Source: Rhynchopus sp. YZ270_cl-10
Lineage: Eukaryota > Euglenozoa > Diplonemea > Diplonemida > Diplonemidae
DNA: 64,000 nt
Assembly (NCBI GenBank): GCA_964035575.1
Contig: OZ037845.1
Location: 62,001-126,000 of the forward strand
Reading direction: 5' to 3'
Below the pieces are notes generated by a model. That model made no database searches. It was given only the letters and a program-made list of their open reading frames with translations, and had not been told where the DNA came from. The stretch's first letter is position 1, and each line of letters begins with the position of its first letter. Below, piece after piece: positions 1 to 64,000 of the stretch. Made by a program: the position numbers and the translations under genes.

Positions 1-529
1 ACATCAAAACAAGAGGAGGAGGGTTAGTACACCAAAGGTATAATGACTATTTTGGTTTTATTCAATTAGCATTATTTACAAATACAATTATTAATCACAG
101 GACAATGCGAGGCCACAGGATGCTAGAACGCTTGATACCCCCACACCAGAGGCCCCAGCCGCCCCCCCAGCCGCCCCCCCAGCAGCCCCCCCAGCAGCCC
201 CCCCAGCAGCCCCCCCAGGCACCCCACCAGGCACCCCCCCAGACACCCCCCAGGCCACCACCCCTCTCTCTCCTTGGGAGTGTGAAACATGCTGTCGGAC
301 CTTCAAAAAGTCCTCAGCATTAATTAGCCACATGCAAGTACATGAGGAAAAGAAAACCACAAGGGCTTACAAAAAAAAATCACGAGTGACCACCCCCACA
401 ACAGTTGAGACCACACCAGAGGCCCCAGCCACCCCCCGAGACACCCCCCAGGTCACTCCCATCCCACTCCCAGAAATCATCATCCCTGAGAAGGATGATG
501 ATGAGGATGATGATGAGGAATATTTTTAA
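1..529 (+). CDS. C2H2 zinc-finger protein, 3' exons (5' end outside window)
   Basis: The frame open up to the stop at 527-529 encodes a proline/alanine-rich stretch (repeats of AAPP, then GTPPGTPPDTP), one classical C2H2 finger (CETC, 12 residues, H-x3-H, bases about 278-343), a basic segment KKKSRVTTP, a second Thr/Pro-rich stretch and an acidic Asp/Glu tail. The finger is textbook spacing and would bind DNA or RNA in the nucleus. There is no ATG between the in-frame stop at 92-94 and the finger, but TTAATCACAG at 91-100 is a good splice acceptor and AAG|GTATAA at 35-43 a good donor. Joining bases 1-37 to 101 keeps the frame and gives KRRRVSTPK, which mirrors the KKKSRVTTP downstream. I therefore read it as at least two exons with a 63-bp intron. 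The family and target are unknown. Alternative: a Helitron-associated finger gene, since Helitron remnants follow directly. Confidence 0.6.
38..100 (+). other. Probable intron, 63 bp
   Basis: Begins GTATAATGAC, ends TTAATCACAG, is AT-rich, and removal leaves the zinc-finger reading frame open in phase 0 on both sides. Its size matches the better supported 49-bp intron at 12749-12797. Confidence 0.5.
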
Positions 530-1027
530 GAAATTGTCAATATTTTTTCATCCAGTAAAATTGCTTTTTTTTGTTTCCGTTTATTCCGTTCAGTAGTTGT
601 AGTATTTGAGCCCCGGGCTTGTTTTCCCTCACTTCCTTTTTCCTCTGTGTCTACTACACGTTCTGTACTTCAAAAAAACACATCCATACCGTAAGTCGAA
701 AAAAGGAAAAAATAAATATAAAAGTCCACACCTACAAGGCGAGCGTTTTGGCAGGCGCTTGTAAGGACAGCCAATAGACTTTCATATGAAACAGAAGTGG
801 TGTGGAAACAAACAACTTTTATTTTTTCCCCTCCCATTTTATGTCGTTTGAGCCACAAAAAAAGAGAAACTGTAGGTGATTAACTTTTTTTTGTTTTCCG
901 TTTTATTTGTATATTTTTCCAGACACAGAATATCAGATACAATAAAAAATAGAAAATTTCTTTTTTTCTGTAATAACAAAGTATATTTTTATTTATCAGT
1001 AGGAAATACAAAACACACAAATAAACT
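530..1027. other. AT-rich intergenic / Helitron 5' flank
   Basis: No gene is seen. From about 890 the sequence (TTTTATTTGTATATTTT then CAGACACA, up to AAACTATG) closely resembles 1758-1907, which leads into the long Helitron ORF. I take 890-1027 as the homologous 5' flank of the deleted Helitron copy. Confidence 0.55.
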
Positions 1028-1720
1028 ATGTCTGAGTACGCTGTGAAGGCACGTCCTGACGTTCTTGCAATGAGGGGTGACCAACATTGCATTACGGCTT
1101 TTCGTCACGGAGAATCCTATGTGGAAGCTGATTTATTCTTCACCATAAAGTTCAACCCAATGTGGTATGAGATCAAGTCTAATCTGCTAGAAGGAGAGAC
1201 AGCTATGGACCGTCCGGATCTGGTACACCGCGTGTTCTGCCTCAAGGTTAAGGAGCTTGTAAATTATATCAGAAAAAATAATGTTCTTGGGGAAAACATC
1301 GCAACGGTGATTGTGACGGAGTACCAGAAGAGGGGTCTGCCCCATGCTCACGCAATCTTTTGGAACAACAACAAAACATCACCGAAGAACCCTTTAAATG
1401 TGGATCACATCGTACAGCTCCCTGGATCACACCCAAACCTCTACAAAGCTTTCAGTCAGTATCTGATGAACAACAAGTGGGTGGTTCATTACAGTCTTCT
1501 CCTGAAATATAGGCGCCAGCGAAGGGTCCTTGTTGTTAAGTATTTGTTTAAATACTTATTCAAGGGGGAGCCTGTGACAGGTCTATTGATGCAATGATTT
1601 GTGTGGTAGAGTTGTGAACATTAAAGATAAAAAATAAAACGAAATACCAAATAACGATAAATGGGGATATGTCTTTGTGGGCTTGCGGGTTTGTGGGGTT
1701 TGTTGTCTCAGTTACTTTTT
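890..1720 (+). mobile_element. Deletion derivative of a Helitron
   Basis: The unit consists of a 5' flank, the Rep remnant (1028-1597) and a 3' flank starting GAGTTGTGAACAT at 1611. All three are similar to the corresponding parts around 1905-7727. Exact ends (5' TC, 3' CTRR with hairpin) could not be fixed by eye. Confidence 0.6.
1028..1597 (+). pseudogene. Helitron Rep (HUH nuclease) remnant, internally deleted
   Basis: This 189-codon frame keeps pieces of the Helitron replication initiator in the right order: FFTIKFNPMWYEI (matching the MTANPHW strand), RPDLVHRVFCLK, the HUH motif in EYQKRGLPHAHAIFW, and the two-tyrosine helix VKYLFKYLFKG. Everything N-terminal of the Rep core and the whole helicase are missing, and about 100 residues are lost between the HUH strand and the tyrosine helix. 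A Helitron Rep normally nicks and joins single-stranded DNA during rolling-circle transposition; this copy cannot encode a full enzyme. Both flanks match those of the long Helitron ORF that follows (5' ending AAACTATG, 3' GAGTTGTGAACAT), so it is a deletion derivative of a sister element. Confidence 0.8.
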
Positions 1721-1721
1721 G

Positions 1722-4700
1722 TTTGTTATTTGTTTTCTTTTCCGTTTTACTCCTCATTTTATTTGTATATTTTGTCAGACACAAAATATCAAAGCACATG
1801 ATACAACAACAAAAAAGGAATAACATATTTTTTCAATAATTCTGAGAACATTTTTATTCATCACCAGTCACTGCATAACAGAAAAACAACACACACCGTA
1901 AACTATGTTTGAAGGGGGATATCAAAATCTCTCTGGCCATATGATAGAAGAAGACTTTGATGACTGCGCCAGAGAGCCCCCATCGAAGGACTGGTCTAGA
2001 TACCTGACTAACATGCGTGAATCTTTGCGTCTCTCAGCTGAAACATCACGAATGCAGTTAGAAGATATAAATTTTTTCTGCAGCCAGTACGAAACACCAC
2101 ACACTCAATATGATGATGTCTGTGAGTGGTGTTTACAGAGATACAACAAAACAAAAAGACATGATCCACATTGTCTCTTCAGGCACATGCACATCACACA
2201 CATTGCAAAATGCCGTCTTGCGTACGTTATTGCTTCTATAAGAACAATAACTAATAAAGCTTTGTTCAGAGATCTCTTCTCTGTACATCCTGAGTTACAG
2301 TCTCGCTGGAACTGTTCTCTTGATTCTCTCACGCATTACGACAAGAAGAAAATCAGATTGCTTGAGGAAGAAAAACGTGATGGCATGCAAGGACTTTCTC
2401 CGTACATTCTTGGATCAATAGAGAACTGTGCAAATGACATATGCAAAAGATGGCTCGAGAAGAGGTCCGATACGCTGAGAACAAACGGGCCCATCTGTCA
2501 AGCATTAGTTGCAGAATTCGAAAATAGGGTTTCTACTTCGGAAATGTGTGGGAGAAGTCTTGACCCAAGCCTCCACTCAGCTGCAATGAAGCTTGAAGAC
2601 TACACAAATGGATGCGTGTCTTATGCTGACATTGGGGGGATGAATTCTGTCTGTAGAAAATGTGGTGCAAAGCTCTTCTCCGGTGAGGTCCGAGGAGAAG
2701 GGAGATATGGAATTTGCTGCAACAGAATCAAGGAGAGAGACATCCCTGCACCAATTGAATTTGAGAACGACGACCACAAAAGGTTGTTCTCGGATCAAAC
2801 GTTTCTTAAGAATTCATACCGCCTGAATTCTTATCACCAGATGGCCAAGGCATTGCATACCCCCCACAAGTTGTTTTCCAACACACGCGGAATACACAAC
2901 ATAGTTGTAAAAGGAAAAGGGGTGAAGAAAATTATGGGCCTATCTGACGATGCGGAAACAAGAAACCAAACCTGGTTTGTTGGTGGATACAACGAGCAGG
3001 ACCGCGCCTTGAAAGGCTTGCAAGAGATGGAGAGGATCCCAGAACTGGAACGCGACACAACCCTCTACCAGGACATCATGACCATGCTGAAAGACAATTG
3101 CTATGTCAGGATGTTCAGGAGAGCCTCAGTTCTGATGGACAGTGCCGAAGAGAATACACATGTGGCCATCAACTTTGACGATCTGCGAGGACCTGAGAAG
3201 ACGGGACGGGAGTACGCAAACGCCGCTGCAGAAGATGAATTGCGTGCTGTATATACTGTCAGTACTGGAACAGATGATCACAAATACGCAGCAGGTTGGG
3301 GCCGGCAGCAGTACAGCGTTATTATGCAGGGAGAAGCTGAAGGTGAAGGTGAAGGAAGCGATAAATACAGCAGAAAGATATCAGATTTTGATGCCAGGTT
3401 CGAGCCACTGTGTTTTCCCCTGATACATGTGTGTCCAAAAGACAGTACAGGTTGGAGACACAGTCGAAAAGATGAAGCAACGCCAAACCCCTACAGTGGT
3501 GTGTCAGCACAGGAGTATGGCTGCTTCCACCTGTTTTCACGGGCGACCGAGAAGAACCCAGATGGAGAACCAGGGCCTGCACTGATAGGGCGCAAGCTGA
3601 CCGAATACTTCTTCCTTCAGCTTGGCATCCGTGCCATTACGCAACGCATATCTTACCACAGCCAGCAGATAGTAAAGAAGTATGCAACAAAAGAATTCCT
3701 TGAAGAGGCCCGTGTTACGACAGTGGTGGAAAACCGTCGCGTCACCACACACGATGCGACCAATGACACTACAACAGCCACCACCACCCTCGATGCCAGC
3801 TACCCGCGTGGTAAGAGAGCTAGAATTCAAGACCTCAACGATTCACTTGCGTTGAAGGCCCGTCTTGGCTGCCCCGATTATTTCCTGACCATGACAGCCA
3901 ACCCACACTGGCCAGAGATTCTCAGGGAGCTGCGTCCAGGAGAAAGACCCTGTGACAGGTCTGATCTTGTGCACCGAGTTTTCAACCTCAAGATGGATCA
4001 ACTTGAGAGAAAGTTGAAAGAGAATGCACTCGGGACGTACCAGGCAATGGTTCGTGTGGTGGAGTACCAGAAGCGTGGACTCCCCCACTTGCATCTTCTT
4101 CTGTGGGTTTCCAAGGAGCATAAGCCGAAGTCTGCAGCCATTTTTGACATGGCGGTGTCGTGCCAGTTGCCTGATCCCGAAACGCAAGAAGAGCTATACA
4201 ACTTGGTGTCGGAGCAGATGATGCACACTAAGTGTGATACTGTGCCCAGTGCGCGATGCAAGGTTCCCGGCCCGGACGGCAACGCACGGTGCAAACAGCA
4301 CTACCCTAAAAACTTTCGGGAAAATACCCTAGCAACTGAGACAGGAATGTACAGCTATGGTATGCGGCCTGAAAATGGGAGAACAAGCGCTGTTGCGGAA
4401 AAAGACCAAGAGCGGGCAAGAAAGCTGGCCACAGAAGGGAAGGTACACCCTAGCTGTAGAGACAACCGCTATGTTGTTTCCTACAACATAGTTCTTCTCA
4501 CCCAGTTCATGAGCCACTTCAACATAGAGGCTGTTGGATCTCCAGTTGTCATCAGATACCTCTTCAAGTATCTGTTCAAGGACGATGAGTATGCTAATGT
4601 GTCAGTTACAGCCAAAGACGGAGAAAAAAACAAAACGGATGAGTGCATGAGCTATCTGTCAGGCATACACATTGGGTCCCTTGAGGCCATTGGATACCTT

Positions 4701-7700
4701 CTCGGAACGAAGATGAGATACATTGACCCAAGTGTCACCAGACTTGATGTTCATCTTGCAGGCCAGCAAAGGCTGTACTACTTTCCTGGCAAGGAGGCAG
4801 AGGCGCTTGACAAGGCCACAGACACAACACTCACAGCCTGGTTTGCTGCAAATAGCGACGCAAAACGTGACCCGTCTTCCAAGTACCAGGGAATACAAAC
4901 CCTGAACTACATCACTGTTCCTGAATACTTTGCCTTCTCCAGAGATAAAGCAGAGTGGACCCTGAGGAAAAGCTACGTGTACTGCCCCAGGACTGAGTCG
5001 CTTGTCACAACAAACAGATCACGAGCTGCAAAGTCCCATCTTCTGGCTATTGGTCGCCTGTACAGAACCCCTGTTTTGGATAAGGAGCTCCAGGCTCTGC
5101 GGACTATCCTCATGGTGAGAAAAGGACCCACTAGCTTTGATGACCTGATGACTGTAGAAGGGAAAAAGTGCGAGTCCTTTACGGATGCAGCAAATGAAAT
5201 GGGGCTCCTTCAGGATGGTGAACTTGTGAAGCTTACACTTGTGGATGCAGTCAAAACCACTGTGTCAGGAAGATGCCTCAGGTTTACCCTTGCTGTTCTA
5301 CTCAACTCCTTTGCTATTCCTCCTAATAACATGAAAGAACTCTGGAAGACATACAAGGTGGAGCTGTGCAAGCGCCCTCTGAAGCAGGGAGAGACTGCAC
5401 CGGATGAGGAGGGTACGGTATCTGAGCAGGAGGAAAATGAAGCACTGTTGGATATTCAGAATGTGTTGAGAAACATTTGTGGGTCAGATGTAAAGCTCGA
5501 AGTCTTTGGACTCCCAACACCAACTGCTGCTATGAGGAGTGCGAACGATGGGGTGTCTTGGGTTATGAAGGATGAAATCTACAACATGGAAAAGCAGTGG
5601 CAGGAGTGGGAGAAGATTGAACCTAAGCTCAATACAAAACAGAGGGAAGCAGTTCAGCGTGTTCAGCTCTCTGTGACTCAGGGCAAAGGTGTCTGCAAAC
5701 TGACAAAAGAAATTGAGGATCTCATCCGCGCAACGGATCTCATTGTCTTTGACGAGGTGGTTATGGCAAACAGGGGCCATATAGAACTTCTCGACAGAAC
5801 CTGCAGAAAGGTGACCGGAAAGGCCATGTGGTTTGGTGGAATCACTGTGGTTCTTGGTGGAGATTTTAAGCAAATTCTTCCTGTCACTGAGGGAGACAAG
5901 AGTGCCACGCTTAAAAATTGTCTGCATACTTCTCCTCTCTTCCAAAACATGACTATGCTGTCCCTTATCGAGATAATGAGGCAGAAGGATGACAAAAATT
6001 GGGCGACCTACCTGGGAACCATTGGCGATGGGTCGTGCAACGATAGAGACGGTTCCATATCTCTCCCAAGAAACCTCTACCGAAAGGATTGTGGGGATTA
6101 TGTTGTACCTGATGACCTCATCACCCACGTCTTCCCTCTGATTGGAGAAGGTGTAGTTGGAAATGGCATGATCCTTGCACCAACTAACAAAGCTCAGAAG
6201 GCAATGAACAACATTTGCCTCAAGAGGCTGTGTGGGAAACAAAAAGAAGTACTCCATGAGTTCCAGCTGACAGGGAAGGACACATGCACAGAGGAGTCTG
6301 TTGAGGGAGAATCTGCCATTGACTCAGACGTGATGAATGCGTACCAGCAGACAGGCATACCTGACCACTGCATCACTGTCAAGGTTGGTGCTCCTCTAAT
6401 GTTGCTTAAAAACCTCAACCCACCAAAGGGTCTCTGCAATGGAACGAGGTTTATTGTGACTGGCGTGACACAGCTCAACATTCAGGGGATAATTGTGGGT
6501 GACCCTAAAAGAGTTGGAACGGCAGTGAACATCCCCAGAGTTAAGAACACTCCTGACGAGAAGAAGGCTGGTTTCAGCATGCAGCGCGTCCAGTTTCCTG
6601 TCGCACTGTCATTTGCCTCTACAATTAACAAGTCTCAGGGACAGACCCTCGATAGGGTTGGACTCGACCTCACAGAGTCACAGTGTTTTGCACATGGGCA
6701 GTTGTACGTTGCTCTGAGCAGATGCCCAAAGGCAGAGCATGTCAAGGTTGCAGTGCCTCTGAAGAAATGGACCAAATCAAACAGAACTATTGTGGAGCCA
6801 TACAGAGTGTCAAACCCTGTCTACAAGGACATGCTGAAATCTGTTGCTGACCGTGGACTCGAGGGCATCTTTATGCAGCTGACTGAAGCAGAAGAGGCCA
6901 TGCTACAGAGTTACCACGTCATGACTGACAAAGAGTACTCTGAACAGACCCACAGACAAGCAAAGATGCCTCCACCATCTGACGACCATAAATTCTGGGA
7001 CCCCATGCCAATGCAGTGCGAGAGCATTCAGTTTGAAGATGCTGAAGATCTTGTCTATGTAGCCAGAAAGAGGAAGAGAGACCCAGAAGATAAGTCTCCT
7101 AAGAAGCGGAAGAAGAATAACCCTACATCAGCAGAAACAACAACAGCACAAAAGCCGAAGCTCTCCATTACCAGGGTTTTGGGGGATGGTACTTGCTTTT
7201 ACCATGCTGTAGACCAGTCTATTACAAAGAGGATAGGACAAGGGAATCAACTCAGAAGAGAATTGGAATTGTTTGTTGTGCAGAACAGTACTACAATAAA
7301 ACATCATCCTCTTATTGTACCTGAAAACGCTAACACCGTATCCTCGATTGTAGGCACCTACAACGCCCTTATGAACAGGATAACTGGAAGGATTGATGGG
7401 ACGTACGCAACATCAGACTATGCAGAACAGATTGAGTTTGCCTTGGTGAGTCTCTTAAAACGTGTTCTCATAACTATTGTCAAAATGAACCAAGATAACA
7501 AGCCCTCATCTTTTCACTTTTTAGGGAACAACTTGTCTACTGAACAAGTTCTTGCTAATATTCCTGCAAAAGACAGGATTATTTTATTACATACTTCAAA
7601 CCCTGATCATTTTAATATTGGTACAGGGTCTCCTGAACATGAATTGGAAACACACAAAAATGGTTTGGAACAATTGCATAGGGGATTTCCCAATGAGATT

Positions 7701-7800
7701 TTATATCAAGTTGATTGGGAGTTGTGAACATACATAAAAAGTAATAAAAAAAGAAAAATGAAAGAAGTGGTAACAATCGGGGGTATTTTTGCGGGTTGGG
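1722..7800 (+). mobile_element. Helitron with long ORF
   Basis: The element is inferred from the Rep-helicase ORF plus flanks shared with the deleted copy next to it: 5' TTTTATTTGTATATTTTGTCAG at about 1758, 3' GAGTTGTGAACAT at 7719. The two copies sit head-to-tail with little between them. The precise termini are not resolved. Confidence 0.65.
1905..7727 (+). CDS. Helitron Rep-helicase-OTU polyprotein lacking the P-loop
   Basis: A single 1,940-codon frame starting at ATG 1905 after an A-rich leader. In order: an N-terminal region with Cys/His clusters (CEWC...H about residues 75-100; CRKC...CC about 250-275); the Helitron-like N domain; the HUH motif GLPHLHLLLW with H728 and H730; the catalytic tyrosine pair Y885/Y889 in IRYLFKYLFKDD; a Pif1-like helicase with the DEAD-like VFDE (D1283 E1284), GGDFKQILP and the C-terminal motifs NKSQGQT and GQLYVALSRC; a basic linker; and an OTU cysteine protease tail with D1761-G-T-C1764 and PDH1902FN. 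Rolling-circle Helitron transposition uses the nuclease and helicase in the nucleus; the OTU domain may cut ubiquitin chains. Odd: between LNTKQREAV (residue 1242) and the VFDE motif the segment that should carry the ATP-binding GxxGxGKT is absent, in frame, so ATPase activity is doubtful. Confidence 0.93.
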   Translation: MFEGGYQNLSGHMIEEDFDDCAREPPSKDWSRYLTNMRESLRLSAETSRMQLEDINFFCSQYETPHTQYDDVCEWCLQRYNKTKRHDPHCLFRHMHITHIAKCRLAYVIASIRTITNKALFRDLFSVHPELQSRWNCSLDSLTHYDKKKIRLLEEEKRDGMQGLSPYILGSIENCANDICKRWLEKRSDTLRTNGPICQALVAEFENRVSTSEMCGRSLDPSLHSAAMKLEDYTNGCVSYADIGGMNSVCRKCGAKLFSGEVRGEGRYGICCNRIKERDIPAPIEFENDDHKRLFSDQTFLKNSYRLNSYHQMAKALHTPHKLFSNTRGIHNIVVKGKGVKKIMGLSDDAETRNQTWFVGGYNEQDRALKGLQEMERIPELERDTTLYQDIMTMLKDNCYVRMFRRASVLMDSAEENTHVAINFDDLRGPEKTGREYANAAAEDELRAVYTVSTGTDDHKYAAGWGRQQYSVIMQGEAEGEGEGSDKYSRKISDFDARFEPLCFPLIHVCPKDSTGWRHSRKDEATPNPYSGVSAQEYGCFHLFSRATEKNPDGEPGPALIGRKLTEYFFLQLGIRAITQRISYHSQQIVKKYATKEFLEEARVTTVVENRRVTTHDATNDTTTATTTLDASYPRGKRARIQDLNDSLALKARLGCPDYFLTMTANPHWPEILRELRPGERPCDRSDLVHRVFNLKMDQLERKLKENALGTYQAMVRVVEYQKRGLPHLHLLLWVSKEHKPKSAAIFDMAVSCQLPDPETQEELYNLVSEQMMHTKCDTVPSARCKVPGPDGNARCKQHYPKNFRENTLATETGMYSYGMRPENGRTSAVAEKDQERARKLATEGKVHPSCRDNRYVVSYNIVLLTQFMSHFNIEAVGSPVVIRYLFKYLFKDDEYANVSVTAKDGEKNKTDECMSYLSGIHIGSLEAIGYLLGTKMRYIDPSVTRLDVHLAGQQRLYYFPGKEAEALDKATDTTLTAWFAANSDAKRDPSSKYQGIQTLNYITVPEYFAFSRDKAEWTLRKSYVYCPRTESLVTTNRSRAAKSHLLAIGRLYRTPVLDKELQALRTILMVRKGPTSFDDLMTVEGKKCESFTDAANEMGLLQDGELVKLTLVDAVKTTVSGRCLRFTLAVLLNSFAIPPNNMKELWKTYKVELCKRPLKQGETAPDEEGTVSEQEENEALLDIQNVLRNICGSDVKLEVFGLPTPTAAMRSANDGVSWVMKDEIYNMEKQWQEWEKIEPKLNTKQREAVQRVQLSVTQGKGVCKLTKEIEDLIRATDLIVFDEVVMANRGHIELLDRTCRKVTGKAMWFGGITVVLGGDFKQILPVTEGDKSATLKNCLHTSPLFQNMTMLSLIEIMRQKDDKNWATYLGTIGDGSCNDRDGSISLPRNLYRKDCGDYVVPDDLITHVFPLIGEGVVGNGMILAPTNKAQKAMNNICLKRLCGKQKEVLHEFQLTGKDTCTEESVEGESAIDSDVMNAYQQTGIPDHCITVKVGAPLMLLKNLNPPKGLCNGTRFIVTGVTQLNIQGIIVGDPKRVGTAVNIPRVKNTPDEKKAGFSMQRVQFPVALSFASTINKSQGQTLDRVGLDLTESQCFAHGQLYVALSRCPKAEHVKVAVPLKKWTKSNRTIVEPYRVSNPVYKDMLKSVADRGLEGIFMQLTEAEEAMLQSYHVMTDKEYSEQTHRQAKMPPPSDDHKFWDPMPMQCESIQFEDAEDLVYVARKRKRDPEDKSPKKRKKNNPTSAETTTAQKPKLSITRVLGDGTCFYHAVDQSITKRIGQGNQLRRELELFVVQNSTTIKHHPLIVPENANTVSSIVGTYNALMNRITGRIDGTYATSDYAEQIEFALVSLLKRVLITIVKMNQDNKPSSFHFLGNNLSTEQVLANIPAKDRIILLHTSNPDHFNIGTGSPEHELETHKNGLEQLHRGFPNEILYQVDWEL

Positions 7801-8021
7801 TTTGGTGGGTATTTTTTGGGATTGTGGGTTTGGGGATATTAGTTTTGAACACAATACAAATGAAGCATGAAATATGAGAGAACAAAAACAAAGGAACATT
7901 CTATATTTCAATTTTTCCTCAAACCTCCCACACACACCCACACACACCCCTACAGAGTAGCCACAATATGTCCCTCAATAGAGAGAATTTTACCAGTCAG
8001 GTACATGCGAGGGGTTTTGCC
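7801..8021. other. Intergenic, no gene seen
   Basis: G/T-rich then A-rich sequence with a short CACACAC run at about 7930-7947. Nothing else recognisable. Confidence 0.4.
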
Positions 8022-8031
8022 TTATGCAGCC

Positions 8032-8064
8032 AAAAATCCCTGTATTTTCAATACAGGGATTTTT
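8032..8064. repeat. Perfect inverted repeat, 15-bp stem, TTC loop
   Basis: AAAAATCCCTGTATT, loop TTC, then AATACAGGGATTTTT. On one strand it would read as a GC-poor hairpin followed by T's. The copy at 8391-8423 is identical. Confidence 0.9.
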
Positions 8065-8100
8065 GGTCGGGATCTTGGCTCTTATGGACAGAACGTAATT

Positions 8101-8132
8101 TATGGACAGATTTGTCGACATTTCTGTCCATA
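8101..8132. repeat. 32-bp palindrome centred on TGTCGACA
   Basis: TATGGACAGA, TT, TGTCGACA, TT, TCTGTCCATA: perfect outer 10-bp arms and a perfect central 8-bp palindrome, interrupted only by the two TT pairs. Copy 2 is at 8460-8491, unchanged. The outer arm TATGGACAGA also occurs alone just upstream at 8083. Confidence 0.9.
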
Positions 8133-8379
8133 AATCCCAAAATGGCCAAAAATACTTTTTCAAATGGCTTACTGCAAGGCTTCAGCGGCGTAATTGCGTC
8201 GAAGTATGGTGGTCGTAGGCCCAAAAATACGTAGTAGTAGACAATAATTTACTTGGCTCTGAGGTTGTGGGTACCCTTATAGGCCCAAAACAGGGAATGC
8301 ATAAAAACTCACAAACCACAGGTTACCTGCAAACATCAATACACATACTGCAATAGGTTATGCAGGTATGTGGAAGGGC

Positions 8380-8580
8380 ATTATGCAGGCAAAAATCCCT
8401 GTATTTTCAATACAGGGATTTTTGGTCAGGATCCTGGCTTTTATGGACAGAACGTAATTTATGGACAGATTTGTCGACATTTCTGTCCATAAATCCCAAA
8501 ATGGCCAAACTTACTTTTTCAAATGGCTTACTGTAGTGGCTTCATCGGAGCCATTGCCTCGACATATGGTGATAGTAAAC
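8380..8580 (+). repeat. Direct repeat unit 2 with two hairpins
   Basis: Second copy of the 8022-8225 unit. It diverges at scattered positions, but both palindromes (8391-8423, 8460-8491) are conserved base for base. Confidence 0.85.
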
Positions 8581-8848
8581 TCCATGAATCGTAGTATACA
8601 AAAGGTTACTTGGGCAGCTGAAGTCTTTGGGGTACCTGCAGTCGGCCACATACACGATAATACTGCTAAACGTTCATAAATTTTCACACACGCAATAAAT
8701 ATAAACTCCACTTTAGCAACGTGAACTCAAATTCCAATAACTCACCTCACCAACAAGATTCCCTAAGAATAACACAATAGAACATTTTCGATACACCAGC
8801 CCGTAACACATCACACCAGCCTACCACATATGGTTGCTCACTTCTCGT

Positions 8849-9065
8849 GCGGGTTTGCGGGTTTGCGGGTTTGCGGGTTTGCGGGTTTGCGGGTTTGCGG
8901 GTTTGCGGGTTTGCGGGTTTGCGGGTTTGCGGGTTTGCGGGTTTGCGGGTTTGCGGGTTTGCGGGTTTGCGGGTTTGCGGGTTTGCGGGTTTGCGGGTTT
9001 GCGGGTTTGCGGGTTTTGCGGGTTTGCGGGTTTGCGGGTTTGCGGGTTTGCGGGTTTGCGGGTTT
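8849..9065. repeat. Minisatellite (GCGGGTTT)n, about 27 copies
   Basis: Perfect 8-bp unit except one extra T near 9016. The G-rich strand carries GGG every eight bases, so it could form G-quadruplexes. All six frames are open because the unit has no stop; those frames are not genes. Confidence 0.95.
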
Positions 9066-9475
9066 CTAGTTATTACGGAATAGAGGGCTTGCTTTTGGCA
9101 TCTCATCTTTCATGGCGGTTTGCTACTTCCGAGTGATTCTGATATGATACTCCAGTAGTATGGGGCCCAGAAACGACAGCCCCGACCGGGGGCCTCAGTC
9201 CCCAGGATCTGGGAATATCTAAAATGTGTGCGGCATTTCACGGCTATTTTTGTGAGTAAAATTGCGATATTTTGTGTTTCTGAGGTACTGGGTGTATATG
9301 TTATAAAAATTTCAAAAAACGAGATAACCATGAAATATGGCCAGTATCCCCATAAAATGAGGCTATTGCGACCCTGGAGGCCCACTTTTGACACTTAGGG
9401 CCAAATTTAGGTGTGTAAGAGTATCGGCTTGAAAATATTTTTTTTCGTGATTTTTGGGGTCATTTTCTGGCTGGG
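9066..9475. other. Intergenic, no gene seen
   Basis: Mixed composition, short frames only, nothing recognised. Confidence 0.4.
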
Positions 9476-9675
9476 AAAATTGGGCCACATATAACTACAA
9501 CTGCTCAAAAGGTCAAATCAGTGGCTTTAAATGACTCATTGGGCATTTTTATGACCTGGACATGGGGGTCAGATTCCATTTTTAACATGATTAAAATTGG
9601 TCACAAGACCCTGAGAGAAAACCCAAGGTCAAATTGACCTTGAGTACCAGGTCAAATTTGTGTGGAAAAATTTTT
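9476..9675 (+). repeat. Degenerate copy of the 349-bp repeat
   Basis: Contains ATGACCTGGACATGGGGGTC and flanking bases similar to the tandem copies that follow, but with many substitutions. It appears to be an older third unit. Confidence 0.6.
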
Positions 9676-10345
9676 CAGTACCTAATTTCTGATGCTCAAA
9701 AGTACAAAATTCCTTCGGCAATGGCTTCATAGGACATTTCCATAACCTGGACATGGGGGTCAGACTCCACTTTTGACCACCTAAAATTTGGTCATACACA
9801 TGTATGAGACCCAAAAACCAGGATTTTTGACCAAAAAAAAATTTCCCAGCAATTTTTGCCTACAAAAAATCGAAAAAAAAAATTTTTGATTTTGGCTCTC
9901 CGGAGTCTGTGCGTGCTGTGGTGGGGTCAATTTGCGCTGAGAAATGGGTATTTTTGACCTAAAATGCATGTATCAGTTTTTACATGATTTTTGGTGTTTT
10001 TGGGTTTTGTGTGGGTTTTTTGGTCAGTACCTAATTTCTGATGCTCAAAAGTACAAAATTCCTTCGGCAATGGCTTCATAGGACATTTCCATAACCTGGA
10101 CATGGGGGTCAGACTCCACTTTTGACCACCTGAAATTTGGTCATACACATGTATGAGACCCAAAAACCAGGATTTTTGACCAAAAAAAATTTTCCCACCA
10201 ATTTTTGCCTACAAAAAATCGAAAAAAAAAAATTTTGATTTTGGCTCTCCGGAGTCTGTGCGTGCAGTGATGGGGTCAATTTGCGCTGAGAAATGGGTAT
10301 TTTTGACCTAAAATGCATGTATCAGTTTTTACATGTTTTTTGGTT
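9676..10345 (+). repeat. Tandem duplication, period 349 bp
   Basis: Unit 1 starts CAGTACCTAATTTC at 9676, unit 2 at 10025; unit 2 runs to about 10345. Homology is very high, so the duplication is recent. The unit contains the palindromic ACACATGTATGAGACC region and A-runs. No coding potential is supported. Confidence 0.9.
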
Positions 10346-10892
10346 TTTGTGTAAGTTCCTGTAGGACAGTTGGGTTGATTGGTAAGTAATTTACAACTGG
10401 AAAACTAGGTGGATCGATTCTTTTGTGCGTTTTTACTACAGAAATATTCTGTTTTCCCTTTTTTTCTTTTTTTGATCTTTATTTTTGTGGCATGACAATA
10501 CTCTCACCGGCCAAAGTGAGCGCCTTCTTCAAGGTGTAGTCTTTCTTTTGTTTAAGCTATGTTTTAACCTATTTCCTTATTTTTTTCAATCCAAGACAAA
10601 AATACTTCTTCATCACAAGAGATTACCTCCGGCTGGGAAGAAAAAAACAACAAAACTGCTGATGAAACCGGTAACCTGAAACCGGTCAAAAAGTATCTGA
10701 CAATTTCCAAACTAATTGATTTTTTTTAAACTAAACAAACTCCACAAAAACAGTTTGATTTATCCATCACAAGATATAGTCAAAACTCCAATTAATAACT
10801 TATGATAACCTTTTTTTCTTTTTTTATGCAATCAACAAAATCCCAAAAATACAACAATATAAAAAAAGCAACACACCAAATATTCACAATTT
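10346..10892. other. AT-rich intergenic, no gene seen
   Basis: Homopolymer-rich sequence flanking the minus-strand Helitron-derived tail. Nothing recognised. Confidence 0.4.
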
Positions 10893-11105
10893 TTAAATAA
10901 TTTGAAAGTCAGAAAAAATCTTTGATGGAAATGTTGGAGACAATAGGGCTTTTTTGTGTGCTTTCAATATATTTCCATCAGTTCCCGTACCAATGTTAAA
11001 ATGGTCAGGATAAAAAGTTTGCACTAACAGCAGTCTATTTTGTGGTGGTATTTTTTCGAGAATCTCTTCAGGAGAAAGATCCTTTGGCAAAAAACCGCGG
11101 GTCAA
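10893..11105 (-). pseudogene. Helitron OTU-protease tail remnant
   Basis: The 70-codon frame encodes LSPEEILEKIPPQNRLLLV and FYPDHFNIGTG, which lines up with the last ~70 residues of the long Helitron ORF (LSTEQVLANIPAKDRIILL, NPDHFNIGTG) including the catalytic His. The Asp/Cys half of the OTU domain is absent. The bases after its stop (TTGTGAATAT) resemble the 3' flank of the Helitrons (TTGTGAACAT). It overlaps the end of the zinc-finger ORF 11068-12276 in another frame, at a T6 run (plus-strand A6 near 11089-11094), so the two were probably one frame before a single-base slip. Confidence 0.75.
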
Positions 11106-12276
11106 ACATCATATTCGAGTGTGGATCTACGTCCCTCAGTGCAGTAAAGCAAGCATCATTCTGAAGTAAATTCAGCTTTACCCGGACCTCCTCAAGCTCA
11201 TCAAGGCTGGTGTAGATAGGGTCTCTATTTGTTCTTAGTGCCTTATACATTCTGATGTCCCACCTTTTCTTCATTATATACATGAAGCAGTCTTTGAATG
11301 TGTATCCTTTGTCCTCTGGTGGTTCTGATCGCAGCAAATGCACATTCTTATGACACCACAGCAGAACAATTTGGAACTTTATCAGATTCTGCTGTGTGGC
11401 ATAGTGAGGTCGTGCAGAAGTCTTCTGCCCAGAAACGCGAAACATTTCTGCTGTATGAAACGTCCAGGAGGATAATGGGCTGCCGTCCATGTGAAGAGCT
11501 CTTGGCAATTCTGCTGCTGTCAAACACAATGCAGCTGCAATTAAAGCGGACTCTGCAGGTGTAGAAGAATTCGTTTTGTGGTGCGGAAGTGCTAATGTAG
11601 CCTCATCTGCTTGGAGAAATATGTCGGACTTATAGCGGGACTTTCCGTTCAGAACTCTGAACCGGATGCAGAATGGTGTATGATTTTGGAGTGATCTCAT
11701 ATCTGTAAATTGATAATAGCAATACTGGCATTGTGTTTTGCATGTAGCCTCATGTGCAGTAAGGTTTTTCACATCATCAAACTCTTCACCACAGTGCTGA
11801 CAGCAGATCTTCCCTAAGCACATATGGTTTTCTTCACACTCCCGTCTACACAATATGCACACCTTCACACATTTTTCAAGGTGCTCATTTAGTTTCCATA
11901 CATTTTTGTACGAAGCATCACATTGCGAACATGTAAAACGGTTATTTTTTTTATCAGCTTCCATCTTGGGTTTCTTCTGGGGTGGGGCTGTCTGACATTC
12001 TCCTGCACAGGTCTTTTGGTGTTTGTATCTAGCATTCTTAGACGGAAACCTCACTCGGCACTTTGGGCAAGTTTCTTTGCACTTCTTTGTCTGTTTGTGA
12101 TTCTTGCTCTGCTTTTCATGTGTAAAGTATGAGCCACAATGGTCGCACATAAATCCCTCATCATCTCTCTTTCGTTTTGGGGAAGTGTTTCCCTCTTCAG
12201 CTTCTGTTGTCTTTGTATTAGCCTTCTTCTTAGTGTGCCCATCATCAGATCTTTCCTCGCTTCGTTGTCTTTTCAT
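11068..12276 (-). CDS. Multi C2H2/C2HC zinc-finger protein
   Basis: Starts at ATG 12276 with a basic, charged N-terminus (KRQRSEER, KKKANTK, PKRKR: likely nuclear localisation). About six Cys/His knuckles follow: CDHCGSYFTHEKQSKNH, CPKCRVRFPSKNARYKH, CSQCDASYKNVWKLNEH, CILCRRECEENH, CQHCGEEFDDVKNLTAH and CQYCYYQFTDMRSLQNH, several ending in C rather than H. The remaining ~190 residues form an unrecognised globular region. It ends out of frame with a Helitron OTU tail (10893-11105), so this may be a gene carried by, or fused to, a Helitron. The function of the globular part is unknown; the fingers suggest nucleic-acid binding. Confidence 0.75.
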   Translation of the reverse strand: MKRQRSEERSDDGHTKKKANTKTTEAEEGNTSPKRKRDDEGFMCDHCGSYFTHEKQSKNHKQTKKCKETCPKCRVRFPSKNARYKHQKTCAGECQTAPPQKKPKMEADKKNNRFTCSQCDASYKNVWKLNEHLEKCVKVCILCRRECEENHMCLGKICCQHCGEEFDDVKNLTAHEATCKTQCQYCYYQFTDMRSLQNHTPFCIRFRVLNGKSRYKSDIFLQADEATLALPHHKTNSSTPAESALIAAALCLTAAELPRALHMDGSPLSSWTFHTAEMFRVSGQKTSARPHYATQQNLIKFQIVLLWCHKNVHLLRSEPPEDKGYTFKDCFMYIMKKRWDIRMYKALRTNRDPIYTSLDELEEVRVKLNLLQNDACFTALRDVDPHSNMMFDPRFFAKGSFS

Positions 12277-12601
12277 TTTTTTTGCAAAAAGTAAAGTACC
12301 CAGACCACTGTTATGTGAGTTTTGAATAGTTGTGATAAATTGCTAGAAATTGTATTGTAGAAAATATAAAATGGTGGGTGGGAGAAAGTTTTGCGTTTTC
12401 AAGAAGGAAAATAAAAAAGTCTCACAACTAAGTTTTCAAAAAAAAATAATTAAAAAATGATCTTGAAAATTTTGACAAAATTAAAACCAATCTGCATGTG
12501 CATATAAAAAAGGGGAACCCATATTTTTGCGCAGGAAGAAGTAATTTGCACATTCTCTGCGATAAGAAATACCCCCAAACGAAAAAAAAATAAATTATTC
12601 T
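12277..12601. other. Intergenic between two minus-strand genes
   Basis: AT-rich, no ORF. It must contain the 5' leader of the zinc-finger gene and the 3' end of the spliced gene upstream. Confidence 0.4.
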
Positions 12602-13166
12602 CTAATGATGTGCTTTATTGTGCTGGAAAAGAGCACCTTTGTGTTGAAATTCCCTTCCCCTCCAAGTACTAGAGCATTCGTGAGCATAACACGTCTTTTC
12701 CATTTTTTCGTCTTCTGCTGCTTCGCGCTTTCTCTTTCTGTCTAGCTCCTGTTGAGTTTCAGTTGTTGAAAGTGATACTTGAAAAGTTGATACATACCTT
12801 TTTCATGTCCTGACACAGAAGGAACACTTCGTTCAGCTGTTTCTTGAGATCTGAGACAGTCTGTTTCACCTCTTTCAGCTCTTCAGTCACTGAGGAAAAG
12901 CTTTCTGCAGAAACAGGAATTTCCAATGCTGCGGCCTGTTCTGACGGAAGCACAGATTCCTTCTGAGTTTGCTCCTCTGTTTTAACGCCTTGCTCCTGTA
13001 CCTTCGTTAGTACTGTCTCCTTCTTCTGGGAGCACACTGGAATTGGTGGCAATTCCTCACTCTCATGAGGAGCTTGATCCTGCACATTGAACACCGGCAA
13101 CATGCTTGGTGCATCTTTCTTCTGCACAAAGGGCACTGGCTTCCGCTTAATCTTCATGGTGTTCAT
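12602..13166 (-). CDS. Two-exon coiled-coil / zinc-finger protein
   Basis: Exon 1 (13166-12798) encodes 123 residues: a basic start, a Glu/Gln/Pro-rich middle and a heptad-like stretch SSVTEELKEVKQTVSDLKKQ that should form a coiled coil. Without splicing the frame runs only 12 more codons. AAG|GTATGT at 12800-12792 and CAACAG| at 12749 define a 49-bp intron in phase 0. Exon 2 (12748-12602) continues in frame with a nuclear-localisation-like LDRKRKREAAEDEK and a zinc finger CYAHEC, then F-x5-L-x2-H-x3-H with canonical spacing, ending at TAG 12602. The total is 171 residues. The Cys-to-Phe spacing is longer than usual. Role unknown; a small dimeric nuclear DNA-binding protein is the natural guess. 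No family was recognised. Confidence 0.7.
12749..12797 (-). other. 49-bp spliceosomal intron
   Basis: On the minus strand it starts GTATGTATCA and ends GAAACTCAACAG, with CTGAAAC as a possible branch point 15 bases before the end. Removing it joins two open frames and creates a C2H2 finger, which is strong support. Confidence 0.75.
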
Positions 13167-13378
13167 AGTTTCTTGAGAAATAGTTCACCTGTTTTTGGTG
13201 TGTGAGTACACAAATGCTATGAAAAGAGAAATGAGGGGTGAGCCAAGTTCAATTCATTTTTCTATTCAATTTTTTCGGCTTTCACATTTGTAAAAATGCA
13301 AAACCTTCATACAATAAAAAAAAATTCTGTTCACAACCACACCAGCCCCTCCTACATTTTAGCGAGCTTTCTTCTAGT
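13167..13378. other. Intergenic; flank shared with first minisatellite
   Basis: No gene. Its last ~45 bases (CACACCAGCC, then CTTCTAGTGC) resemble the bases before the array at 8849, so the two GCGGGTTT arrays appear to share a flank. Confidence 0.45.
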
Positions 13379-13476
13379 GCGGGTTTGCGGGTTTGCGGGT
13401 TTGCGGGTTTGCGGGTTTGCGGGTTTGCGGGTTTGCGGGTTTGCGGGTTTGCGGGTTTGCGGGTTTGCGGGTTTGC
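13379..13476. repeat. Minisatellite (GCGGGTTT)n, about 12 copies
   Basis: Same 8-bp unit and phase as 8849-9065, ending in GCGAGAGGGG. Open frames through it are artefacts. Confidence 0.95.
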
Positions 13477-14857
13477 GAGAGGGGACCCTGGTGGGTTTGT
13501 TGCCCCGTTGACCAGCAGACGAGACAACGTCTGGCGTGTAACCTCCTAGTCGGCGCATCACCCGGGCTGCTCCACGGAGACAGTGGGTGGTGCGTGGTAC
13601 GGGGACGACAGTCCTCACCTAGCATCCGGAATTCCAGGTATGTCAACACACACTAGCAAAGGACACACAGGGGTGGCTGAGAGGTTGGTGTTTGGTAGTT
13701 GCCAATGGCGGCTTGCTGACGGGGACCTGGACCATCTCACTGGGTGACTGCTGTATCTGCATTGTGTGGTTTTTACTGCACGCTTGTGGCTGCTGTCAGG
13801 GCTATCTACGATGGGTGAGGCGCTTCTTCCGAACGTCTGCAGCGGCTGCGTTGGCCTTCGGGACTTCACGGATGCTGTCGGTACGCTCAGGAGATGTCGT
13901 CCTCCCTGGACCTTGGCTGGGTGTCTGCAGTGACGCACCGGGTGCGTCCACTGTTTGAATCCACAGGGGTGATCCACAGCCACAGAACTGGTCCGTCCAG
14001 GTCAGGGTGTGCCTCCCATGTAAAAGCCCCCATCAAAGACTTCTGTAGCCGCTCCTGTCCGCGTTGGAGTCTGGGTGACCGTTGCAACGGCCTCTAGGGA
14101 GAGAGAGGCCGGTGTAGTCAGGGACTACCCACATGGTGAGCACACTCGACGACTGCAAGCAACTGCACCGCTATTTGCTGCGGTGGTGCCTTTGTGAGCA
14201 GCACTCGTTCGATGTTGTGGCTCACATGTAACAGACTCCGACACTAGTGAGTGGTGACATAACCGCGACGGTTGGGATGTGAACAGGCTAGGCTGGTGAA
14301 TCTGTTAGGGAGTTGTGTCGGATGCATACTTGTGGGGAGTCACTCCCCTGCAGACAGGCGTGACCAACTTGCCGAGCAGAGGTCAGGTCGAGTAATCGGC
14401 TGGCTAACGGTCAAAGATCGCATTGGGTCGGCAGATTCATGCGGTTCAGACCGTCGGTTCCACCTCCGGGCGACTGGAGTGGTCAGCGCGAGCTGGCTGT
14501 GTCCCACCAGTGCGTGAAACCACAAACTGGGACGCATGGGATCGCTACAGACTGGGTCACCAGCCGGTCCTCTCAAGCAGAGGGCTCAATGTACAGTCGG
14601 GCCACAGTGAGTTACACACCCCGCGGACTTCGGAAGTTTCTGTGATACGGAAGAAGCCAACGGGTGGTAGTGAGCTGTGCTCTCGGTGGAAGGGCGTGTC
14701 TGAAAAGGACACAACCAGGAGACCGAGGGGCTGCTGGTCGGAAACACCCCAGGTATGTGTAAAAAGGGTGTAGGACGGCTAGCAGCGGAAAGGTCCTCAG
14801 CCTGACCTGCGCCTCCCCACTTCTTCTTCAGGGGAGGAGGGCAAAGGGGACAAGTGA
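13477..14857. other. GC-rich unrecognised stretch preceding retrotransposon copy A
   Basis: No convincing ORF or known RNA is seen. Composition changes sharply from the AT-rich left part. CAG|GTATGT occurs at 13638 and 14753, and a strong acceptor TTCTTCTTCAG at 14821-14831 would close a 79-bp intron in front of the retrotransposon frame. It could be the 5' untranslated region of a variant non-LTR element or host transcript sequence. Confidence 0.35.
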
Positions 14858-14937
14858 CCTGCAGCAGCACCGACAGCAACAGCAACAGCAGCAGCAGCAA
14901 CTGCAGCAACAACACTGTAGGTGGGGGTGAGCGAGGT

Positions 14938-17900
14938 ATGCTGGTGTTCGGGGCCAGCCTTGCGGGGCGAGAAGGACAGAGTTACTGTGTGACGTTACGG
15001 GTGTGGGGGACCTTTATCACCCCCAATGTTCACATGGGGCGTGCAGAACATGGGCTTGGGTTTGACTGGTGGAGCATCCTTTGGGAACGCCTTTCTTCTC
15101 TGCGCCGACCAGACCCCCGCTGGGTAGCCGAGGCACCTGAGTGGGGTGTGTTTGTGTCTTTCGCGGTCCTGGACATGTGGAAGGACAGACGCGCCCCTAC
15201 CCTCAGTCACCTCATATTGTGGCTGGTGGGTAGGAGGGGGACCAGGAGGACGCGCCGAGGTCACAGGTCCTTGAACTGGACCAAGGCACAGGCGAGCAGG
15301 TTCCGTCGGCGCAAGGCGCCATGCAAGCGTCCGCCCTCTCAACTTTTCCGCAGGATAAGGGCAGCCGTTGTGAGAGTGGCTTTGCAGTGGGTGGCCATCT
15401 GGGCTCTGGTTTGCGTGGGGTATGAGCTTGGGAGATCGGCGCCACGGGCTTTGGGTTGTGCACTGATCCGGGACGCAGAGCTGCTGAGTGTGCTGCTGAG
15501 GAAGGGGCTCCTACAGGGCCGATACAGAGCACGTAGCGGGAGGCTGTGGTTGCGAGTACTTGCCAGCAGGGTGTGGGTTTTCATGCAGAGGTTGAGGCGA
15601 CCGGCGGGGACAGGGGACGGGTGGGAGCTGTCACCTCAGAGCATAAGCCTGGGGCCCGGGGCGCTGGCAGGTGGAGCAGACGGGGACATCAACCCGGAGG
15701 AGGCGGCAAACCTTGACGCATTCCTCGAGGTGCATGGGGGGAAGAGGGTGCCGAACGCAGCCAACGGCGAGTGCATGTACGTGGCCTTACTGGGTAAGAA
15801 GAACGCGCTGTACTTGGATGTCAGCAAAGCACGCACTGAGCTGGCTGACAGAGCGCGGGTCACGAAGGTGAAGACCGGTCTCAGACGCTACTTCGAGACC
15901 GAGGCACAGCTGTCAAGCTTCATTGACGGCCTCACCAACCCTGAGGTGTGGGGCAACCACCTCACCCTACACCTGGCAGCAAATGCATGGTCCACCACGA
16001 TAGCGGTAGTGCAGCCTGGGCCGAATCCAGTGGTGACGATCAACCCCGCAGCCTCATCGAAAGACTTGCGGACGCAGAAAGACCGCCGCGTCAGGGTAGT
16101 TTCACTCCTCAATAATCACTATGAGGAAGTGCAAATGGACCCAAAGAACGCCCTGGCAATGGTCCAGTCGGCCCCCTTCGCAGAAAGGCCTAACAGCAAC
16201 ACCCATCCCTGCCATGACGAAGGAGTCGCCTTCTCCTCTGGGGGCTGATGCACCGAGGCTCTTCTGCCCTGTTCCGTGTTGCAACGGAAGCAGTCTACAC
16301 CGTCCCCAGCCCTTCTCTGTTCCCGGCCTGCGCACACACATCGGTGCACACCTGTCTTCCGGCGACCACATCCCCCACGACACCCTCAACAAGTTGGGGT
16401 TAGGACAGTGTGAAGCGTGTGGGGGGATACGGTCGGCATCGAAGGAGACATGTCTTCAGTGTGCGAAACTGGTAAAGGCGATCGCAAAGCCCACACCCAG
16501 GGAACGCACCGCAGTGGAAAAGGCAGACGACGTTGACTTGCCGGAGTGGTGGGAGATAGCTCAAATCCCCATCAGGACAACAGATGCGATCCCCACGAGC
16601 ATCGACCGTCCAGCCGCTGTGGAGTTCACCCAGGCACTTGAGGATGTGGCCGCAGTTGGCGATGAGGCAAGCTGGAAACGTTTGTGCATGTTCGCGAAGC
16701 TGGTCCTACCGGCGAAGCGAGGTGGGAAGCACCTCAAGACGAAGGTGGCAGTCTTGCGGCAGAAGGATGTGGATGAGTGGAGAGAAGGTGAGATCGCAGC
16801 AATGTGGCGAGCAGCTGCGAATCGCACAGGCGGTACGAAGAAGGAGAAGGAGCGGAAGGAACCAACGTGGGAAGAAAGGGAGAAGGCGATGGTCCGGGAG
16901 GTGCGGAATGGGAGGATGGCAGCAGGGATGAGCCGCCTCCACAAGGGTGGGCTGGCAGAGCGTACTGAGGAATCCACAGACATCCTCCGCAGAAAGCACC
17001 CCCATGAGGAACCCCAACCTGCCACTTCTCTGCCGGAAATTGCTTCCGAGCCGCTGAAGCCGATCGCCGCCCTCAAAGCCATAAATAGCATGGCAAAGGG
17101 CTCTGCTCCAGGTCCCTTTGGTCTGCGCGGGGATCACCTCAAGGGGTGGATGGTCAAACACCCGGACCTGAACATCTTGCCACTGATGACGCAAGTCCTG
17201 GACCTGCTGCGACGCGGGAAAGCCCCCTCCGAGACAGCTATGTTCATGGCAGGAGCTACTCTGGTGGCGTTAAAGAAGGGTGACCAAGGCGACGTCCGCC
17301 CCATCTCTGCAGGCAACACACTTCGGCGAGTCGTGAGCAAGATCGAGGTGGCGTCTGTGAGGGAAAAGGCACGAGGAGTGCTGCTGCCAGGGAGACAAGT
17401 TGGGGTGGCGGTGGACGGTGGACTGGAAGCGGCGACAATGGTTGTGGCAGCATACGCAAAACGACACCAGGGGAGCGACAAAGTGATCGTACAGATTGAC
17501 TACGAGAACGCATTCAACAGCATCTTTCGCAAGACTTTTCTGGAAGCCACAAGGAAATATCTCCCGTCCATTTCACCGTGGGTCGAATGGTGCTACAACT
17601 CCCACACCGGGCTAGTGTATGGTGACGAGATGATCCCATCCACCAGAGGCGCGCAGCAAGGCGACCCCGCAGGGCCCCTACTCTTCTCCCTGGGGATCAA
17701 AGCACTGACAGACGAAGTGCGTGCAGTCCAGGGCATCGACTGTAGCATCTGGTACCTCGATGATGGGACGATCATGGGGAACCCAGAGGCGGTGGCTCGA
17801 GCGCTGGAGTTAGTGAGGACACGCAGTGCGGAGCTGGGGCTGAAGGTGAAGCTGTCAAAGTGTGAAGTCATCGCCCTAGGACAGCAGACTCCGTTGGACC

Positions 17901-19087
17901 TGGACAGAGCTGGCCTCCCCGTGTGCAGCCACACCACTGACTTGGCGGAGACTTGCTCAGCCTGTGAAGGAAAAGTGATGAGCGTGAAGTATGGAGGCTT
18001 TGCGTTCCTGGGGGCGCCAATCGGGGACGACGAGTACTGCGAAGCGTACATGGAGAAGAAGGTGGAGGAATTCGCGGTGCAACTGCGTCTGCTGCAGAAG
18101 GTGTCTGACTCGCAGGCTGGACTGACATTACTCCGTCAGTGCGAGGGGTTTGCACGCATGGTTTTCTACATGAGAGCCATTGGTCACGCGTGCACCCACA
18201 AGTACCTCAGCCAGTACGACAAGGAGGTAGACGCCGCCCTGGCCGCGCTTTTTGGTGATGAGGATGGAGGCCTGCCGGAAGAAGCACGGAGACAGGCCGC
18301 ACTGCCATGTAGGGTAGGGGGCATGGGCGTGCGCCGCATCCGCGACCACTGGACTGCAGCAGCCATGGGAGCAAGGAGCGGCCTGCACCAACTGTGCACC
18401 GAACTGGACCCCAGCTTCACCTGGGACGCCGAAGGATGGGAACGGACGGCAACGCTGTACAACGAGCAAGTGGCTGAAGGTGCTAGGATTGACCCCAAGC
18501 TGCAGCCAGCCGTCCCCCTGCGTCAACGTGATCTGTCTGCAGGGATCCTGGAGGAACAATTGCGGGACCTCTTCGTCAAGGGTGATGCGTACGACAAGGC
18601 GCGTCTCAATTCTCTGGCCCTCCCCCAAGCAGGGTCCTGGCTTACTGCACCCCCCACCTGGGAGCACTACATCCCTCCGATTGCATTCAAGGCCGCAGCC
18701 AGACTCCGCCTCCACCTCCCCATATACGCGGAGGGTGTCTCATGCAGGCAATGCAACCAGCCCATGGACACCAGGGGGGACCACATCTTCGCCTGCAGAA
18801 TGGGTGGGCATCGTATACTGCGACATAACTCAGTACGCGATTATGTGTATGGAGCAGCAAATGAGGCAGGTCTGAGCCCCATCCTGGAACCCAACCACCT
18901 CATCCTGGGCAACAACAAGCCCGCTGACATTCTGCTGTCCACAGGGGTCGGGGAGTCGAGAGGACGAGCTATCGATGTGACTGTGTGTGTGGACGCCGAC
19001 GTCAGCGTCGATGGTGCAGGGTGCCGCAGTCGCGAAGGGGTACGCGGCGACGAAGGCGGAAACTGCCAAGAGGAAGAAGCATGGTGA
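14938..19087 (+). pseudogene. Copy A ORF1: OTU / RT / endonuclease, frameshifted
   Basis: Same product as copy B ORF1 (OTU-like domain, zinc fingers, reverse transcriptase with IDYENAF, AQQGDP and YLDD, R2-type zinc knuckle and IDVTV endonuclease strand). An 11-bp deletion after CTTCGCAGA (16184) shifts the frame, so the first part ends at 16248 and the RT part is read in another frame to 19087. The missing bases are flanked by GA repeats, typical of slippage. The first frame has only a GTG at 14854; the first ATG is 14938. Without translation of the full N-terminus the copy is very likely inactive. Confidence 0.88.
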
Positions 19088-20096
19088 CGCGTGTGCGGCG
19101 GAGCGGCTGGCGTTCACACCCTTCGCCCTGGAGACCACAGGAGGTCTGGGACCCGCGGCGGCGTCGATATGGCAGCAGATGCTCCGTTTCGCAGCGGACA
19201 GGAAGCTTGGGAACAGAGTGGAGATGTCACAGAGGTGGAATTGGGGGCTAGGGACGACGCTGCAGCGACAGATCGGGAAGGCCGCGACGGATCGAGGGTC
19301 TCTGACTGGTTGCCTGAGGGGTCCTCTGCGAGAGCGTGTGGACTTAGATCCCACCGTCGACCCGGAAGAGGGGGACTTGATACGCTTGCCCCCCGACCAT
19401 CTACCTAACCTGGAAGTGACAGACGACCACCAGGGAGACATCAGGGTGAGTGCGGAGGAGGAGCCGGAGACAGGCAACGAGAAGGAAACGGCGCCAGAGA
19501 CAGCAGCACAGGACCCAACCCCCCACAGCGAACTGGAGGCCAACTTGGTGAAGTGGGGGCTGTCCCGACCGCAGGTGCCCGTGCCGTTCCGAGTAGGAGA
19601 CTGTGCGTTCGACGCAGTGTGCTGGTCAGTGCGGAGCTGGAAGGTGGTGACATCGTCGACCCTTCGGTCCCTGGCGGTGGAGAGAGTGAAGAGAGATGCT
19701 GACCTGGCGAGAAATGCGATGCCCGACCTCGCGACCTGGGTGCGATGGATGAGCCTGGCAGGGAACAGGGATCGCAGGTCGTGGGCGGACCAGACAGCAC
19801 TGGCGGGTCTGGCACGGGCTTTGCAGGTAGTCATTGTGGCGGTCGTGTCATCGGACTCTAAGGTGCACATCCATAGACCAGCCAGCAAGTCGAACGGGGC
19901 CGTAGCAGTGCTGCACACAGGAGCTCACGAGGCTGGCCACTTCTCGCCGTTATGCATGACAGACAACACGTTTGCATATCACCGGAGGTGGCGTACGAGG
20001 CGCTGGACGCGTGGTGGGATCAGCGGGAGGAGCTGGGGCGCGTCGGAGGACGGCAGACGAGTCAGTACGGGGCGCTTAGGGCGGTCCTGGTGCTGA
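18987..20096 (+). pseudogene. Copy A ORF2, truncated by an 802-bp deletion
   Basis: This frame overlaps the end of ORF1 and encodes the rest of the endonuclease region and the second OTU-like domain (RVGDCAFDAV ... AGHFSPL), as in copy B. After DNTFAY an 802-bp deletion, not a multiple of three, joins bases equivalent to 33486 and 34289 of copy B. The treble-clef zinc finger is lost and the last ~40 residues are out of frame. Confidence 0.85.
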
Positions 20097-20424
20097 TGAT
20101 GGAGGCGACCTTCAAATAGAAGGGCCTCGCGATTGGTTGTGATTGTGGTTTATGTGGGCACTGTTGCCCTTCCCTTCTCTGTTAGTTTCCCCCACCCCAA
20201 CTTTTGTGTGTAGCAACACCTGTTTAGTTCCCTGTTTCCTTTTTACCCCCAACCCCTCCCATTAGATACATGTGTGTAATCCCCCTGGTGTCAAGCCCCT
20301 TGTATGTAAATTCCAAATCTTCCCCCTCACAGAAAACGTCAGGAGTAAGCCAAGGAGGCGGTTTGTCTGTGGGCGTCGGCCTAGGAGTAAGCGACGGAGA
20401 TTTTTTCCCCCACCCCATCCCCTA
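20097..20424 (+). other. Copy A 3' untranslated region, first part
   Basis: Almost identical to 34405-34732 of copy B (for example one T/G difference in CTGTTAGTTTCCCCC). It ends at the TA target of the DNA transposon. Confidence 0.85.
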
Positions 20425-20450
20425 CACCATGGACTCGTAATGACATTACG
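20425..20450 (+). repeat. Left terminal inverted repeat of the DNA transposon
   Basis: 26 bp, exact reverse complement of 26578-26603. Confidence 0.95.
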
Positions 20451-20710
20451 TGACGAGGGACGAGGGAAATTACGTGGGAAATTACGCGCGCAATGACGTC
20501 GTCACGACGCGGGCACCCCCTCGTAATGACGACGTCATGACGTGGGGTTTTCCTCGTCACGACGACGGCATTACGACGTCATGACGAGGGGTGCCCTCGT
20601 AATTACGAGGGGACCCCTCGTAATTACGAGGGGTGCCCTCGTAATTACGAGGGGGTGCCCTCGTAATTACGAGGGGACCCCTCGTAATTACGAGGGGTGC
20701 TCCCGTGGTC
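20451..20710. repeat. Subterminal palindrome array, left end
   Basis: Five copies of the perfect palindrome CTCGTAATTACGAG separated by GGGGACCC or GGGTGCC, preceded by several GACGTC/TCATGACG palindromes. Likely transposase binding sites, by analogy with repeated subterminal motifs of plant-type transposons. Confidence 0.85.
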
Positions 20711-21386
20711 ATTGTCTGGCTATTGCCTCCCAGGGAAAGGGACTCTCGAATTTTTTTTTTTGCCCCTAGAAAGGGCTAATTTCGACGATTTGAGGCCATT
20801 AAAAGCAAAATTTGATGCTTTTGAGCATCTGTGGGGGTCTAAAACGCGTTTTTGCGGTTTTTTTTCCTCCTTCCCCCATATTTTTCTTTACCGACTACTT
20901 TGGCTCAGCATAAAAAAAATTTTAAATAAAGGTCGAGATTTAGGTAGTGGCCAAGTAAAAGAACACAATTTTTTAATGGACCATCTGGGGGTACACAAAT
21001 ACGCAGTTCTCCTCTCAAAAACCACGGATATTTTACGATATCCTGTGTCCATTATAATACCGTAATCGTAAGAATTCTGGGACGTAACAAATCTGGGACA
21101 ATTGGGAAAAAATCTGAAACTTGGGACATTTTTACGTCCCAGCTTTTTACGATTACGGTATACCATGCAAAAAAGATTGTCCCCCTCCTCCCCCCCCAGT
21201 AGAGAAAAGAAGAAGAAAAAGACAGTTTCTGAGATATGTCTCATCTGTTTTTGATTCATGGCCAATTCTGACCGAATTGCCCTCGGTACGGCGACATCAT
21301 CCTTTTCGGAAAGTTCTCACTCCGTACTGCTTGTCTTTGCGGCGGTATCCTTCTTCCTTTTGTTCTGTCGTAGTCAGTCGGCGTTC
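20711..21386. other. Transposon interior, no gene seen
   Basis: Contains an inverted pair around TACGATTACGGTAT / ATACCGTAATCGTA (21055-21165, with GGGACGTAA / TTTTACGTCCCAG flanks), a long imperfect hairpin. No coding potential is supported. Confidence 0.45.
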
Positions 21387-21531
21387 TTAGTTCCTTAGTT
21401 CCTTAGTTCCTTAGTTCCTTAGTTCCTTAGTTCCTTAGTTCCTTAGTTCCTTAGTTCCTTAGTTCCTTAGTTCCTTAGTTCCTTAGTTCCTTAGTTCCTT
21501 AGTTCCTTGGTTCCATAGTTCCTTAGTTTCT
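21387..21531. repeat. Minisatellite (TTAGTTCC)n, about 18 copies
   Basis: 8-bp unit with decay at the right end (TTGGTTCCATAG). It lies in the presumed promoter region 75 bases upstream of the 394-residue gene. Confidence 0.92.
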
Positions 21532-21604
21532 CAGTATTCTTTTTTGTGGTTGTTTACATTTAAACACACAACAGGATTACACAAAACCTCTCTCTCTTTC
21601 CACC

Positions 21605-22789
21605 ATGCCGAGAGTACCTAAGAAGAAGGCACCCAAGGCTCCGGCGAAGAACGGGCCGTCGACGCCTCTCCCTCAGTCCCCACCTGCGACCTCGCCCACC
21701 GATCAAGTGCCAGTTCCCGTCCTTCTCGCGACGCCACCCACCTCCAACCCTTCTTCCCAGACGAGCACCCCTGCGGGGAAAAAGTCGAGTGGTGATACTG
21801 GTACCCCCCTGCAGCGTGCTTTTTGTGAAATTTTTTTAATTCACCACGAGAAGAACACCCTCACCCTCCCCAAGCTCGCTGTTCTGTTCAACCGTTTGTT
21901 CGACAAAGTGTGCCAAGGGCCGCAGATGTCGAAGGCGGTGGCAGCGCGGTTCACGGACTGGCAGGGTCACCTCCAGCAACGTGAGGTGAACCAGCTCAGC
22001 GAGGCCAACAAGCAACTCCCGCGCGCTATTCGTGTGGGGGCAACGACATTCGTTAATGTCGGCTTGCGGGACACCCTTGCGTCGCTCGCCACTGGCCAGC
22101 ACACCAACGCTTTGCAAATCGTGCGCAGCGCTGCCGAAACGGCAGGAAAGTCCGAGGAGCTGCAGGGCCGGATGACGGTCTTGTATGACAAGACACACGG
22201 CGCATCGGCACCCAACACTGAACAGCCTGCATCTTGCAAACGGCCCCTCATCCCGTATCCTCCTCAGAGCGTTTGCGGGGCGAACATGAGGGACGGACAC
22301 CAGGTCTTTTCCGTTTTCTATCTAGTGGGGCCCAATGTCACTATTCAGGAGTGTTCGCTCTCCGGGTCAGAGGTGACACTCTCCATTCTGAGAAACTGCA
22401 AGTTCCAGGGGGAGCTGCAGAACGGAAAGTACCGTTTCTCTTACTGTGTCCCCCCTGACCACGCCATCGACCACACTCGTCTGCCCGAAGCGGCGCTTGA
22501 CGGAGCGATGCTCCTCGTGCATGTTCCCTTGATTTCCCTGGCCGCCCCCAAGCAGGCCATCCTCAGCACTACCGCGTTCGACTACAACGTGGTACTTCCC
22601 CCCGAAGCCGCCCCAACCGTGGCACCGGTGGTTCTGCATACGCCAGAGGGAGAGGGAGAGGGCGAACAGGACCCGGCCAATCAAGCGGATGAATCCGATG
22701 AAGAGGGTGAGGGTGCAGTACATGGTCAACTAGATGATCTTGGGTTCATGTCGATGTCAAGCTTTTCTGTGCAGGTTCAGAAACCCTAG
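21605..22789 (+). CDS. Unknown 394-residue protein of the DNA transposon
   Basis: ATG 21605 sits in the context CACCATGCC. The first ~75 residues are Lys/Pro/Thr/Ser-rich with PKKKAPKAP, which looks like a nuclear localisation tail. Residues ~80-200 are helical with many Gln/Glu/Arg; the remainder holds beta-like segments (VFSVFYLVGPNVTIQECSL, GKYRFSYCVPP) and ends in a Glu/Asp-rich tail. No known domain was recognised. Its position between the terminal repeats and in front of the transposase suggests an accessory protein of the transposon, perhaps a DNA-binding partner. It could instead be a captured host gene. Confidence 0.7.
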   Translation: MPRVPKKKAPKAPAKNGPSTPLPQSPPATSPTDQVPVPVLLATPPTSNPSSQTSTPAGKKSSGDTGTPLQRAFCEIFLIHHEKNTLTLPKLAVLFNRLFDKVCQGPQMSKAVAARFTDWQGHLQQREVNQLSEANKQLPRAIRVGATTFVNVGLRDTLASLATGQHTNALQIVRSAAETAGKSEELQGRMTVLYDKTHGASAPNTEQPASCKRPLIPYPPQSVCGANMRDGHQVFSVFYLVGPNVTIQECSLSGSEVTLSILRNCKFQGELQNGKYRFSYCVPPDHAIDHTRLPEAALDGAMLLVHVPLISLAAPKQAILSTTAFDYNVVLPPEAAPTVAPVVLHTPEGEGEGEQDPANQADESDEEGEGAVHGQLDDLGFMSMSSFSVQVQKP

Positions 22790-23058
22790 CCCGTGTCTAA
22801 GTTCTGCATCATTTCTATGGTGTTAAAATTCCCTGTTCAAGTCCCCTTTCTTAATTAATATGTCCTTTTTCTGTCACTTTGACAAGAGAAAAACGCTTTT
22901 TTGTCTTACCTTTACACACCGCAAAGTAAAAGAAGTCTTCCCAACTCCCTCGAGCTTTGATTATATTCCAAACTCCACTCACTCTCCTCTAACTCCCACA
23001 ACTGTTTGCAACACACACAGACCTGTGACACACGTTTTCATTTTTTTTTTTTTTTTAA
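22790..23058. other. Spacer between the two transposon genes
   Basis: Short AT-rich spacer ending in a T16 tract (about 23041-23056) directly before the transposase ATG. Confidence 0.5.
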
Positions 23059-24655
23059 ATGAAATGCAAGAGGGCAGACCCCGAGAGGCAGCGTGAGAAG
23101 CAGAGGGCCCGCACCCTTGGAGACGCGCTGCTCCGTGCGCGCTTACGCCACGGCCTCAGTCGCCACTGCATGGCAAAGCTTGCCCGCGCGATGCACGAGG
23201 CAAACCGCGCAAAGGGCCTCGCTCCTGTGCAGTTCGGTTTGTCTCGCAGCACGATCGCGAAGAGGGAGAGGCTCCTCCAGGCTCAGGCATGGAGGCTGCA
23301 GCAGAACGTGATGCAGGTCACGGCGTTTCTTCTTCGTCGCGTCCCTCGTGTCGCGTTCACCCCTCCGAGCAAGCTCGAGAAGTGGCCCATCACCTCCCTC
23401 CTCAGCATGGACGGCTACACCCCGCGGAACTCCTTGCGTACGAGAAATGCGCGCTTTCGGATGGCTGTGTGCCTACAAGCCGGAGCCTACGGCACCAGCC
23501 CCCTCACCATCATCGATGTCCCGAAGTCGGCGTTCAAGGGCATTGACCTGGGCACGCTTCTCGCTGCATCGCAGCAGACGGTGTACCGTCTGGAGCAAGA
23601 CGGGGGTATTGTGTTCCGGATCCCTATTAATAGGGTCGGTGGGGATCACGCGGAGCTCTGGGTGTTGTTCAAGGGGATGGGAGGAAGGGGTCACAGGAGT
23701 GCATTTTGCTGTACCCGCAGCGAGGATTGGCTCTCCACTTTGCACTCGTGCAAGCGCTGTTCGATTCAAGAGCTCAGCGCACACTTCCATTGCCCCCTCG
23801 CAGCCCACCTCCACACTCCTGCGTACACGGTGACCCCCCCCCCTCCACGACATCAAGGGCATCATCACCATGCTCCTTCATGTCCACTCGGGAGGACCAT
23901 CCGCCATAAAGGATGTCCTCGGGGTGGATTCGTTACAGAACGTGACCACCTCTCTGTGCCGAACAATGTTGGCGCAGCTGCTTGAGGCAGAAGCACCCAC
24001 CGACCCAGAGAGACTTGCTTGCGTGGCAGTTGAGTGCCTGGTCGCCTTTCGGTACCAGGATATCCCCATTCGATACCACGTATCCGGCACCAACGGTCAT
24101 GAGTTCGTGGCCAGTCTCCTTGCGTACCACGTCCTCATATTCGTGTTTGAGTGGTGGTTGCCTGGGTCGACCTGGCACAAAGGTGGTACGTACTTTCATA
24201 GTGCGAATCACTGGTTCGACGTGGAGGATTGCCAACTTTTTAGTCAATCCGATGAAGCGTTCGAGAGGGAGAACGGAGAGCGGAAGCGTCGTGCGTGCGT
24301 GGTCGGTCCCGCCACTTACGAGCGCGACCAGCTCATGTTTGAGATTGCGAACCTGCCCAATAGAGGATTGAGTGTGCTGCCTATGGAGCGTGAGTGCATT
24401 GCGTGGGGATACGACTCTTTCGCTCCTTTCTGCCGTTCGTGTGTCTGCAAGGGTGATTGGGGGAAGCGGCTGACGGCACTGCGTTCCAGACTGGTTTCCT
24501 TCGGCTTCTCACACTCGAGCGCGAGAGATGACGACTTTTGTTATCTTGGCTCTGATCTCCGGCAACGCAGAAACAAGTCCATGCGCGTTTGTGTTTGTGA
24601 CGCGACCAAGGTGAAGTTTGACGCCAAGGTTAAGAAGGCGTTTAATTTGAAATAA
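23059..24655 (+). pseudogene. Transposase-like gene with a C-run frameshift
   Basis: Frame 1 from ATG 23059 encodes an Arg-rich start, a helix-turn-helix-like segment and then strands carrying candidate catalytic Asp residues: SMDGYTP and GGDHAELWVLFKGMGG followed by CC and CKRC. At a run of ten C's (23834-23843) the sensible frame moves by one base: frame 1 becomes PRHQGHHHH, while the shifted frame reads PPLHDIKGIITMLLHVH and stays open to 24655, with E-rich helices (HEFVASLLAYHVLIFVFEWW) that could supply the third acidic residue. The GGD...C and LHDIKG signatures resemble DDE-type transposases with an inserted Cys/His motif. One extra C explains the break. The stop TAA lies inside an AATAAA polyadenylation signal. 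Family unassigned. Confidence 0.68.
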
Positions 24656-26130
24656 AAGAGATAAATACTTGTGTGCCTCGTATGCGAGGAGAGGTCTCTT
24701 CCGAGCCCATTGTCGCACCCTTTGACCCCGTTACACCAGATTACACCCCATTACACCTGAATTTCCTCGTGGCCAGTACACCCATTATCGAGTCATGGTT
24801 TCAGTTCCCGTAATTTTGCTCTTTTTTTAAATTTTTTCAATTAAAAAATGTCGTCACGAAGATAAAATTTTTTGTACCTTCTGTGCCTGCGTCCCTGAGG
24901 CGTTTGCACTATCAACTTCACCTTTTTTTTTTTTTTGTAAATCAAGCTACTTGACAATGGACATAGAAACGACGGAGGGTGCGTGCCCGCCAGCTTCACT
25001 CATTGTTCTTTCTTCATAGTTCAGCAACAAAAGAATGGGGTAATATTTCTTGTTTTTTTCTGTTCCTTTTTCCACCACACCTCCAAAAACACCCTCACAG
25101 GATGACAGTATACAAAAACATGATAAACGATGAAAACCCGCAACTCTACGCCACAGGTTCTTTCTTCCTCTGGGAAACTCTTTGTCAGTCACTGCTATAG
25201 CCATTTAACCCAGGGAGCATAGCTAGTGCAAGAAATTCGACTTCGGGATCCGGAAAGTCTGTCCTCTGCTCTTGCGGAGGACTAGGCACAAGAAAATATT
25301 GCGTTCCCCCAGGAAACTAATTTTTGTCACAGTAATTTTTGCCCAGGGCATGCTCTTGAAGCATGGCGGCTTGGTGTGAGAAGGGGCAGTGTGTTGTTTT
25401 GTTCTAGATTTCAACGGTTGTTAGAACGAGTCAAGTGGATGCTTATCTAAACACTGACTTTAGTACAGACCCGAGAGATCACACATGACTTTGAGGAAAG
25501 AACAAAGCAATGCATCTGTACCCGCACGCCAGGTTGTAGTTACTTCAGAATTTTCTTAAGTTTGCGCGAAAGAGAGCGGGGGCAACTCCTTTGTATCATA
25601 AGCCCGCTGTGCAGAACAAAGCGAGGAACCTTAAAACACTACCTGCGTGGTGGCTGAATTCACATCCCTTAGAATTACCAGAATTCAGCCTTTGTTGAAG
25701 TAACGTACATACTTGTATGTGCGTGTCACGCTTCTCCATCCTTAAATGGGTGCACTGCTTCACTGCAGCGGGTAAGCCTCTCTCGACTAGTGCAAACTTA
25801 AGAATTTTCTGCTGTAACTTACCAAAATCGATTTTCTTTCACCCCAAACACCCGCAACACCCCACCTGCTACTTCGGTAGCCTGTGTTGTTGGGAGTTGG
25901 TTCTCATGTTGATCCCCAGTGTTTTGCACTGCTTCTTCTGAGCCCAACGCTGTTTGGCCTGTCGACGTAATAAATACGAAGACAGGGCGGCGGTGCCAAC
26001 AATTTTCCGATGATGTAACGTTTTATCTGATTGATTTATCGTTTGATATACCTTGTGTGTGCTACTTCATGCACACCCAAGCAAGGTATATTGAACGGTA
26101 CTTTCAAGCGATACTTCGTTATGTCATTGG
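24656..26130. other. Transposon 3' interior, no gene seen
   Basis: About 1.5 kb without a supported ORF. Near 24731-24760 there are two near-identical ATTACACC words. Short minus-strand frames at 24947-25204 and 25223-25414 show no recognisable protein. Confidence 0.45.
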
Positions 26131-26438
26131 GGGTACCTGGGTACCTGGGTACCTGGGTACCTGGGTACCTGGGTACCTGGGTACCTGGGTACCTGGGTAC
26201 CTGGGTACCTGGGTACCTGGGTACCTGGGTACCTGGGTACCTGGGTACCTGGGTACCTGGGTACCTGGGTACCTGGGTACCTGGGTACCTGGGTACCTGG
26301 GTACCTGGGTACCTGGGTACCTGGGTACCTGGGTACCTGGGTACCTGGGTACCTGGGTACCTGGGTACCTGGGTACCTGGGTACCTGGGTACCTGGGTAC
26401 CTGGGTACCTGGGTACCTGGGTACCTGGGTACCTGGGT
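26131..26438. repeat. Minisatellite (GGGTACCT)n, about 38 copies
   Basis: Virtually perfect 8-bp unit containing the palindrome GGTACC. Open in all six frames; not coding. Confidence 0.95.
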
Positions 26439-26577
26439 GCCCACGTCATGACGACGTCATGACGAGGTAATTACGAGGGGGTGCCCTCGTAATTACCTCG
26501 TCATGACGAGGGCACCCCCTCGTAATTACGAGGGGGTGCCCTCGTCAAGGCACTCGTAATTACCTCGTCATGACGCG
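26439..26577. repeat. Subterminal palindrome array, right end
   Basis: CTCGTAATTACGAG and half-site variants (GAGGTAATTACGAG, CTCGTAATTACCTCG) mirror the left-end array in inverted orientation. Confidence 0.8.
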
Positions 26578-26603
26578 CGTAATGTCATTACGAGTCCATG
26601 GTG
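26578..26603 (-). repeat. Right terminal inverted repeat of the DNA transposon
   Basis: 26 bp, exact reverse complement of 20425-20450, followed by the TA duplication. Confidence 0.95.
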
Positions 26604-27121
26604 TACGAGTTCCATGGGGGGTCGCTACTGGCGTTAATCATCCAAACAAAAAAGACTACAAGAGACAAAACAAAAGTAACAAGAAAGGAACTTCGTATTG
26701 TAAAAAGAAAGCCCCATCCCGCCCCTTCCTCCCCTCCAGAACCAGCTGGGCACCAATACTGGAAATACAGCAAAACCACACAGACTGGACAGTCTATATT
26801 CTCCCCTGCCTCTCCCGTGTTAATGTTCACCCCTCCTTTATCCCAAATTGTCATAGAGCTAAATATAGTTGTATGCCTCGCTTCGCTCGGCAAACAACGA
26901 TACATAATAGGGCGACATGCTGATGACAAATATCTCCCTCGTTTAATTCACTTTTGTGCCTCGTTCTAACTAAACCGGCACATGTACTGATTGTAAGACT
27001 TTTGGCCCTCACTTCGCTCGGACCAAGCGCCTTTCATGTGCATTATAAACGTACCCCCCTTGCCCTGTCCAGTTTGATGTGGAACAAAAAAAGTCGAGCC
27101 TAGGGCTAAGTTGAACAACAC

Positions 27122-27169
<48 letters not shown>
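26604..27169 (+). mobile_element. Copy A 3' end with poly(A)
   Basis: Matches 34731-35292 of copy B nearly base for base and ends in A47 (27123-27169). Two CTTCGCTCGG hairpin-like motifs occur near 26876 and 27013. The last bases before the A-run are CTAGGGCTAAGTTGAACAAC then ACC, shared with family 2. Confidence 0.92.
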
Positions 27170-27170
<1 letters not shown>

Positions 27171-27343
27171 GGGGCACACACGTTTTGCTACACACTACCC
27201 CATCTTGTCCTTTGCTTCTCCCCTTATCCCCTTTCCCCCACTTGTTTTCCCCCTTGTGTGGGTCCTACCTGTCGCCTCCTAGTGGCGTGTCCTGGGCAGA
27301 GAGAAGGCCGTTGAGTAGTTCCTCTCTGGCGAAGTGCAGGTAG
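27171..27343 (+). ncRNA. HDV-like self-cleaving ribozyme at the element's 5' end
   Basis: All parts of the nested double pseudoknot can be placed. P1: GGGGCAC (27171-27177) with GTGTCCT (27287-27293). P2: CTACCTG (27265-27271) with CAGGTAG (27337-27343). P3: GCC/GGC (27274-27276, 27284-27286) closed by TCCTAGT, very like the HDV loop. J1/4 is GGGCA. P4 is AGAGAG/CTCTCT (27298-27303, 27322-27327). J4/2 is GGCGAA (27328-27333), identical to HDV, with the catalytic C at 27330. Cleavage would fall just before G27171, exactly at the junction with the preceding poly(A). R2-type elements are known to use such ribozymes to free their 5' end. The joint between P1 and P2 is unusually long (87 bases). 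Confidence 0.82.
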
Positions 27344-27415
27344 AGACGTGTATTTTGTCTTCCTTGTCCTTTTGTTTTTTACTGTTTTGACTTTTTTGTT
27401 TTCTTGGTGGTGAAG

Positions 27416-30400
27416 ATGTGCAGGTGGAGTGCCCAGCTTTGGGCTATGGTGCTCCTGTGTGGAGCCATGGATGATGGCGGGGGTGACAGCCGAAGCTGGT
27501 GCAGCAACATGAGCAACATGCGCAGCAGCAGCAGCATGAGCAGGAGCAGCATGAGCAGCAGCATGAGCAGCAGCAGCATGTGCAGCAGCAGCATGAGCAG
27601 CAGCAGCATGAGCAGCAGCATCGTGAGCAGGAGCACTGCCATCAACATCAGTACCTCCCACGGTTGCGGCAGGCACGTATCGCGAGTGGGCTCCTCAACA
27701 CCAACTCAGCACTCTCAGGTACCACGTTCTCGCTGCAGCAACATGAGCAGCCATGACTGGAGTGATGGCCTCTATGGCAGCGTCTACTGCAACAATAGCG
27801 GCTCCAACAACCACACCAGCAACATCTACACCTGCAGCAATGGCCGCAAGGGCTTCATGTGCAGCGGCTACAGAAGCTGCAGGTGCACCCCCATTCCCCC
27901 CCATTATTACCCCAAAAAGAGGCCTGTGCCCAACAACCCAAGCGGCTGCAGCTTTGATAGCAGCAACAACAACAACAACTACAACAACGGTGGCAGACAC
28001 TGGATGCGTGGGCGGACACTAGATGTGCGGGCGGACAGCATCAGCAGCAACAACAGCAACTACAACAACAGTGGCAGACAGTGGATGCGCGGGCGGACAC
28101 TAGATGTGCGGGCGGGCAGCATCAGCAGCAACAACAACAACAACTACAACAACAGTGGCAGACAGTGGATGCGCGGGTGGACACTAGATGTGCGGGCGGA
28201 CAGCATCAGCAGCAACAACAGCAACTACAACAACGGTGGCAGACAGCGGATGCGCGGGCGGACACAGGATGTGCGGGCGGACAGTATCAGCAGCAACAAC
28301 AGCAACTACAACAACAACCGTAACACCAGCAACAACAACAGCATCAGCAGCACCTGCAGCAGCACCGACAGCAACAGCAACAGCAGCAGCAGCAACTGCA
28401 GCAACAACACTGTAGGTGGGGGTGAGCGAGGTATGCTGGTGTTCGGGGCCAGCCTTGCGGGGCGAGAAGGACAGAGTTACTGTGTGACGTTACGGGTGTG
28501 GGGGACCTTTATCACCCCCAATGTTCACATGGGGCGTGCAGAACATGGGCTTGGGTTTGACTGGTGGAGCATCCTTTGGGAACGCCTTTCTTCTCTGCGC
28601 CGACCAGACCCCCGCTGGGTAGCCGAGGCACCTGAGTGGGGTGTGTTTGTGTCTTTCGCGGTCCTGGACATGTGGAAGGACAGACGCGCCCCTACCCTCA
28701 GTCACCTCATATTGTGGCTGGTGGGTAGGAGGGGGACCAGGAGGACGCGCCGAGGTCACAGGTCCTTGAACTGGACCAAGGCACAGGCGAGCAGGTTCCG
28801 TCGGCGCAAGGCGCCATGCAAGCGTCCGCCCTCTCAACTTTTCCGCAGGATAAGGGCAGCCGTTGTGAGAGTGGCTTTGCAGTGGGTGGCCATCTGGGCT
28901 CTGGTTTGCGTGGGGTATGAGCTTGGGAGATCGGCGCCACGGGCTTTGGGTTGTGCACTGATCCGGGACGCAGAGCTGCTGAGTGTGCTGCTGAGGAAGG
29001 GGCTCCTACAGGGCCGATACAGAGCACGTAGCGGGAGGCTGTGGTTGCGAGTACTTGCCAGCAGGGTGTGGGTTTTCATGCAGAGGTTGAGGCGACCGGC
29101 GGGGACAGGGGACGGGTGGGAGCTGTCACCTCAGAGCATAAGCCTGGGGCCCGGGGCGCTGGCAGGTGGAGCAGACGGGGACATCAACCCGGAGGAGGCG
29201 GCAAACCTTGACGCATTCCTCGAGGTGCATGGGGGGAAGAGGGTGCCGAACGCAGCCAACGGCGAGTGCATGTACGTGGCCTTACTGGGTAAGAAGAACG
29301 CGCTGTACTTGGATGTCAGCAAAGCACGCACTGAGCTGGCTGACAGAGCGCGGGTCACGAAGGTGAAGACCGGTCTCAGACGCTACTTCGAGACCGAGGC
29401 ACAGCTGTCAAGCTTCATTGACGGCCTCACCAACCCTGAGGTGTGGGGCAACCACCTCACCCTACACCTGGCAGCAAATGCATGGTCCACCACGATAGCG
29501 GTAGTGCAGCCTGGGCCGAATCCAGTGGTGACGATCAACCCCGCAGCCTCATCGAAAGACTTGCGGACGCAGAAAGACCGCCGCGTCAGGGTAGTTTCAC
29601 TCCTCAATAATCACTATGAGGAAGTGCAAATGGACCCAAAGAACGCCCTGGCAATGGTCCAGTCGGCCCCCTTCGCAGAGCTTGACCCGAAAGGCCTAAC
29701 AGCAACACCCATCCCTGCCATGACGAAGGAGTCGCCTTCTCCTCTGGGGGCTGATGCACCGAGGCTCTTCTGCCCTGTTCCGTGTTGCAACGGAAGCAGT
29801 CTACACCGTCCCCAGCCCTTCTCTGTTCCCGGCCTGCGCACACACATCGGTGCACACCTGTCTTCCGGCGACCACATCCCCCACGACACCCTCAACAAGT
29901 TGGGGTTAGGACAGTGTGAAGCGTGTGGGGGGATACGGTCGGCATCGAAGGAGACATGTCTTCAGTGTGCGAAACTGGTAAAGGCGATCGCAAAGCCCAC
30001 ACCCAGGGAACGCACCGCAGTGGAAAAGGCAGACGACGTTGACTTGCCGGAGTGGTGGGAGATAGCTCAAATCCCCATCAGGACAACAGATGCGATCCCC
30101 ACGAGCATCGACCGTCCAGCCGCTGTGGAGTTCACCCAGGCACTTGAGGATGTGGCCGCAGTTGGCGATGAGGCAAGCTGGAAACGTTTGTGCATGTTCG
30201 CGAAGCTGGTCCTACCGGCGAAGCGAGGTGGGAAGCACCTCAAGACGAAGGTGGCAGTCTTGCGGCAGAAGGATGTGGATGAGTGGAGAGAAGGTGAGAT
30301 CGCAGCAATGTGGCGAGCAGCTGCGAATCGCACAGGCGGTACGAAGAAGGAGAAGGAGCGGAAGGAACCAACGTGGGAAGAAAGGGAGAAGGCGATGGTC

Positions 30401-32593
30401 CGGGAGGTGCGGAATGGGAGGATGGCAGCAGGGATGAGCCGCCTCCACAAGGGTGGGCTGGCAGAGCGTACTGAGGAATCCACAGACATCCTCCGCAGAA
30501 AGCACCCCCATGAGGAACCCCAACCTGCCACTTCTCTGCCGGAAATTGCTTCCGAGCCGCTGAAGCCGATCGCCGCCCTCAAAGCCATAAATAGCATGGC
30601 AAAGGGCTCTGCTCCAGGTCCCTTTGGTCTGCGCGGGGATCACCTCAAGGGGTGGATGGTCAAACACCCGGACCTGAACATCTTGCCACTGATGACGCAA
30701 GTCCTGGACCTGCTGCGACGCGGGAAAGCCCCCTCCGAGACAGCTATGTTCATGGCAGGAGCTACTCTGGTGGCGTTAAAGAAGGGTGACCAAGGCGACG
30801 TCCGCCCCATCTCTGCAGGCAACACACTTCGGCGAGTCGTGAGCAAGATCGAGGTGGCGTCTGTGAGGGAAAAGGCACGAGGAGTGCTGCTGCCAGGGAG
30901 ACAAGTTGGGGTGGCGGTGGACGGTGGACTGGAAGCGGCGACAATGGTTGTGGCAGCATACGCAAAACGACACCAGGGGAGCGACAAAGTGATCGTACAG
31001 ATTGACTACGAGAACGCATTCAACAGCATCTTTCGCAAGACTTTTCTGGAAGCCACAAGGAAATATCTCCCGTCCATTTCACCGTGGGTCGAATGGTGCT
31101 ACAACTCCCACACCGGGCTAGTGTATGGTGACGAGATGATCCCATCCACCAGAGGCGCGCAGCAAGGCGACCCCGCAGGGCCCCTACTCTTCTCCCTGGG
31201 GATCAAAGCACTGACAGACGAAGTGCGTGCAGTCCAGGGCATCGACTGTAGCATCTGGTACCTCGATGATGGGACGATCATGGGGAACCCAGAGGCGGTG
31301 GCTCGAGCGCTGGAGTTAGTGAGGACACGCAGTGCGGAGCTGGGGCTGAAGGTGAAGCTGTCAAAGTGTGAAGTCATCGCCCTAGGACAGCAGACTCCGT
31401 TGGACCTGGACAGAGCTGGCCTCCCCGTGTGCAGCCACACCACTGACTTGGCGGAGACTTGCTCAGCCTGTGAAGGAAAAGTGATGAGCGTGAAGTATGG
31501 AGGCTTTGCGTTCCTGGGGGCGCCAATCGGGGACGACGAGTACTGCGAAGCGTACATGGAGAAGAAGGTGGAGGAATTCGCGGTGCAACTGCGTCTGCTG
31601 CAGAAGGTGTCTGACTCGCAGGCTGGACTGACATTACTCCGTCAGTGCGAGGGGTTTGCACGCATGGTTTTCTACATGAGAGCCATTGGTCACGCGTGCA
31701 CCCACAAGTACCTCAGCCAGTACGACAAGGAGGTAGACGCCGCCCTGGCCGCGCTTTTTGGTGATGAGGATGGAGGCCTGCCGGAAGAAGCACGGAGACA
31801 GGCCGCACTGCCATGTAGGGTAGGGGGCATGGGCGTGCGCCGCATCCGCGACCACTGGACTGCAGCAGCCATGGGAGCAAGGAGCGGCCTGCACCAACTG
31901 TGCACCGAACTGGACCCCAGCTTCACCTGGGACGCCGAAGGATGGGAACGGACGGCAACGCTGTACAACGAGCAAGTGGCTGAAGGTGCTAGGATTGACC
32001 CCAAGCTGCAGCCAGCCGTCCCCCTGCGTCAACGTGATCTGTCTGCAGGGATCCTGGAGGAACAATTGCGGGACCTCTTCGTCAAGGGTGATGCGTACGA
32101 CAAGGCGCGTCTCAATTCTCTGGCCCTCCCCCAAGCAGGGTCCTGGCTTACTGCACCCCCCACCTGGGAGCACTACATCCCTCCGATTGCATTCAAGGCC
32201 GCAGCCAGACTCCGCCTCCACCTCCCCATATACGCGGAGGGTGTCTCATGCAGGCAATGCAACCAGCCCATGGACACCAGGGGGGACCACATCTTCGCCT
32301 GCAGAATGGGTGGGCATCGTATACTGCGACATAACTCAGTACGCGATTATGTGTATGGAGCAGCAAATGAGGCAGGTCTGAGCCCCATCCTGGAACCCAA
32401 CCACCTCATCCTGGGCAACAACAAGCCCGCTGACATTCTGCTGTCCACAGGGGTCGGGGAGTCGAGAGGACGAGCTATCGATGTGACTGTGTGTGTGGAC
32501 GCCGACGTCAGCGTCGATGGTGCAGGGTGCCGCAGTCGCGAAGGGGTACGCGGCGACGAAGGCGGAAACTGCCAAGAGGAAGAAGCATGGTGA
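27416..32593 (+). CDS. Copy B ORF1: OTU-like, zinc-finger, RT, endonuclease
   Basis: First ATG after the ribozyme; 1,725 residues. A Ser/Asn/Cys-rich, CAG-encoded N-terminus is followed by a conserved module GERGMLVFGASL...RRAPTLSHLILWLVG with hydrophobic segments; an OTU-like protease domain (NGEC618MYVAL ... NNHYEEV); a C2H2-like finger (C786...H) and CxxC pair; a basic helical region; reverse transcriptase with motif A IDYENAF (D1197), motif B AQQGDPAGPLLF and motif C YLDD (D1284/D1285); an R2-type knuckle C1612-x2-C1615...GDHIFAC...RHN; and the start of the restriction-like endonuclease (PADILL, AID1689VTV). This is the machinery of target-primed reverse transcription in the nucleus. The frame stops before the conserved rest of the endonuclease, which continues in ORF2 one base ahead. 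The OTU assignment rests on Cys/His motifs only. Confidence 0.9.
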   Translation: MCRWSAQLWAMVLLCGAMDDGGGDSRSWCSNMSNMRSSSSMSRSSMSSSMSSSSMCSSSMSSSSMSSSIVSRSTAINISTSHGCGRHVSRVGSSTPTQHSQVPRSRCSNMSSHDWSDGLYGSVYCNNSGSNNHTSNIYTCSNGRKGFMCSGYRSCRCTPIPPHYYPKKRPVPNNPSGCSFDSSNNNNNYNNGGRHWMRGRTLDVRADSISSNNSNYNNSGRQWMRGRTLDVRAGSISSNNNNNYNNSGRQWMRGWTLDVRADSISSNNSNYNNGGRQRMRGRTQDVRADSISSNNSNYNNNRNTSNNNSISSTCSSTDSNSNSSSSNCSNNTVGGGERGMLVFGASLAGREGQSYCVTLRVWGTFITPNVHMGRAEHGLGFDWWSILWERLSSLRRPDPRWVAEAPEWGVFVSFAVLDMWKDRRAPTLSHLILWLVGRRGTRRTRRGHRSLNWTKAQASRFRRRKAPCKRPPSQLFRRIRAAVVRVALQWVAIWALVCVGYELGRSAPRALGCALIRDAELLSVLLRKGLLQGRYRARSGRLWLRVLASRVWVFMQRLRRPAGTGDGWELSPQSISLGPGALAGGADGDINPEEAANLDAFLEVHGGKRVPNAANGECMYVALLGKKNALYLDVSKARTELADRARVTKVKTGLRRYFETEAQLSSFIDGLTNPEVWGNHLTLHLAANAWSTTIAVVQPGPNPVVTINPAASSKDLRTQKDRRVRVVSLLNNHYEEVQMDPKNALAMVQSAPFAELDPKGLTATPIPAMTKESPSPLGADAPRLFCPVPCCNGSSLHRPQPFSVPGLRTHIGAHLSSGDHIPHDTLNKLGLGQCEACGGIRSASKETCLQCAKLVKAIAKPTPRERTAVEKADDVDLPEWWEIAQIPIRTTDAIPTSIDRPAAVEFTQALEDVAAVGDEASWKRLCMFAKLVLPAKRGGKHLKTKVAVLRQKDVDEWREGEIAAMWRAAANRTGGTKKEKERKEPTWEEREKAMVREVRNGRMAAGMSRLHKGGLAERTEESTDILRRKHPHEEPQPATSLPEIASEPLKPIAALKAINSMAKGSAPGPFGLRGDHLKGWMVKHPDLNILPLMTQVLDLLRRGKAPSETAMFMAGATLVALKKGDQGDVRPISAGNTLRRVVSKIEVASVREKARGVLLPGRQVGVAVDGGLEAATMVVAAYAKRHQGSDKVIVQIDYENAFNSIFRKTFLEATRKYLPSISPWVEWCYNSHTGLVYGDEMIPSTRGAQQGDPAGPLLFSLGIKALTDEVRAVQGIDCSIWYLDDGTIMGNPEAVARALELVRTRSAELGLKVKLSKCEVIALGQQTPLDLDRAGLPVCSHTTDLAETCSACEGKVMSVKYGGFAFLGAPIGDDEYCEAYMEKKVEEFAVQLRLLQKVSDSQAGLTLLRQCEGFARMVFYMRAIGHACTHKYLSQYDKEVDAALAALFGDEDGGLPEEARRQAALPCRVGGMGVRRIRDHWTAAAMGARSGLHQLCTELDPSFTWDAEGWERTATLYNEQVAEGARIDPKLQPAVPLRQRDLSAGILEEQLRDLFVKGDAYDKARLNSLALPQAGSWLTAPPTWEHYIPPIAFKAAARLRLHLPIYAEGVSCRQCNQPMDTRGDHIFACRMGGHRILRHNSVRDYVYGAANEAGLSPILEPNHLILGNNKPADILLSTGVGESRGRAIDVTVCVDADVSVDGAGCRSREGVRGDEGGNCQEEEAW

Positions 32594-34427
32594 CGCGTGT
32601 GCGGCGGAGCGGCTGGCGTTCACACCCTTCGCCCTGGAGACCACAGGAGGTCTGGGACCCGCGGCGGCGTCGATATGGCAGCAGATGCTCCGTTTCGCAG
32701 CGGACAGGAAGCTTGGGAACAGAGTGGAGATGTCACAGAGGTGGAATTGGGGGCTAGGGACGACGCTGCAGCGACAGATCGGGAAGGCCGCGACGGATCG
32801 AGGGTCTCTGACTGGTTGCCTGAGGGGTCCTCTGCGAGAGCGTGTGGACTTAGATCCCACCGTCGACCCGGAAGAGGGGGACTTGATACGCTTGCCCCCC
32901 GACCATCTACCTAACCTGGAAGTGACAGACGACCACCAGGGAGACATCAGGGTGAGTGCGGAGGAGGAGCCAGAGACAGGCAACGAGAAGGAAACGGCGC
33001 CAGAGACAGCAGCACAGGACCCAACCCCCCACAGCGAACTGGAGGCCAACTTGGTGAAGTGGGGGCTGTCCCGACCGCAGGTGCCCGTGCCGTTCCGAGT
33101 AGGAGACTGTGCGTTCGACGCAGTGTGCTGGTCAGTGCGGAGCTGGAAGGTGGTGACATCGTCGACCCTTCGGTCCCTGGCGGTGGAGAGAGTGAAGAGA
33201 GATGCTGACCTGGCGAGAAATGCGATGCCCGACCTCGCGACCTGGGTGCGATGGATGAGCCTGGCAGGGAACAGGGATCGCAGGTCGTGGGCGGACCAGA
33301 CAGCACTGGCGGGTCTGGCACGGGCTTTGCAGGTAGTCATTGTGGCGGTCGTGTCATCGGACTCTAAGGTGCACATCCATAGACCAGCCAGCAAGTCGAA
33401 CGGGGCCGTAGCAGTGCTGCACACAGGAGCTCACGAGGCTGGCCACTTCTCGCCGTTATGCATGACAGACAACACGTTTGCATATCTGCGAAGCCTTGCC
33501 CCCGACACCCCCCTTCCAGAGATGCAGTGCCACAGCACCGGAGCGCTGTCACGGATGGAGGAGCGCCCGGGGAGACAGGGGGAATTGCTCACGTGCGAAA
33601 ACTGCGCACTCATCACCGAATGTAGTGTCCCCCACTGGTTTTGTAGTTCCTGCGAGCGCACATGGTGTGAGGGATGTGGGAGCGCCAACGCAAAGTGTGT
33701 GCTGAGGGCAAAGCCAGTTCAGCCAGTTCAGCCAGTTCAGCCGACAACATCGCAGACAGTGGGAGGTAGCTACTACAACAGCAACCCAGCTCCCCCACAG
33801 GACGCGGCAACGGAGGTGAAGGAGGAGGTTATGGATGAGGAGGATTCCGCCGACTGCGCCGACCACGACACCACCATGGACAACAACACCGCAACCGCAG
33901 CAGAATCCTTCGTCTGGGGGCCATCAGAGCAGAGCTACAACACCACACCAACAGCTCTGACTGGTGACCACCACTTGGGTTCAGCGAAGACTGGTGGATG
34001 GACGGCTAAGTCCCACGCGGAAAGAAGGACGAAGCTGACCACCCTTGGGACTTCGCGGCGGGCGCAGGGGAACCACACTCGTCGCTCCGGTGTAGTGGAG
34101 GACAGGTCTGCGGAGACCACAGCAAGGCGGCCTTCTCCCCCTATCTCGCGAGGGTCGGATGTGGAGGCGAAAGGGTTAGTCCCACACAGCCAGAAGGAAG
34201 GGGACAGGGTGCCGAGAAATGTCGAAGAGTGGGCGGACTGCTTCTTCCCCAGGGGAGGGACCAGGCGAGAGGGAATGACTCCCTTGGCACCGGAGGTGGC
34301 GTACGAGGCGCTGGACGCGTGGTGGGATCAGCGGGAGGAGCTGGGGCGCGTCGGAGGACGGCAGACGAGTCAGTACGGGGCGCTTAGGGCGGTCCTGGTG
34401 CTGATGATGGAGGCGACCTTCAAATAG
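32493..34427 (+). CDS. Copy B ORF2: endonuclease C-part, second OTU-like domain, zinc finger
   Basis: Open from 32487; GTG 32493, first ATG 32517; stop 34427. The first ~80 residues (AKRKKHGDACAAERLAFTPF, ETTGG) match what follows the endonuclease strand in family 2 (KREKHERDLNKINTKFSPIV, EAFGG), where one frame covers both. Then comes a second OTU-like domain: RVGDCAFDAV, WADQTALAGLARAL, a beta strand VVIVAVVS and AGHFSPL. Next is a treble-clef-like zinc finger CENC...CSSC...CEGC (about 33595-33685) and a charged, low-complexity tail. ORF2 overlaps ORF1 by about 100 bases in the +1 frame, around a (GT)4 tract. It is expressed either by +1 (or -2) frameshifting, by re-initiation, or not at all. 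Confidence 0.85.
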   Translation: MWTPTSASMVQGAAVAKGYAATKAETAKRKKHGDACAAERLAFTPFALETTGGLGPAAASIWQQMLRFAADRKLGNRVEMSQRWNWGLGTTLQRQIGKAATDRGSLTGCLRGPLRERVDLDPTVDPEEGDLIRLPPDHLPNLEVTDDHQGDIRVSAEEEPETGNEKETAPETAAQDPTPHSELEANLVKWGLSRPQVPVPFRVGDCAFDAVCWSVRSWKVVTSSTLRSLAVERVKRDADLARNAMPDLATWVRWMSLAGNRDRRSWADQTALAGLARALQVVIVAVVSSDSKVHIHRPASKSNGAVAVLHTGAHEAGHFSPLCMTDNTFAYLRSLAPDTPLPEMQCHSTGALSRMEERPGRQGELLTCENCALITECSVPHWFCSSCERTWCEGCGSANAKCVLRAKPVQPVQPVQPTTSQTVGGSYYNSNPAPPQDAATEVKEEVMDEEDSADCADHDTTMDNNTATAAESFVWGPSEQSYNTTPTALTGDHHLGSAKTGGWTAKSHAERRTKLTTLGTSRRAQGNHTRRSGVVEDRSAETTARRPSPPISRGSDVEAKGLVPHSQKEGDRVPRNVEEWADCFFPRGGTRREGMTPLAPEVAYEALDAWWDQREELGRVGGRQTSQYGALRAVLVLMMEATFK

Positions 34428-35249
34428 AAGGGCCTCGCGATTGGTTGTGATTGTGGTTTATGTGGGCACTGTTGCCCTTCCCTTCTCTGTTATTTTCCCC
34501 CACCCCAACTTTTGTGTGTAGCAACACCTGTTTAGTTCCCTGTTTCCTTTTTACCCCCAACCCCTCCCATTAGATACATGTGTGTAATCCCCCTGGTGTC
34601 AAGCCCCTTGTATGTAAATTCCAAATCTTCCCCCTCACAGAAAACGTCAGGAGTAAGCCAAGGAGGCGGTTTGTCTGTGGGCGTCGGCCTAGGAGTAAGC
34701 GACGGAGATTTTTTCCCCCACCCCATCCCCTACGAGTTCCATGGGGGGTCGCTACTGGCGTTAATCATCCAAACAAAAAAGACTACAAGAGACAAAACAA
34801 AAGTAACAAGAAAGGAACTTCGTATTGTAAAAAGAAAGCCCCATCCCGCCCCTTCCTCCCCTCCAGAACCAGCTGGGCACCAATACTGGAAATACAGCAA
34901 AACCACACAGACTGGACAGTCTATATTCACCCCTGCCTCTCCCGTGTTAATGTTCACCCCTCCTTTATCCCAAATTGTCATAGAGCTAAATATAGTTGTA
35001 TGCCTCGCTTCGCTCGGCAAACAACGATACATAATAGGGCGACATGCTGATGACAAATATCTCCCTCGTTTAATTCACTTTTGTGCCTCGTTCTAACTAA
35101 ACCGGCACATGTACTGATTGTAAGACTTTTGGCCCTCGCTTCGCTCGGACCAAGCGCCTTTCATGTGCATTATAAACGTACCCCCCTTGCCCTGTCCAGT
35201 TTGATGTGGAACAAAAAAAAGTCGAGCCTAGGGCTAAGTTGAACAACAC

Positions 35250-35292
<43 letters not shown>
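34428..35292 (+). other. Copy B 3' untranslated region and poly(A)
   Basis: It carries C-rich stretches, two CTTCGCTCGG hairpin-like motifs (near 35003 and 35139), then CTAGGGCTAAGTTGAACAAC, ACC and A42 (35251-35292). The terminal ~25 bases also end family 2 copy D, so they are a candidate recognition site for the shared reverse-transcription machinery. Confidence 0.88.
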
Positions 35293-35296
<4 letters not shown>

Positions 35297-35303
35297 TAAA
35301 AGT

Positions 35304-35306
<3 letters not shown>
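35291..35306 (+). repeat. Target site duplication of copy C, left
   Basis: AACCTGTAAAAGTCAT, repeated exactly at 36769-36784. Confidence 0.92.
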
Positions 35307-35368
<62 letters not shown>

Positions 35369-36768
35369 CGCTTTTTTTTATCTACATCCAGTGACAGAGG
35401 GGGTACTTACTAGTCAAGCGAGTATGTAAACAGCTAGATGTCCAGACAAGGGCACTTTACTATTGTACTGGCAAGACAGTGCCTGAAAACACAGTTAGTG
35501 GCACTAAAATAGAAAGCATGTGGGACAACTACAACCAACACTTCCCTGCAAATAAGCAAAAGGGTCGTATGTGAGTGCAATTTTTCCCAAAAGGAAAAGG
35601 GGAGGGGATGGGACGGGAGGGTTGCTCTGTCTACCGGTGTAGTTTTATTTTGCTTTGTCTTGGGGAGGGGAGGGGAGGAGAAGGAGGGGATTGAGTGAGC
35701 CGTTTCCTCTGTACCACACAAACAAATAAAAAGGAAGTTCCATAATCTTTTTAGTAGTTTTCTTTTTGGTGAAAATTATTGAGAACTTCTGTAAGTGTGA
35801 CCTGACCCGACTGACTGACACCCAAAGGGGAAAACAACAATAACGCACAACAAAATCAACAACAACAATGGTGGGTCTCGTGCTTACCTGTGGTGGTTTT
35901 GAAAAATGAAAAATGAAATTGACCTTCACAAGGTAAAAATGAAAAACTAAAGGAGTGAAAAAAGGAACTCAAAGGACAAGAGTTCTGTACAAACTCTACT
36001 CTACTGCACAATCTATAAAAGTGGCCCAATGGCTCCTGATGCCACTGGCCTGGCTCTTAGACAGGTCTTACTCCGAGACTGCCCTCTACCCTCGTCCAAG
36101 GGCTAAGGGCCGTCGCTGGGGTAGACCCGTCCTAGCCAGCAGCCAACCAAAACTATTAACAAAAGGAAGGGGAAAGGAAAGGGGGGGGGGCATGAAAAGA
36201 ACAAAAAACACAAAATAAAAAGGGTTTTTAAAAATAAACATGGGGCAAACTGTCATTCTCTACACGCATCTACACACACACTCTCTCCCTCTAACTCTCA
36301 CTCTAATGCCTCTTATTCCTCTTATTCCCCTTTTGCCCCTGCTTTCCTCCGCTCTGTCTCCCCTTCTGTCCACCACCGCGACCATTGCGCCCTCTCTGCA
36401 CCACCTGGGGCGAGAGCACATGCTGCGTCGCTTGTGCCACTGCGTCGGTGAACACGTTCGACGTGTTGGACCTACCCTGAGCTGCATGGCGCTGGGGTCC
36501 TTTGGGAGCTGGGGAAGGAGCAGGTTGGGCGGAGGAGGTTGCATTGCCACGGCCTGCCGATGAGGAGGAGGAAGAAGTGGAGACTGCAGGTTGGGCGATG
36601 GAGGTTGTAGTGCCACGGCCTGCAGAGGTGGAGGAAGAAGAAGAAGAAGAGGAGGCTTGAGGTTGTCGGCCTATTCCCTCTCGAGCCGCTCGTGCCTCAT
36701 TCTCCCTCCTTGTACTCTCCGCTGCAAAGGCCTGCCCCCTACTGCTCCGGTTGTCCGTCAGGGCATGC
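35307..36768 (-). mobile_element. Family 2 retrotransposon, copy C, 5' truncated
   Basis: Minus-strand element: poly(T) 35307-35368 on the plus strand, 3' untranslated region, and the last 156 codons of the ORF (36770-36303, Ser-rich, RGG-like tail). It stops at GGGCATGC, where copy D continues. It is flanked by a 16-bp target duplication. Its poly(A) begins after GATAAAAAAAGCG; the ~25 bases that precede poly(A) in copy D are missing. Confidence 0.9.
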
Positions 36769-36804
36769 AACCTGTAAAAGTCATATGGGGCATACTTTTG
36801 CGCC

Positions 36805-36807
<3 letters not shown>
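36769..36807. other. Old target sequence between elements
   Basis: AACCTGTAAAAGTCAT (second target duplication of copy C) and 23 further bases ending GCGCCCCC. Before copy C inserted, this sequence directly followed the poly(A) of copy B. Confidence 0.7.
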
Positions 36808-36857
<50 letters not shown>

Positions 36858-37835
36858 GTGTTGTTCAACTTAGCCCTAGGCTCGCTTTTTTTATCCACAT
36901 CCAGTGACAGAGGGGGTACTTACTAGTCAAGCGAGTATGTAAACAGCTAGATGTCCAGACAAGGGCACTTTACTATTGTACTGGCAAGACAGTGCCTGAA
37001 AACACAGTTAGGGGCACTAAAATAGAAAGCATGTGGGACAACTACAACCAACACTTCCCTGCAAATAAGCAAAAGGGTCGTATGTGAGTGCAATTTTTCC
37101 CAAAAGGAAAAGGGGAGGGGATGGGACGGGAGGGTTGCTCTGTCTACCGGTGTAGTTTTATTTTGCTTTGTCTTGGGGAGGGGAGGGGAGGAGAAGGAGA
37201 AGGAGGGGATTGAGTGAGCCGTTTCCTCTGTAACACACAAACAAATAAAAAGGAAGTTCCATAATCTTTTTAGTAGTTTTCTTTTTGGTGAAAATTTTTG
37301 AGAACTTCAGTAAGTGTGACCTGACCCGACTGACTGACACCCAAAGGGTAAAACAACAATAACGCACAACAAAATCAACAACAACAATGGTGGGTCTCGT
37401 GCTTACCTGTGGTGGTTTTGAAAAATGAAAAATTGAAATTGACCTTCACAAGGTAAAAATGAAAAACTAAAGGAGTGAAAAAAGGAACTCAAAGGACAAG
37501 AGTTCTGTACAAACTCTACTCTACTGCACAATCTATAAAAGTGGCCCAATGGCTCCTGATGCCACTGGCCTGGCTCTTAGACAGGTCTTACTCCGAGACT
37601 GCCCTCTACCCTCAGAGCCTCGTCCAAGGGGTAATGGCCGTCGCTGGGGTAGACCCGTCCTAGCCAGCAGCCAACCAAAAATATTAACAAATAGGAAGGG
37701 GGGCGGAAAGGGGGGAAAGGGGGGGCAAACCCCAAAGGATGAAAAGAACAAAAAACACAAAATAAAAAGGGTTAAAAATAAACATGGGGCAAACTGTCAT
37801 TCTCACACACTCTCACCCTCTAACTCTCTAACTCT

Positions 37836-40800
37836 CTAATTCTTTTTATTCCCCTTTTTCCCCTTCCTTCCTCCGCTCTGTCTCCCCTTCTGTCCACCAC
37901 CGCGACCATTGCGCCCTCTCTGCACCTCCTGGGGCGAGAGCACATGCTGCGTCGCTTGTGCCACTGCGTCGGTGAACACGTTCGACGTGTTGGACCTACC
38001 CTGAGCTGCATGGCGCTGGGGTCCTTTGGGAGCTGGGGAAGGAGCAGGTTGGGCGGAGGAGGTTGCATTGCCACGGCCTGCCGATGAGGAGGAGGAAGAA
38101 GTGGAGACTGCAGGTTGGGCGATGGAGGTTGTAGTGCCACGGCCTGCAGAGGTGGAGGAAGAAGAAGAAGAAGAGGAGGCTTGAGGTTGTCGGCCTATTC
38201 CCTCTCGAGCCGCTCGTGCCTCATTCTCCCTCCTTGTACTCTCCGCTGCAAAGGCCTGCCCCCTACTGCTCCGGTTGTCCGTCAGGGCATGCAACGTCGA
38301 CTTTGCCTTGCACTTTTCCTGAACCGACCACTCATGCAAACCCACCACCTTCATCACCTCATACCACTGAGTGAAAGTAGCGGTAGAGAGGGGGAGTGAC
38401 AACAAGGGTCTGCCATCCTGTTTCTCTCCCTGACGGTAGTGGAACAGGGAGATCCACTTCGTCACAGAAGAAGGCACCGGCGACCCCATGGTGAGGCACG
38501 GGAAAAGACCCCCCCTCTCCGTCCGCTCCTCCTCCGTCCACATCCAAGCCTCGCTCTGCGCCCTCAGCAATTCCCTCACCCTCGCTTGCTTCTTCTGGTC
38601 AGGGATGCCTTCCACTGACAGAGAAAGCGAGCGATCCGCCCCCTCCATCGCGGTGTCGAGGTCCTCCTCCTGCTCCTGCTCATCATCATCCATCTCCTCC
38701 ACCTTCACACGCACCTCGGAGTCTGCCGCCTCGGCCTGTCGCCCCACCTCCTCCTCCAGCTGATCCCGAGAAGGGGTTCCCCAGCTGACCCTGCCTTCCC
38801 GAACGACGATGACCGCGCTGGTCTTGCCCCAGGTATCGCAGTATCCGGCCTCCCCTGCTATCTTCCTAACCGCCTGACGGGCGACCACCGACTCCGGGCA
38901 ATCACCGTCCCCCTCCCCGTTCCCACTCCACGGCTGCTGTGTCGCCCAGCAGTACAGGAACTCGCCCGGGCACGGAGAAGCACCTTGAGGACCAAAGAGA
39001 GCCATCCAGTCGCCGACACAGTCAGGTTCGAGTCCTTCAGGGTCGTCGCCCACCGCTCTCCGCACCGCATGGCAGGGGAGGAATAGCCGCCCTTCGCACA
39101 CCACCCCAAAGCACCGCCCGTATGCCACCATGCGTTCTGCCTCCAGCTGTCGGGAGAGGTTCACCGCCGTCAACAACAGAGTGGTCGCCTTCTGCTCCGA
39201 CTCATGCTTAGCTGCGATGGCGTAATGCCTCTCGCAGCGTTGCCTGTCATACTCCGCCCGGAGCGACTCTCCTGCTTCGGGGTGCCGATCGCAGTCTTCC
39301 AAGTACTGCGCATGCATCTTCTTCGCGTCCTCTGCGAGTTCCCGCTTGTGCCTGGCGGTCAGCTCCTCCACACGATGCCTGTCCGCCGCCTTCGCCTGGT
39401 CCAGACGCACATTCTGTTCCTCCAGGAAACGACTCAACTCCTGCTGGCGGTCGCCAAAAGTGCCCCGAAGCGCGGCCAAATCCGGTCCCCACGACCGACG
39501 ATGCTCCCGCCGTACCTCCAGGGCTTGCTGCCACGCGTCCGACGCACGCTGCAACGCTTCCTTCTTCACCTGGTCCGCCTTTTGTTGTTGCTGCTTCTGC
39601 TGTTTCCGTTGCTTCTCGTGCTTCTGCTGCTTCTGTTCTGCCTGCTGCCCCTCTTCGCCCGCCATTGGCATGTCTACCTCCTCGACGTCCTCGCCCTCGG
39701 GAGCTGGCACTGCTGGAGAAGGAGCCCGTTTAGGTGGTGGGTCTCCGCTCCCCTCCGCAGAGGCAGCCTGAGCCGGAACATTCGAGTGCAAAAAAGACAG
39801 GGCACTGAAATATTCCGCCCTGCCAATTTGCGACAGAGCGCAGTGCAGACATGCCAAGCCACCACACGTGTGACAGCAGAAGTGTGCGTCCGACGCATCG
39901 AAGAGCTTGCTGCATTGTTCGCACTGCAGGAAAGTGTTCGACGCCTCCGCCTCCCTCGCTCCCACAAAAGCCATGGGGCGCTCTGACTGGCACTCCCCCT
40001 TACCACCTGTGGCCTCAAAAGACAGGATGTGCTGCTGCAGAGCCGGGTCCATGGTGAGGGGCTCGTAGTGTCCCGGGATACTGCCGGATCCATCTGCCGC
40101 ATCCTGGTCACCCGAGTGGAGGAGAAGGACCACTGCCTTAGGCCGTTTTCTTGGCACCATCAGAGAAGGGCGGGCGAACTCGTTGAGGATGACCACAGAT
40201 ACCTCAAGAGCCTCCCCTGCCCCCGCCACTGCAATGGCATCCGCCCACGTACGCTCGTCTCCTCTGTCCCCACTCGTCATCAGCCGCTGCCAGACCCCAA
40301 AATTAGGGACAGCCGCACTCGACAGATCAGCGCGGCCCTGGACCTTCTTCACTGCCGCCTGGCGCAGACCCTCCACCGACAAATCCGTGCGCCCAGTGGC
40401 GAAGAGCAAAGCCTCAAAAGCACAGTCCCCCGCCACAAACGACCAAGTCACCTTCGAGGCTCCCAGCTTGGCCGCCTGTTCCGTCGCCCGAGGCCTCTGC
40501 GCTGCCGGGCACTCACGCAAAAACTCCCACTCACGCACCACATCGAGACCCGGCCCTTCCGGAATCACGGTAGCCGAATCGAACCTCCCGGTCCGCTTCC
40601 TCGGTGGCTCCACGTGGTCCGGCTTCACGTCCCTCTTGCGCTTCCCCTGCTGCTCCTCCGACCGGTCTGGAGCAGGACGACTCATATCGTCGTCAGGGTT
40701 CGCATCATCACAGAGAGGTTCCACGGCCCCTGCACTGCGGCGTCCAAACCGGTCCATGTCCTCTGCAGACGGTGCCACATCTACCTCCACACACGGCTCC

Positions 40801-42725
40801 CGCTTCAGGGTGGCAATCCCTACACACATAGCACCCCGCTCCAGAAAGGAAGATGCGACCTTTTTCTGGTACGCCACCGCAATGCTCTCCCGGATGCGCA
40901 ACTCTGCCGACCCTGTCAGGTGCGACGTCTGTCCCGTCGTCAGGCCTCCAAGCTGCGCAATCAAGAGGTTCGCCTCGTCGCCTGCACCCCCGAAGGCTTC
41001 AAACACAATAGGGGAGAACTTGGTGTTGATCTTGTTCAAATCCCGCTCGTGCTTCTCCCGTTTGACCTGGCCCTGGTTCTTCGCCGACCAGCCCACAAAC
41101 TTCGAGGCCCCTGTTCTGTAGGAAGGCAAGGTGGGGCACACGTGGGTGATGTCCAAACAACGAGGTCCATTTTCCGCCACTCCTACTGGGAGGTAGACGT
41201 CGCCTGGCCGCTTCTTCGACTCCAAATCCACTCTCACGGTCTCCTCCAAAGCAGGGTCCAAGCCCGCCCCTTGAGCCGCTCTGTACACCGAATCCCGCAA
41301 GGCGTTGTGGCGGGCGACGCGGTGTTTGGCGTAGGGGCAGCCAAAGGTGTGGTCGCCAAAGGAGTCCATGACAACCCTTTTCTGCCCCCCCTGACATGCC
41401 GAGCAAGTCGTTCCCTCCGCATGGATGGCCACCCCTAGTCGGAAACGGGTCACAACCGCAAAGTCCGCTGAAGACATCTGGTTCCTTGCTGAGGGTGTCG
41501 CCGTGAGGTACGTCCCAGAAAGCGGCAGGAGAAGGGACTTCATCCGTGCTCGGTCTCGCATGCAGAGCTGTTGCATCAACTTGTCTGCCTGGGCGTCAAT
41601 CACCGCAGACGACAGACTCTGCTGCTCCAGGATCTTCTTCGGCTGAGCCCTGTCCACGTGAAACGCCACCGGTACCCTGGAGTTGTACTCCTCAGCCGCG
41701 CTGTTCCATCTCTCCTCATCCCAGGTGAACGCAGGGTCCAAGGCCTGCGACAGTTGCAGGTTCCCTGACTGAGAGGCGAGGGACGCAGCCGTCCGATGGT
41801 CCACTGTGCGACGGATACCCAGCCCCCCAAGCGCCACAGGAAGCGCCGCCTGCGCCCTTGCCAACTCCGGCAGCGCCCCATCCGGGTCATGCAGAAGCGC
41901 AGCCAGGCACCTGTCAATCAGGTCGTCAAAAGCCGTCAGGTACTCCGCGCACTGTGGGATCCCCCGCATGTAGAACACCATGCGGCAGTAGCCTTCGCAG
42001 TATCTCAGTACGTAGAAGGCTGCCTGGGCGTCCCCGAGGTCCACAAGGGCTTCCAGGTTGCGGCGGGAATCGTCCACCTTCCGGGCCATGTACTCCTCGC
42101 AGAAAGCCGCAGACCCAATGGGGATGCCCAAGAAATCGAACCCATCCACATCCAACAGCCGAAACCCGCCTTCACCCATGGCGTCCTGTCCACCCTCGTT
42201 CAACGTGAACCCCACGGCCTCGAGATCCTCCTTGGAGACGCCACCAGTGGAGATGAGCTCACACTTGTTCGCGTTCACCTCCAACCCCAGTTCGGAGCTA
42301 CGAGTGCACAGAACCTGGTACGCCTCGAAAACCGCCTTAGGGGACCCCCTCAGAGAGCCGTCATCGAGGTACCACAAAGTCCCATCCAGGCCTGGGTGCC
42401 CCTTCAGCTCTAGCGCCATCTGGTGTATGGTCAGGGAGAAGAGAAGCGGGCCCAAGGGATCTCCTTGTTGAGCTCCGCGCTGAGACTTTATGGTATCCCC
42501 ACCATAGAACAGGCTAGAGTGCTCCAGGTAACACCATCGCACCCATGGGGCCAGCTCGGGGAGGTTGGCGTCGACCGCTCTTAGCATCGACAGGCGGTCT
42601 ACGCAGTTGAACGCGTTACGGTAGTCAATTTTCAAAATGACTTTACCTTTTCCGCGGTTGCGCCCGGCGTACTGCGAGATAACATCAGTCGCCACTGCCG
42701 CCCCCCTTGCCGTTGCCACCCCCAC
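37836..42725 (-). CDS. Copy D main ORF: RT, endonuclease, OTU-like, zinc finger, coiled coil
   Basis: This 1,629-codon frame has no ATG start and is broken from its N-terminal part. In order: RT from VGVATARGAAVATDV through KIDYRNAF, AQQGDPLGPLLF (about 42450-42480) and YLDD (about 42365); an R2-type knuckle CSAC...GDHTFGC...RHN (about 41290-41400); the restriction-like endonuclease GDVYLP, CLDITHV, KREKH...FSPIV, all in one frame; an OTU-like domain VAGDCAFEAL (about 40415) to PGHYEPL (about 40065); a CEQC...CHTC...CLHC finger (about 39850-39930); a Lys/Gln-rich coiled coil (39400-39660); an unrecognised region; and a Ser-rich, RGG-like tail. Compared with family 1, the coiled coil and tail are extra. 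The endonuclease is not split here. Confidence 0.88.
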   Translation of the reverse strand: MGVATARGAAVATDVISQYAGRNRGKGKVILKIDYRNAFNCVDRLSMLRAVDANLPELAPWVRWCYLEHSSLFYGGDTIKSQRGAQQGDPLGPLLFSLTIHQMALELKGHPGLDGTLWYLDDGSLRGSPKAVFEAYQVLCTRSSELGLEVNANKCELISTGGVSKEDLEAVGFTLNEGGQDAMGEGGFRLLDVDGFDFLGIPIGSAAFCEEYMARKVDDSRRNLEALVDLGDAQAAFYVLRYCEGYCRMVFYMRGIPQCAEYLTAFDDLIDRCLAALLHDPDGALPELARAQAALPVALGGLGIRRTVDHRTAASLASQSGNLQLSQALDPAFTWDEERWNSAAEEYNSRVPVAFHVDRAQPKKILEQQSLSSAVIDAQADKLMQQLCMRDRARMKSLLLPLSGTYLTATPSARNQMSSADFAVVTRFRLGVAIHAEGTTCSACQGGQKRVVMDSFGDHTFGCPYAKHRVARHNALRDSVYRAAQGAGLDPALEETVRVDLESKKRPGDVYLPVGVAENGPRCLDITHVCPTLPSYRTGASKFVGWSAKNQGQVKREKHERDLNKINTKFSPIVFEAFGGAGDEANLLIAQLGGLTTGQTSHLTGSAELRIRESIAVAYQKKVASSFLERGAMCVGIATLKREPCVEVDVAPSAEDMDRFGRRSAGAVEPLCDDANPDDDMSRPAPDRSEEQQGKRKRDVKPDHVEPPRKRTGRFDSATVIPEGPGLDVVREWEFLRECPAAQRPRATEQAAKLGASKVTWSFVAGDCAFEALLFATGRTDLSVEGLRQAAVKKVQGRADLSSAAVPNFGVWQRLMTSGDRGDERTWADAIAVAGAGEALEVSVVILNEFARPSLMVPRKRPKAVVLLLHSGDQDAADGSGSIPGHYEPLTMDPALQQHILSFEATGGKGECQSERPMAFVGAREAEASNTFLQCEQCSKLFDASDAHFCCHTCGGLACLHCALSQIGRAEYFSALSFLHSNVPAQAASAEGSGDPPPKRAPSPAVPAPEGEDVEEVDMPMAGEEGQQAEQKQQKHEKQRKQQKQQQQKADQVKKEALQRASDAWQQALEVRREHRRSWGPDLAALRGTFGDRQQELSRFLEEQNVRLDQAKAADRHRVEELTARHKRELAEDAKKMHAQYLEDCDRHPEAGESLRAEYDRQRCERHYAIAAKHESEQKATTLLLTAVNLSRQLEAERMVAYGRCFGVVCEGRLFLPCHAVRRAVGDDPEGLEPDCVGDWMALFGPQGASPCPGEFLYCWATQQPWSGNGEGDGDCPESVVARQAVRKIAGEAGYCDTWGKTSAVIVVREGRVSWGTPSRDQLEEEVGRQAEAADSEVRVKVEEMDDDEQEQEEDLDTAMEGADRSLSLSVEGIPDQKKQARVRELLRAQSEAWMWTEEERTERGGLFPCLTMGSPVPSSVTKWISLFHYRQGEKQDGRPLLSLPLSTATFTQWYEVMKVVGLHEWSVQEKCKAKSTLHALTDNRSSRGQAFAAESTRRENEARAAREGIGRQPQASSSSSSSSTSAGRGTTTSIAQPAVSTSSSSSSAGRGNATSSAQPAPSPAPKGPQRHAAQGRSNTSNVFTDAVAQATQHVLSPQEVQRGRNGRGGGQKGRQSGGRKGKKGNKKN

Positions 42726-45700
42726 CGGTTCCCTCGAAGAAGAAGCGTCCTAGCAGGCACCCGCACTCGCGCCGACAGAATCTTTCCCACCAGTCTGCGG
42801 AGAGTGTCCCCAACCGCAATCGGACGCACGTCCTCCTCCAGGCCCGGCCCCTTTGCAGGCTTCCGGAGAGCCACCAAGTTAGCGCCGGCGAAGACTCAGC
42901 CACCTCCACTGGAGCATTTCCTCGTGCCAAAGACGTCAACACTGCGGCCAGCGCTGCCAAAGTTCCCTTAGCCCGCCTCTGTAGGCAAAGTGTACGAAGG
43001 TGCGCGCCCGTCACGTTCGAGGGACCCGCCGCCGATGACTTCGGCATGCTCCGCAGGGCCTTCATCACCTCCACCACTGTCACCGGTGGGACCTCCTGAG
43101 GCTGTGGCCAATCCGCCTGCTCCAGGGCCTTGGCATCAGCTGCGGCTGGGTGCTTCGTCTGAAGCTTTTCCAGCGTCGCCGGTGTCTGTGGGGCGAGGCC
43201 GTCGCTGGTAGCGCATGACATGGCCTGGCTCGGGAGTCCTGCTCTCGCTTTGGCTATGGTGCGCTTCCGTCTCCCTTCGTCAGTGTCTTCATCCGACCAC
43301 CCAGAGGGCCTTGGCTTCCGCTCCTCTACCGTTTGCTCCCACAGGGCGACATACTGGCCAGCCTTCCAAGCCTCCAAGTCCTTCCCCCAGGTGCTCGTCA
43401 AACGTCGCTCCTGGTCCTTGCCCCCTCGCTCTGTCCGTGTCCGGTGCAACACTGTGAAGAACAGTGCAAGGCGCTTCCAGGCCACCTCGTCCTGGTACTC
43501 CAGGATGTCCATGAGGACCCTCAGGAAGAGCTCGCTGTACAGCTGCAGGTGTTTGTCTGGGCACCCGCCCTTCAGCTGGATCCTGGTGGTCCCCATGACT
43601 TCAAAGGAGGGGAGGTCATCCTGATCTGTCAGCATTCCTCGACTGGAGGGAGACGGAGCGGTGAAGCCTTCTTCGCCAAAGTGCACCGTACAGGTGTTGC
43701 AGACCTCCTTGCTCTGCGGCAATAGCATGTCGCACTGATCGTTCGCACAGCGCGACATGCCCAAGTGGCCCAACAGCTCGTCGGGGATGTACGCTCCATC
43801 CGCCTGGTGGCGACGCATGTGCTGCAGCAAGCCCTTACGAGACAGGCCCCCGACCGCATCACTCGAAGACAAAATTCCCGCTCTGCATCCATCAAAGGGG
43901 CAGAACACCCGATCCGCATTGATGTGTCCCAGCTTGGTAGCCAGGGGGGCGGTGGTGGTGGTGTTGGTGGGGATGATGCCATCCAAATGCGCTGTGTCCA
44001 GCACTGCCTGCCGAGCCTCCTTCCTCATCTTCTCTGCCATCCCCTCCTTGGTCTTCCCCACCTCCGGGACAAGCTCCACTGCCTCAAAGTGAGAGTCACA
44101 GAGAGCGATGACGACCGTGGGAAGTTTCGCTTGGAAGCTCTCCGCGTACGACTTGGCGACTCTTTTGCTACCAGGGGTGATGCGCACGAGGGGGTTCTCT
44201 TCCGACGCCTGCACTACCACGATGTTGATGCGGGATGCTGTCGCGGTGAGCTGAAGCCCCAAGTGGTTGAGGTGGGCCTCGCCGGTCACACCATTGGCAA
44301 ACTCCGTCATGGCCTCCTGCGACCCCAGCACCTGCACCAGGCGGTTCGACACCTCCACTGCTGTGTCATACAGCTGCTTGCGCATTGCCCTCACGTCCGG
44401 CTGCGTGTCGTGGTCCCAGAGGTGTAGTGCCACATAACCACAATCATTTGTGGACACGTTGGGGATGCGTTTAGCTCCAAACTTCGCCAGAGTCGCGTCC
44501 ACAGACACCGCTTGCTCTGTATACGCAGGAGCGTTCACGTTTGCGCACCCACCGGTCAACGCAAACGGGGACAAGCTGATCGGGTGCTCCGGATCCGCAG
44601 GGGCAGGGCGCAGGTCCCAGGGCGTCACCGCTCGCCACAACAGCGACAGCAAGACCAGTAGGGACACCACCAGCATGCCAAATGCCATCCCGATCCTACG
44701 AGTCCACCTGCGTGCTGCCACACGGCGCACCTCCAAGAGAAGAACCCAGCCAAGTGGGCGCGCGACGCCGACCAGTGCCACAAAACCCGCCAAACAACCA
44801 CCTGCGGACCATGCAACCCACACCCACTCGGCTGCACACACCGACAACTGACCCACCCCCATCACACTGGCCCTCACCAAGCTGGCAGCCACTCGGATCC
44901 CTCCGGTCCATCGGCGCACTCGCTCGCTCGCCCCTTCCAGCCACCGCCATCCTCTCCGAACGCGGCACAGTCCCCGCAGCACACCCACCCCCAGCACCTC
45001 CGCGTCCCGAAAAAGCGCGCAACCCAAAACATGTGGCGCTGACCTCCCAAGCTCAGACCCCACAAAAACCAGAACCCAGATGGCCACACACTGCAAAGCA
45101 CCTCTCAACGCATCGGCGACCCTGATCCTGCGGAAAACTGGGTGCGCTGCCGGAGAGGGCGGACGATTGCAGGGCGCCTTGCGCCGACGGAGCCTGCCCG
45201 CCTGTGACTTGGTCCAGTTCAAGGACCGGTGTCCTCGTCGCGTCCTCCTGGTCCTCCTGCCCACCAGCCACAAAATGAGATGACTGAGGGTAGGGGCGCG
45301 TCTGTCCTTCCACAGATCCAGGACCGCGAACGACACAAACACTCCCCACTCAGGTGCCTCGACTACCCAGCAGGGGTCAGGTTGACGCAAGGAGGTGAAG
45401 ACCTCCCAGAGGTTGCACCACCAGTCGAACCAAAACTCTATCTGTACACACCCCTTTTGCCACACCCGCATCATCACACAGCCACTCTGTCCTTCTCGCC
45501 CCTCAAGGCTGACCCCGAACACCAGCATACCTCGCTCACCACCCCCTAAGTTGTTGTTGCTGCGTCTGCTGTTGATGTTGGTGCTGCTGTTGGACCTGCT
45601 GTTGGAACTGCTGCTGCAGAAGTCTATGGAACTGCAGTTGAAACTGCTGTTGTGCCTGCTGTTGGAACTGCTGCTGGAACTGCTTTTGGAGACGCTGTTG

Positions 45701-46653
45701 GACCTGCTGTTGGAACCGCTGCTGCAGAAGTCTTTGGAACTGCTGTTAAAACTGCTGTTAAGCCTGCTGTTGGAACTGCTGTTGGACCTGCCGTTAGAGC
45801 TGCTGCCGCAGAAGTCCTTGGAACTGCTGATGAAACTGCTGTTGTGCCTGCTGTTGTGCCTGTTGCTGGAACTGCTTTTGGAAACGCTGTTGGAACTGCT
45901 GCTGCAGAAGCCATTGGAACTGCTGTTTAAACTGCTGTTGTGCCTGCTGTTGGAACTGCTGCTGGAACTGCTGCTGGAACGGCTGTTGGAAACGCTGCTG
46001 CAGAAGTCTTTGGAACTGCTGTTGAAACTGCTGCTAAGCCTGCTGTTGGACCTGCTGTTGGAGCTGCTGCTGCCGAAGTCTTTGGAACTGCAGTTGAAAC
46101 TGCTGTTGTGCCTGCTGTTGGAACTGCTGCTGGAACTGCTTTTGGAGACGCTGTTGGACCTGCTGTTGGAACTGCTGCTGCAGAAGTCTATGGAACTGCA
46201 GTTGAAACTGCTGTTGTGCCTGCTGTTGGAACTGCTGCTGGAACTGCTTTTGGAGACGCTGTTGGACCTGCTGTTGGAACCGCTGCTGCAGAAGTCTTTG
46301 GAACTGCTGTTAAAACTGCTGTTAAGCCTGCTGTTGGAACTGCTGTTGGACCTGCCGTTAGAGCTGCTGCCGCAGAAGTCCTTGGAACTGCTGATGAAAC
46401 TGCTGTTGTGCCTGCTGTTGTGCCTGTTGCTGGAACTGCTTTTGGAAACGCTGTTGGAACTGCTGCTGCAGAAGCCATTGGAACTGCTGTTTAAACTGCT
46501 GTTGTGCCTGCTGTTGGAACTGCTGCTGGAACTGCTGCTGGAACGGCTGTTGGAAACGCTGCTGCAGAAGTCTTTGGAACTGCTGTTGAAACTGCTGCTA
46601 AGCCTGCTGTTGGAGCACCCTATTTCGGGACCCCCAAAAAGCCCCCTGTGCAC
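42685..46653 (-). pseudogene. Copy D N-terminal ORF with two frameshifts into RT
   Basis: The 1,322-codon frame encodes a long Ser/Asn-rich repeat region, then the module ERGMLVFGVSLEGREGQ...RRAPTLSHLILWLVGRR nearly identical to family 1, several hydrophobic segments, an OTU-like domain (TNDCGYVAL about 44440, DSHFEAV about 44090), CxxC fingers and the start of RT (MKALRSMPKSSAAGPSNVTG). After APVEVAE (about 42900) the true RT sequence FAGANLVALRKPAKG...DVRPIAVGDTLRR lies in a second frame, and after ARTLLLRG (about 42745) it moves to a third, continuing in 42725-37836. The frame has no ATG near its 5' end (GTG 46653). It is therefore inactive unless the breaks are sequence errors. Confidence 0.85.
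45600..46612 (-). repeat. CTG/CAG-type trinucleotide region with a 564-bp duplication
   Basis: Imperfect CTGTTGGAACTGCTG repeats encode runs of Ser/Asn. Bases about 45624-46045 recur at about 46188-46609 with offset 564 and almost no differences, so one block duplicated recently. Confidence 0.88.
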
Positions 46654-46793
46654 CCTTTTTCAGGGGTGAAATGCCCCCTGTGCACCATATCCAAAACCAC
46701 TTCCGGGAGGTTTCGGGAGGGTTTCAGGAACCAAAAAAAGCTGCCCCCTGTGCACCTTAGATACCTAGGCGCCCCCTGTGCACCCTAGATGCC
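46640..46793 (-). promoter_or_regulatory. Four copies of GCCCCCTGTGCACC upstream of copy D ORF
   Basis: The 14-mer occurs at about 46641, 46673, 46743 and 46771, spaced 32, 70 and 28 bases apart, and contains the palindrome GTGCAC. Iterated words at a retrotransposon 5' end often belong to an internal promoter; that role is inferred only. Confidence 0.5.
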
Positions 46794-47439
46794 TGCAAGG
46801 ATGCTGTGCAAGGATGCTGTGCAAGGATGCTGTGCAAGGATGCTGTGCAAGGATGCTGTGCAAGGATGCTGTGCAAGGATGCTGTGCAAGGATGCTGTGC
46901 AAGGATGCTGTGCAAGGATGCTGTGCAAGGATGCTGTGCAAGGATGCTGTGCAAGGATGCTGTGCAAGGATGCTGTGCAAGGATGCTGTGCAAGGATGCT
47001 GTGCAAGGATGCTGTGCAAGGATGCTGTGCAAGGATGCTGTGCAAGGATGCTGTGCAAGGATGCTGTGCAAGGATGCTGTGCAAGGATGCTGTGCAAGGA
47101 TGCTGTGCAAGGATGCTGTGCAAGGATGCTGTGCAAGGATGCTGTGCAAGGATGCTGTGCAAGGATGCTGTGCAAGGATGCTGTGCAAGGATGCTGTGCA
47201 AGGATGCTGTGCAAGGATGCTGTGCAAGGATGCTGTGCAAGGATGCTGTGCAAGGATGCTGTGCAAGGATGCTGTGCAAGGATGCTGTGCAAGGATGCTG
47301 TGCAAGGATGCTGTGCAAGGATGCTGTGCAAGGATGCTGTGCAAGGATGCTGTGCAAGGATGCTGTGCAAGGATGCTGTGCAAGGATGCTGTGCAAGGAT
47401 GCTGTGCAAGGATGCTGTGCAAGGATGCTGTGCAAGGAT
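46794..47439. repeat. 13-bp minisatellite (TGCAAGGATGCTG)n, about 50 copies
   Basis: A virtually perfect array. Because 13 is not a multiple of three and there is no stop, several frames stay open for >200 codons (13-residue period, e.g. ARMLCKDAVQGCC). These are not genes. Confidence 0.96.
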
Positions 47440-47454
47440 CATCCTGTGAGTAGG

Positions 47455-47645
47455 TTCCTTCATTGCGACGCTCCCATCCAGTCAGCGACGCTGTGAGCAG
47501 TGGCCCGTTCTCTTGCTGTTACCTACGCCCCTGTTCTCTTTCTTCGTTCTCCGCAAGATGTTCAGTATCAGCGGCTCGTGGTTACTGTCTCTTCACCGCT
47601 CTTCACCTCCTCTTCACTGCGAACCTGCTGCACTCTTGTAGGGCC
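47455..47645 (-). pseudogene. Relic of the 5' end of the large secreted-protein gene
   Basis: GCTCCCATCCAG, CGACGCTGTGAGCAGTGG, TTGCTGTTACCTACGC, CTGTTCTC and CAGCGGCTCG...CTGTCTCTTCACC correspond in order to pieces of 56310-56440 and 56775-56830, that is, codons for the signal peptide region and first ~190 residues. Intervening coding bases are lost and the frames are broken. Confidence 0.75.
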
Positions 47646-49011
47646 ATCACACACAGAGACCTCATCGTTCCCTGGTTGTAAAATAATCCTGTTATGGGTG
47701 CGGATGTGGATCATGTTTGTGGATGAGTGAAAAGGTTACAAAGGGAGGTTTCTGTGACAGTACGAAGGGGGAGAAAACAAAAGACCCTGGGAGTGACAGA
47801 AAAGAGGCACTTCCAAAAAAGGGGACATGAGGGGAATAACCATCACAATACATGCTACAGATATGAGAGCAAAAGCGCAAGGGAGCAGGCTCTATCGTGG
47901 CCGCTCTTGTGTCGCCCGCTCCTGCTGCACGAAAGGAAGCTTTTTATTGTGTGTCTTGCCGTGCGATGCAGTGGGATAAGTGGCAAAGCGATCGACGTAA
48001 CACAAATGAAATGAAATAGATCTATTCGCAAAACTAAATCTAAGGACAAGGTGAAAGGTGAAAGAGCTATTGGAAAGCACACTCCACGAATGTGTCAGAT
48101 GTCAAGAATGGCTATCCAATGGTGGGCAACACGGAACCTGGCATAAGGAACCTTGTGCATCAAAGTGTGTGTCTGGGACACAACTGAAAAGAAACGGGTC
48201 ATAACAAGAACAATGAACAAAAAACGAGGGGGAAACGAAAAAAATATGCACAACTTGCTGAATCGGCCGGAGCTAGGCCGACTCAGCACGTTGCACTGTA
48301 TGACGCAACGTACAACAACAATTCAAGTGCAAGGAAAGGAACTCGTAATCAAGGATCCTCTACAGGACATTTTGATCCGCACCTGTTTCCTTCTTTTGGT
48401 GCACGGTACTCCCAAAGTTCATAGGCAACGAACAAGCTGTCAGAGTGGGATGGCTAAGACTAGGATTTTAAAAATCCACTGCAAACCCGCCTCTTGCGCA
48501 CTATGAACAAGAAGACCATTGTGCACGTACGTTGATTGATATTCAGTATGACAGGAATGAGTGACAGGGGGGAAGAAGTTGAAGTTAGAGATTGAAGTAA
48601 ACAGTAATAAAATGCTTTGAACAAACGGGGGAATTCAGAGTCTCGAATAGGAAACTGAGGCCCGTATCGTACAAAAAAATCATCAAATGCACCAAAGTGG
48701 GGAAGGGAACTCGGAACCAAAGATCCTCTACAGGACATTTAGGTCCTTACCTCGAGTTTTCCTTCCTTTTTGTGATGCATTGATAGCTTTTAGAGTGGGC
48801 TGGCGAAGCTTGTAGGAGGATTACCGTTAAAAACCCCCCGAGCCTCTCCGTGCACCATTCAAAAAAAGGGGAACTTGAATAATATTCCGTCTCTCGTGTG
48901 GACACATCCAAGGAAGAAAACAAATGCTAATAACGACTAATAAATGCCTTCAAGGCAAGGGGGCGAAAAAAATAAGAAGAATAAGAATACACAAACCCTG
49001 TGTGACTGGTC
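47646..49011. other. Intergenic, with a short diverged repeat
   Basis: No gene. ATCCTCTACAGGACATTT occurs at 48353 and 48721 within ~100 bp of related sequence, each followed by a C/T-rich CTTCCTT stretch. The part next to 49012 would hold the 3' end of the minus-strand gene. Confidence 0.5.
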
Positions 49012-52000
49012 TCAGGCCGGGCACACACATGAAGGGAACGGGGTCTGCTGACGCGGGCACCACTCAGAAGCGGGGGCACGGGAGGCGGGTTCATTCAGTA
49101 GGATCTGCTTCTTGTACACTGCCATCTCGTGCTGCAGTCCCACTCCTTGCACCCACTCAGGTCTCTCGCCCGCAAGCACTTCTGTCCACCCCGCCGCAGG
49201 GAGTGATGCTGGGAAGTTGCCGTGACGGCCGTGCCCAACCTCAACTATCATGTACATGGTCAGTACGCCCTCTCCTGCGATATAGATCCCCGTCCCTGAC
49301 TCAATGCTTTTGACCAATGACGGGCGGTAGTACGTTGCCGACTGCAGCTCCGTGGGGATGTTGCTGAGGGTGTACGTTCTGTCCCCCCAAGCCTGCATGT
49401 TGTCGCGCATCGTACCTTGGGGTGAGTACGTCAAAGTTGGAGAGTCGGAGGTGAGGTGCACATTTGTCCCTCCAAAAACTGCAATCCCGTGGACGAGGGA
49501 AGCTGTCGTTGATGGAGGCAACACGACAGCCGTGAGCGCAATATGCTTCTTGTACACTGCCATCTCGTGCTGCAGTCCCACTCCTTGCACCCACTCAGGC
49601 CTCTCGCCCGCAAGCACCTCTGTCCACCCCGCCGCAGGGAGTGATGCTGGGAAGTTGCCGTGACGGCCGAACCCGACCTCAACTATCATGTACATGGTCA
49701 GCCATCCTGTTCCCGTGACAGAGATCGCCGTCCCTGGTGCAATGCTCTTGACCAATGACGGGCGGTAGTATGTTGCCGACTGCAGCTCCATGGGGATGTT
49801 GCTGAGTGTGTATGTTCTGTCCCCCCAAGCCTGCATGTTGTCGCGCATCGTACCTTGGGGTGAGTACGTCAAAGTTGGAGAGTCGGAGGTGATGTGCACA
49901 TTTGTTCCCCCAAAAACTGCAATCCCGTGGAGGAGGGAAGCTGTCGTTGATGGAGGCAGCTCAACCACGGAATGTTTGATTACTGTGCCCACAAACACAG
50001 CCGTCGCCTCTGTTGGGCCGTTGAGGGCGAAGCTGAGCTCGGTGTCCGCATCAAGGAAGGTGCGGAACGTGTCCATGTTCTTCCCGTCGTCCCCAAAGTG
50101 TGCACCACACGGCGTGCTCTGCAGACCCAGGCCGCACAGCGTGCTGGAGATCCCCCCGTCCTGCCCCACGGAGCAAGGCAGGCAGCTGTACGCAGCAATC
50201 ACCACCTCGCAGCCGCCTGTGGCACAGCAGCGCGCAGTAACAGTCTCACCACCCACAAGCGGCTCCTGCGGGATGAAGGCCATCATCCCCTGCAGCTTGC
50301 TGTCAATCCCCGTCAGGTCCAGTGCAGGTGTGCTCAGTGTATCACCGTTCACAGGCAGCCTTGCTGTGCTCGACGCCCCAAAGCTCACGTCGTAGTGCCC
50401 CTGTGTGCACACCCCTTGCGCAGTCACGGCCCCGGGAGCACTCAGCACGTCAGTCGCAGGTACTGCACGCACAGTGATGACCTGCACCCGCGTTGTTGTC
50501 AGCCGCGCATCGTACACGGCAGATGCGTCCCCACACCCTATGTAGTACGGCTGCAGCTTCCATGTGCGCACAAAGGTTGACGCCCCACAAGCCTGCTCCA
50601 CCACTGCAGCGTCGCTGTGCACAAGTGTGTACGGCGTCCCACAGAACGCCAGTACAGACGGCCATCCCGTCACAGACGGCTCCACAGACGAGCCAAGGTC
50701 CACTGTTGTGTCGGCAGGGAAGGTCGCGAACACAGGTGCCACTGCGTGCACCTGCGCCACGTAGTCGACAGTCTCTGCCAGCTTGCGGCAGCCTGACTCA
50801 TCCCACGGACCCGTGCCGCACACATCGTCTGTCGCATGGTCGCCGTGGTGGATGGGGACAAAGTCCCTCCTACCCCCCGTCACCACCTTCCCTGCGTGGC
50901 ACACGTCCGTACCTTGCGCCACGCCTGTCGAGTGTGCAAACAGCATGTGCAGATTCCGTGTCTGCGTTGCTACCAGCTCTGCTGGCGGGTGCTGCAGAAC
51001 AACAATCTGCTCTGCTGTGCGCGTGTTCCCACATGCGTCCGCAACCGTCCACGTGCGCGTAAAACGTGCCAGTCCGTCGGCACGACACTGCGACTCGGGT
51101 GCGGCTGCAGCTGTGATCGTCAGTGCGCTGTCCTTTGAAGTCGTCGTCGTCGGGTACGAGTGCATACCGTGTGCCTCCATCCCAGCCCCCAGCGACTCTG
51201 CCGACATCGGGATGTCACTCTTCACCCCCCACGTCTCGAAGAACGGCACGTACAGCAGCTCCTCGGGCAACCGTGTGAACGCTGGCCCCGCAACGTCACG
51301 TACAGTGATCTTCTGCACACGTGTCTCCCCCTGTAGGTGCGTTCCTGAGCACTCTTCAAACACAGGCGGCTCCACCGTCCATGTTCGCACGACAGTCCAC
51401 ACTCCGCACTCTGCTTGCGATGCAGTCACCACGTCCGTGTACGTGATATCCGCGCCGTCAAAGCACGCAGACGTCTCCGGCACCCCTGTGTGAGAAGGCA
51501 GCAGGCTGTCCTCGTTCGTGATCGTCACATCCTCTGGGAAGGACTCAATCACCACCGGCACCACGGTCACCACCTGCACCACCTCCTCCGTCTCTCCTCC
51601 ACACACGCCAGCGTCGTGTCCCTTCCACAGCACCCGCAGGAACGACGACCCGCACACACGGTTAGGGAAGGCAGTCGCACTCAGTGATGTGGCGGACACC
51701 ATCTGCACCACCTTCCCTGCGTGGCAGCGTGCGTCCACGGACGCAAAGGCAGGCATCCCTGCAGGAAGGTGCAGCGACTGTGAGCACAACACTGAGTAGT
51801 CCGACGCAGGTGCAAGTGTGGGCGTTGCATACGTTACCTTCCCTGCCTCCGACAGAATGTCTGCGCCCAGGCCGCACTGCTTCGACAGCAACACTCCCGA
51901 TACGCTTGCCGCAAGTGCCACCTGTGCAGATGCTACTGACGCTGCGAACTCAGCTTCGGTCGCCATGTTGAAGGCCACCGTCCCTGCTGAGGCTGGTTGC

Positions 52001-55000
52001 ACACCACCGGCACCGCCACACGGGCCTGCAAGAACACCAACCGATGATGAAAGCGTCCCCTCCGCACTCGTGCCATGAAGTGGCAGCGTGAGCATCACGC
52101 TCGCCACTGCCACACTCGGCACCACCATACTCGCCAGAGATGGATTCGCTGTCTGCGATGCAACCACTGCGTCGTTCTTGCGCTTCATCGTGACCAGCTT
52201 TGCCTCCACAGCCGTTGCCGCTGCTGCCATGTTCTCCATGCACGTCTTGTCTGGGAACCTGGTCCCGTACTTGTATCCTGAGCACGTTGTGAACCCGTCT
52301 TGGCATGGCCCCGGTGTGCACACCCTTGGCCAGCAGACGCGCGGCACGCAGACCTCTGGTGTGCAGACCTCAGGGACGCACACCTCCCACCCACAGCACC
52401 CGGTGCAGCCACCTCCTGTGCACACGTTCCCACTGCACTGTCCACCTTCGCAGAACGCGGCCACACACACCTCAGGAGCGCAGATGCGAGGCGTCCAGTA
52501 GCACGTCTGGTAGCGAATCTTCTTCCACCTGCACCCGTATTCGTTCACCCCCTCGTTTGCGTCCACCTCTCTGTGGTTACGTGACCCGCCAATCCCAAAC
52601 GTCCCAGCAAGGTTGTGCACAGCGTCTCCAAGCGCACTGAAGTCCCCACCAGCGAAGTCGTGACCAAGCGAGACAATGTCGCTCAGCCCTGCATCCATCA
52701 GCGCACCCCCAACGTCCGCCAGCACGCCACCGACATCGTCCAGGAAGGGGCCCAGAGTGCTCGCCAGATAGTTCAGCGGCGGGACGTCGAACTGCGCTTT
52801 CACAAAGGTCCACGCATCTGACACCGCCGTCGTTACAGTGTTCCACACATTCTTTGCAACCTGCGCCACATCTTCCGCCACATCCACAACAGCCGCCACC
52901 ACTGCAGCAGGGTTGATGTCGGTCTCCACACTCAAAGAGAACGACGAGTCCAGGAAGTTTGACGTATCCATCGCCGCAGTCCCCGAAATGGTGCTCGTCA
53001 CCCCCAGCACCGACAGCCCCACAGCAAACGAGAGTGTGTCGTCCTGCACCTTCAGCTGCGCCTCCACGCCCACAGCAAAGAGCACGTCGATCCGCGCATC
53101 GAAGATCGCATACGGGTGCGGCACTGCAGCGTCGTAGTCAAACTTCACCTGCCTCACGGTCACCAGCCCGTACAGGAACTCCATATCCGACAGGCCCATG
53201 TGGAACGCTGTGAATTCCCACGGGAAGTACACGTCTGCAGTCGACGCAAGCGCTCCGTTGAAGAGGTTGATCTCCGAGTGGAACGCCAGCTTCTCTGAGT
53301 CGAGCACCAGCGCTACCTCCCCGTACGACTTCAGCAGTGGGATGTCAAACGCGCCCTGGATGTTGACCTCTGCACGCGGCGGGAGGATGTTCATGTCCAC
53401 CAGGAACCGTGCCCCACCTGCTGCCTCCTTGTTCGCATCCAGGTGCGACCCGATGCGCAAGAAGTCGACATTCCCAAACCGGATGAACACAGGGTCCATC
53501 GTTGCGTTGATGTAGAACTGCGACGTGCTGATCGCCACCTCTGCCGCCATCTCCCACCCAACAAAATTCAGGCGCCCTGCAAGCGCAATCCCCTTCGGTA
53601 TAGTCAGCGTGGACGTCCCGAGCACAATGTCCTGCGTCTTCAGCGGACTGAACGAAAGGTACGCATAGCAGTCCATGTCGAGGGTCGTGTGCACAGCGTC
53701 CGCGTCCACCTCAGGGCACGCTGTCGCATAGTCCTTGCTGTACGGGTACAGCCCGGACGCAGCGAACTGCGGCGGCAGTGCCTGCTGGATTCCCTCAAGC
53801 GTCGACGTCACAGCCGACACGTCGACCCCAAGTGCTGCAAACGCCGCCTTCGCCACCGCCAGAGCCTCATCAGACGCCTCGCCGGCAAGCAGCACCAGCC
53901 ACGGCACCTCCTGTGCCGCAAGCTCCGCAATGCCGCCAATCGTCAGGTTCGTCACCATCGCCACAAAGAAGTTGTCCTCAGGCAGCGACGCACTCACCCC
54001 AACATACGCGCGCCCCTCCACGAACGGCTGCGCCTTGTTCTGACAGTTCTCCCGCGACCCGAGGCACACCGCGCCGCCCAGCATGAACCCCGTCGGCAGC
54101 GGCGACTTGACATCCCACTCCATCCCCAGGAACATGTTCCCGATGTGCACGAACGGAATCTTCAACGCCTCGTAGTACCACCCTCCTGCGGTCAGCTTCC
54201 CACGCACCGTCTGCGCCGCAGGCGTCACAATCATGGACAGCTCCCCTTCGAAGTAGACGTCCTTCTGGTCCACAGCCCCGCAGTCCTCGACACACACAAC
54301 CAACGGAAGCGACACCCCAAGCTCCTGCCGCGGCTGGCCCGTGTGAATCAGGTACGCAAACCGCAAGTACGTCGCCGCACCAAACGTGCCCAACGCGTTC
54401 GACACACGGATGTACTTCGCCCTGTCCGTGTCTGCGTCCGTCCCCACGCGCAGCTCCAGCTCCAGATCTCCCTCAAACGTCAGCGACGCAGACACCCCCA
54501 CACGGATGTTCTCCGCCATATCCTTCAGCACCGCCACAAAGTCGCTGTCCGTCTCAGGCAGCAGCACACCCCCGACTGCAGACAGTTTCAGCCTCGACCC
54601 CGTCACCGAGAAGGCCAGCGTCGTGTCCTGCAGCCCCATCGACAGCACAGGTGCCATGATGCTCTGCAGCGTGCTCCCGACACTCGCCACCTCGCCCGAC
54701 GTCGCGAGGTACGCAACACTCCCGATCGTGAGCTCCGCCACATCCACGCTCAGCTCCACGCCGTCGCACGTCTTCGGCGGCCCGACACGTCCCTGCCCGA
54801 TGATCGAAGACAATGTTGTTTTCGTGGGCCCGCACTCCCCTGCACACATGGGCATCACAATCTCGCCCTTTGTCACAATGTCCGAGGACTGCTCGAGGAA
54901 GGCCACCAGCTCCGCTGCTGCTGCTGCGCCATCTGACGTAGCCACTGCCGCCCGACCTGCCGACACGGGGCATGACGTCGCGTCGTAGCCAAGGCTCGCA

Positions 55001-56874
55001 CCGCTGTTAGAGTCTTCCAGGGTGATGGCCTCCGAAAACCCAAACCCGTCCGTAGACGCCACAGCCGCAATGAGTTCTGTCTTCACACTCCGCATCATCT
55101 GCGCGAACATCGCTTTGTTCGTCAGCGCCTCACGCAGGTTGGTCAGTGCCGATGCAGATGCAGTCTTCTTTTTCCCCGCCCCCACGTTTGAGTGTGGGTC
55201 AAACGTGATGCCAAACCCGGCAAACTGAACCCCACGCCACCAGGCATCCGCGTCCACACCCGGCTCGCGCAAACATCCCCAGTGCGGGTGTGCCAGCGTC
55301 ACGTGCAGGTTGGAGATGTGCAGAGCAGAGTTGCGCAGGTACTCGTTTGAGACAGACACCACAAAAGCAAACCCAGAGAAAGACGACGCATCCTTGAACC
55401 AGTCTAGTGAAATGTCCACCGAGTCCCCCACCTCCTTCCAAAAGCCCTTCCTTGCCTCCGTCGAAACCACGTGTGCACGCCGCCCACTCGAGCCAGCTAC
55501 ACACCGCCACGAACCCGACACAAACATACACAAACCCTCGTCCAGGCCGCAGTCCGCGTCGTTGTTGCAAGCAATCCCGCACTCACCACTACCAGACAGG
55601 CACGTCTCCCCAGGCACGCTGCAGTCGCTGTTGCTCATGCACATGGCAGCACCGGGCGCAGGTGTCTTGTCGACACAGAGTCCTCCGTTGCAGTACGCAT
55701 CCAGCCCGCAGCTCGCAGCATCAGCACAGGGCTGCCCTGCCGCAGGCACACACTGCCGCGTCACACAGATCTCCCCCGCTTTTGTGCAGTCTGCCGCCTC
55801 CGTCGCCTTTGTACACTCGCTTGCCAGGCAGCGGTGGTTGTGGCAGAACTGAGTGCCGGGTGTGCACTGCGCATCGCTTGTGCACTCACGCGGCACACAA
55901 CGCTTGTTGTCGAGGCAGACCTCCGACCCAACGTGGCACCCGCTGTCCGAGGCACATGCTGTAGTAGGCTGGCAGCGCTTCGTCCCTGCGATGTCGCACT
56001 TCTGCAGCCCGACGCAGTCGTAGTGCGCATCGCACGCCACCACACAGCGCAGGTTGTCGCACGCCTCCTTCGGTCCGCAGTTTGCTGCGCTCGAGCACAC
56101 ACGCGTGCACTTGTTATCTTCGCAGATCGTCGCCGAACGCGCCTTAGACTTGCAGTCAGCGTCGATAGCACAAGTCTTCTGTCCCTTCTCAAGTGAAAAG
56201 TCGACACCAACACCAACGCCCGTGAACACCTGGTTCGGGTTTGCTGTGTCTACACCCAACGAGAACCCGCCACCTACCGACAGTCCCGCTTTCCAGTTTG
56301 TCGTCAGCTGAAGCTCCCATCCAGGCAGGCCCACACCCAACGACGCTGTGAGCAGTGGGCTTGCAAAGTCGCTCAGCACCCCCGCCGTTCTTTTGCTGTT
56401 ACCTGCGCTCCTGTTCTCCTTCTTCTGCAAGTACTCTGCACGTGCCTGCTGCAATGCGGCCTCGCGCCGTGCCCGGCCTGTGGTCTGGTTGCACACACCC
56501 GTCAACATGTCCATCGCAGGCTCAAGCTGGTCCGTCACCATCTCAATCCCGTCAAACGGTGACCCCGACTCAAAGAACGTCATCATGTCCTCCAGCCCAG
56601 TCTCCAGCTTCGTCTTCAGCTGCCCCAGCACAGCGTCGTCTCTGAAGGCCTCCTCAAACGCGTCTGTGATCCCCAGGTTGTCCATCTTCTCCTCCGCCAG
56701 GCTCATCACAGAGTTCACCACAGTCCCACGGAACTCGTCCAGGTGCTCCTCCAGGTTCTCCGCAAGCACGTTGAGCGTCAGCGGCTCACCTGTGGTCGCT
56801 GTCTCTTCACCTCGCGCACCTGCTGCACACAACGTTACCAGCAACGGCAGCAACACCCTCCTGTGTGTCACCAT
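49012..56874 (-). CDS. Very large secreted cysteine-rich protein (2,620 residues)
   Basis: A single uninterrupted frame. Residues 1-22 (hydrophobic LLPLLVTLCAAG then ARG) are a good signal peptide. Residues ~235-460 contain ~10 short units of C-x5-C-x-(5-8)-C...C type (CVGLQKC, CASDSGCHVGSEVC, CTSDAQCTPGTQFC), like Dickkopf/EGF-type disulfide knots. A long region of beta-rich repeats follows; a second Cys cluster lies at ~1455-1530 (VCVPEVCTPEVCVPRVC); HYR-like segments are at ~1760-2060 (VADACGNTRTAEQIVVLQ, FPEDVTI). Two near-identical ~147-residue C-terminal units are at ~2300-2441 and 2442-2588. No membrane anchor is seen at the C-terminus, so an extracellular matrix, coat or secreted role is inferred. 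Codons strongly prefer G/C in the third position. No orthologue is named with confidence. Confidence 0.85.
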   Translation of the reverse strand: MVTHRRVLLPLLVTLCAAGARGEETATTGEPLTLNVLAENLEEHLDEFRGTVVNSVMSLAEEKMDNLGITDAFEEAFRDDAVLGQLKTKLETGLEDMMTFFESGSPFDGIEMVTDQLEPAMDMLTGVCNQTTGRARREAALQQARAEYLQKKENRSAGNSKRTAGVLSDFASPLLTASLGVGLPGWELQLTTNWKAGLSVGGGFSLGVDTANPNQVFTGVGVGVDFSLEKGQKTCAIDADCKSKARSATICEDNKCTRVCSSAANCGPKEACDNLRCVVACDAHYDCVGLQKCDIAGTKRCQPTTACASDSGCHVGSEVCLDNKRCVPRECTSDAQCTPGTQFCHNHRCLASECTKATEAADCTKAGEICVTRQCVPAAGQPCADAASCGLDAYCNGGLCVDKTPAPGAAMCMSNSDCSVPGETCLSGSGECGIACNNDADCGLDEGLCMFVSGSWRCVAGSSGRRAHVVSTEARKGFWKEVGDSVDISLDWFKDASSFSGFAFVVSVSNEYLRNSALHISNLHVTLAHPHWGCLREPGVDADAWWRGVQFAGFGITFDPHSNVGAGKKKTASASALTNLREALTNKAMFAQMMRSVKTELIAAVASTDGFGFSEAITLEDSNSGASLGYDATSCPVSAGRAAVATSDGAAAAAELVAFLEQSSDIVTKGEIVMPMCAGECGPTKTTLSSIIGQGRVGPPKTCDGVELSVDVAELTIGSVAYLATSGEVASVGSTLQSIMAPVLSMGLQDTTLAFSVTGSRLKLSAVGGVLLPETDSDFVAVLKDMAENIRVGVSASLTFEGDLELELRVGTDADTDRAKYIRVSNALGTFGAATYLRFAYLIHTGQPRQELGVSLPLVVCVEDCGAVDQKDVYFEGELSMIVTPAAQTVRGKLTAGGWYYEALKIPFVHIGNMFLGMEWDVKSPLPTGFMLGGAVCLGSRENCQNKAQPFVEGRAYVGVSASLPEDNFFVAMVTNLTIGGIAELAAQEVPWLVLLAGEASDEALAVAKAAFAALGVDVSAVTSTLEGIQQALPPQFAASGLYPYSKDYATACPEVDADAVHTTLDMDCYAYLSFSPLKTQDIVLGTSTLTIPKGIALAGRLNFVGWEMAAEVAISTSQFYINATMDPVFIRFGNVDFLRIGSHLDANKEAAGGARFLVDMNILPPRAEVNIQGAFDIPLLKSYGEVALVLDSEKLAFHSEINLFNGALASTADVYFPWEFTAFHMGLSDMEFLYGLVTVRQVKFDYDAAVPHPYAIFDARIDVLFAVGVEAQLKVQDDTLSFAVGLSVLGVTSTISGTAAMDTSNFLDSSFSLSVETDINPAAVVAAVVDVAEDVAQVAKNVWNTVTTAVSDAWTFVKAQFDVPPLNYLASTLGPFLDDVGGVLADVGGALMDAGLSDIVSLGHDFAGGDFSALGDAVHNLAGTFGIGGSRNHREVDANEGVNEYGCRWKKIRYQTCYWTPRICAPEVCVAAFCEGGQCSGNVCTGGGCTGCCGWEVCVPEVCTPEVCVPRVCWPRVCTPGPCQDGFTTCSGYKYGTRFPDKTCMENMAAAATAVEAKLVTMKRKNDAVVASQTANPSLASMVVPSVAVASVMLTLPLHGTSAEGTLSSSVGVLAGPCGGAGGVQPASAGTVAFNMATEAEFAASVASAQVALAASVSGVLLSKQCGLGADILSEAGKVTYATPTLAPASDYSVLCSQSLHLPAGMPAFASVDARCHAGKVVQMVSATSLSATAFPNRVCGSSFLRVLWKGHDAGVCGGETEEVVQVVTVVPVVIESFPEDVTITNEDSLLPSHTGVPETSACFDGADITYTDVVTASQAECGVWTVVRTWTVEPPVFEECSGTHLQGETRVQKITVRDVAGPAFTRLPEELLYVPFFETWGVKSDIPMSAESLGAGMEAHGMHSYPTTTTSKDSALTITAAAAPESQCRADGLARFTRTWTVADACGNTRTAEQIVVLQHPPAELVATQTRNLHMLFAHSTGVAQGTDVCHAGKVVTGGRRDFVPIHHGDHATDDVCGTGPWDESGCRKLAETVDYVAQVHAVAPVFATFPADTTVDLGSSVEPSVTGWPSVLAFCGTPYTLVHSDAAVVEQACGASTFVRTWKLQPYYIGCGDASAVYDARLTTTRVQVITVRAVPATDVLSAPGAVTAQGVCTQGHYDVSFGASSTARLPVNGDTLSTPALDLTGIDSKLQGMMAFIPQEPLVGGETVTARCCATGGCEVVIAAYSCLPCSVGQDGGISSTLCGLGLQSTPCGAHFGDDGKNMDTFRTFLDADTELSFALNGPTEATAVFVGTVIKHSVVELPPSTTASLLHGIAVFGGTNVHITSDSPTLTYSPQGTMRDNMQAWGDRTYTLSNIPMELQSATYYRPSLVKSIAPGTAISVTGTGWLTMYMIVEVGFGRHGNFPASLPAAGWTEVLAGERPEWVQGVGLQHEMAVYKKHIALTAVVLPPSTTASLVHGIAVFGGTNVHLTSDSPTLTYSPQGTMRDNMQAWGDRTYTLSNIPTELQSATYYRPSLVKSIESGTGIYIAGEGVLTMYMIVEVGHGRHGNFPASLPAAGWTEVLAGERPEWVQGVGLQHEMAVYKKQILLNEPASRAPASEWCPRQQTPFPSCVCPA
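49105..49980 (-). repeat. Recent tandem duplication of a 444-bp coding unit
   Basis: Units 49105-49540 and about 49549-49980 encode PPSTTASL(L/V)HGIAVFGGTN and the rest with few changes. The change is in frame (148 codons) and lies at the extreme C-terminus. Confidence 0.9.
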
Positions 56875-57397
56875 CGTGTCGCCTGTCTCCGTCGGGTACG
56901 TCTCGGTGTGGGTGTGTCTCGCTGGCTTAACTTGTCTTGGTGGTTCTTAAAAACTTTGACTTTTAGTGTATAAATAATCTGTTTTGCGGGGGTGGTGTGG
57001 AAAAGGAAAATATGAGCAGCAGAAATTCTGTGCAACAGAACCGCAGGACTCGAAAAACAGGGCAAAAGCACTGCAGATGTAATGTTATAATGTGATGTTG
57101 TGGTGTTGATGTGAGACCACTAAGACCTGCACTAAGCAGAACATTAAAATGTTGTCAACAGCTTGTCGCCTCCAGTCAACCGGTTCAGCAGGACTATCAG
57201 GTCTTAACAACTGCTCGGATACAATGAACGAAGTAGAGGAAAAGAAAGGAACTATTTTTTTAACACACTCTATATTTTATGTGCCTTTACACATGTGAAG
57301 AAGACAACGTTCGTAAGGCATAAACGCTTGCTCAGCAAAAAAAAATAAAATGGTTGATGAAATACATCACACCGAAGATGTTCTATCTATTCTCTAA
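56875..57397. other. Intergenic between two minus-strand genes
   Basis: AT-rich island between GC-rich genes; no ORF. It should hold the promoter and leader of the secreted-protein gene and the 3' end of the upstream gene. No motif was recognised with confidence. Confidence 0.5.
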
Positions 57398-60300
57398 TCA
57401 CGCAGGTCTTAAGGCTGCAGGGAGAGCGCGACCACGACTCCTGCCTCTCGGTGGGGAAGTCCCACCTTGTCCTTTCGGTGTGCCAGCGAGGAGTGCGCTG
57501 CGGGCCAGAGGCGCACCACGCCCACGTCCACCGGGTGAAGGAGCTCTAGTTTTGCTGTTGACACTCAGCGGCATTTCCTGGGCACGGACAGTTGGGCGTG
57601 TGGTGGCACAAATGTCGCACCGTGTTGCGAAGTCATGATTCTTAAATGTACATGCAGAACATGTCCAGCCTGTGGATGCTTCTCCTACAGGGACAGGAGC
57701 GGCTGGAGCGGCAGAAGCGGCAGGGGGAGCAGGTGGTGCTGTCGGTGTTGCTTGTGGAACGGAAGATGTCCCAAATGAGGATGCAAGTCTCGCAGCAGCA
57801 ACTGAATCTTCTGACTGAAGATGCGATGCGTCCAGTGAAAGCTGTGTCTGAGGAGTAGGCGGTGACTTAGTGGCGGCTCTTCGTGGGAACTTGATCTCCT
57901 TGGACTCCTTCATCATGTACTCAATGTATTTCTGGTTCAACTTTCCTTCAGCATTGTACTTGAAGGCAAGGTAGGTGTAGCAGGCAAGCTCCCACAAGGC
58001 CTTCCCCGCTGACTTCGGTGCACCGTGACCTTTCCGCACTGCAATGGCTGTCTCAATTCCAAGTCTGAGTGCCAACCATGCAGACCTGTCAGCAGCCGTG
58101 AAGTCTATGTTCTTCTCGGTTCGCAGAAGTGTGAATTTGTACCTGCAAAAAGGAAGAATTTGTGGGTCCTTTTTCGTTGCAGCTTCTGCATCTTGGTACC
58201 ATCCATTCACAGATCCGTGCTGGTACTGCACTGCCTGGGTCGATGCCAGAGAGACGCTTTGCCTTGGGTCGGCGTTCTCAGGCTTTGTGTACCACTTCAG
58301 CTCTGTCATGTCCTCTGACAGAATGACCCACCTCAGATGTGACACCGCACCCTCAGTTGTGCTATGTCTTTTGGCCCAAACACCAGAGTGCGCATTTTTG
58401 AGTGATTGCAGGAGCAAGTCTGACATGGCCTCGGAGTCAACTCGCGGGGACTCGGAATACAATTCCCCACTTGCGTCGGATGCTGTGGACCCTTCTTCTT
58501 CGCCTGTAGCACTCGAGCTGCTTGTCGCATGTGTTCGCTCGGAGTACAGCATACTTCCATCGCGGTGGAGGTTAAGATTGTGCGCAGATGGTGAAGGTTG
58601 AAGTGTGACATCAGGCACGTCGTGCTCAACCCCAGCCCACTCTGCCATTTGACAAATCTTCCTCAAGGTTCCCAACTTGTCGGTAGTCGGAAGGTCGGCA
58701 ATCCTGTTGGTGTCTGGGAAGAACAGACGTTTCTCGCCCTGGTACCGCATCTGCTTGAAGTCCGGTCTCGCCTCGCCGTCCAACATGTAGCACATCGTCT
58801 TACCCGCTCCAGAGGAGCTCGCAACAAATTTGATCTCGGCACCGTCGAATGGATCTGCGTACACAATCGGTGTTGGAACGTCTACTGTAACAGTGATGAC
58901 TGGTTGCGGTTCAGACGCTTGTGACACGTGTGACGCTTGTGATTCCTGTGAAACTGCCAACGTGTCGGGTTCGGCTAAGTCCTCAACTGACGGCTCTAGT
59001 GCTGCATCGGCAGCTGTTCCTGGAAGAGACGGTGTCGTTGGGGGGCTGAGGTCGCTGATGTCGGGTTGCTGCATTGCTGGCTCCGTCCTCTGGCCGTCGT
59101 TGGAGGACTTATTTGTTCTGTCAAATTCTGGAAGCTCCAATTCGGGCACAAGGAACCCTGCTGCTGCGGTTGTGTCCCTCATCCGCTCGATGGAACCGGC
59201 GTGGCTGTACTTGACTCCATTTGCAATTTCTTCGTGACTCGCTCCTGCCACGGGACAGAATTTGCAGGACTGGGTTGGCTTTTTGCAGTACGGGCATTGA
59301 ATATGCGCAAGATGTGGCACTCCGGTGGCTGTGCAAAAACCGTGCTGAGTTGGGTCTCGTTCGCAGTCCGGACACGTCAGTAAGGAGCCTCTTATGCTTA
59401 GATGTTGTTCGTAAAGTGAACGCAAACTTCCTGAAGGGTGCTCGCCTCTCAAAGGTGGTTCAACAGCTGCAGGCGTTCCTTCTGCATCTGGCTGCTCTTC
59501 CCCTTCCTGGGTCGCTCTCTTCACGGGGGTGACGACATCCTCAGAAACGACTTTTGGACGTGGGAAACCGCTGTAGGGAGCACTCACCTTCCCCTGCATT
59601 GCCTGGTGGAGAAACTCTTTCTCTGTGTCAAGCCCGCTGTCGTCAGACTCCGCAGGTTTTTTGTCCAGAAACTTCGAGGGCAACACAGCAACACCACCCT
59701 TCCACCCCAACTCACGTTGTTCGTTGGTGCGGACATCTTTGCCAGGTTCGTCACCGTGCATGTTCTTGTGGAAGGCGGGCACTACAACATCGAACATTGC
59801 ATCGAAGCCTTCAGTTGATGTGTCTGCAAATGAAGCGTCAGCAGATCTTGACAGCTCATTCAAAGACTCTGGGTCAACAGCAACTACGTATGAATTGCCA
59901 TGCTCGTCTGTGAAAGCGCTGCCAAACGAATCGTTGTGGGCGTCCTGTCTGGCTTGCTTCACTCTTGTGCGAGCTTGTATCGTGCGGCGCGGCGACTCCC
60001 TCTTGTGACGCTGTGCGTCCATTTCTTGCCTGACCCGTATGCGGCTTGGTGACTCTCGCCTCTCGTCTTCGTGGTCGCTGTGCACCTCCTTCCCCTTGGC
60101 GTACTTCCCACCTTGGATGTGCTGGATGTCTTCACGCATGCGTACATTTGCGTTCACATTTCTTGATTGGTGAATCTTCTCCTTAGGGGTAGGCGACGGG
60201 ACGTGAGGTGCGGCTCTCATAGGTGGGCTGTCTTTCGAATCCCAATACTCGGGTACTGTGCTTCTGTCAGGAGTGCGCCAGTCCCCGTGTGCCTTCGTCG

Positions 60301-63300
60301 GAGTCGGGCTCACCCTTCCCCCGACGCTTGGGAGTGAGAAGTCTTCGATGCCTGCAGAGGGGCTCCTCCGTCGGGGTGGGCTCTCGCTGTAGCTCCTGCC
60401 CGGGGCCTCGATGAGGGAGCTTGGTTGCGTCTTGTGTCGACGCGCTGTGCTGAGTGGCGTTGACGGCTGTGCTGTGGACAAGGGGGTCAAAGGGTCGAAG
60501 GAGTGGTCAGCTCTGGAGGAGGTGGACAGGTCGGCTTGTGTTTCGCTCTTGATAGCAGCAATCTCGCTTTGAATGTTGCGCTTCGTGACCACACGGTCTG
60601 CAGACGTGTACTGGCTGGAATAGCTCGACTGTCCAGCACTGCGACGCCTCTCAGCATTGAGTGGCGTCGCCGTCGACTCGGATGACGAGAGACCTGTCTG
60701 CTCGGTGTGCGTCCTCCCGTCTGAGTCGGACATGAGTTCCCTCCGCACCTCAGGCCTGTGCACGTGGCCGTGCCCCTTGTTGCGACGCACCGTTGTCGGG
60801 TGTCCATCCGCCTCTTCGAAGCCAGTGCGGTGTCTTGTCCTGCTAGATGGGTCTGCCGTTCTGCTCCTGTTGTGCGCATTGGGTGTCGACGGGTGTATCG
60901 TCCCTCTCCTGACACTCTCCTCTCTGCGGTGCTCGTGCCCCTCCAGCGAGGACAGGTTATGCTCACTCAGACGTGCCTCTCTCCTGTCGTGAGAAGTCCC
61001 CCTCCTCACACGGGTCTCTGTCGCGTGTTCGGTCTTCCTCTGGAACGCCTTCGGCACCTCTGCTGGGGACGGCGCACGCTCGTCTGTTCTCTCGTCTAAG
61101 GATCCATCCCACTCACGCTCCTCGCGCTTCTGACCCTTAGTGCCCTGCCTCGTGGGGCGTGGGGGTGGCGGAAGCGAAGACCCTGTGCTGCTTGTGTCCT
61201 TGTACGTGTCATGCTTCGACGCAGACCCGATGGGGACAGAGCTGGAGCTGAGACTGCTCAACCCACTGAGCACATTGTTCTTCTCCTCGCGTCCGTACCT
61301 GCCTTCCCTGCGGTAGCTGCTGTGCGATGTGGAGGACGGCGACAGGGAGCGGATGCGGCGTTTCGATGTGTGCTTCGTTCGCCACTCGGACGACGTGTCT
61401 GAGTCGACAGCCTTGCGCACCTCCCTCCCCTTCTTCTCGTGCTTCCTTTCTGACTGTGGGGTATGGTTGCGCTTACGCGGCGGTGTCTGCGACCGTGCCT
61501 CCTCACGCACACCGTCGAGCAGCTTGTCGCTTGTCTGCACTCCTTTCGTCGACGTCTGGCCACGTCGCTCCCGCCCCGTCGGCACAGAACGCTCCGCAAT
61601 GGTGTCTTGCACCTCCCCAAGGAAGTCGCGCGTGTGCGTGCTTGCAGGTGTGTTGTTCACCTCCGGGAGCGTAAGTGGTGACGTGCTGCGGTGGCGTGTG
61701 TGCACCTGCGGCGTTGCCATGCCTGAACGCTCCTGTGGTGTGTTGTTCCACGTGTCGTGTGGGTCACCCGTCGCCATGTTCACACCACCTGGAGTGAAGT
61801 TTAGGTTCAGGACAACACCCCGCCTCTGTGCCTCGGCGTGGACATGCGACAGGTTGCTCCCGTGTGTCTCCAGCAGGTGTGGTGTGTACGCCGTGGAGCG
61901 CGTTGGAGAGAAGTTGGGTGCGCTGTGGGACGGCGGCAGTTCCTTGCTGAGGTACATGAACGCGTCCTCGCTGTCGTACTCGTTGGAGGGAACCCGCAGC
62001 GGCGAGTTGGGGCGGAACACACGCGGCCGGTGTGTGTCGTCTGTGGAGTCCTCGCTTGTCTGCGCACCTTGCTCTGTTTGTCTGGTAAGCATCTCCTTCT
62101 CCAGCTCCTCCAGATGTTTGAGGTGTGCCAACTCCGATGCCGTGAGTGCACTCTTCGCCTTCACCTCGTCGTAGTACAGCTCCAGCTCTGCGTAGTTGAA
62201 CAGAGCACCACGCCCTTCACGGTTCTTCGCAAAGTCTTGCAGCATCCTCTTCTTCTCCTCCGAGCACGGAAGGGGGGAGCGGTCCCGCTTGGGTGGCGAA
62301 TTGCCCGTGCGCACAGGGGTATGGCGTGGTGTGCGGTTCGCTTTGTCGACAGACTCATCCGAATGTCTCCGCTCTGACTTGCCTGGCCACGGCATCGAAG
62401 TGTTTCTTGACCTGCGGAAACATGGACTTTTCGTGCGCTGCTGTCCTTCTACGGAGCTGAGTGTGCTGGTGAGAACCCTGTCCTTCGGTACAAGATCTGC
62501 GCTGGACAGTGCTGGCGACGAAATGTCTGTATCCAGAGCATTGGAAGCTTTTCCTGAACGCGACCGCCGAACTGACTTCCGCTTTTCCTTGCTTGCCGTC
62601 CTTCTCTCTCTGTTGCTGGGAACGTCTTCACTGGAACTCTGCTTTATTGACGAGTGCGAACGACTTTCACGAGATGAAGTCCTGCCTTGCAGCTCTCTGA
62701 TAGGTGTACGCTTCTCTCTTGGTTGCTTCCGTTCTGGTGTGTCGGTTGTCACTTCTTGGCTCGAGGTCGTGGCTTTGCTTGAGTGTGAACGACTTTCGCG
62801 AGATGCAGTTCTGCCCTGCAACTCTCTCACAGGTGTACGCTTCTCCCTCGGGCGCTTCTGTTCTTGTGTAATTTCTTGGGTAGACGTGGACGCGGAGATG
62901 GAAGTATGCGAACGACTTTCACGAGACGAAGTCCTGCCTTGCAGCTCTCTCACAGGTGTACGCTTCTCTCTTGGCTTCTGTTCTTGTGTAACTTCTTGAC
63001 TAGATGTCGAAGCAGAGATGGAAACGTGCGAACGACTCTCATGAGATGCGGTCCTGCCTGGCATACCCTGCTTCCGTTCTGGTGTGTCTTTTGACAGTTC
63101 TTGGCTCGAGGTCGTGGCTTTGCTTGAGTGTGAACGATGTTCCCGAGAAGCAGTTCTGCCCTGCAACTCTCTCACAGGTGTACGCTTCTCTCTGGGGTGC
63201 TTCAGATCTTGTGGAGCTTCTTGGCTGGACGTGGATGCGGAGATGGAAGCCTTCCGTGAACGGCGTGTTGGCGTTGCGCTCTTGCCTTGCTGTTCTCTGA

Positions 63301-64000
63301 TCGGTGTTCGCTTTTCCCTTCTGCCACGCTTCACTTCCTGACTCGAAATCGACACCGACACCGAAGCTTTGCTCGAATGACTTGCCACACTCGAGGTACG
63401 TCGGTGTGCTGTGCGTGGGGTACGTGTGTGCGACTCTTTTGAAGGTGTACGCGGTAACTCTTCACGACCCCTGCTCGTATCTTGACTGGTGGCAGACGCC
63501 GACGCCGAGGCAGATGCTGAGACAGACGCTTTGCTCGAGGAACGCGTCCCCCTGCTGGATTTGTTCCGCTGTCCCTTCTTCGCCCTTGACTCATCGCCAC
63601 TGTTGGGGGTCTGGGTGTGCTCGAGGCTGGACATGGAGGCTTGGCTGGACTCCTTGCTGCTCTTCTCTGGGGGATGCTGCGTAGCGGGGCGGGAGTGCGC
63701 CATCCTCGACTGCGACCTGCGCGAGCCCGACAGCACAGAGGACGGACTTTTGATGGAGAAGCCTTCGCTAGGGAGAAGCGCCTCGTCGCTGCTGCTGGCG
63801 ATGCTGGGGAGCTTAGGAGGGCGTGACGAGGAGCGCTTCGTAGACAGTGCCGTTAGCTCGGTACGTTCGTCCTCGCGGATCTCCTCCCAACGCCGCTGTC
63901 GCTCTTCTCCATCCCGCGTCGCACGGTCCTTAGCAGACGTGTTCCTCCTGCGAGCACGCTCCCTCTCCCGCTCTGTCTCCTTCTCCTCTCGTTGCCTGTT
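57398..64000 (-). CDS. Large Ser/Arg-rich protein with PH-like and RanBP2-type zinc-finger domains (5' end outside window)
   Basis: The frame ends at 57398 and is open to the window edge: bases 64000-63737 read in frame as charged REEKETERERERARRR and SSSRPPKLPSIASSSD, so no start lies in the window (at least 2,200 codons). The N-terminal half is low-complexity Ser/Arg/Glu with about seven repeats of KRTPVRELQGRTASRESRSH (62640-63330). At about 59220-59390 there is a double CxxC zinc ribbon (CPDC, CPYC, CKFC). A PH-like domain follows at about 58040-58400 (LRWVILSEDMTELKWYTK ... FTLLRTEKNIDFTAADRSAW). A RanBP2-type finger W-T-C-x2-C...C-x2-C lies at about 57590-57680, and a Gly/Arg/Pro tail ends the protein. 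This suggests an intracellular scaffold binding phosphoinositides or proteins, perhaps ubiquitin. The function is unknown. Confidence 0.85.
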   Translation of the reverse strand, partial: NRQREEKETERERERARRRNTSAKDRATRDGEERQRRWEEIREDERTELTALSTKRSSSRPPKLPSIASSSDEALLPSEGFSIKSPSSVLSGSRRSQSRMAHSRPATQHPPEKSSKESSQASMSSLEHTQTPNSGDESRAKKGQRNKSSRGTRSSSKASVSASASASASATSQDTSRGREELPRTPSKESHTRTPRTAHRRTSSVASHSSKASVSVSISSQEVKRGRREKRTPIREQQGKSATPTRRSRKASISASTSSQEAPQDLKHPREKRTPVRELQGRTASREHRSHSSKATTSSQELSKDTPERKQGMPGRTASHESRSHVSISASTSSQEVTQEQKPREKRTPVRELQGRTSSRESRSHTSISASTSTQEITQEQKRPREKRTPVRELQGRTASRESRSHSSKATTSSQEVTTDTPERKQPREKRTPIRELQGRTSSRESRSHSSIKQSSSEDVPSNRERRTASKEKRKSVRRSRSGKASNALDTDISSPALSSADLVPKDRVLTSTLSSVEGQQRTKSPCFRRSRNTSMPWPGKSERRHSDESVDKANRTPRHTPVRTGNSPPKRDRSPLPCSEEKKRMLQDFAKNREGRGALFNYAELELYYDEVKAKSALTASELAHLKHLEELEKEMLTRQTEQGAQTSEDSTDDTHRPRVFRPNSPLRVPSNEYDSEDAFMYLSKELPPSHSAPNFSPTRSTAYTPHLLETHGSNLSHVHAEAQRRGVVLNLNFTPGGVNMATGDPHDTWNNTPQERSGMATPQVHTRHRSTSPLTLPEVNNTPASTHTRDFLGEVQDTIAERSVPTGRERRGQTSTKGVQTSDKLLDGVREEARSQTPPRKRNHTPQSERKHEKKGREVRKAVDSDTSSEWRTKHTSKRRIRSLSPSSTSHSSYRREGRYGREEKNNVLSGLSSLSSSSVPIGSASKHDTYKDTSSTGSSLPPPPRPTRQGTKGQKREEREWDGSLDERTDERAPSPAEVPKAFQRKTEHATETRVRRGTSHDRREARLSEHNLSSLEGHEHRREESVRRGTIHPSTPNAHNRSRTADPSSRTRHRTGFEEADGHPTTVRRNKGHGHVHRPEVRRELMSDSDGRTHTEQTGLSSSESTATPLNAERRRSAGQSSYSSQYTSADRVVTKRNIQSEIAAIKSETQADLSTSSRADHSFDPLTPLSTAQPSTPLSTARRHKTQPSSLIEAPGRSYSESPPRRRSPSAGIEDFSLPSVGGRVSPTPTKAHGDWRTPDRSTVPEYWDSKDSPPMRAAPHVPSPTPKEKIHQSRNVNANVRMREDIQHIQGGKYAKGKEVHSDHEDERRESPSRIRVRQEMDAQRHKRESPRRTIQARTRVKQARQDAHNDSFGSAFTDEHGNSYVVAVDPESLNELSRSADASFADTSTEGFDAMFDVVVPAFHKNMHGDEPGKDVRTNEQRELGWKGGVAVLPSKFLDKKPAESDDSGLDTEKEFLHQAMQGKVSAPYSGFPRPKVVSEDVVTPVKRATQEGEEQPDAEGTPAAVEPPLRGEHPSGSLRSLYEQHLSIRGSLLTCPDCERDPTQHGFCTATGVPHLAHIQCPYCKKPTQSCKFCPVAGASHEEIANGVKYSHAGSIERMRDTTAAAGFLVPELELPEFDRTNKSSNDGQRTEPAMQQPDISDLSPPTTPSLPGTAADAALEPSVEDLAEPDTLAVSQESQASHVSQASEPQPVITVTVDVPTPIVYADPFDGAEIKFVASSSGAGKTMCYMLDGEARPDFKQMRYQGEKRLFFPDTNRIADLPTTDKLGTLRKICQMAEWAGVEHDVPDVTLQPSPSAHNLNLHRDGSMLYSERTHATSSSSATGEEEGSTASDASGELYSESPRVDSEAMSDLLLQSLKNAHSGVWAKRHSTTEGAVSHLRWVILSEDMTELKWYTKPENADPRQSVSLASTQAVQYQHGSVNGWYQDAEAATKKDPQILPFCRYKFTLLRTEKNIDFTAADRSAWLALRLGIETAIAVRKGHGAPKSAGKALWELACYTYLAFKYNAEGKLNQKYIEYMMKESKEIKFPRRAATKSPPTPQTQLSLDASHLQSEDSVAAARLASSFGTSSVPQATPTAPPAPPAASAAPAAPVPVGEASTGWTCSACTFKNHDFATRCDICATTRPTVRAQEMPLSVNSKTRAPSPGGRGRGAPLARSALLAGTPKGQGGTSPPRGRSRGRALPAALRPA

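Follow-up and report, generated by a model that had tools for sequence, protein, structure and literature searches.

The 5' end of a non-LTR retrotransposon in the diplonemid Rhynchopus sp. YZ270_cl-10 is most likely formed by an HDV-like self-cleaving ribozyme, at whose predicted cut most of the family A copies read begin. The site lies in a 64-kb window (the whole stretch of DNA analysed, C13:62001-126000) of a genome of 152 Mb in 126 contigs; positions below are those of the window, and the parts of the element lie on its plus strand. Judged from sequence comparisons, positions 27171-27343 very probably encode a working HDV-like ribozyme, rightly placed where the element begins. With it, the range of 5'-end HDV-like ribozymes comes to include a retrotransposon that bears an OTU domain and an R2-like reverse transcriptase (RT), in a protist that uses spliced leaders. 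The genome also seems to record two routes to an RNA 5' end, self-cleavage and trans-splicing, at one base, and makes accessible the question of how such elements obtain a capped mRNA for translation as well as a template that is full-length and free of the leader.

The element spans about 8.1 kb (27171-35250) and is followed by a poly(A) tail of 42 A (35251-35292), the last element base being 35250. The main open reading frame (27416-32593) is open stop-to-stop from 27344, with its first ATG at 27416; the rest of the coding region is found in another frame (32487-34427). These form a single frame in the intact copy L080, compared with which the window copy has lost the frame near the end of its main ORF. 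An OTU-like cysteine protease domain (29255-29617; PF02338) scores 22.3 bits in the window, against a cut-off of 23.3, and 29.7 bits in L080; a second OTU-like stretch in the downstream coding region (approximately 33100-33500; GDCAFDAV...H, by eye) is absent from the Pfam output. The RT domain, RVT_1 (30779-31498; PF00078, 66.6 bits), has as its best PDB match the R2 retrotransposon protein 9nl2 (E = 1.4e-6), with LINE-1 proteins next. Further downstream, a block (C-x2-C...H...C and RHN...KPA; 32243-32458) resembles the R2 endonuclease region; the sole PDB match of the C-terminal part of L080, a weak one, is 8ibw, "Reverse transcriptase-like protein" (E = 0.28), which we take to be silkmoth R2. 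Pfam up to E = 1 gives OTU and RVT_1 for the intact protein of 2,339 aa, and no apurinic endonuclease or RNase H. The element is a non-LTR retrotransposon with an RT, an OTU domain, and a region whose likeness to the R2 endonuclease has weak support. The original prediction had referred to R2-type retrotransposons: the RT fits this label and the endonuclease region fits it weakly, but no R2 target was seen in the flanks examined, and neither the 20 of 49 loci tested nor the window gave an Rfam gathering match. Stop-free open frames of 2,340-2,359 aa occur at 22 of the 31 protein matches listed (best 27 of 1,220 candidates scored), and that of L080 was confirmed by direct reading. With open frames at these 22 near-identical places, the family is young, and its elements look recently active. 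No relatives were found in viral contigs.

The predicted first base after cleavage, G27171, is also the 5' end of the element. It opens the 5' strand of P1 (GGGGCAC, 27171-27177), which covaries with the 3' strand at 27287-27293 (GTGTCCT). Between them lie J1/2 (27178-27264; 87 nt, 78% pyrimidine), the 5' strand of P2 (CTACCTGT, 27265-27272), and P3 (GCC, 27274-27276, paired with GGC, 27284-27286), which is closed by the L3 loop TCCTAGT (27277-27283). Downstream of P1 are the GGG of J1/4 (27294-27296), a candidate P1.1 partner of the CC in L3 by eye, then P4 (CAGAGAG, 27297-27303, and CTCTCTG, 27322-27328), J4/2 (GGCGAA, 27328-27333) with the candidate catalytic C27330, and the 3' strand of P2 (GCAGGTAG, 27336-27343). 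The HDV double pseudoknot can thus be traced through P1, P2, P3, P4, and the L3 and J4/2 core motifs, with P1.1 assigned by eye, and the helices named in the original prediction are present. That prediction placed the cut at the base right after the upstream poly(A); G27171 stands as the base, but C27170 intervenes between it and the 47-A tract (27123-27169). This tract is the tail of another copy, whose end, ...GTTGAACAACACC(A)n, matches the 3' end of the window element. Lying directly upstream and head to tail (14857-27122), this second family A copy lacks its 5' part and, as repeat spacings indicate, contains about 6.2 kb of other sequence. The 87-base joint had been considered unusually long. 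However, R2 ribozymes typically have a P1 of 6-7 bp whose strands are 23 to over 700 nt apart (PMC3774820), a range that includes the 109 nt found here.

Copies related to the window element (family A) were collected with a pattern combining L3, the 3' strand of P1, and J1/4, which gave 49 places in the genome and none in the reversed control. A looser pattern also requiring J4/2 gave 47 places, by eye all family A, and two in the control, and the 40 best of 68 candidates scored in a DNA search of the genome all fall within the 49. Family sizes are lower bounds (40 of 167, 40 of 68, and 27 of 1,220 candidates scored in the several searches), and some rows are probably duplicates (L096/L097, L110/L111, L020/L021, L025/L026, L038/L039/L042); by a rough key, the 49 family A copies form 42 junction groups. 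The shared sequence begins at G27171 (GGGGCACACACG) in 44 of the 49 copies, while the flanks differ. Nine of these 44 have one or two extra G in front, three have the host's spliced leader in front, and one (L035) has a partly duplicated 5' end. The five remaining copies are shortened at the 5' end (L043, L044) or represent one altered variant (L045-L047). An A-run of at least 8 lies within 120 nt upstream of all 49 starts, at a distance of 0-7 nt in 36 copies and more in 13; within 60 nt, an A-run is found in 47 of 48 copies of family A, and for the sister family described below the figure is 1 of 33. Copies are concentrated toward contig ends (28 of 46 within 50 kb vs 3.2 expected, with C8, C10, and the window's C13 copy left out). 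The element's end motif is present in 14 of 20 fetched 3' ends. Template jumping may be the source of the poly(A) ahead of family A; 3' flanks are mostly unlike 5' flanks, although in one copy (L035/L073) each side has (A)nGGTGTGG.

Elements of this kind often carry an internal promoter from which transcription begins at their first base, and transcription initiated at G27171 could set the 5' end, leaving the HDV-like fold as a leftover or with another role. L1Tc of Trypanosoma cruzi provides a precedent, in which promoter and HDV-like ribozyme share the same 77 nt (PMC4748587). Yet a promoter leaves unexplained both the two-sided changes in P1 and P2 pairs and the coincidence of the start with the sole P1 solution, and the leader-fused copies suggest an acceptor upstream of G1 in some source RNA; this explanation is considered improbable.

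The presence of a ribozyme agrees with the way in which the core is conserved. Three copies of a second subfamily (L051, L052, L054) match the window at every base of P1 (7/7) and of the core (81/81). J1/2 is 77 nt long there and has 69/77 identities plus 10 gaps, and the next 125 bases have 90/112 identities and 14 gaps. In the repeat-rich coding start (element positions 301-1300), identity falls to 502/931 with 92 gaps, about 54%, in L051 and L054, and to 452/856 in L052. The original prediction that the ribozyme marks the exact 5' end of the element is supported by this retention of the core amid diverging surroundings, together with the common start. Within family A, 37 of the 49 cores are identical to that of the window and seven more have one base changed, in L4, so that the J4/2 C is present in these 44; an insertion lies immediately upstream of the core in L045-L047, and in L082 and L086 the downstream sequence is changed or breaks off ahead of the J4/2 C. 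Since the 49 were selected by L3, P1', and J1/4, variation or decay can be revealed only by the rest of the core. Some of this conservation may be due to gene conversion.

A relaxed pattern gave 75 matches (reversed control, 23), comprising 47 of family A, 22 that are probably chance, and six places with a second type of core, whose coding start looks homologous, by eye, to that of the window element. These six led to a sister family, D/E, for which the best 40 of 167 candidates were scored in a DNA search. Of 41 loci read, 39 have the core, one being a repeat of another (L128 of L119), and two lack it (L098, L101); the minus-strand copy C59:96152 was left out. P1 is complete in 33 of the 39 cores and incomplete in L090, L091, L094, L096, L097, and L099. 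The D/E core differs from that of family A in lacking the outermost P2 pair, in a short P4 (by eye), and in its L3 variants (TCCTCGG, TCCACGG, TCCTAGG); J1/2 is 75-91 nt, excluding L091, where P1 is a spurious pick. J1/4 is GGG in 38 of 39 cores (CGG in L094), and the J4/2 C corresponding to C27330 is conserved throughout, the motif G[GA]CGAA being present in 39/39 (GACGAA in L096/L097).

A comparative signal comes from double changes between the families. P1 is GGGGACC/GGTCCCT in D/E vs GGGGCAC/GTGTCCT in the window, and both sides have changed in two pairs of P1 (positions 5 and 6) and three of P2 (positions 2, 3, and 5). These five compensated pairs (11 distinct rows, among them L091, whose P1 is missing and represented by a spurious pick) compare with a mean of 1.1 in shuffled controls, one of 500 of which reaches the observed number, and with 0-1 in slid structures; all five stem from a single contrast, A versus D. 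Paired cells amount to 89.1% vs 46-51% in slid structures, a percentage that favours the structure, as segments were cut to fit, and the double changes carry more weight. Segment alignment was used instead of plain MAFFT, which misaligned P1 and P2 between the families. By its own terms, the original prediction would have been contradicted by copies that start at other places and lack compensatory changes in P1/P2; the 44 starts at G27171 in family A and the five compensated pairs in the sister family both fall on its side.

A loose descriptor was composed after the site had been seen (P1 of 7 bp starting with G, P2 of at least 6 bp, P3 of 3 bp, P4 of at least 3 bp, the L3 and J4/2 motifs, and J1/2 of at most 150 nt). 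It has one match on both strands of the 64-kb window, the ribozyme site, with a single P1 solution at 27171; a first-order Markov control gave one loose match per 40 windows' worth of sequence and none with strict L3. No Rfam model reached its gathering score in the window. The original prediction had named the HDV covariance models (RF00094) as a check, and this search did not call the ribozyme at the gathering score of 50 bits: the site has 14.9 bits (E 9.6 and 2.8), a chance-level result exceeded in bits by four other, presumably chance, matches. RF00094 at E 10 gave nothing in the whole genome (best 86 of 4,540 candidates scored). The Rfam models miss the true P1 because the long J1/2 puts it beyond the aligned match. 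For the D/E copy L088, the best Rfam match is the HDV ribozyme RF02682 (26.5 bits, E = 0.0028; gathering score 44 bits), and RF00094 ranks second when matches are ordered by bits (17.2) and third when ordered by E-value (2.1); neither model reaches its gathering score. A pseudoknot-free fold of the 176-nt stretch contains no ribozyme and is no better than shuffles (z = +1.2), whereas the minimum-energy fold of the core alone contains P2, P3, and P4 and lies about one standard deviation below shuffles. The missing Rfam gathering match and the shuffle-like fold of the whole stretch are what would be expected if the structure were a chance or decayed one in an old repeat. Against this stand the unique descriptor match, the conserved core, the common 5' end, the covariation, the RF02682 match of L088, and the open frames at the 22 near-identical places, which indicate a young family; such an origin is extremely unlikely.

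The host has a spliced leader of the euglenozoan type (AACCAACGATTTCTAAAGCTACAGTTTCTGTACTTCATTG followed by GTATGG, with its 5' end assumed), which is arrayed in the genome; a U6 gene lies inside one of the arrays, and the leader's 21-nt tail occurs 733 times. The leader is presumably most like those of diplonemids, and a prokinetoplastid stretch resembling it was also seen. Within the stretches searched, the leader tail is found in six copies of the retrotransposon, four of family A (L014, L018, L019, L043) and two of D/E (L127, L129), and in none of the reversed controls. In five of the six, located in C67, C72, and C79 (A) and C6 and C10 (D/E), the leader abuts the run of G at the predicted cut, as TTCATT/GGGG in L014, L019, L127, and L129 and as TTCATTG/GGGG in L018 (slash, join); in L043 it is joined at position 12-13, where no AG acceptor is known. 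The matched length, of 39 nt, is 35 in L014, 25 in L018, 15 in L019, 39 in L043, 39 in L127, and 38 in L129, the outermost matched leader A in the A copies possibly being part of the A-run. A search up to 30 nt from the ORF start gave no leader. These copies are most simply read as products of trans-splicing followed by retrotransposition, the acceptor AG consisting of G1 and the preceding base, or lying one G further on. Since G is also the last base of the leader, the join restores GGGG and with it P1. A join at the predicted cut thus leaves P1 intact, and the splice acceptor and the ribozyme site overlap. Elsewhere in the genome, the lone leader copy L077, without a GT donor, is joined to a possible gene start and is perhaps a processed retrogene with its leader.

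The 5' ends of the sister family vary more than those of family A. For the 41 D/E loci, 33 starts were scored (including three duplicate rows), three loci reach the edge of the stretch, three have no P1, and two have no core; 19 starts coincide with G1 or precede it by no more than 3 matching nt, 12 lie at TTTACA, 6-7 nt upstream, and two at 5 and 10 nt. Many D/E 5' ends (L088, L103-L121, and others) consist of a unit of 17-18 nt, TTTTTTACA/GGGGACCA, repeated in tandem; there are 1 to at least 16 units, and where the counts are highest the array runs to the limit of the sequence read. Each unit carries a P1 strand and poly(T)-ACAG/G, which resembles a 3' splice site. These units, and the leader joined at the G-run in five copies, could be taken to mean that the 5' end is itself a spliced-leader acceptor, with trans-splicing at A/G1 and later loss of the leader, during integration, in the copies that lack it. 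However, 41 of the 44 A copies starting at G1 have no leader there. Three of the six leader copies retain 38-39 of 39 nt, which shows that copying can run on through the leader, and an acceptor leaves the conservation and covariation of the core unexplained. The probability that trans-splicing alone sets the 5' end is therefore slight.

With the ribozyme as the preferred source of the 5' end, the following order of events may be proposed. RNA of the element would be made within a longer transcript and cut by the ribozyme before G27171, and reverse transcription of the cut RNA would yield new copies beginning at that base. The A before G1 would double as a trans-splice acceptor, through which some RNA gains the host leader; the last G of the leader would restore GGGG and leave P1 intact, and the ribozyme could in principle remove the leader again. 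The original prediction envisaged an element co-transcribed with upstream sequence and cut free. We likewise infer co-transcription, but the genomic record suggests a more complicated case, because six copies bear the host leader, which in five lies at the predicted cut. One tentative extension, for which the odds are rather against than in favour, is that ribozyme and trans-splicing share one site so that a leader-bearing capped mRNA is cut back to a leaderless template, the D/E tandem units serving as spare cut or splice sites; if true, this would be a ribozyme that undoes trans-splicing.

HDV-like ribozymes are known from several non-LTR retrotransposons, including the clades R4, L1, and RTE in addition to R2 (PMC3774820). 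Like R2, the present element combines a 5'-end ribozyme and an R2-like RT with a 7-bp P1, distant P1 strands, a cut at or near the 5' junction (in R2, at the junction or up to 36 nt upstream), and few extra bases at 5' junctions (PMC3774820). Unlike R2, it has upstream A-runs rather than 28S rDNA, an OTU domain, and a host that uses spliced leaders. R4/Dong and RTE, as they are described, likewise have an HDV-like ribozyme with its cut at the element's 5' end (PMC3774820). Closer in setting are L1Tc, NARTc, and ingi, non-LTR elements of trans-splicing hosts whose Pr77 is a 5'-end HDV-like ribozyme; in contrast to the present element, they carry an apurinic endonuclease and RNase H (PMC4035085, PMC4748587, PMC12278014), and J1/2 is long here compared with Pr77. 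Pr77-derived transcripts of L1Tc are described without a spliced leader (PMC4748587), whereas leader-fused copies exist here. CRE, SLACS, and CZAR of trypanosomatids resemble the element in having an RT and poly(A), and they carry a restriction-like endonuclease, of which the element has a weakly supported candidate region; but they insert into spliced-leader genes, and the passages on them in PMC12278014 name no ribozyme; in the present element, the leader is instead found at the copy's 5' end. By eye, a leader gene forms the upstream flank in 0 of 49 A copies, and the D/E copy L121 adjoins leader-gene sequence: its upstream flank (TTTGTCAAAACATGGCCGG) is similar to the intronic portion of such a gene (cf. 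L079), and L121 may sit in one. Among the open-licence papers listed in literature searches, titles and abstract openings show neither an HDV-like ribozyme in a diplonemid retrotransposon nor a ribozyme site overlapping a spliced-leader acceptor, which is not proof of absence; the lineage and the acceptor overlap look new.

Several other features of the window may be recorded. By eye, a second ribozyme seemed possible near 13490-13640; it was dismissed, since neither the descriptor nor a core covariance model detects it. Arrays of the TTTGCGGG type lie at 13380-13480 and 8796-9108, as well as at L048:1-900, and contig C3 begins with at least 900 bases of such an array, with the G-rich strand at its left end, unlike the usual telomere orientation. 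An open frame of 1,941 aa at positions 1902-7727 is of the Helitron Rep/PIF1 helicase type. For a minus-strand element at 47440-48500, no clear 5' boundary emerged from a genome search, and that strand of the window has no descriptor match. Also on the minus strand, an open frame of 2,644 aa (49012-56946) has no Pfam match at E 0.001. At 46638-47500 there is a long perfect 13-bp satellite (GCATCCTTGCACA), and similar repeats lie beside some D/E insertions (L104, L116).
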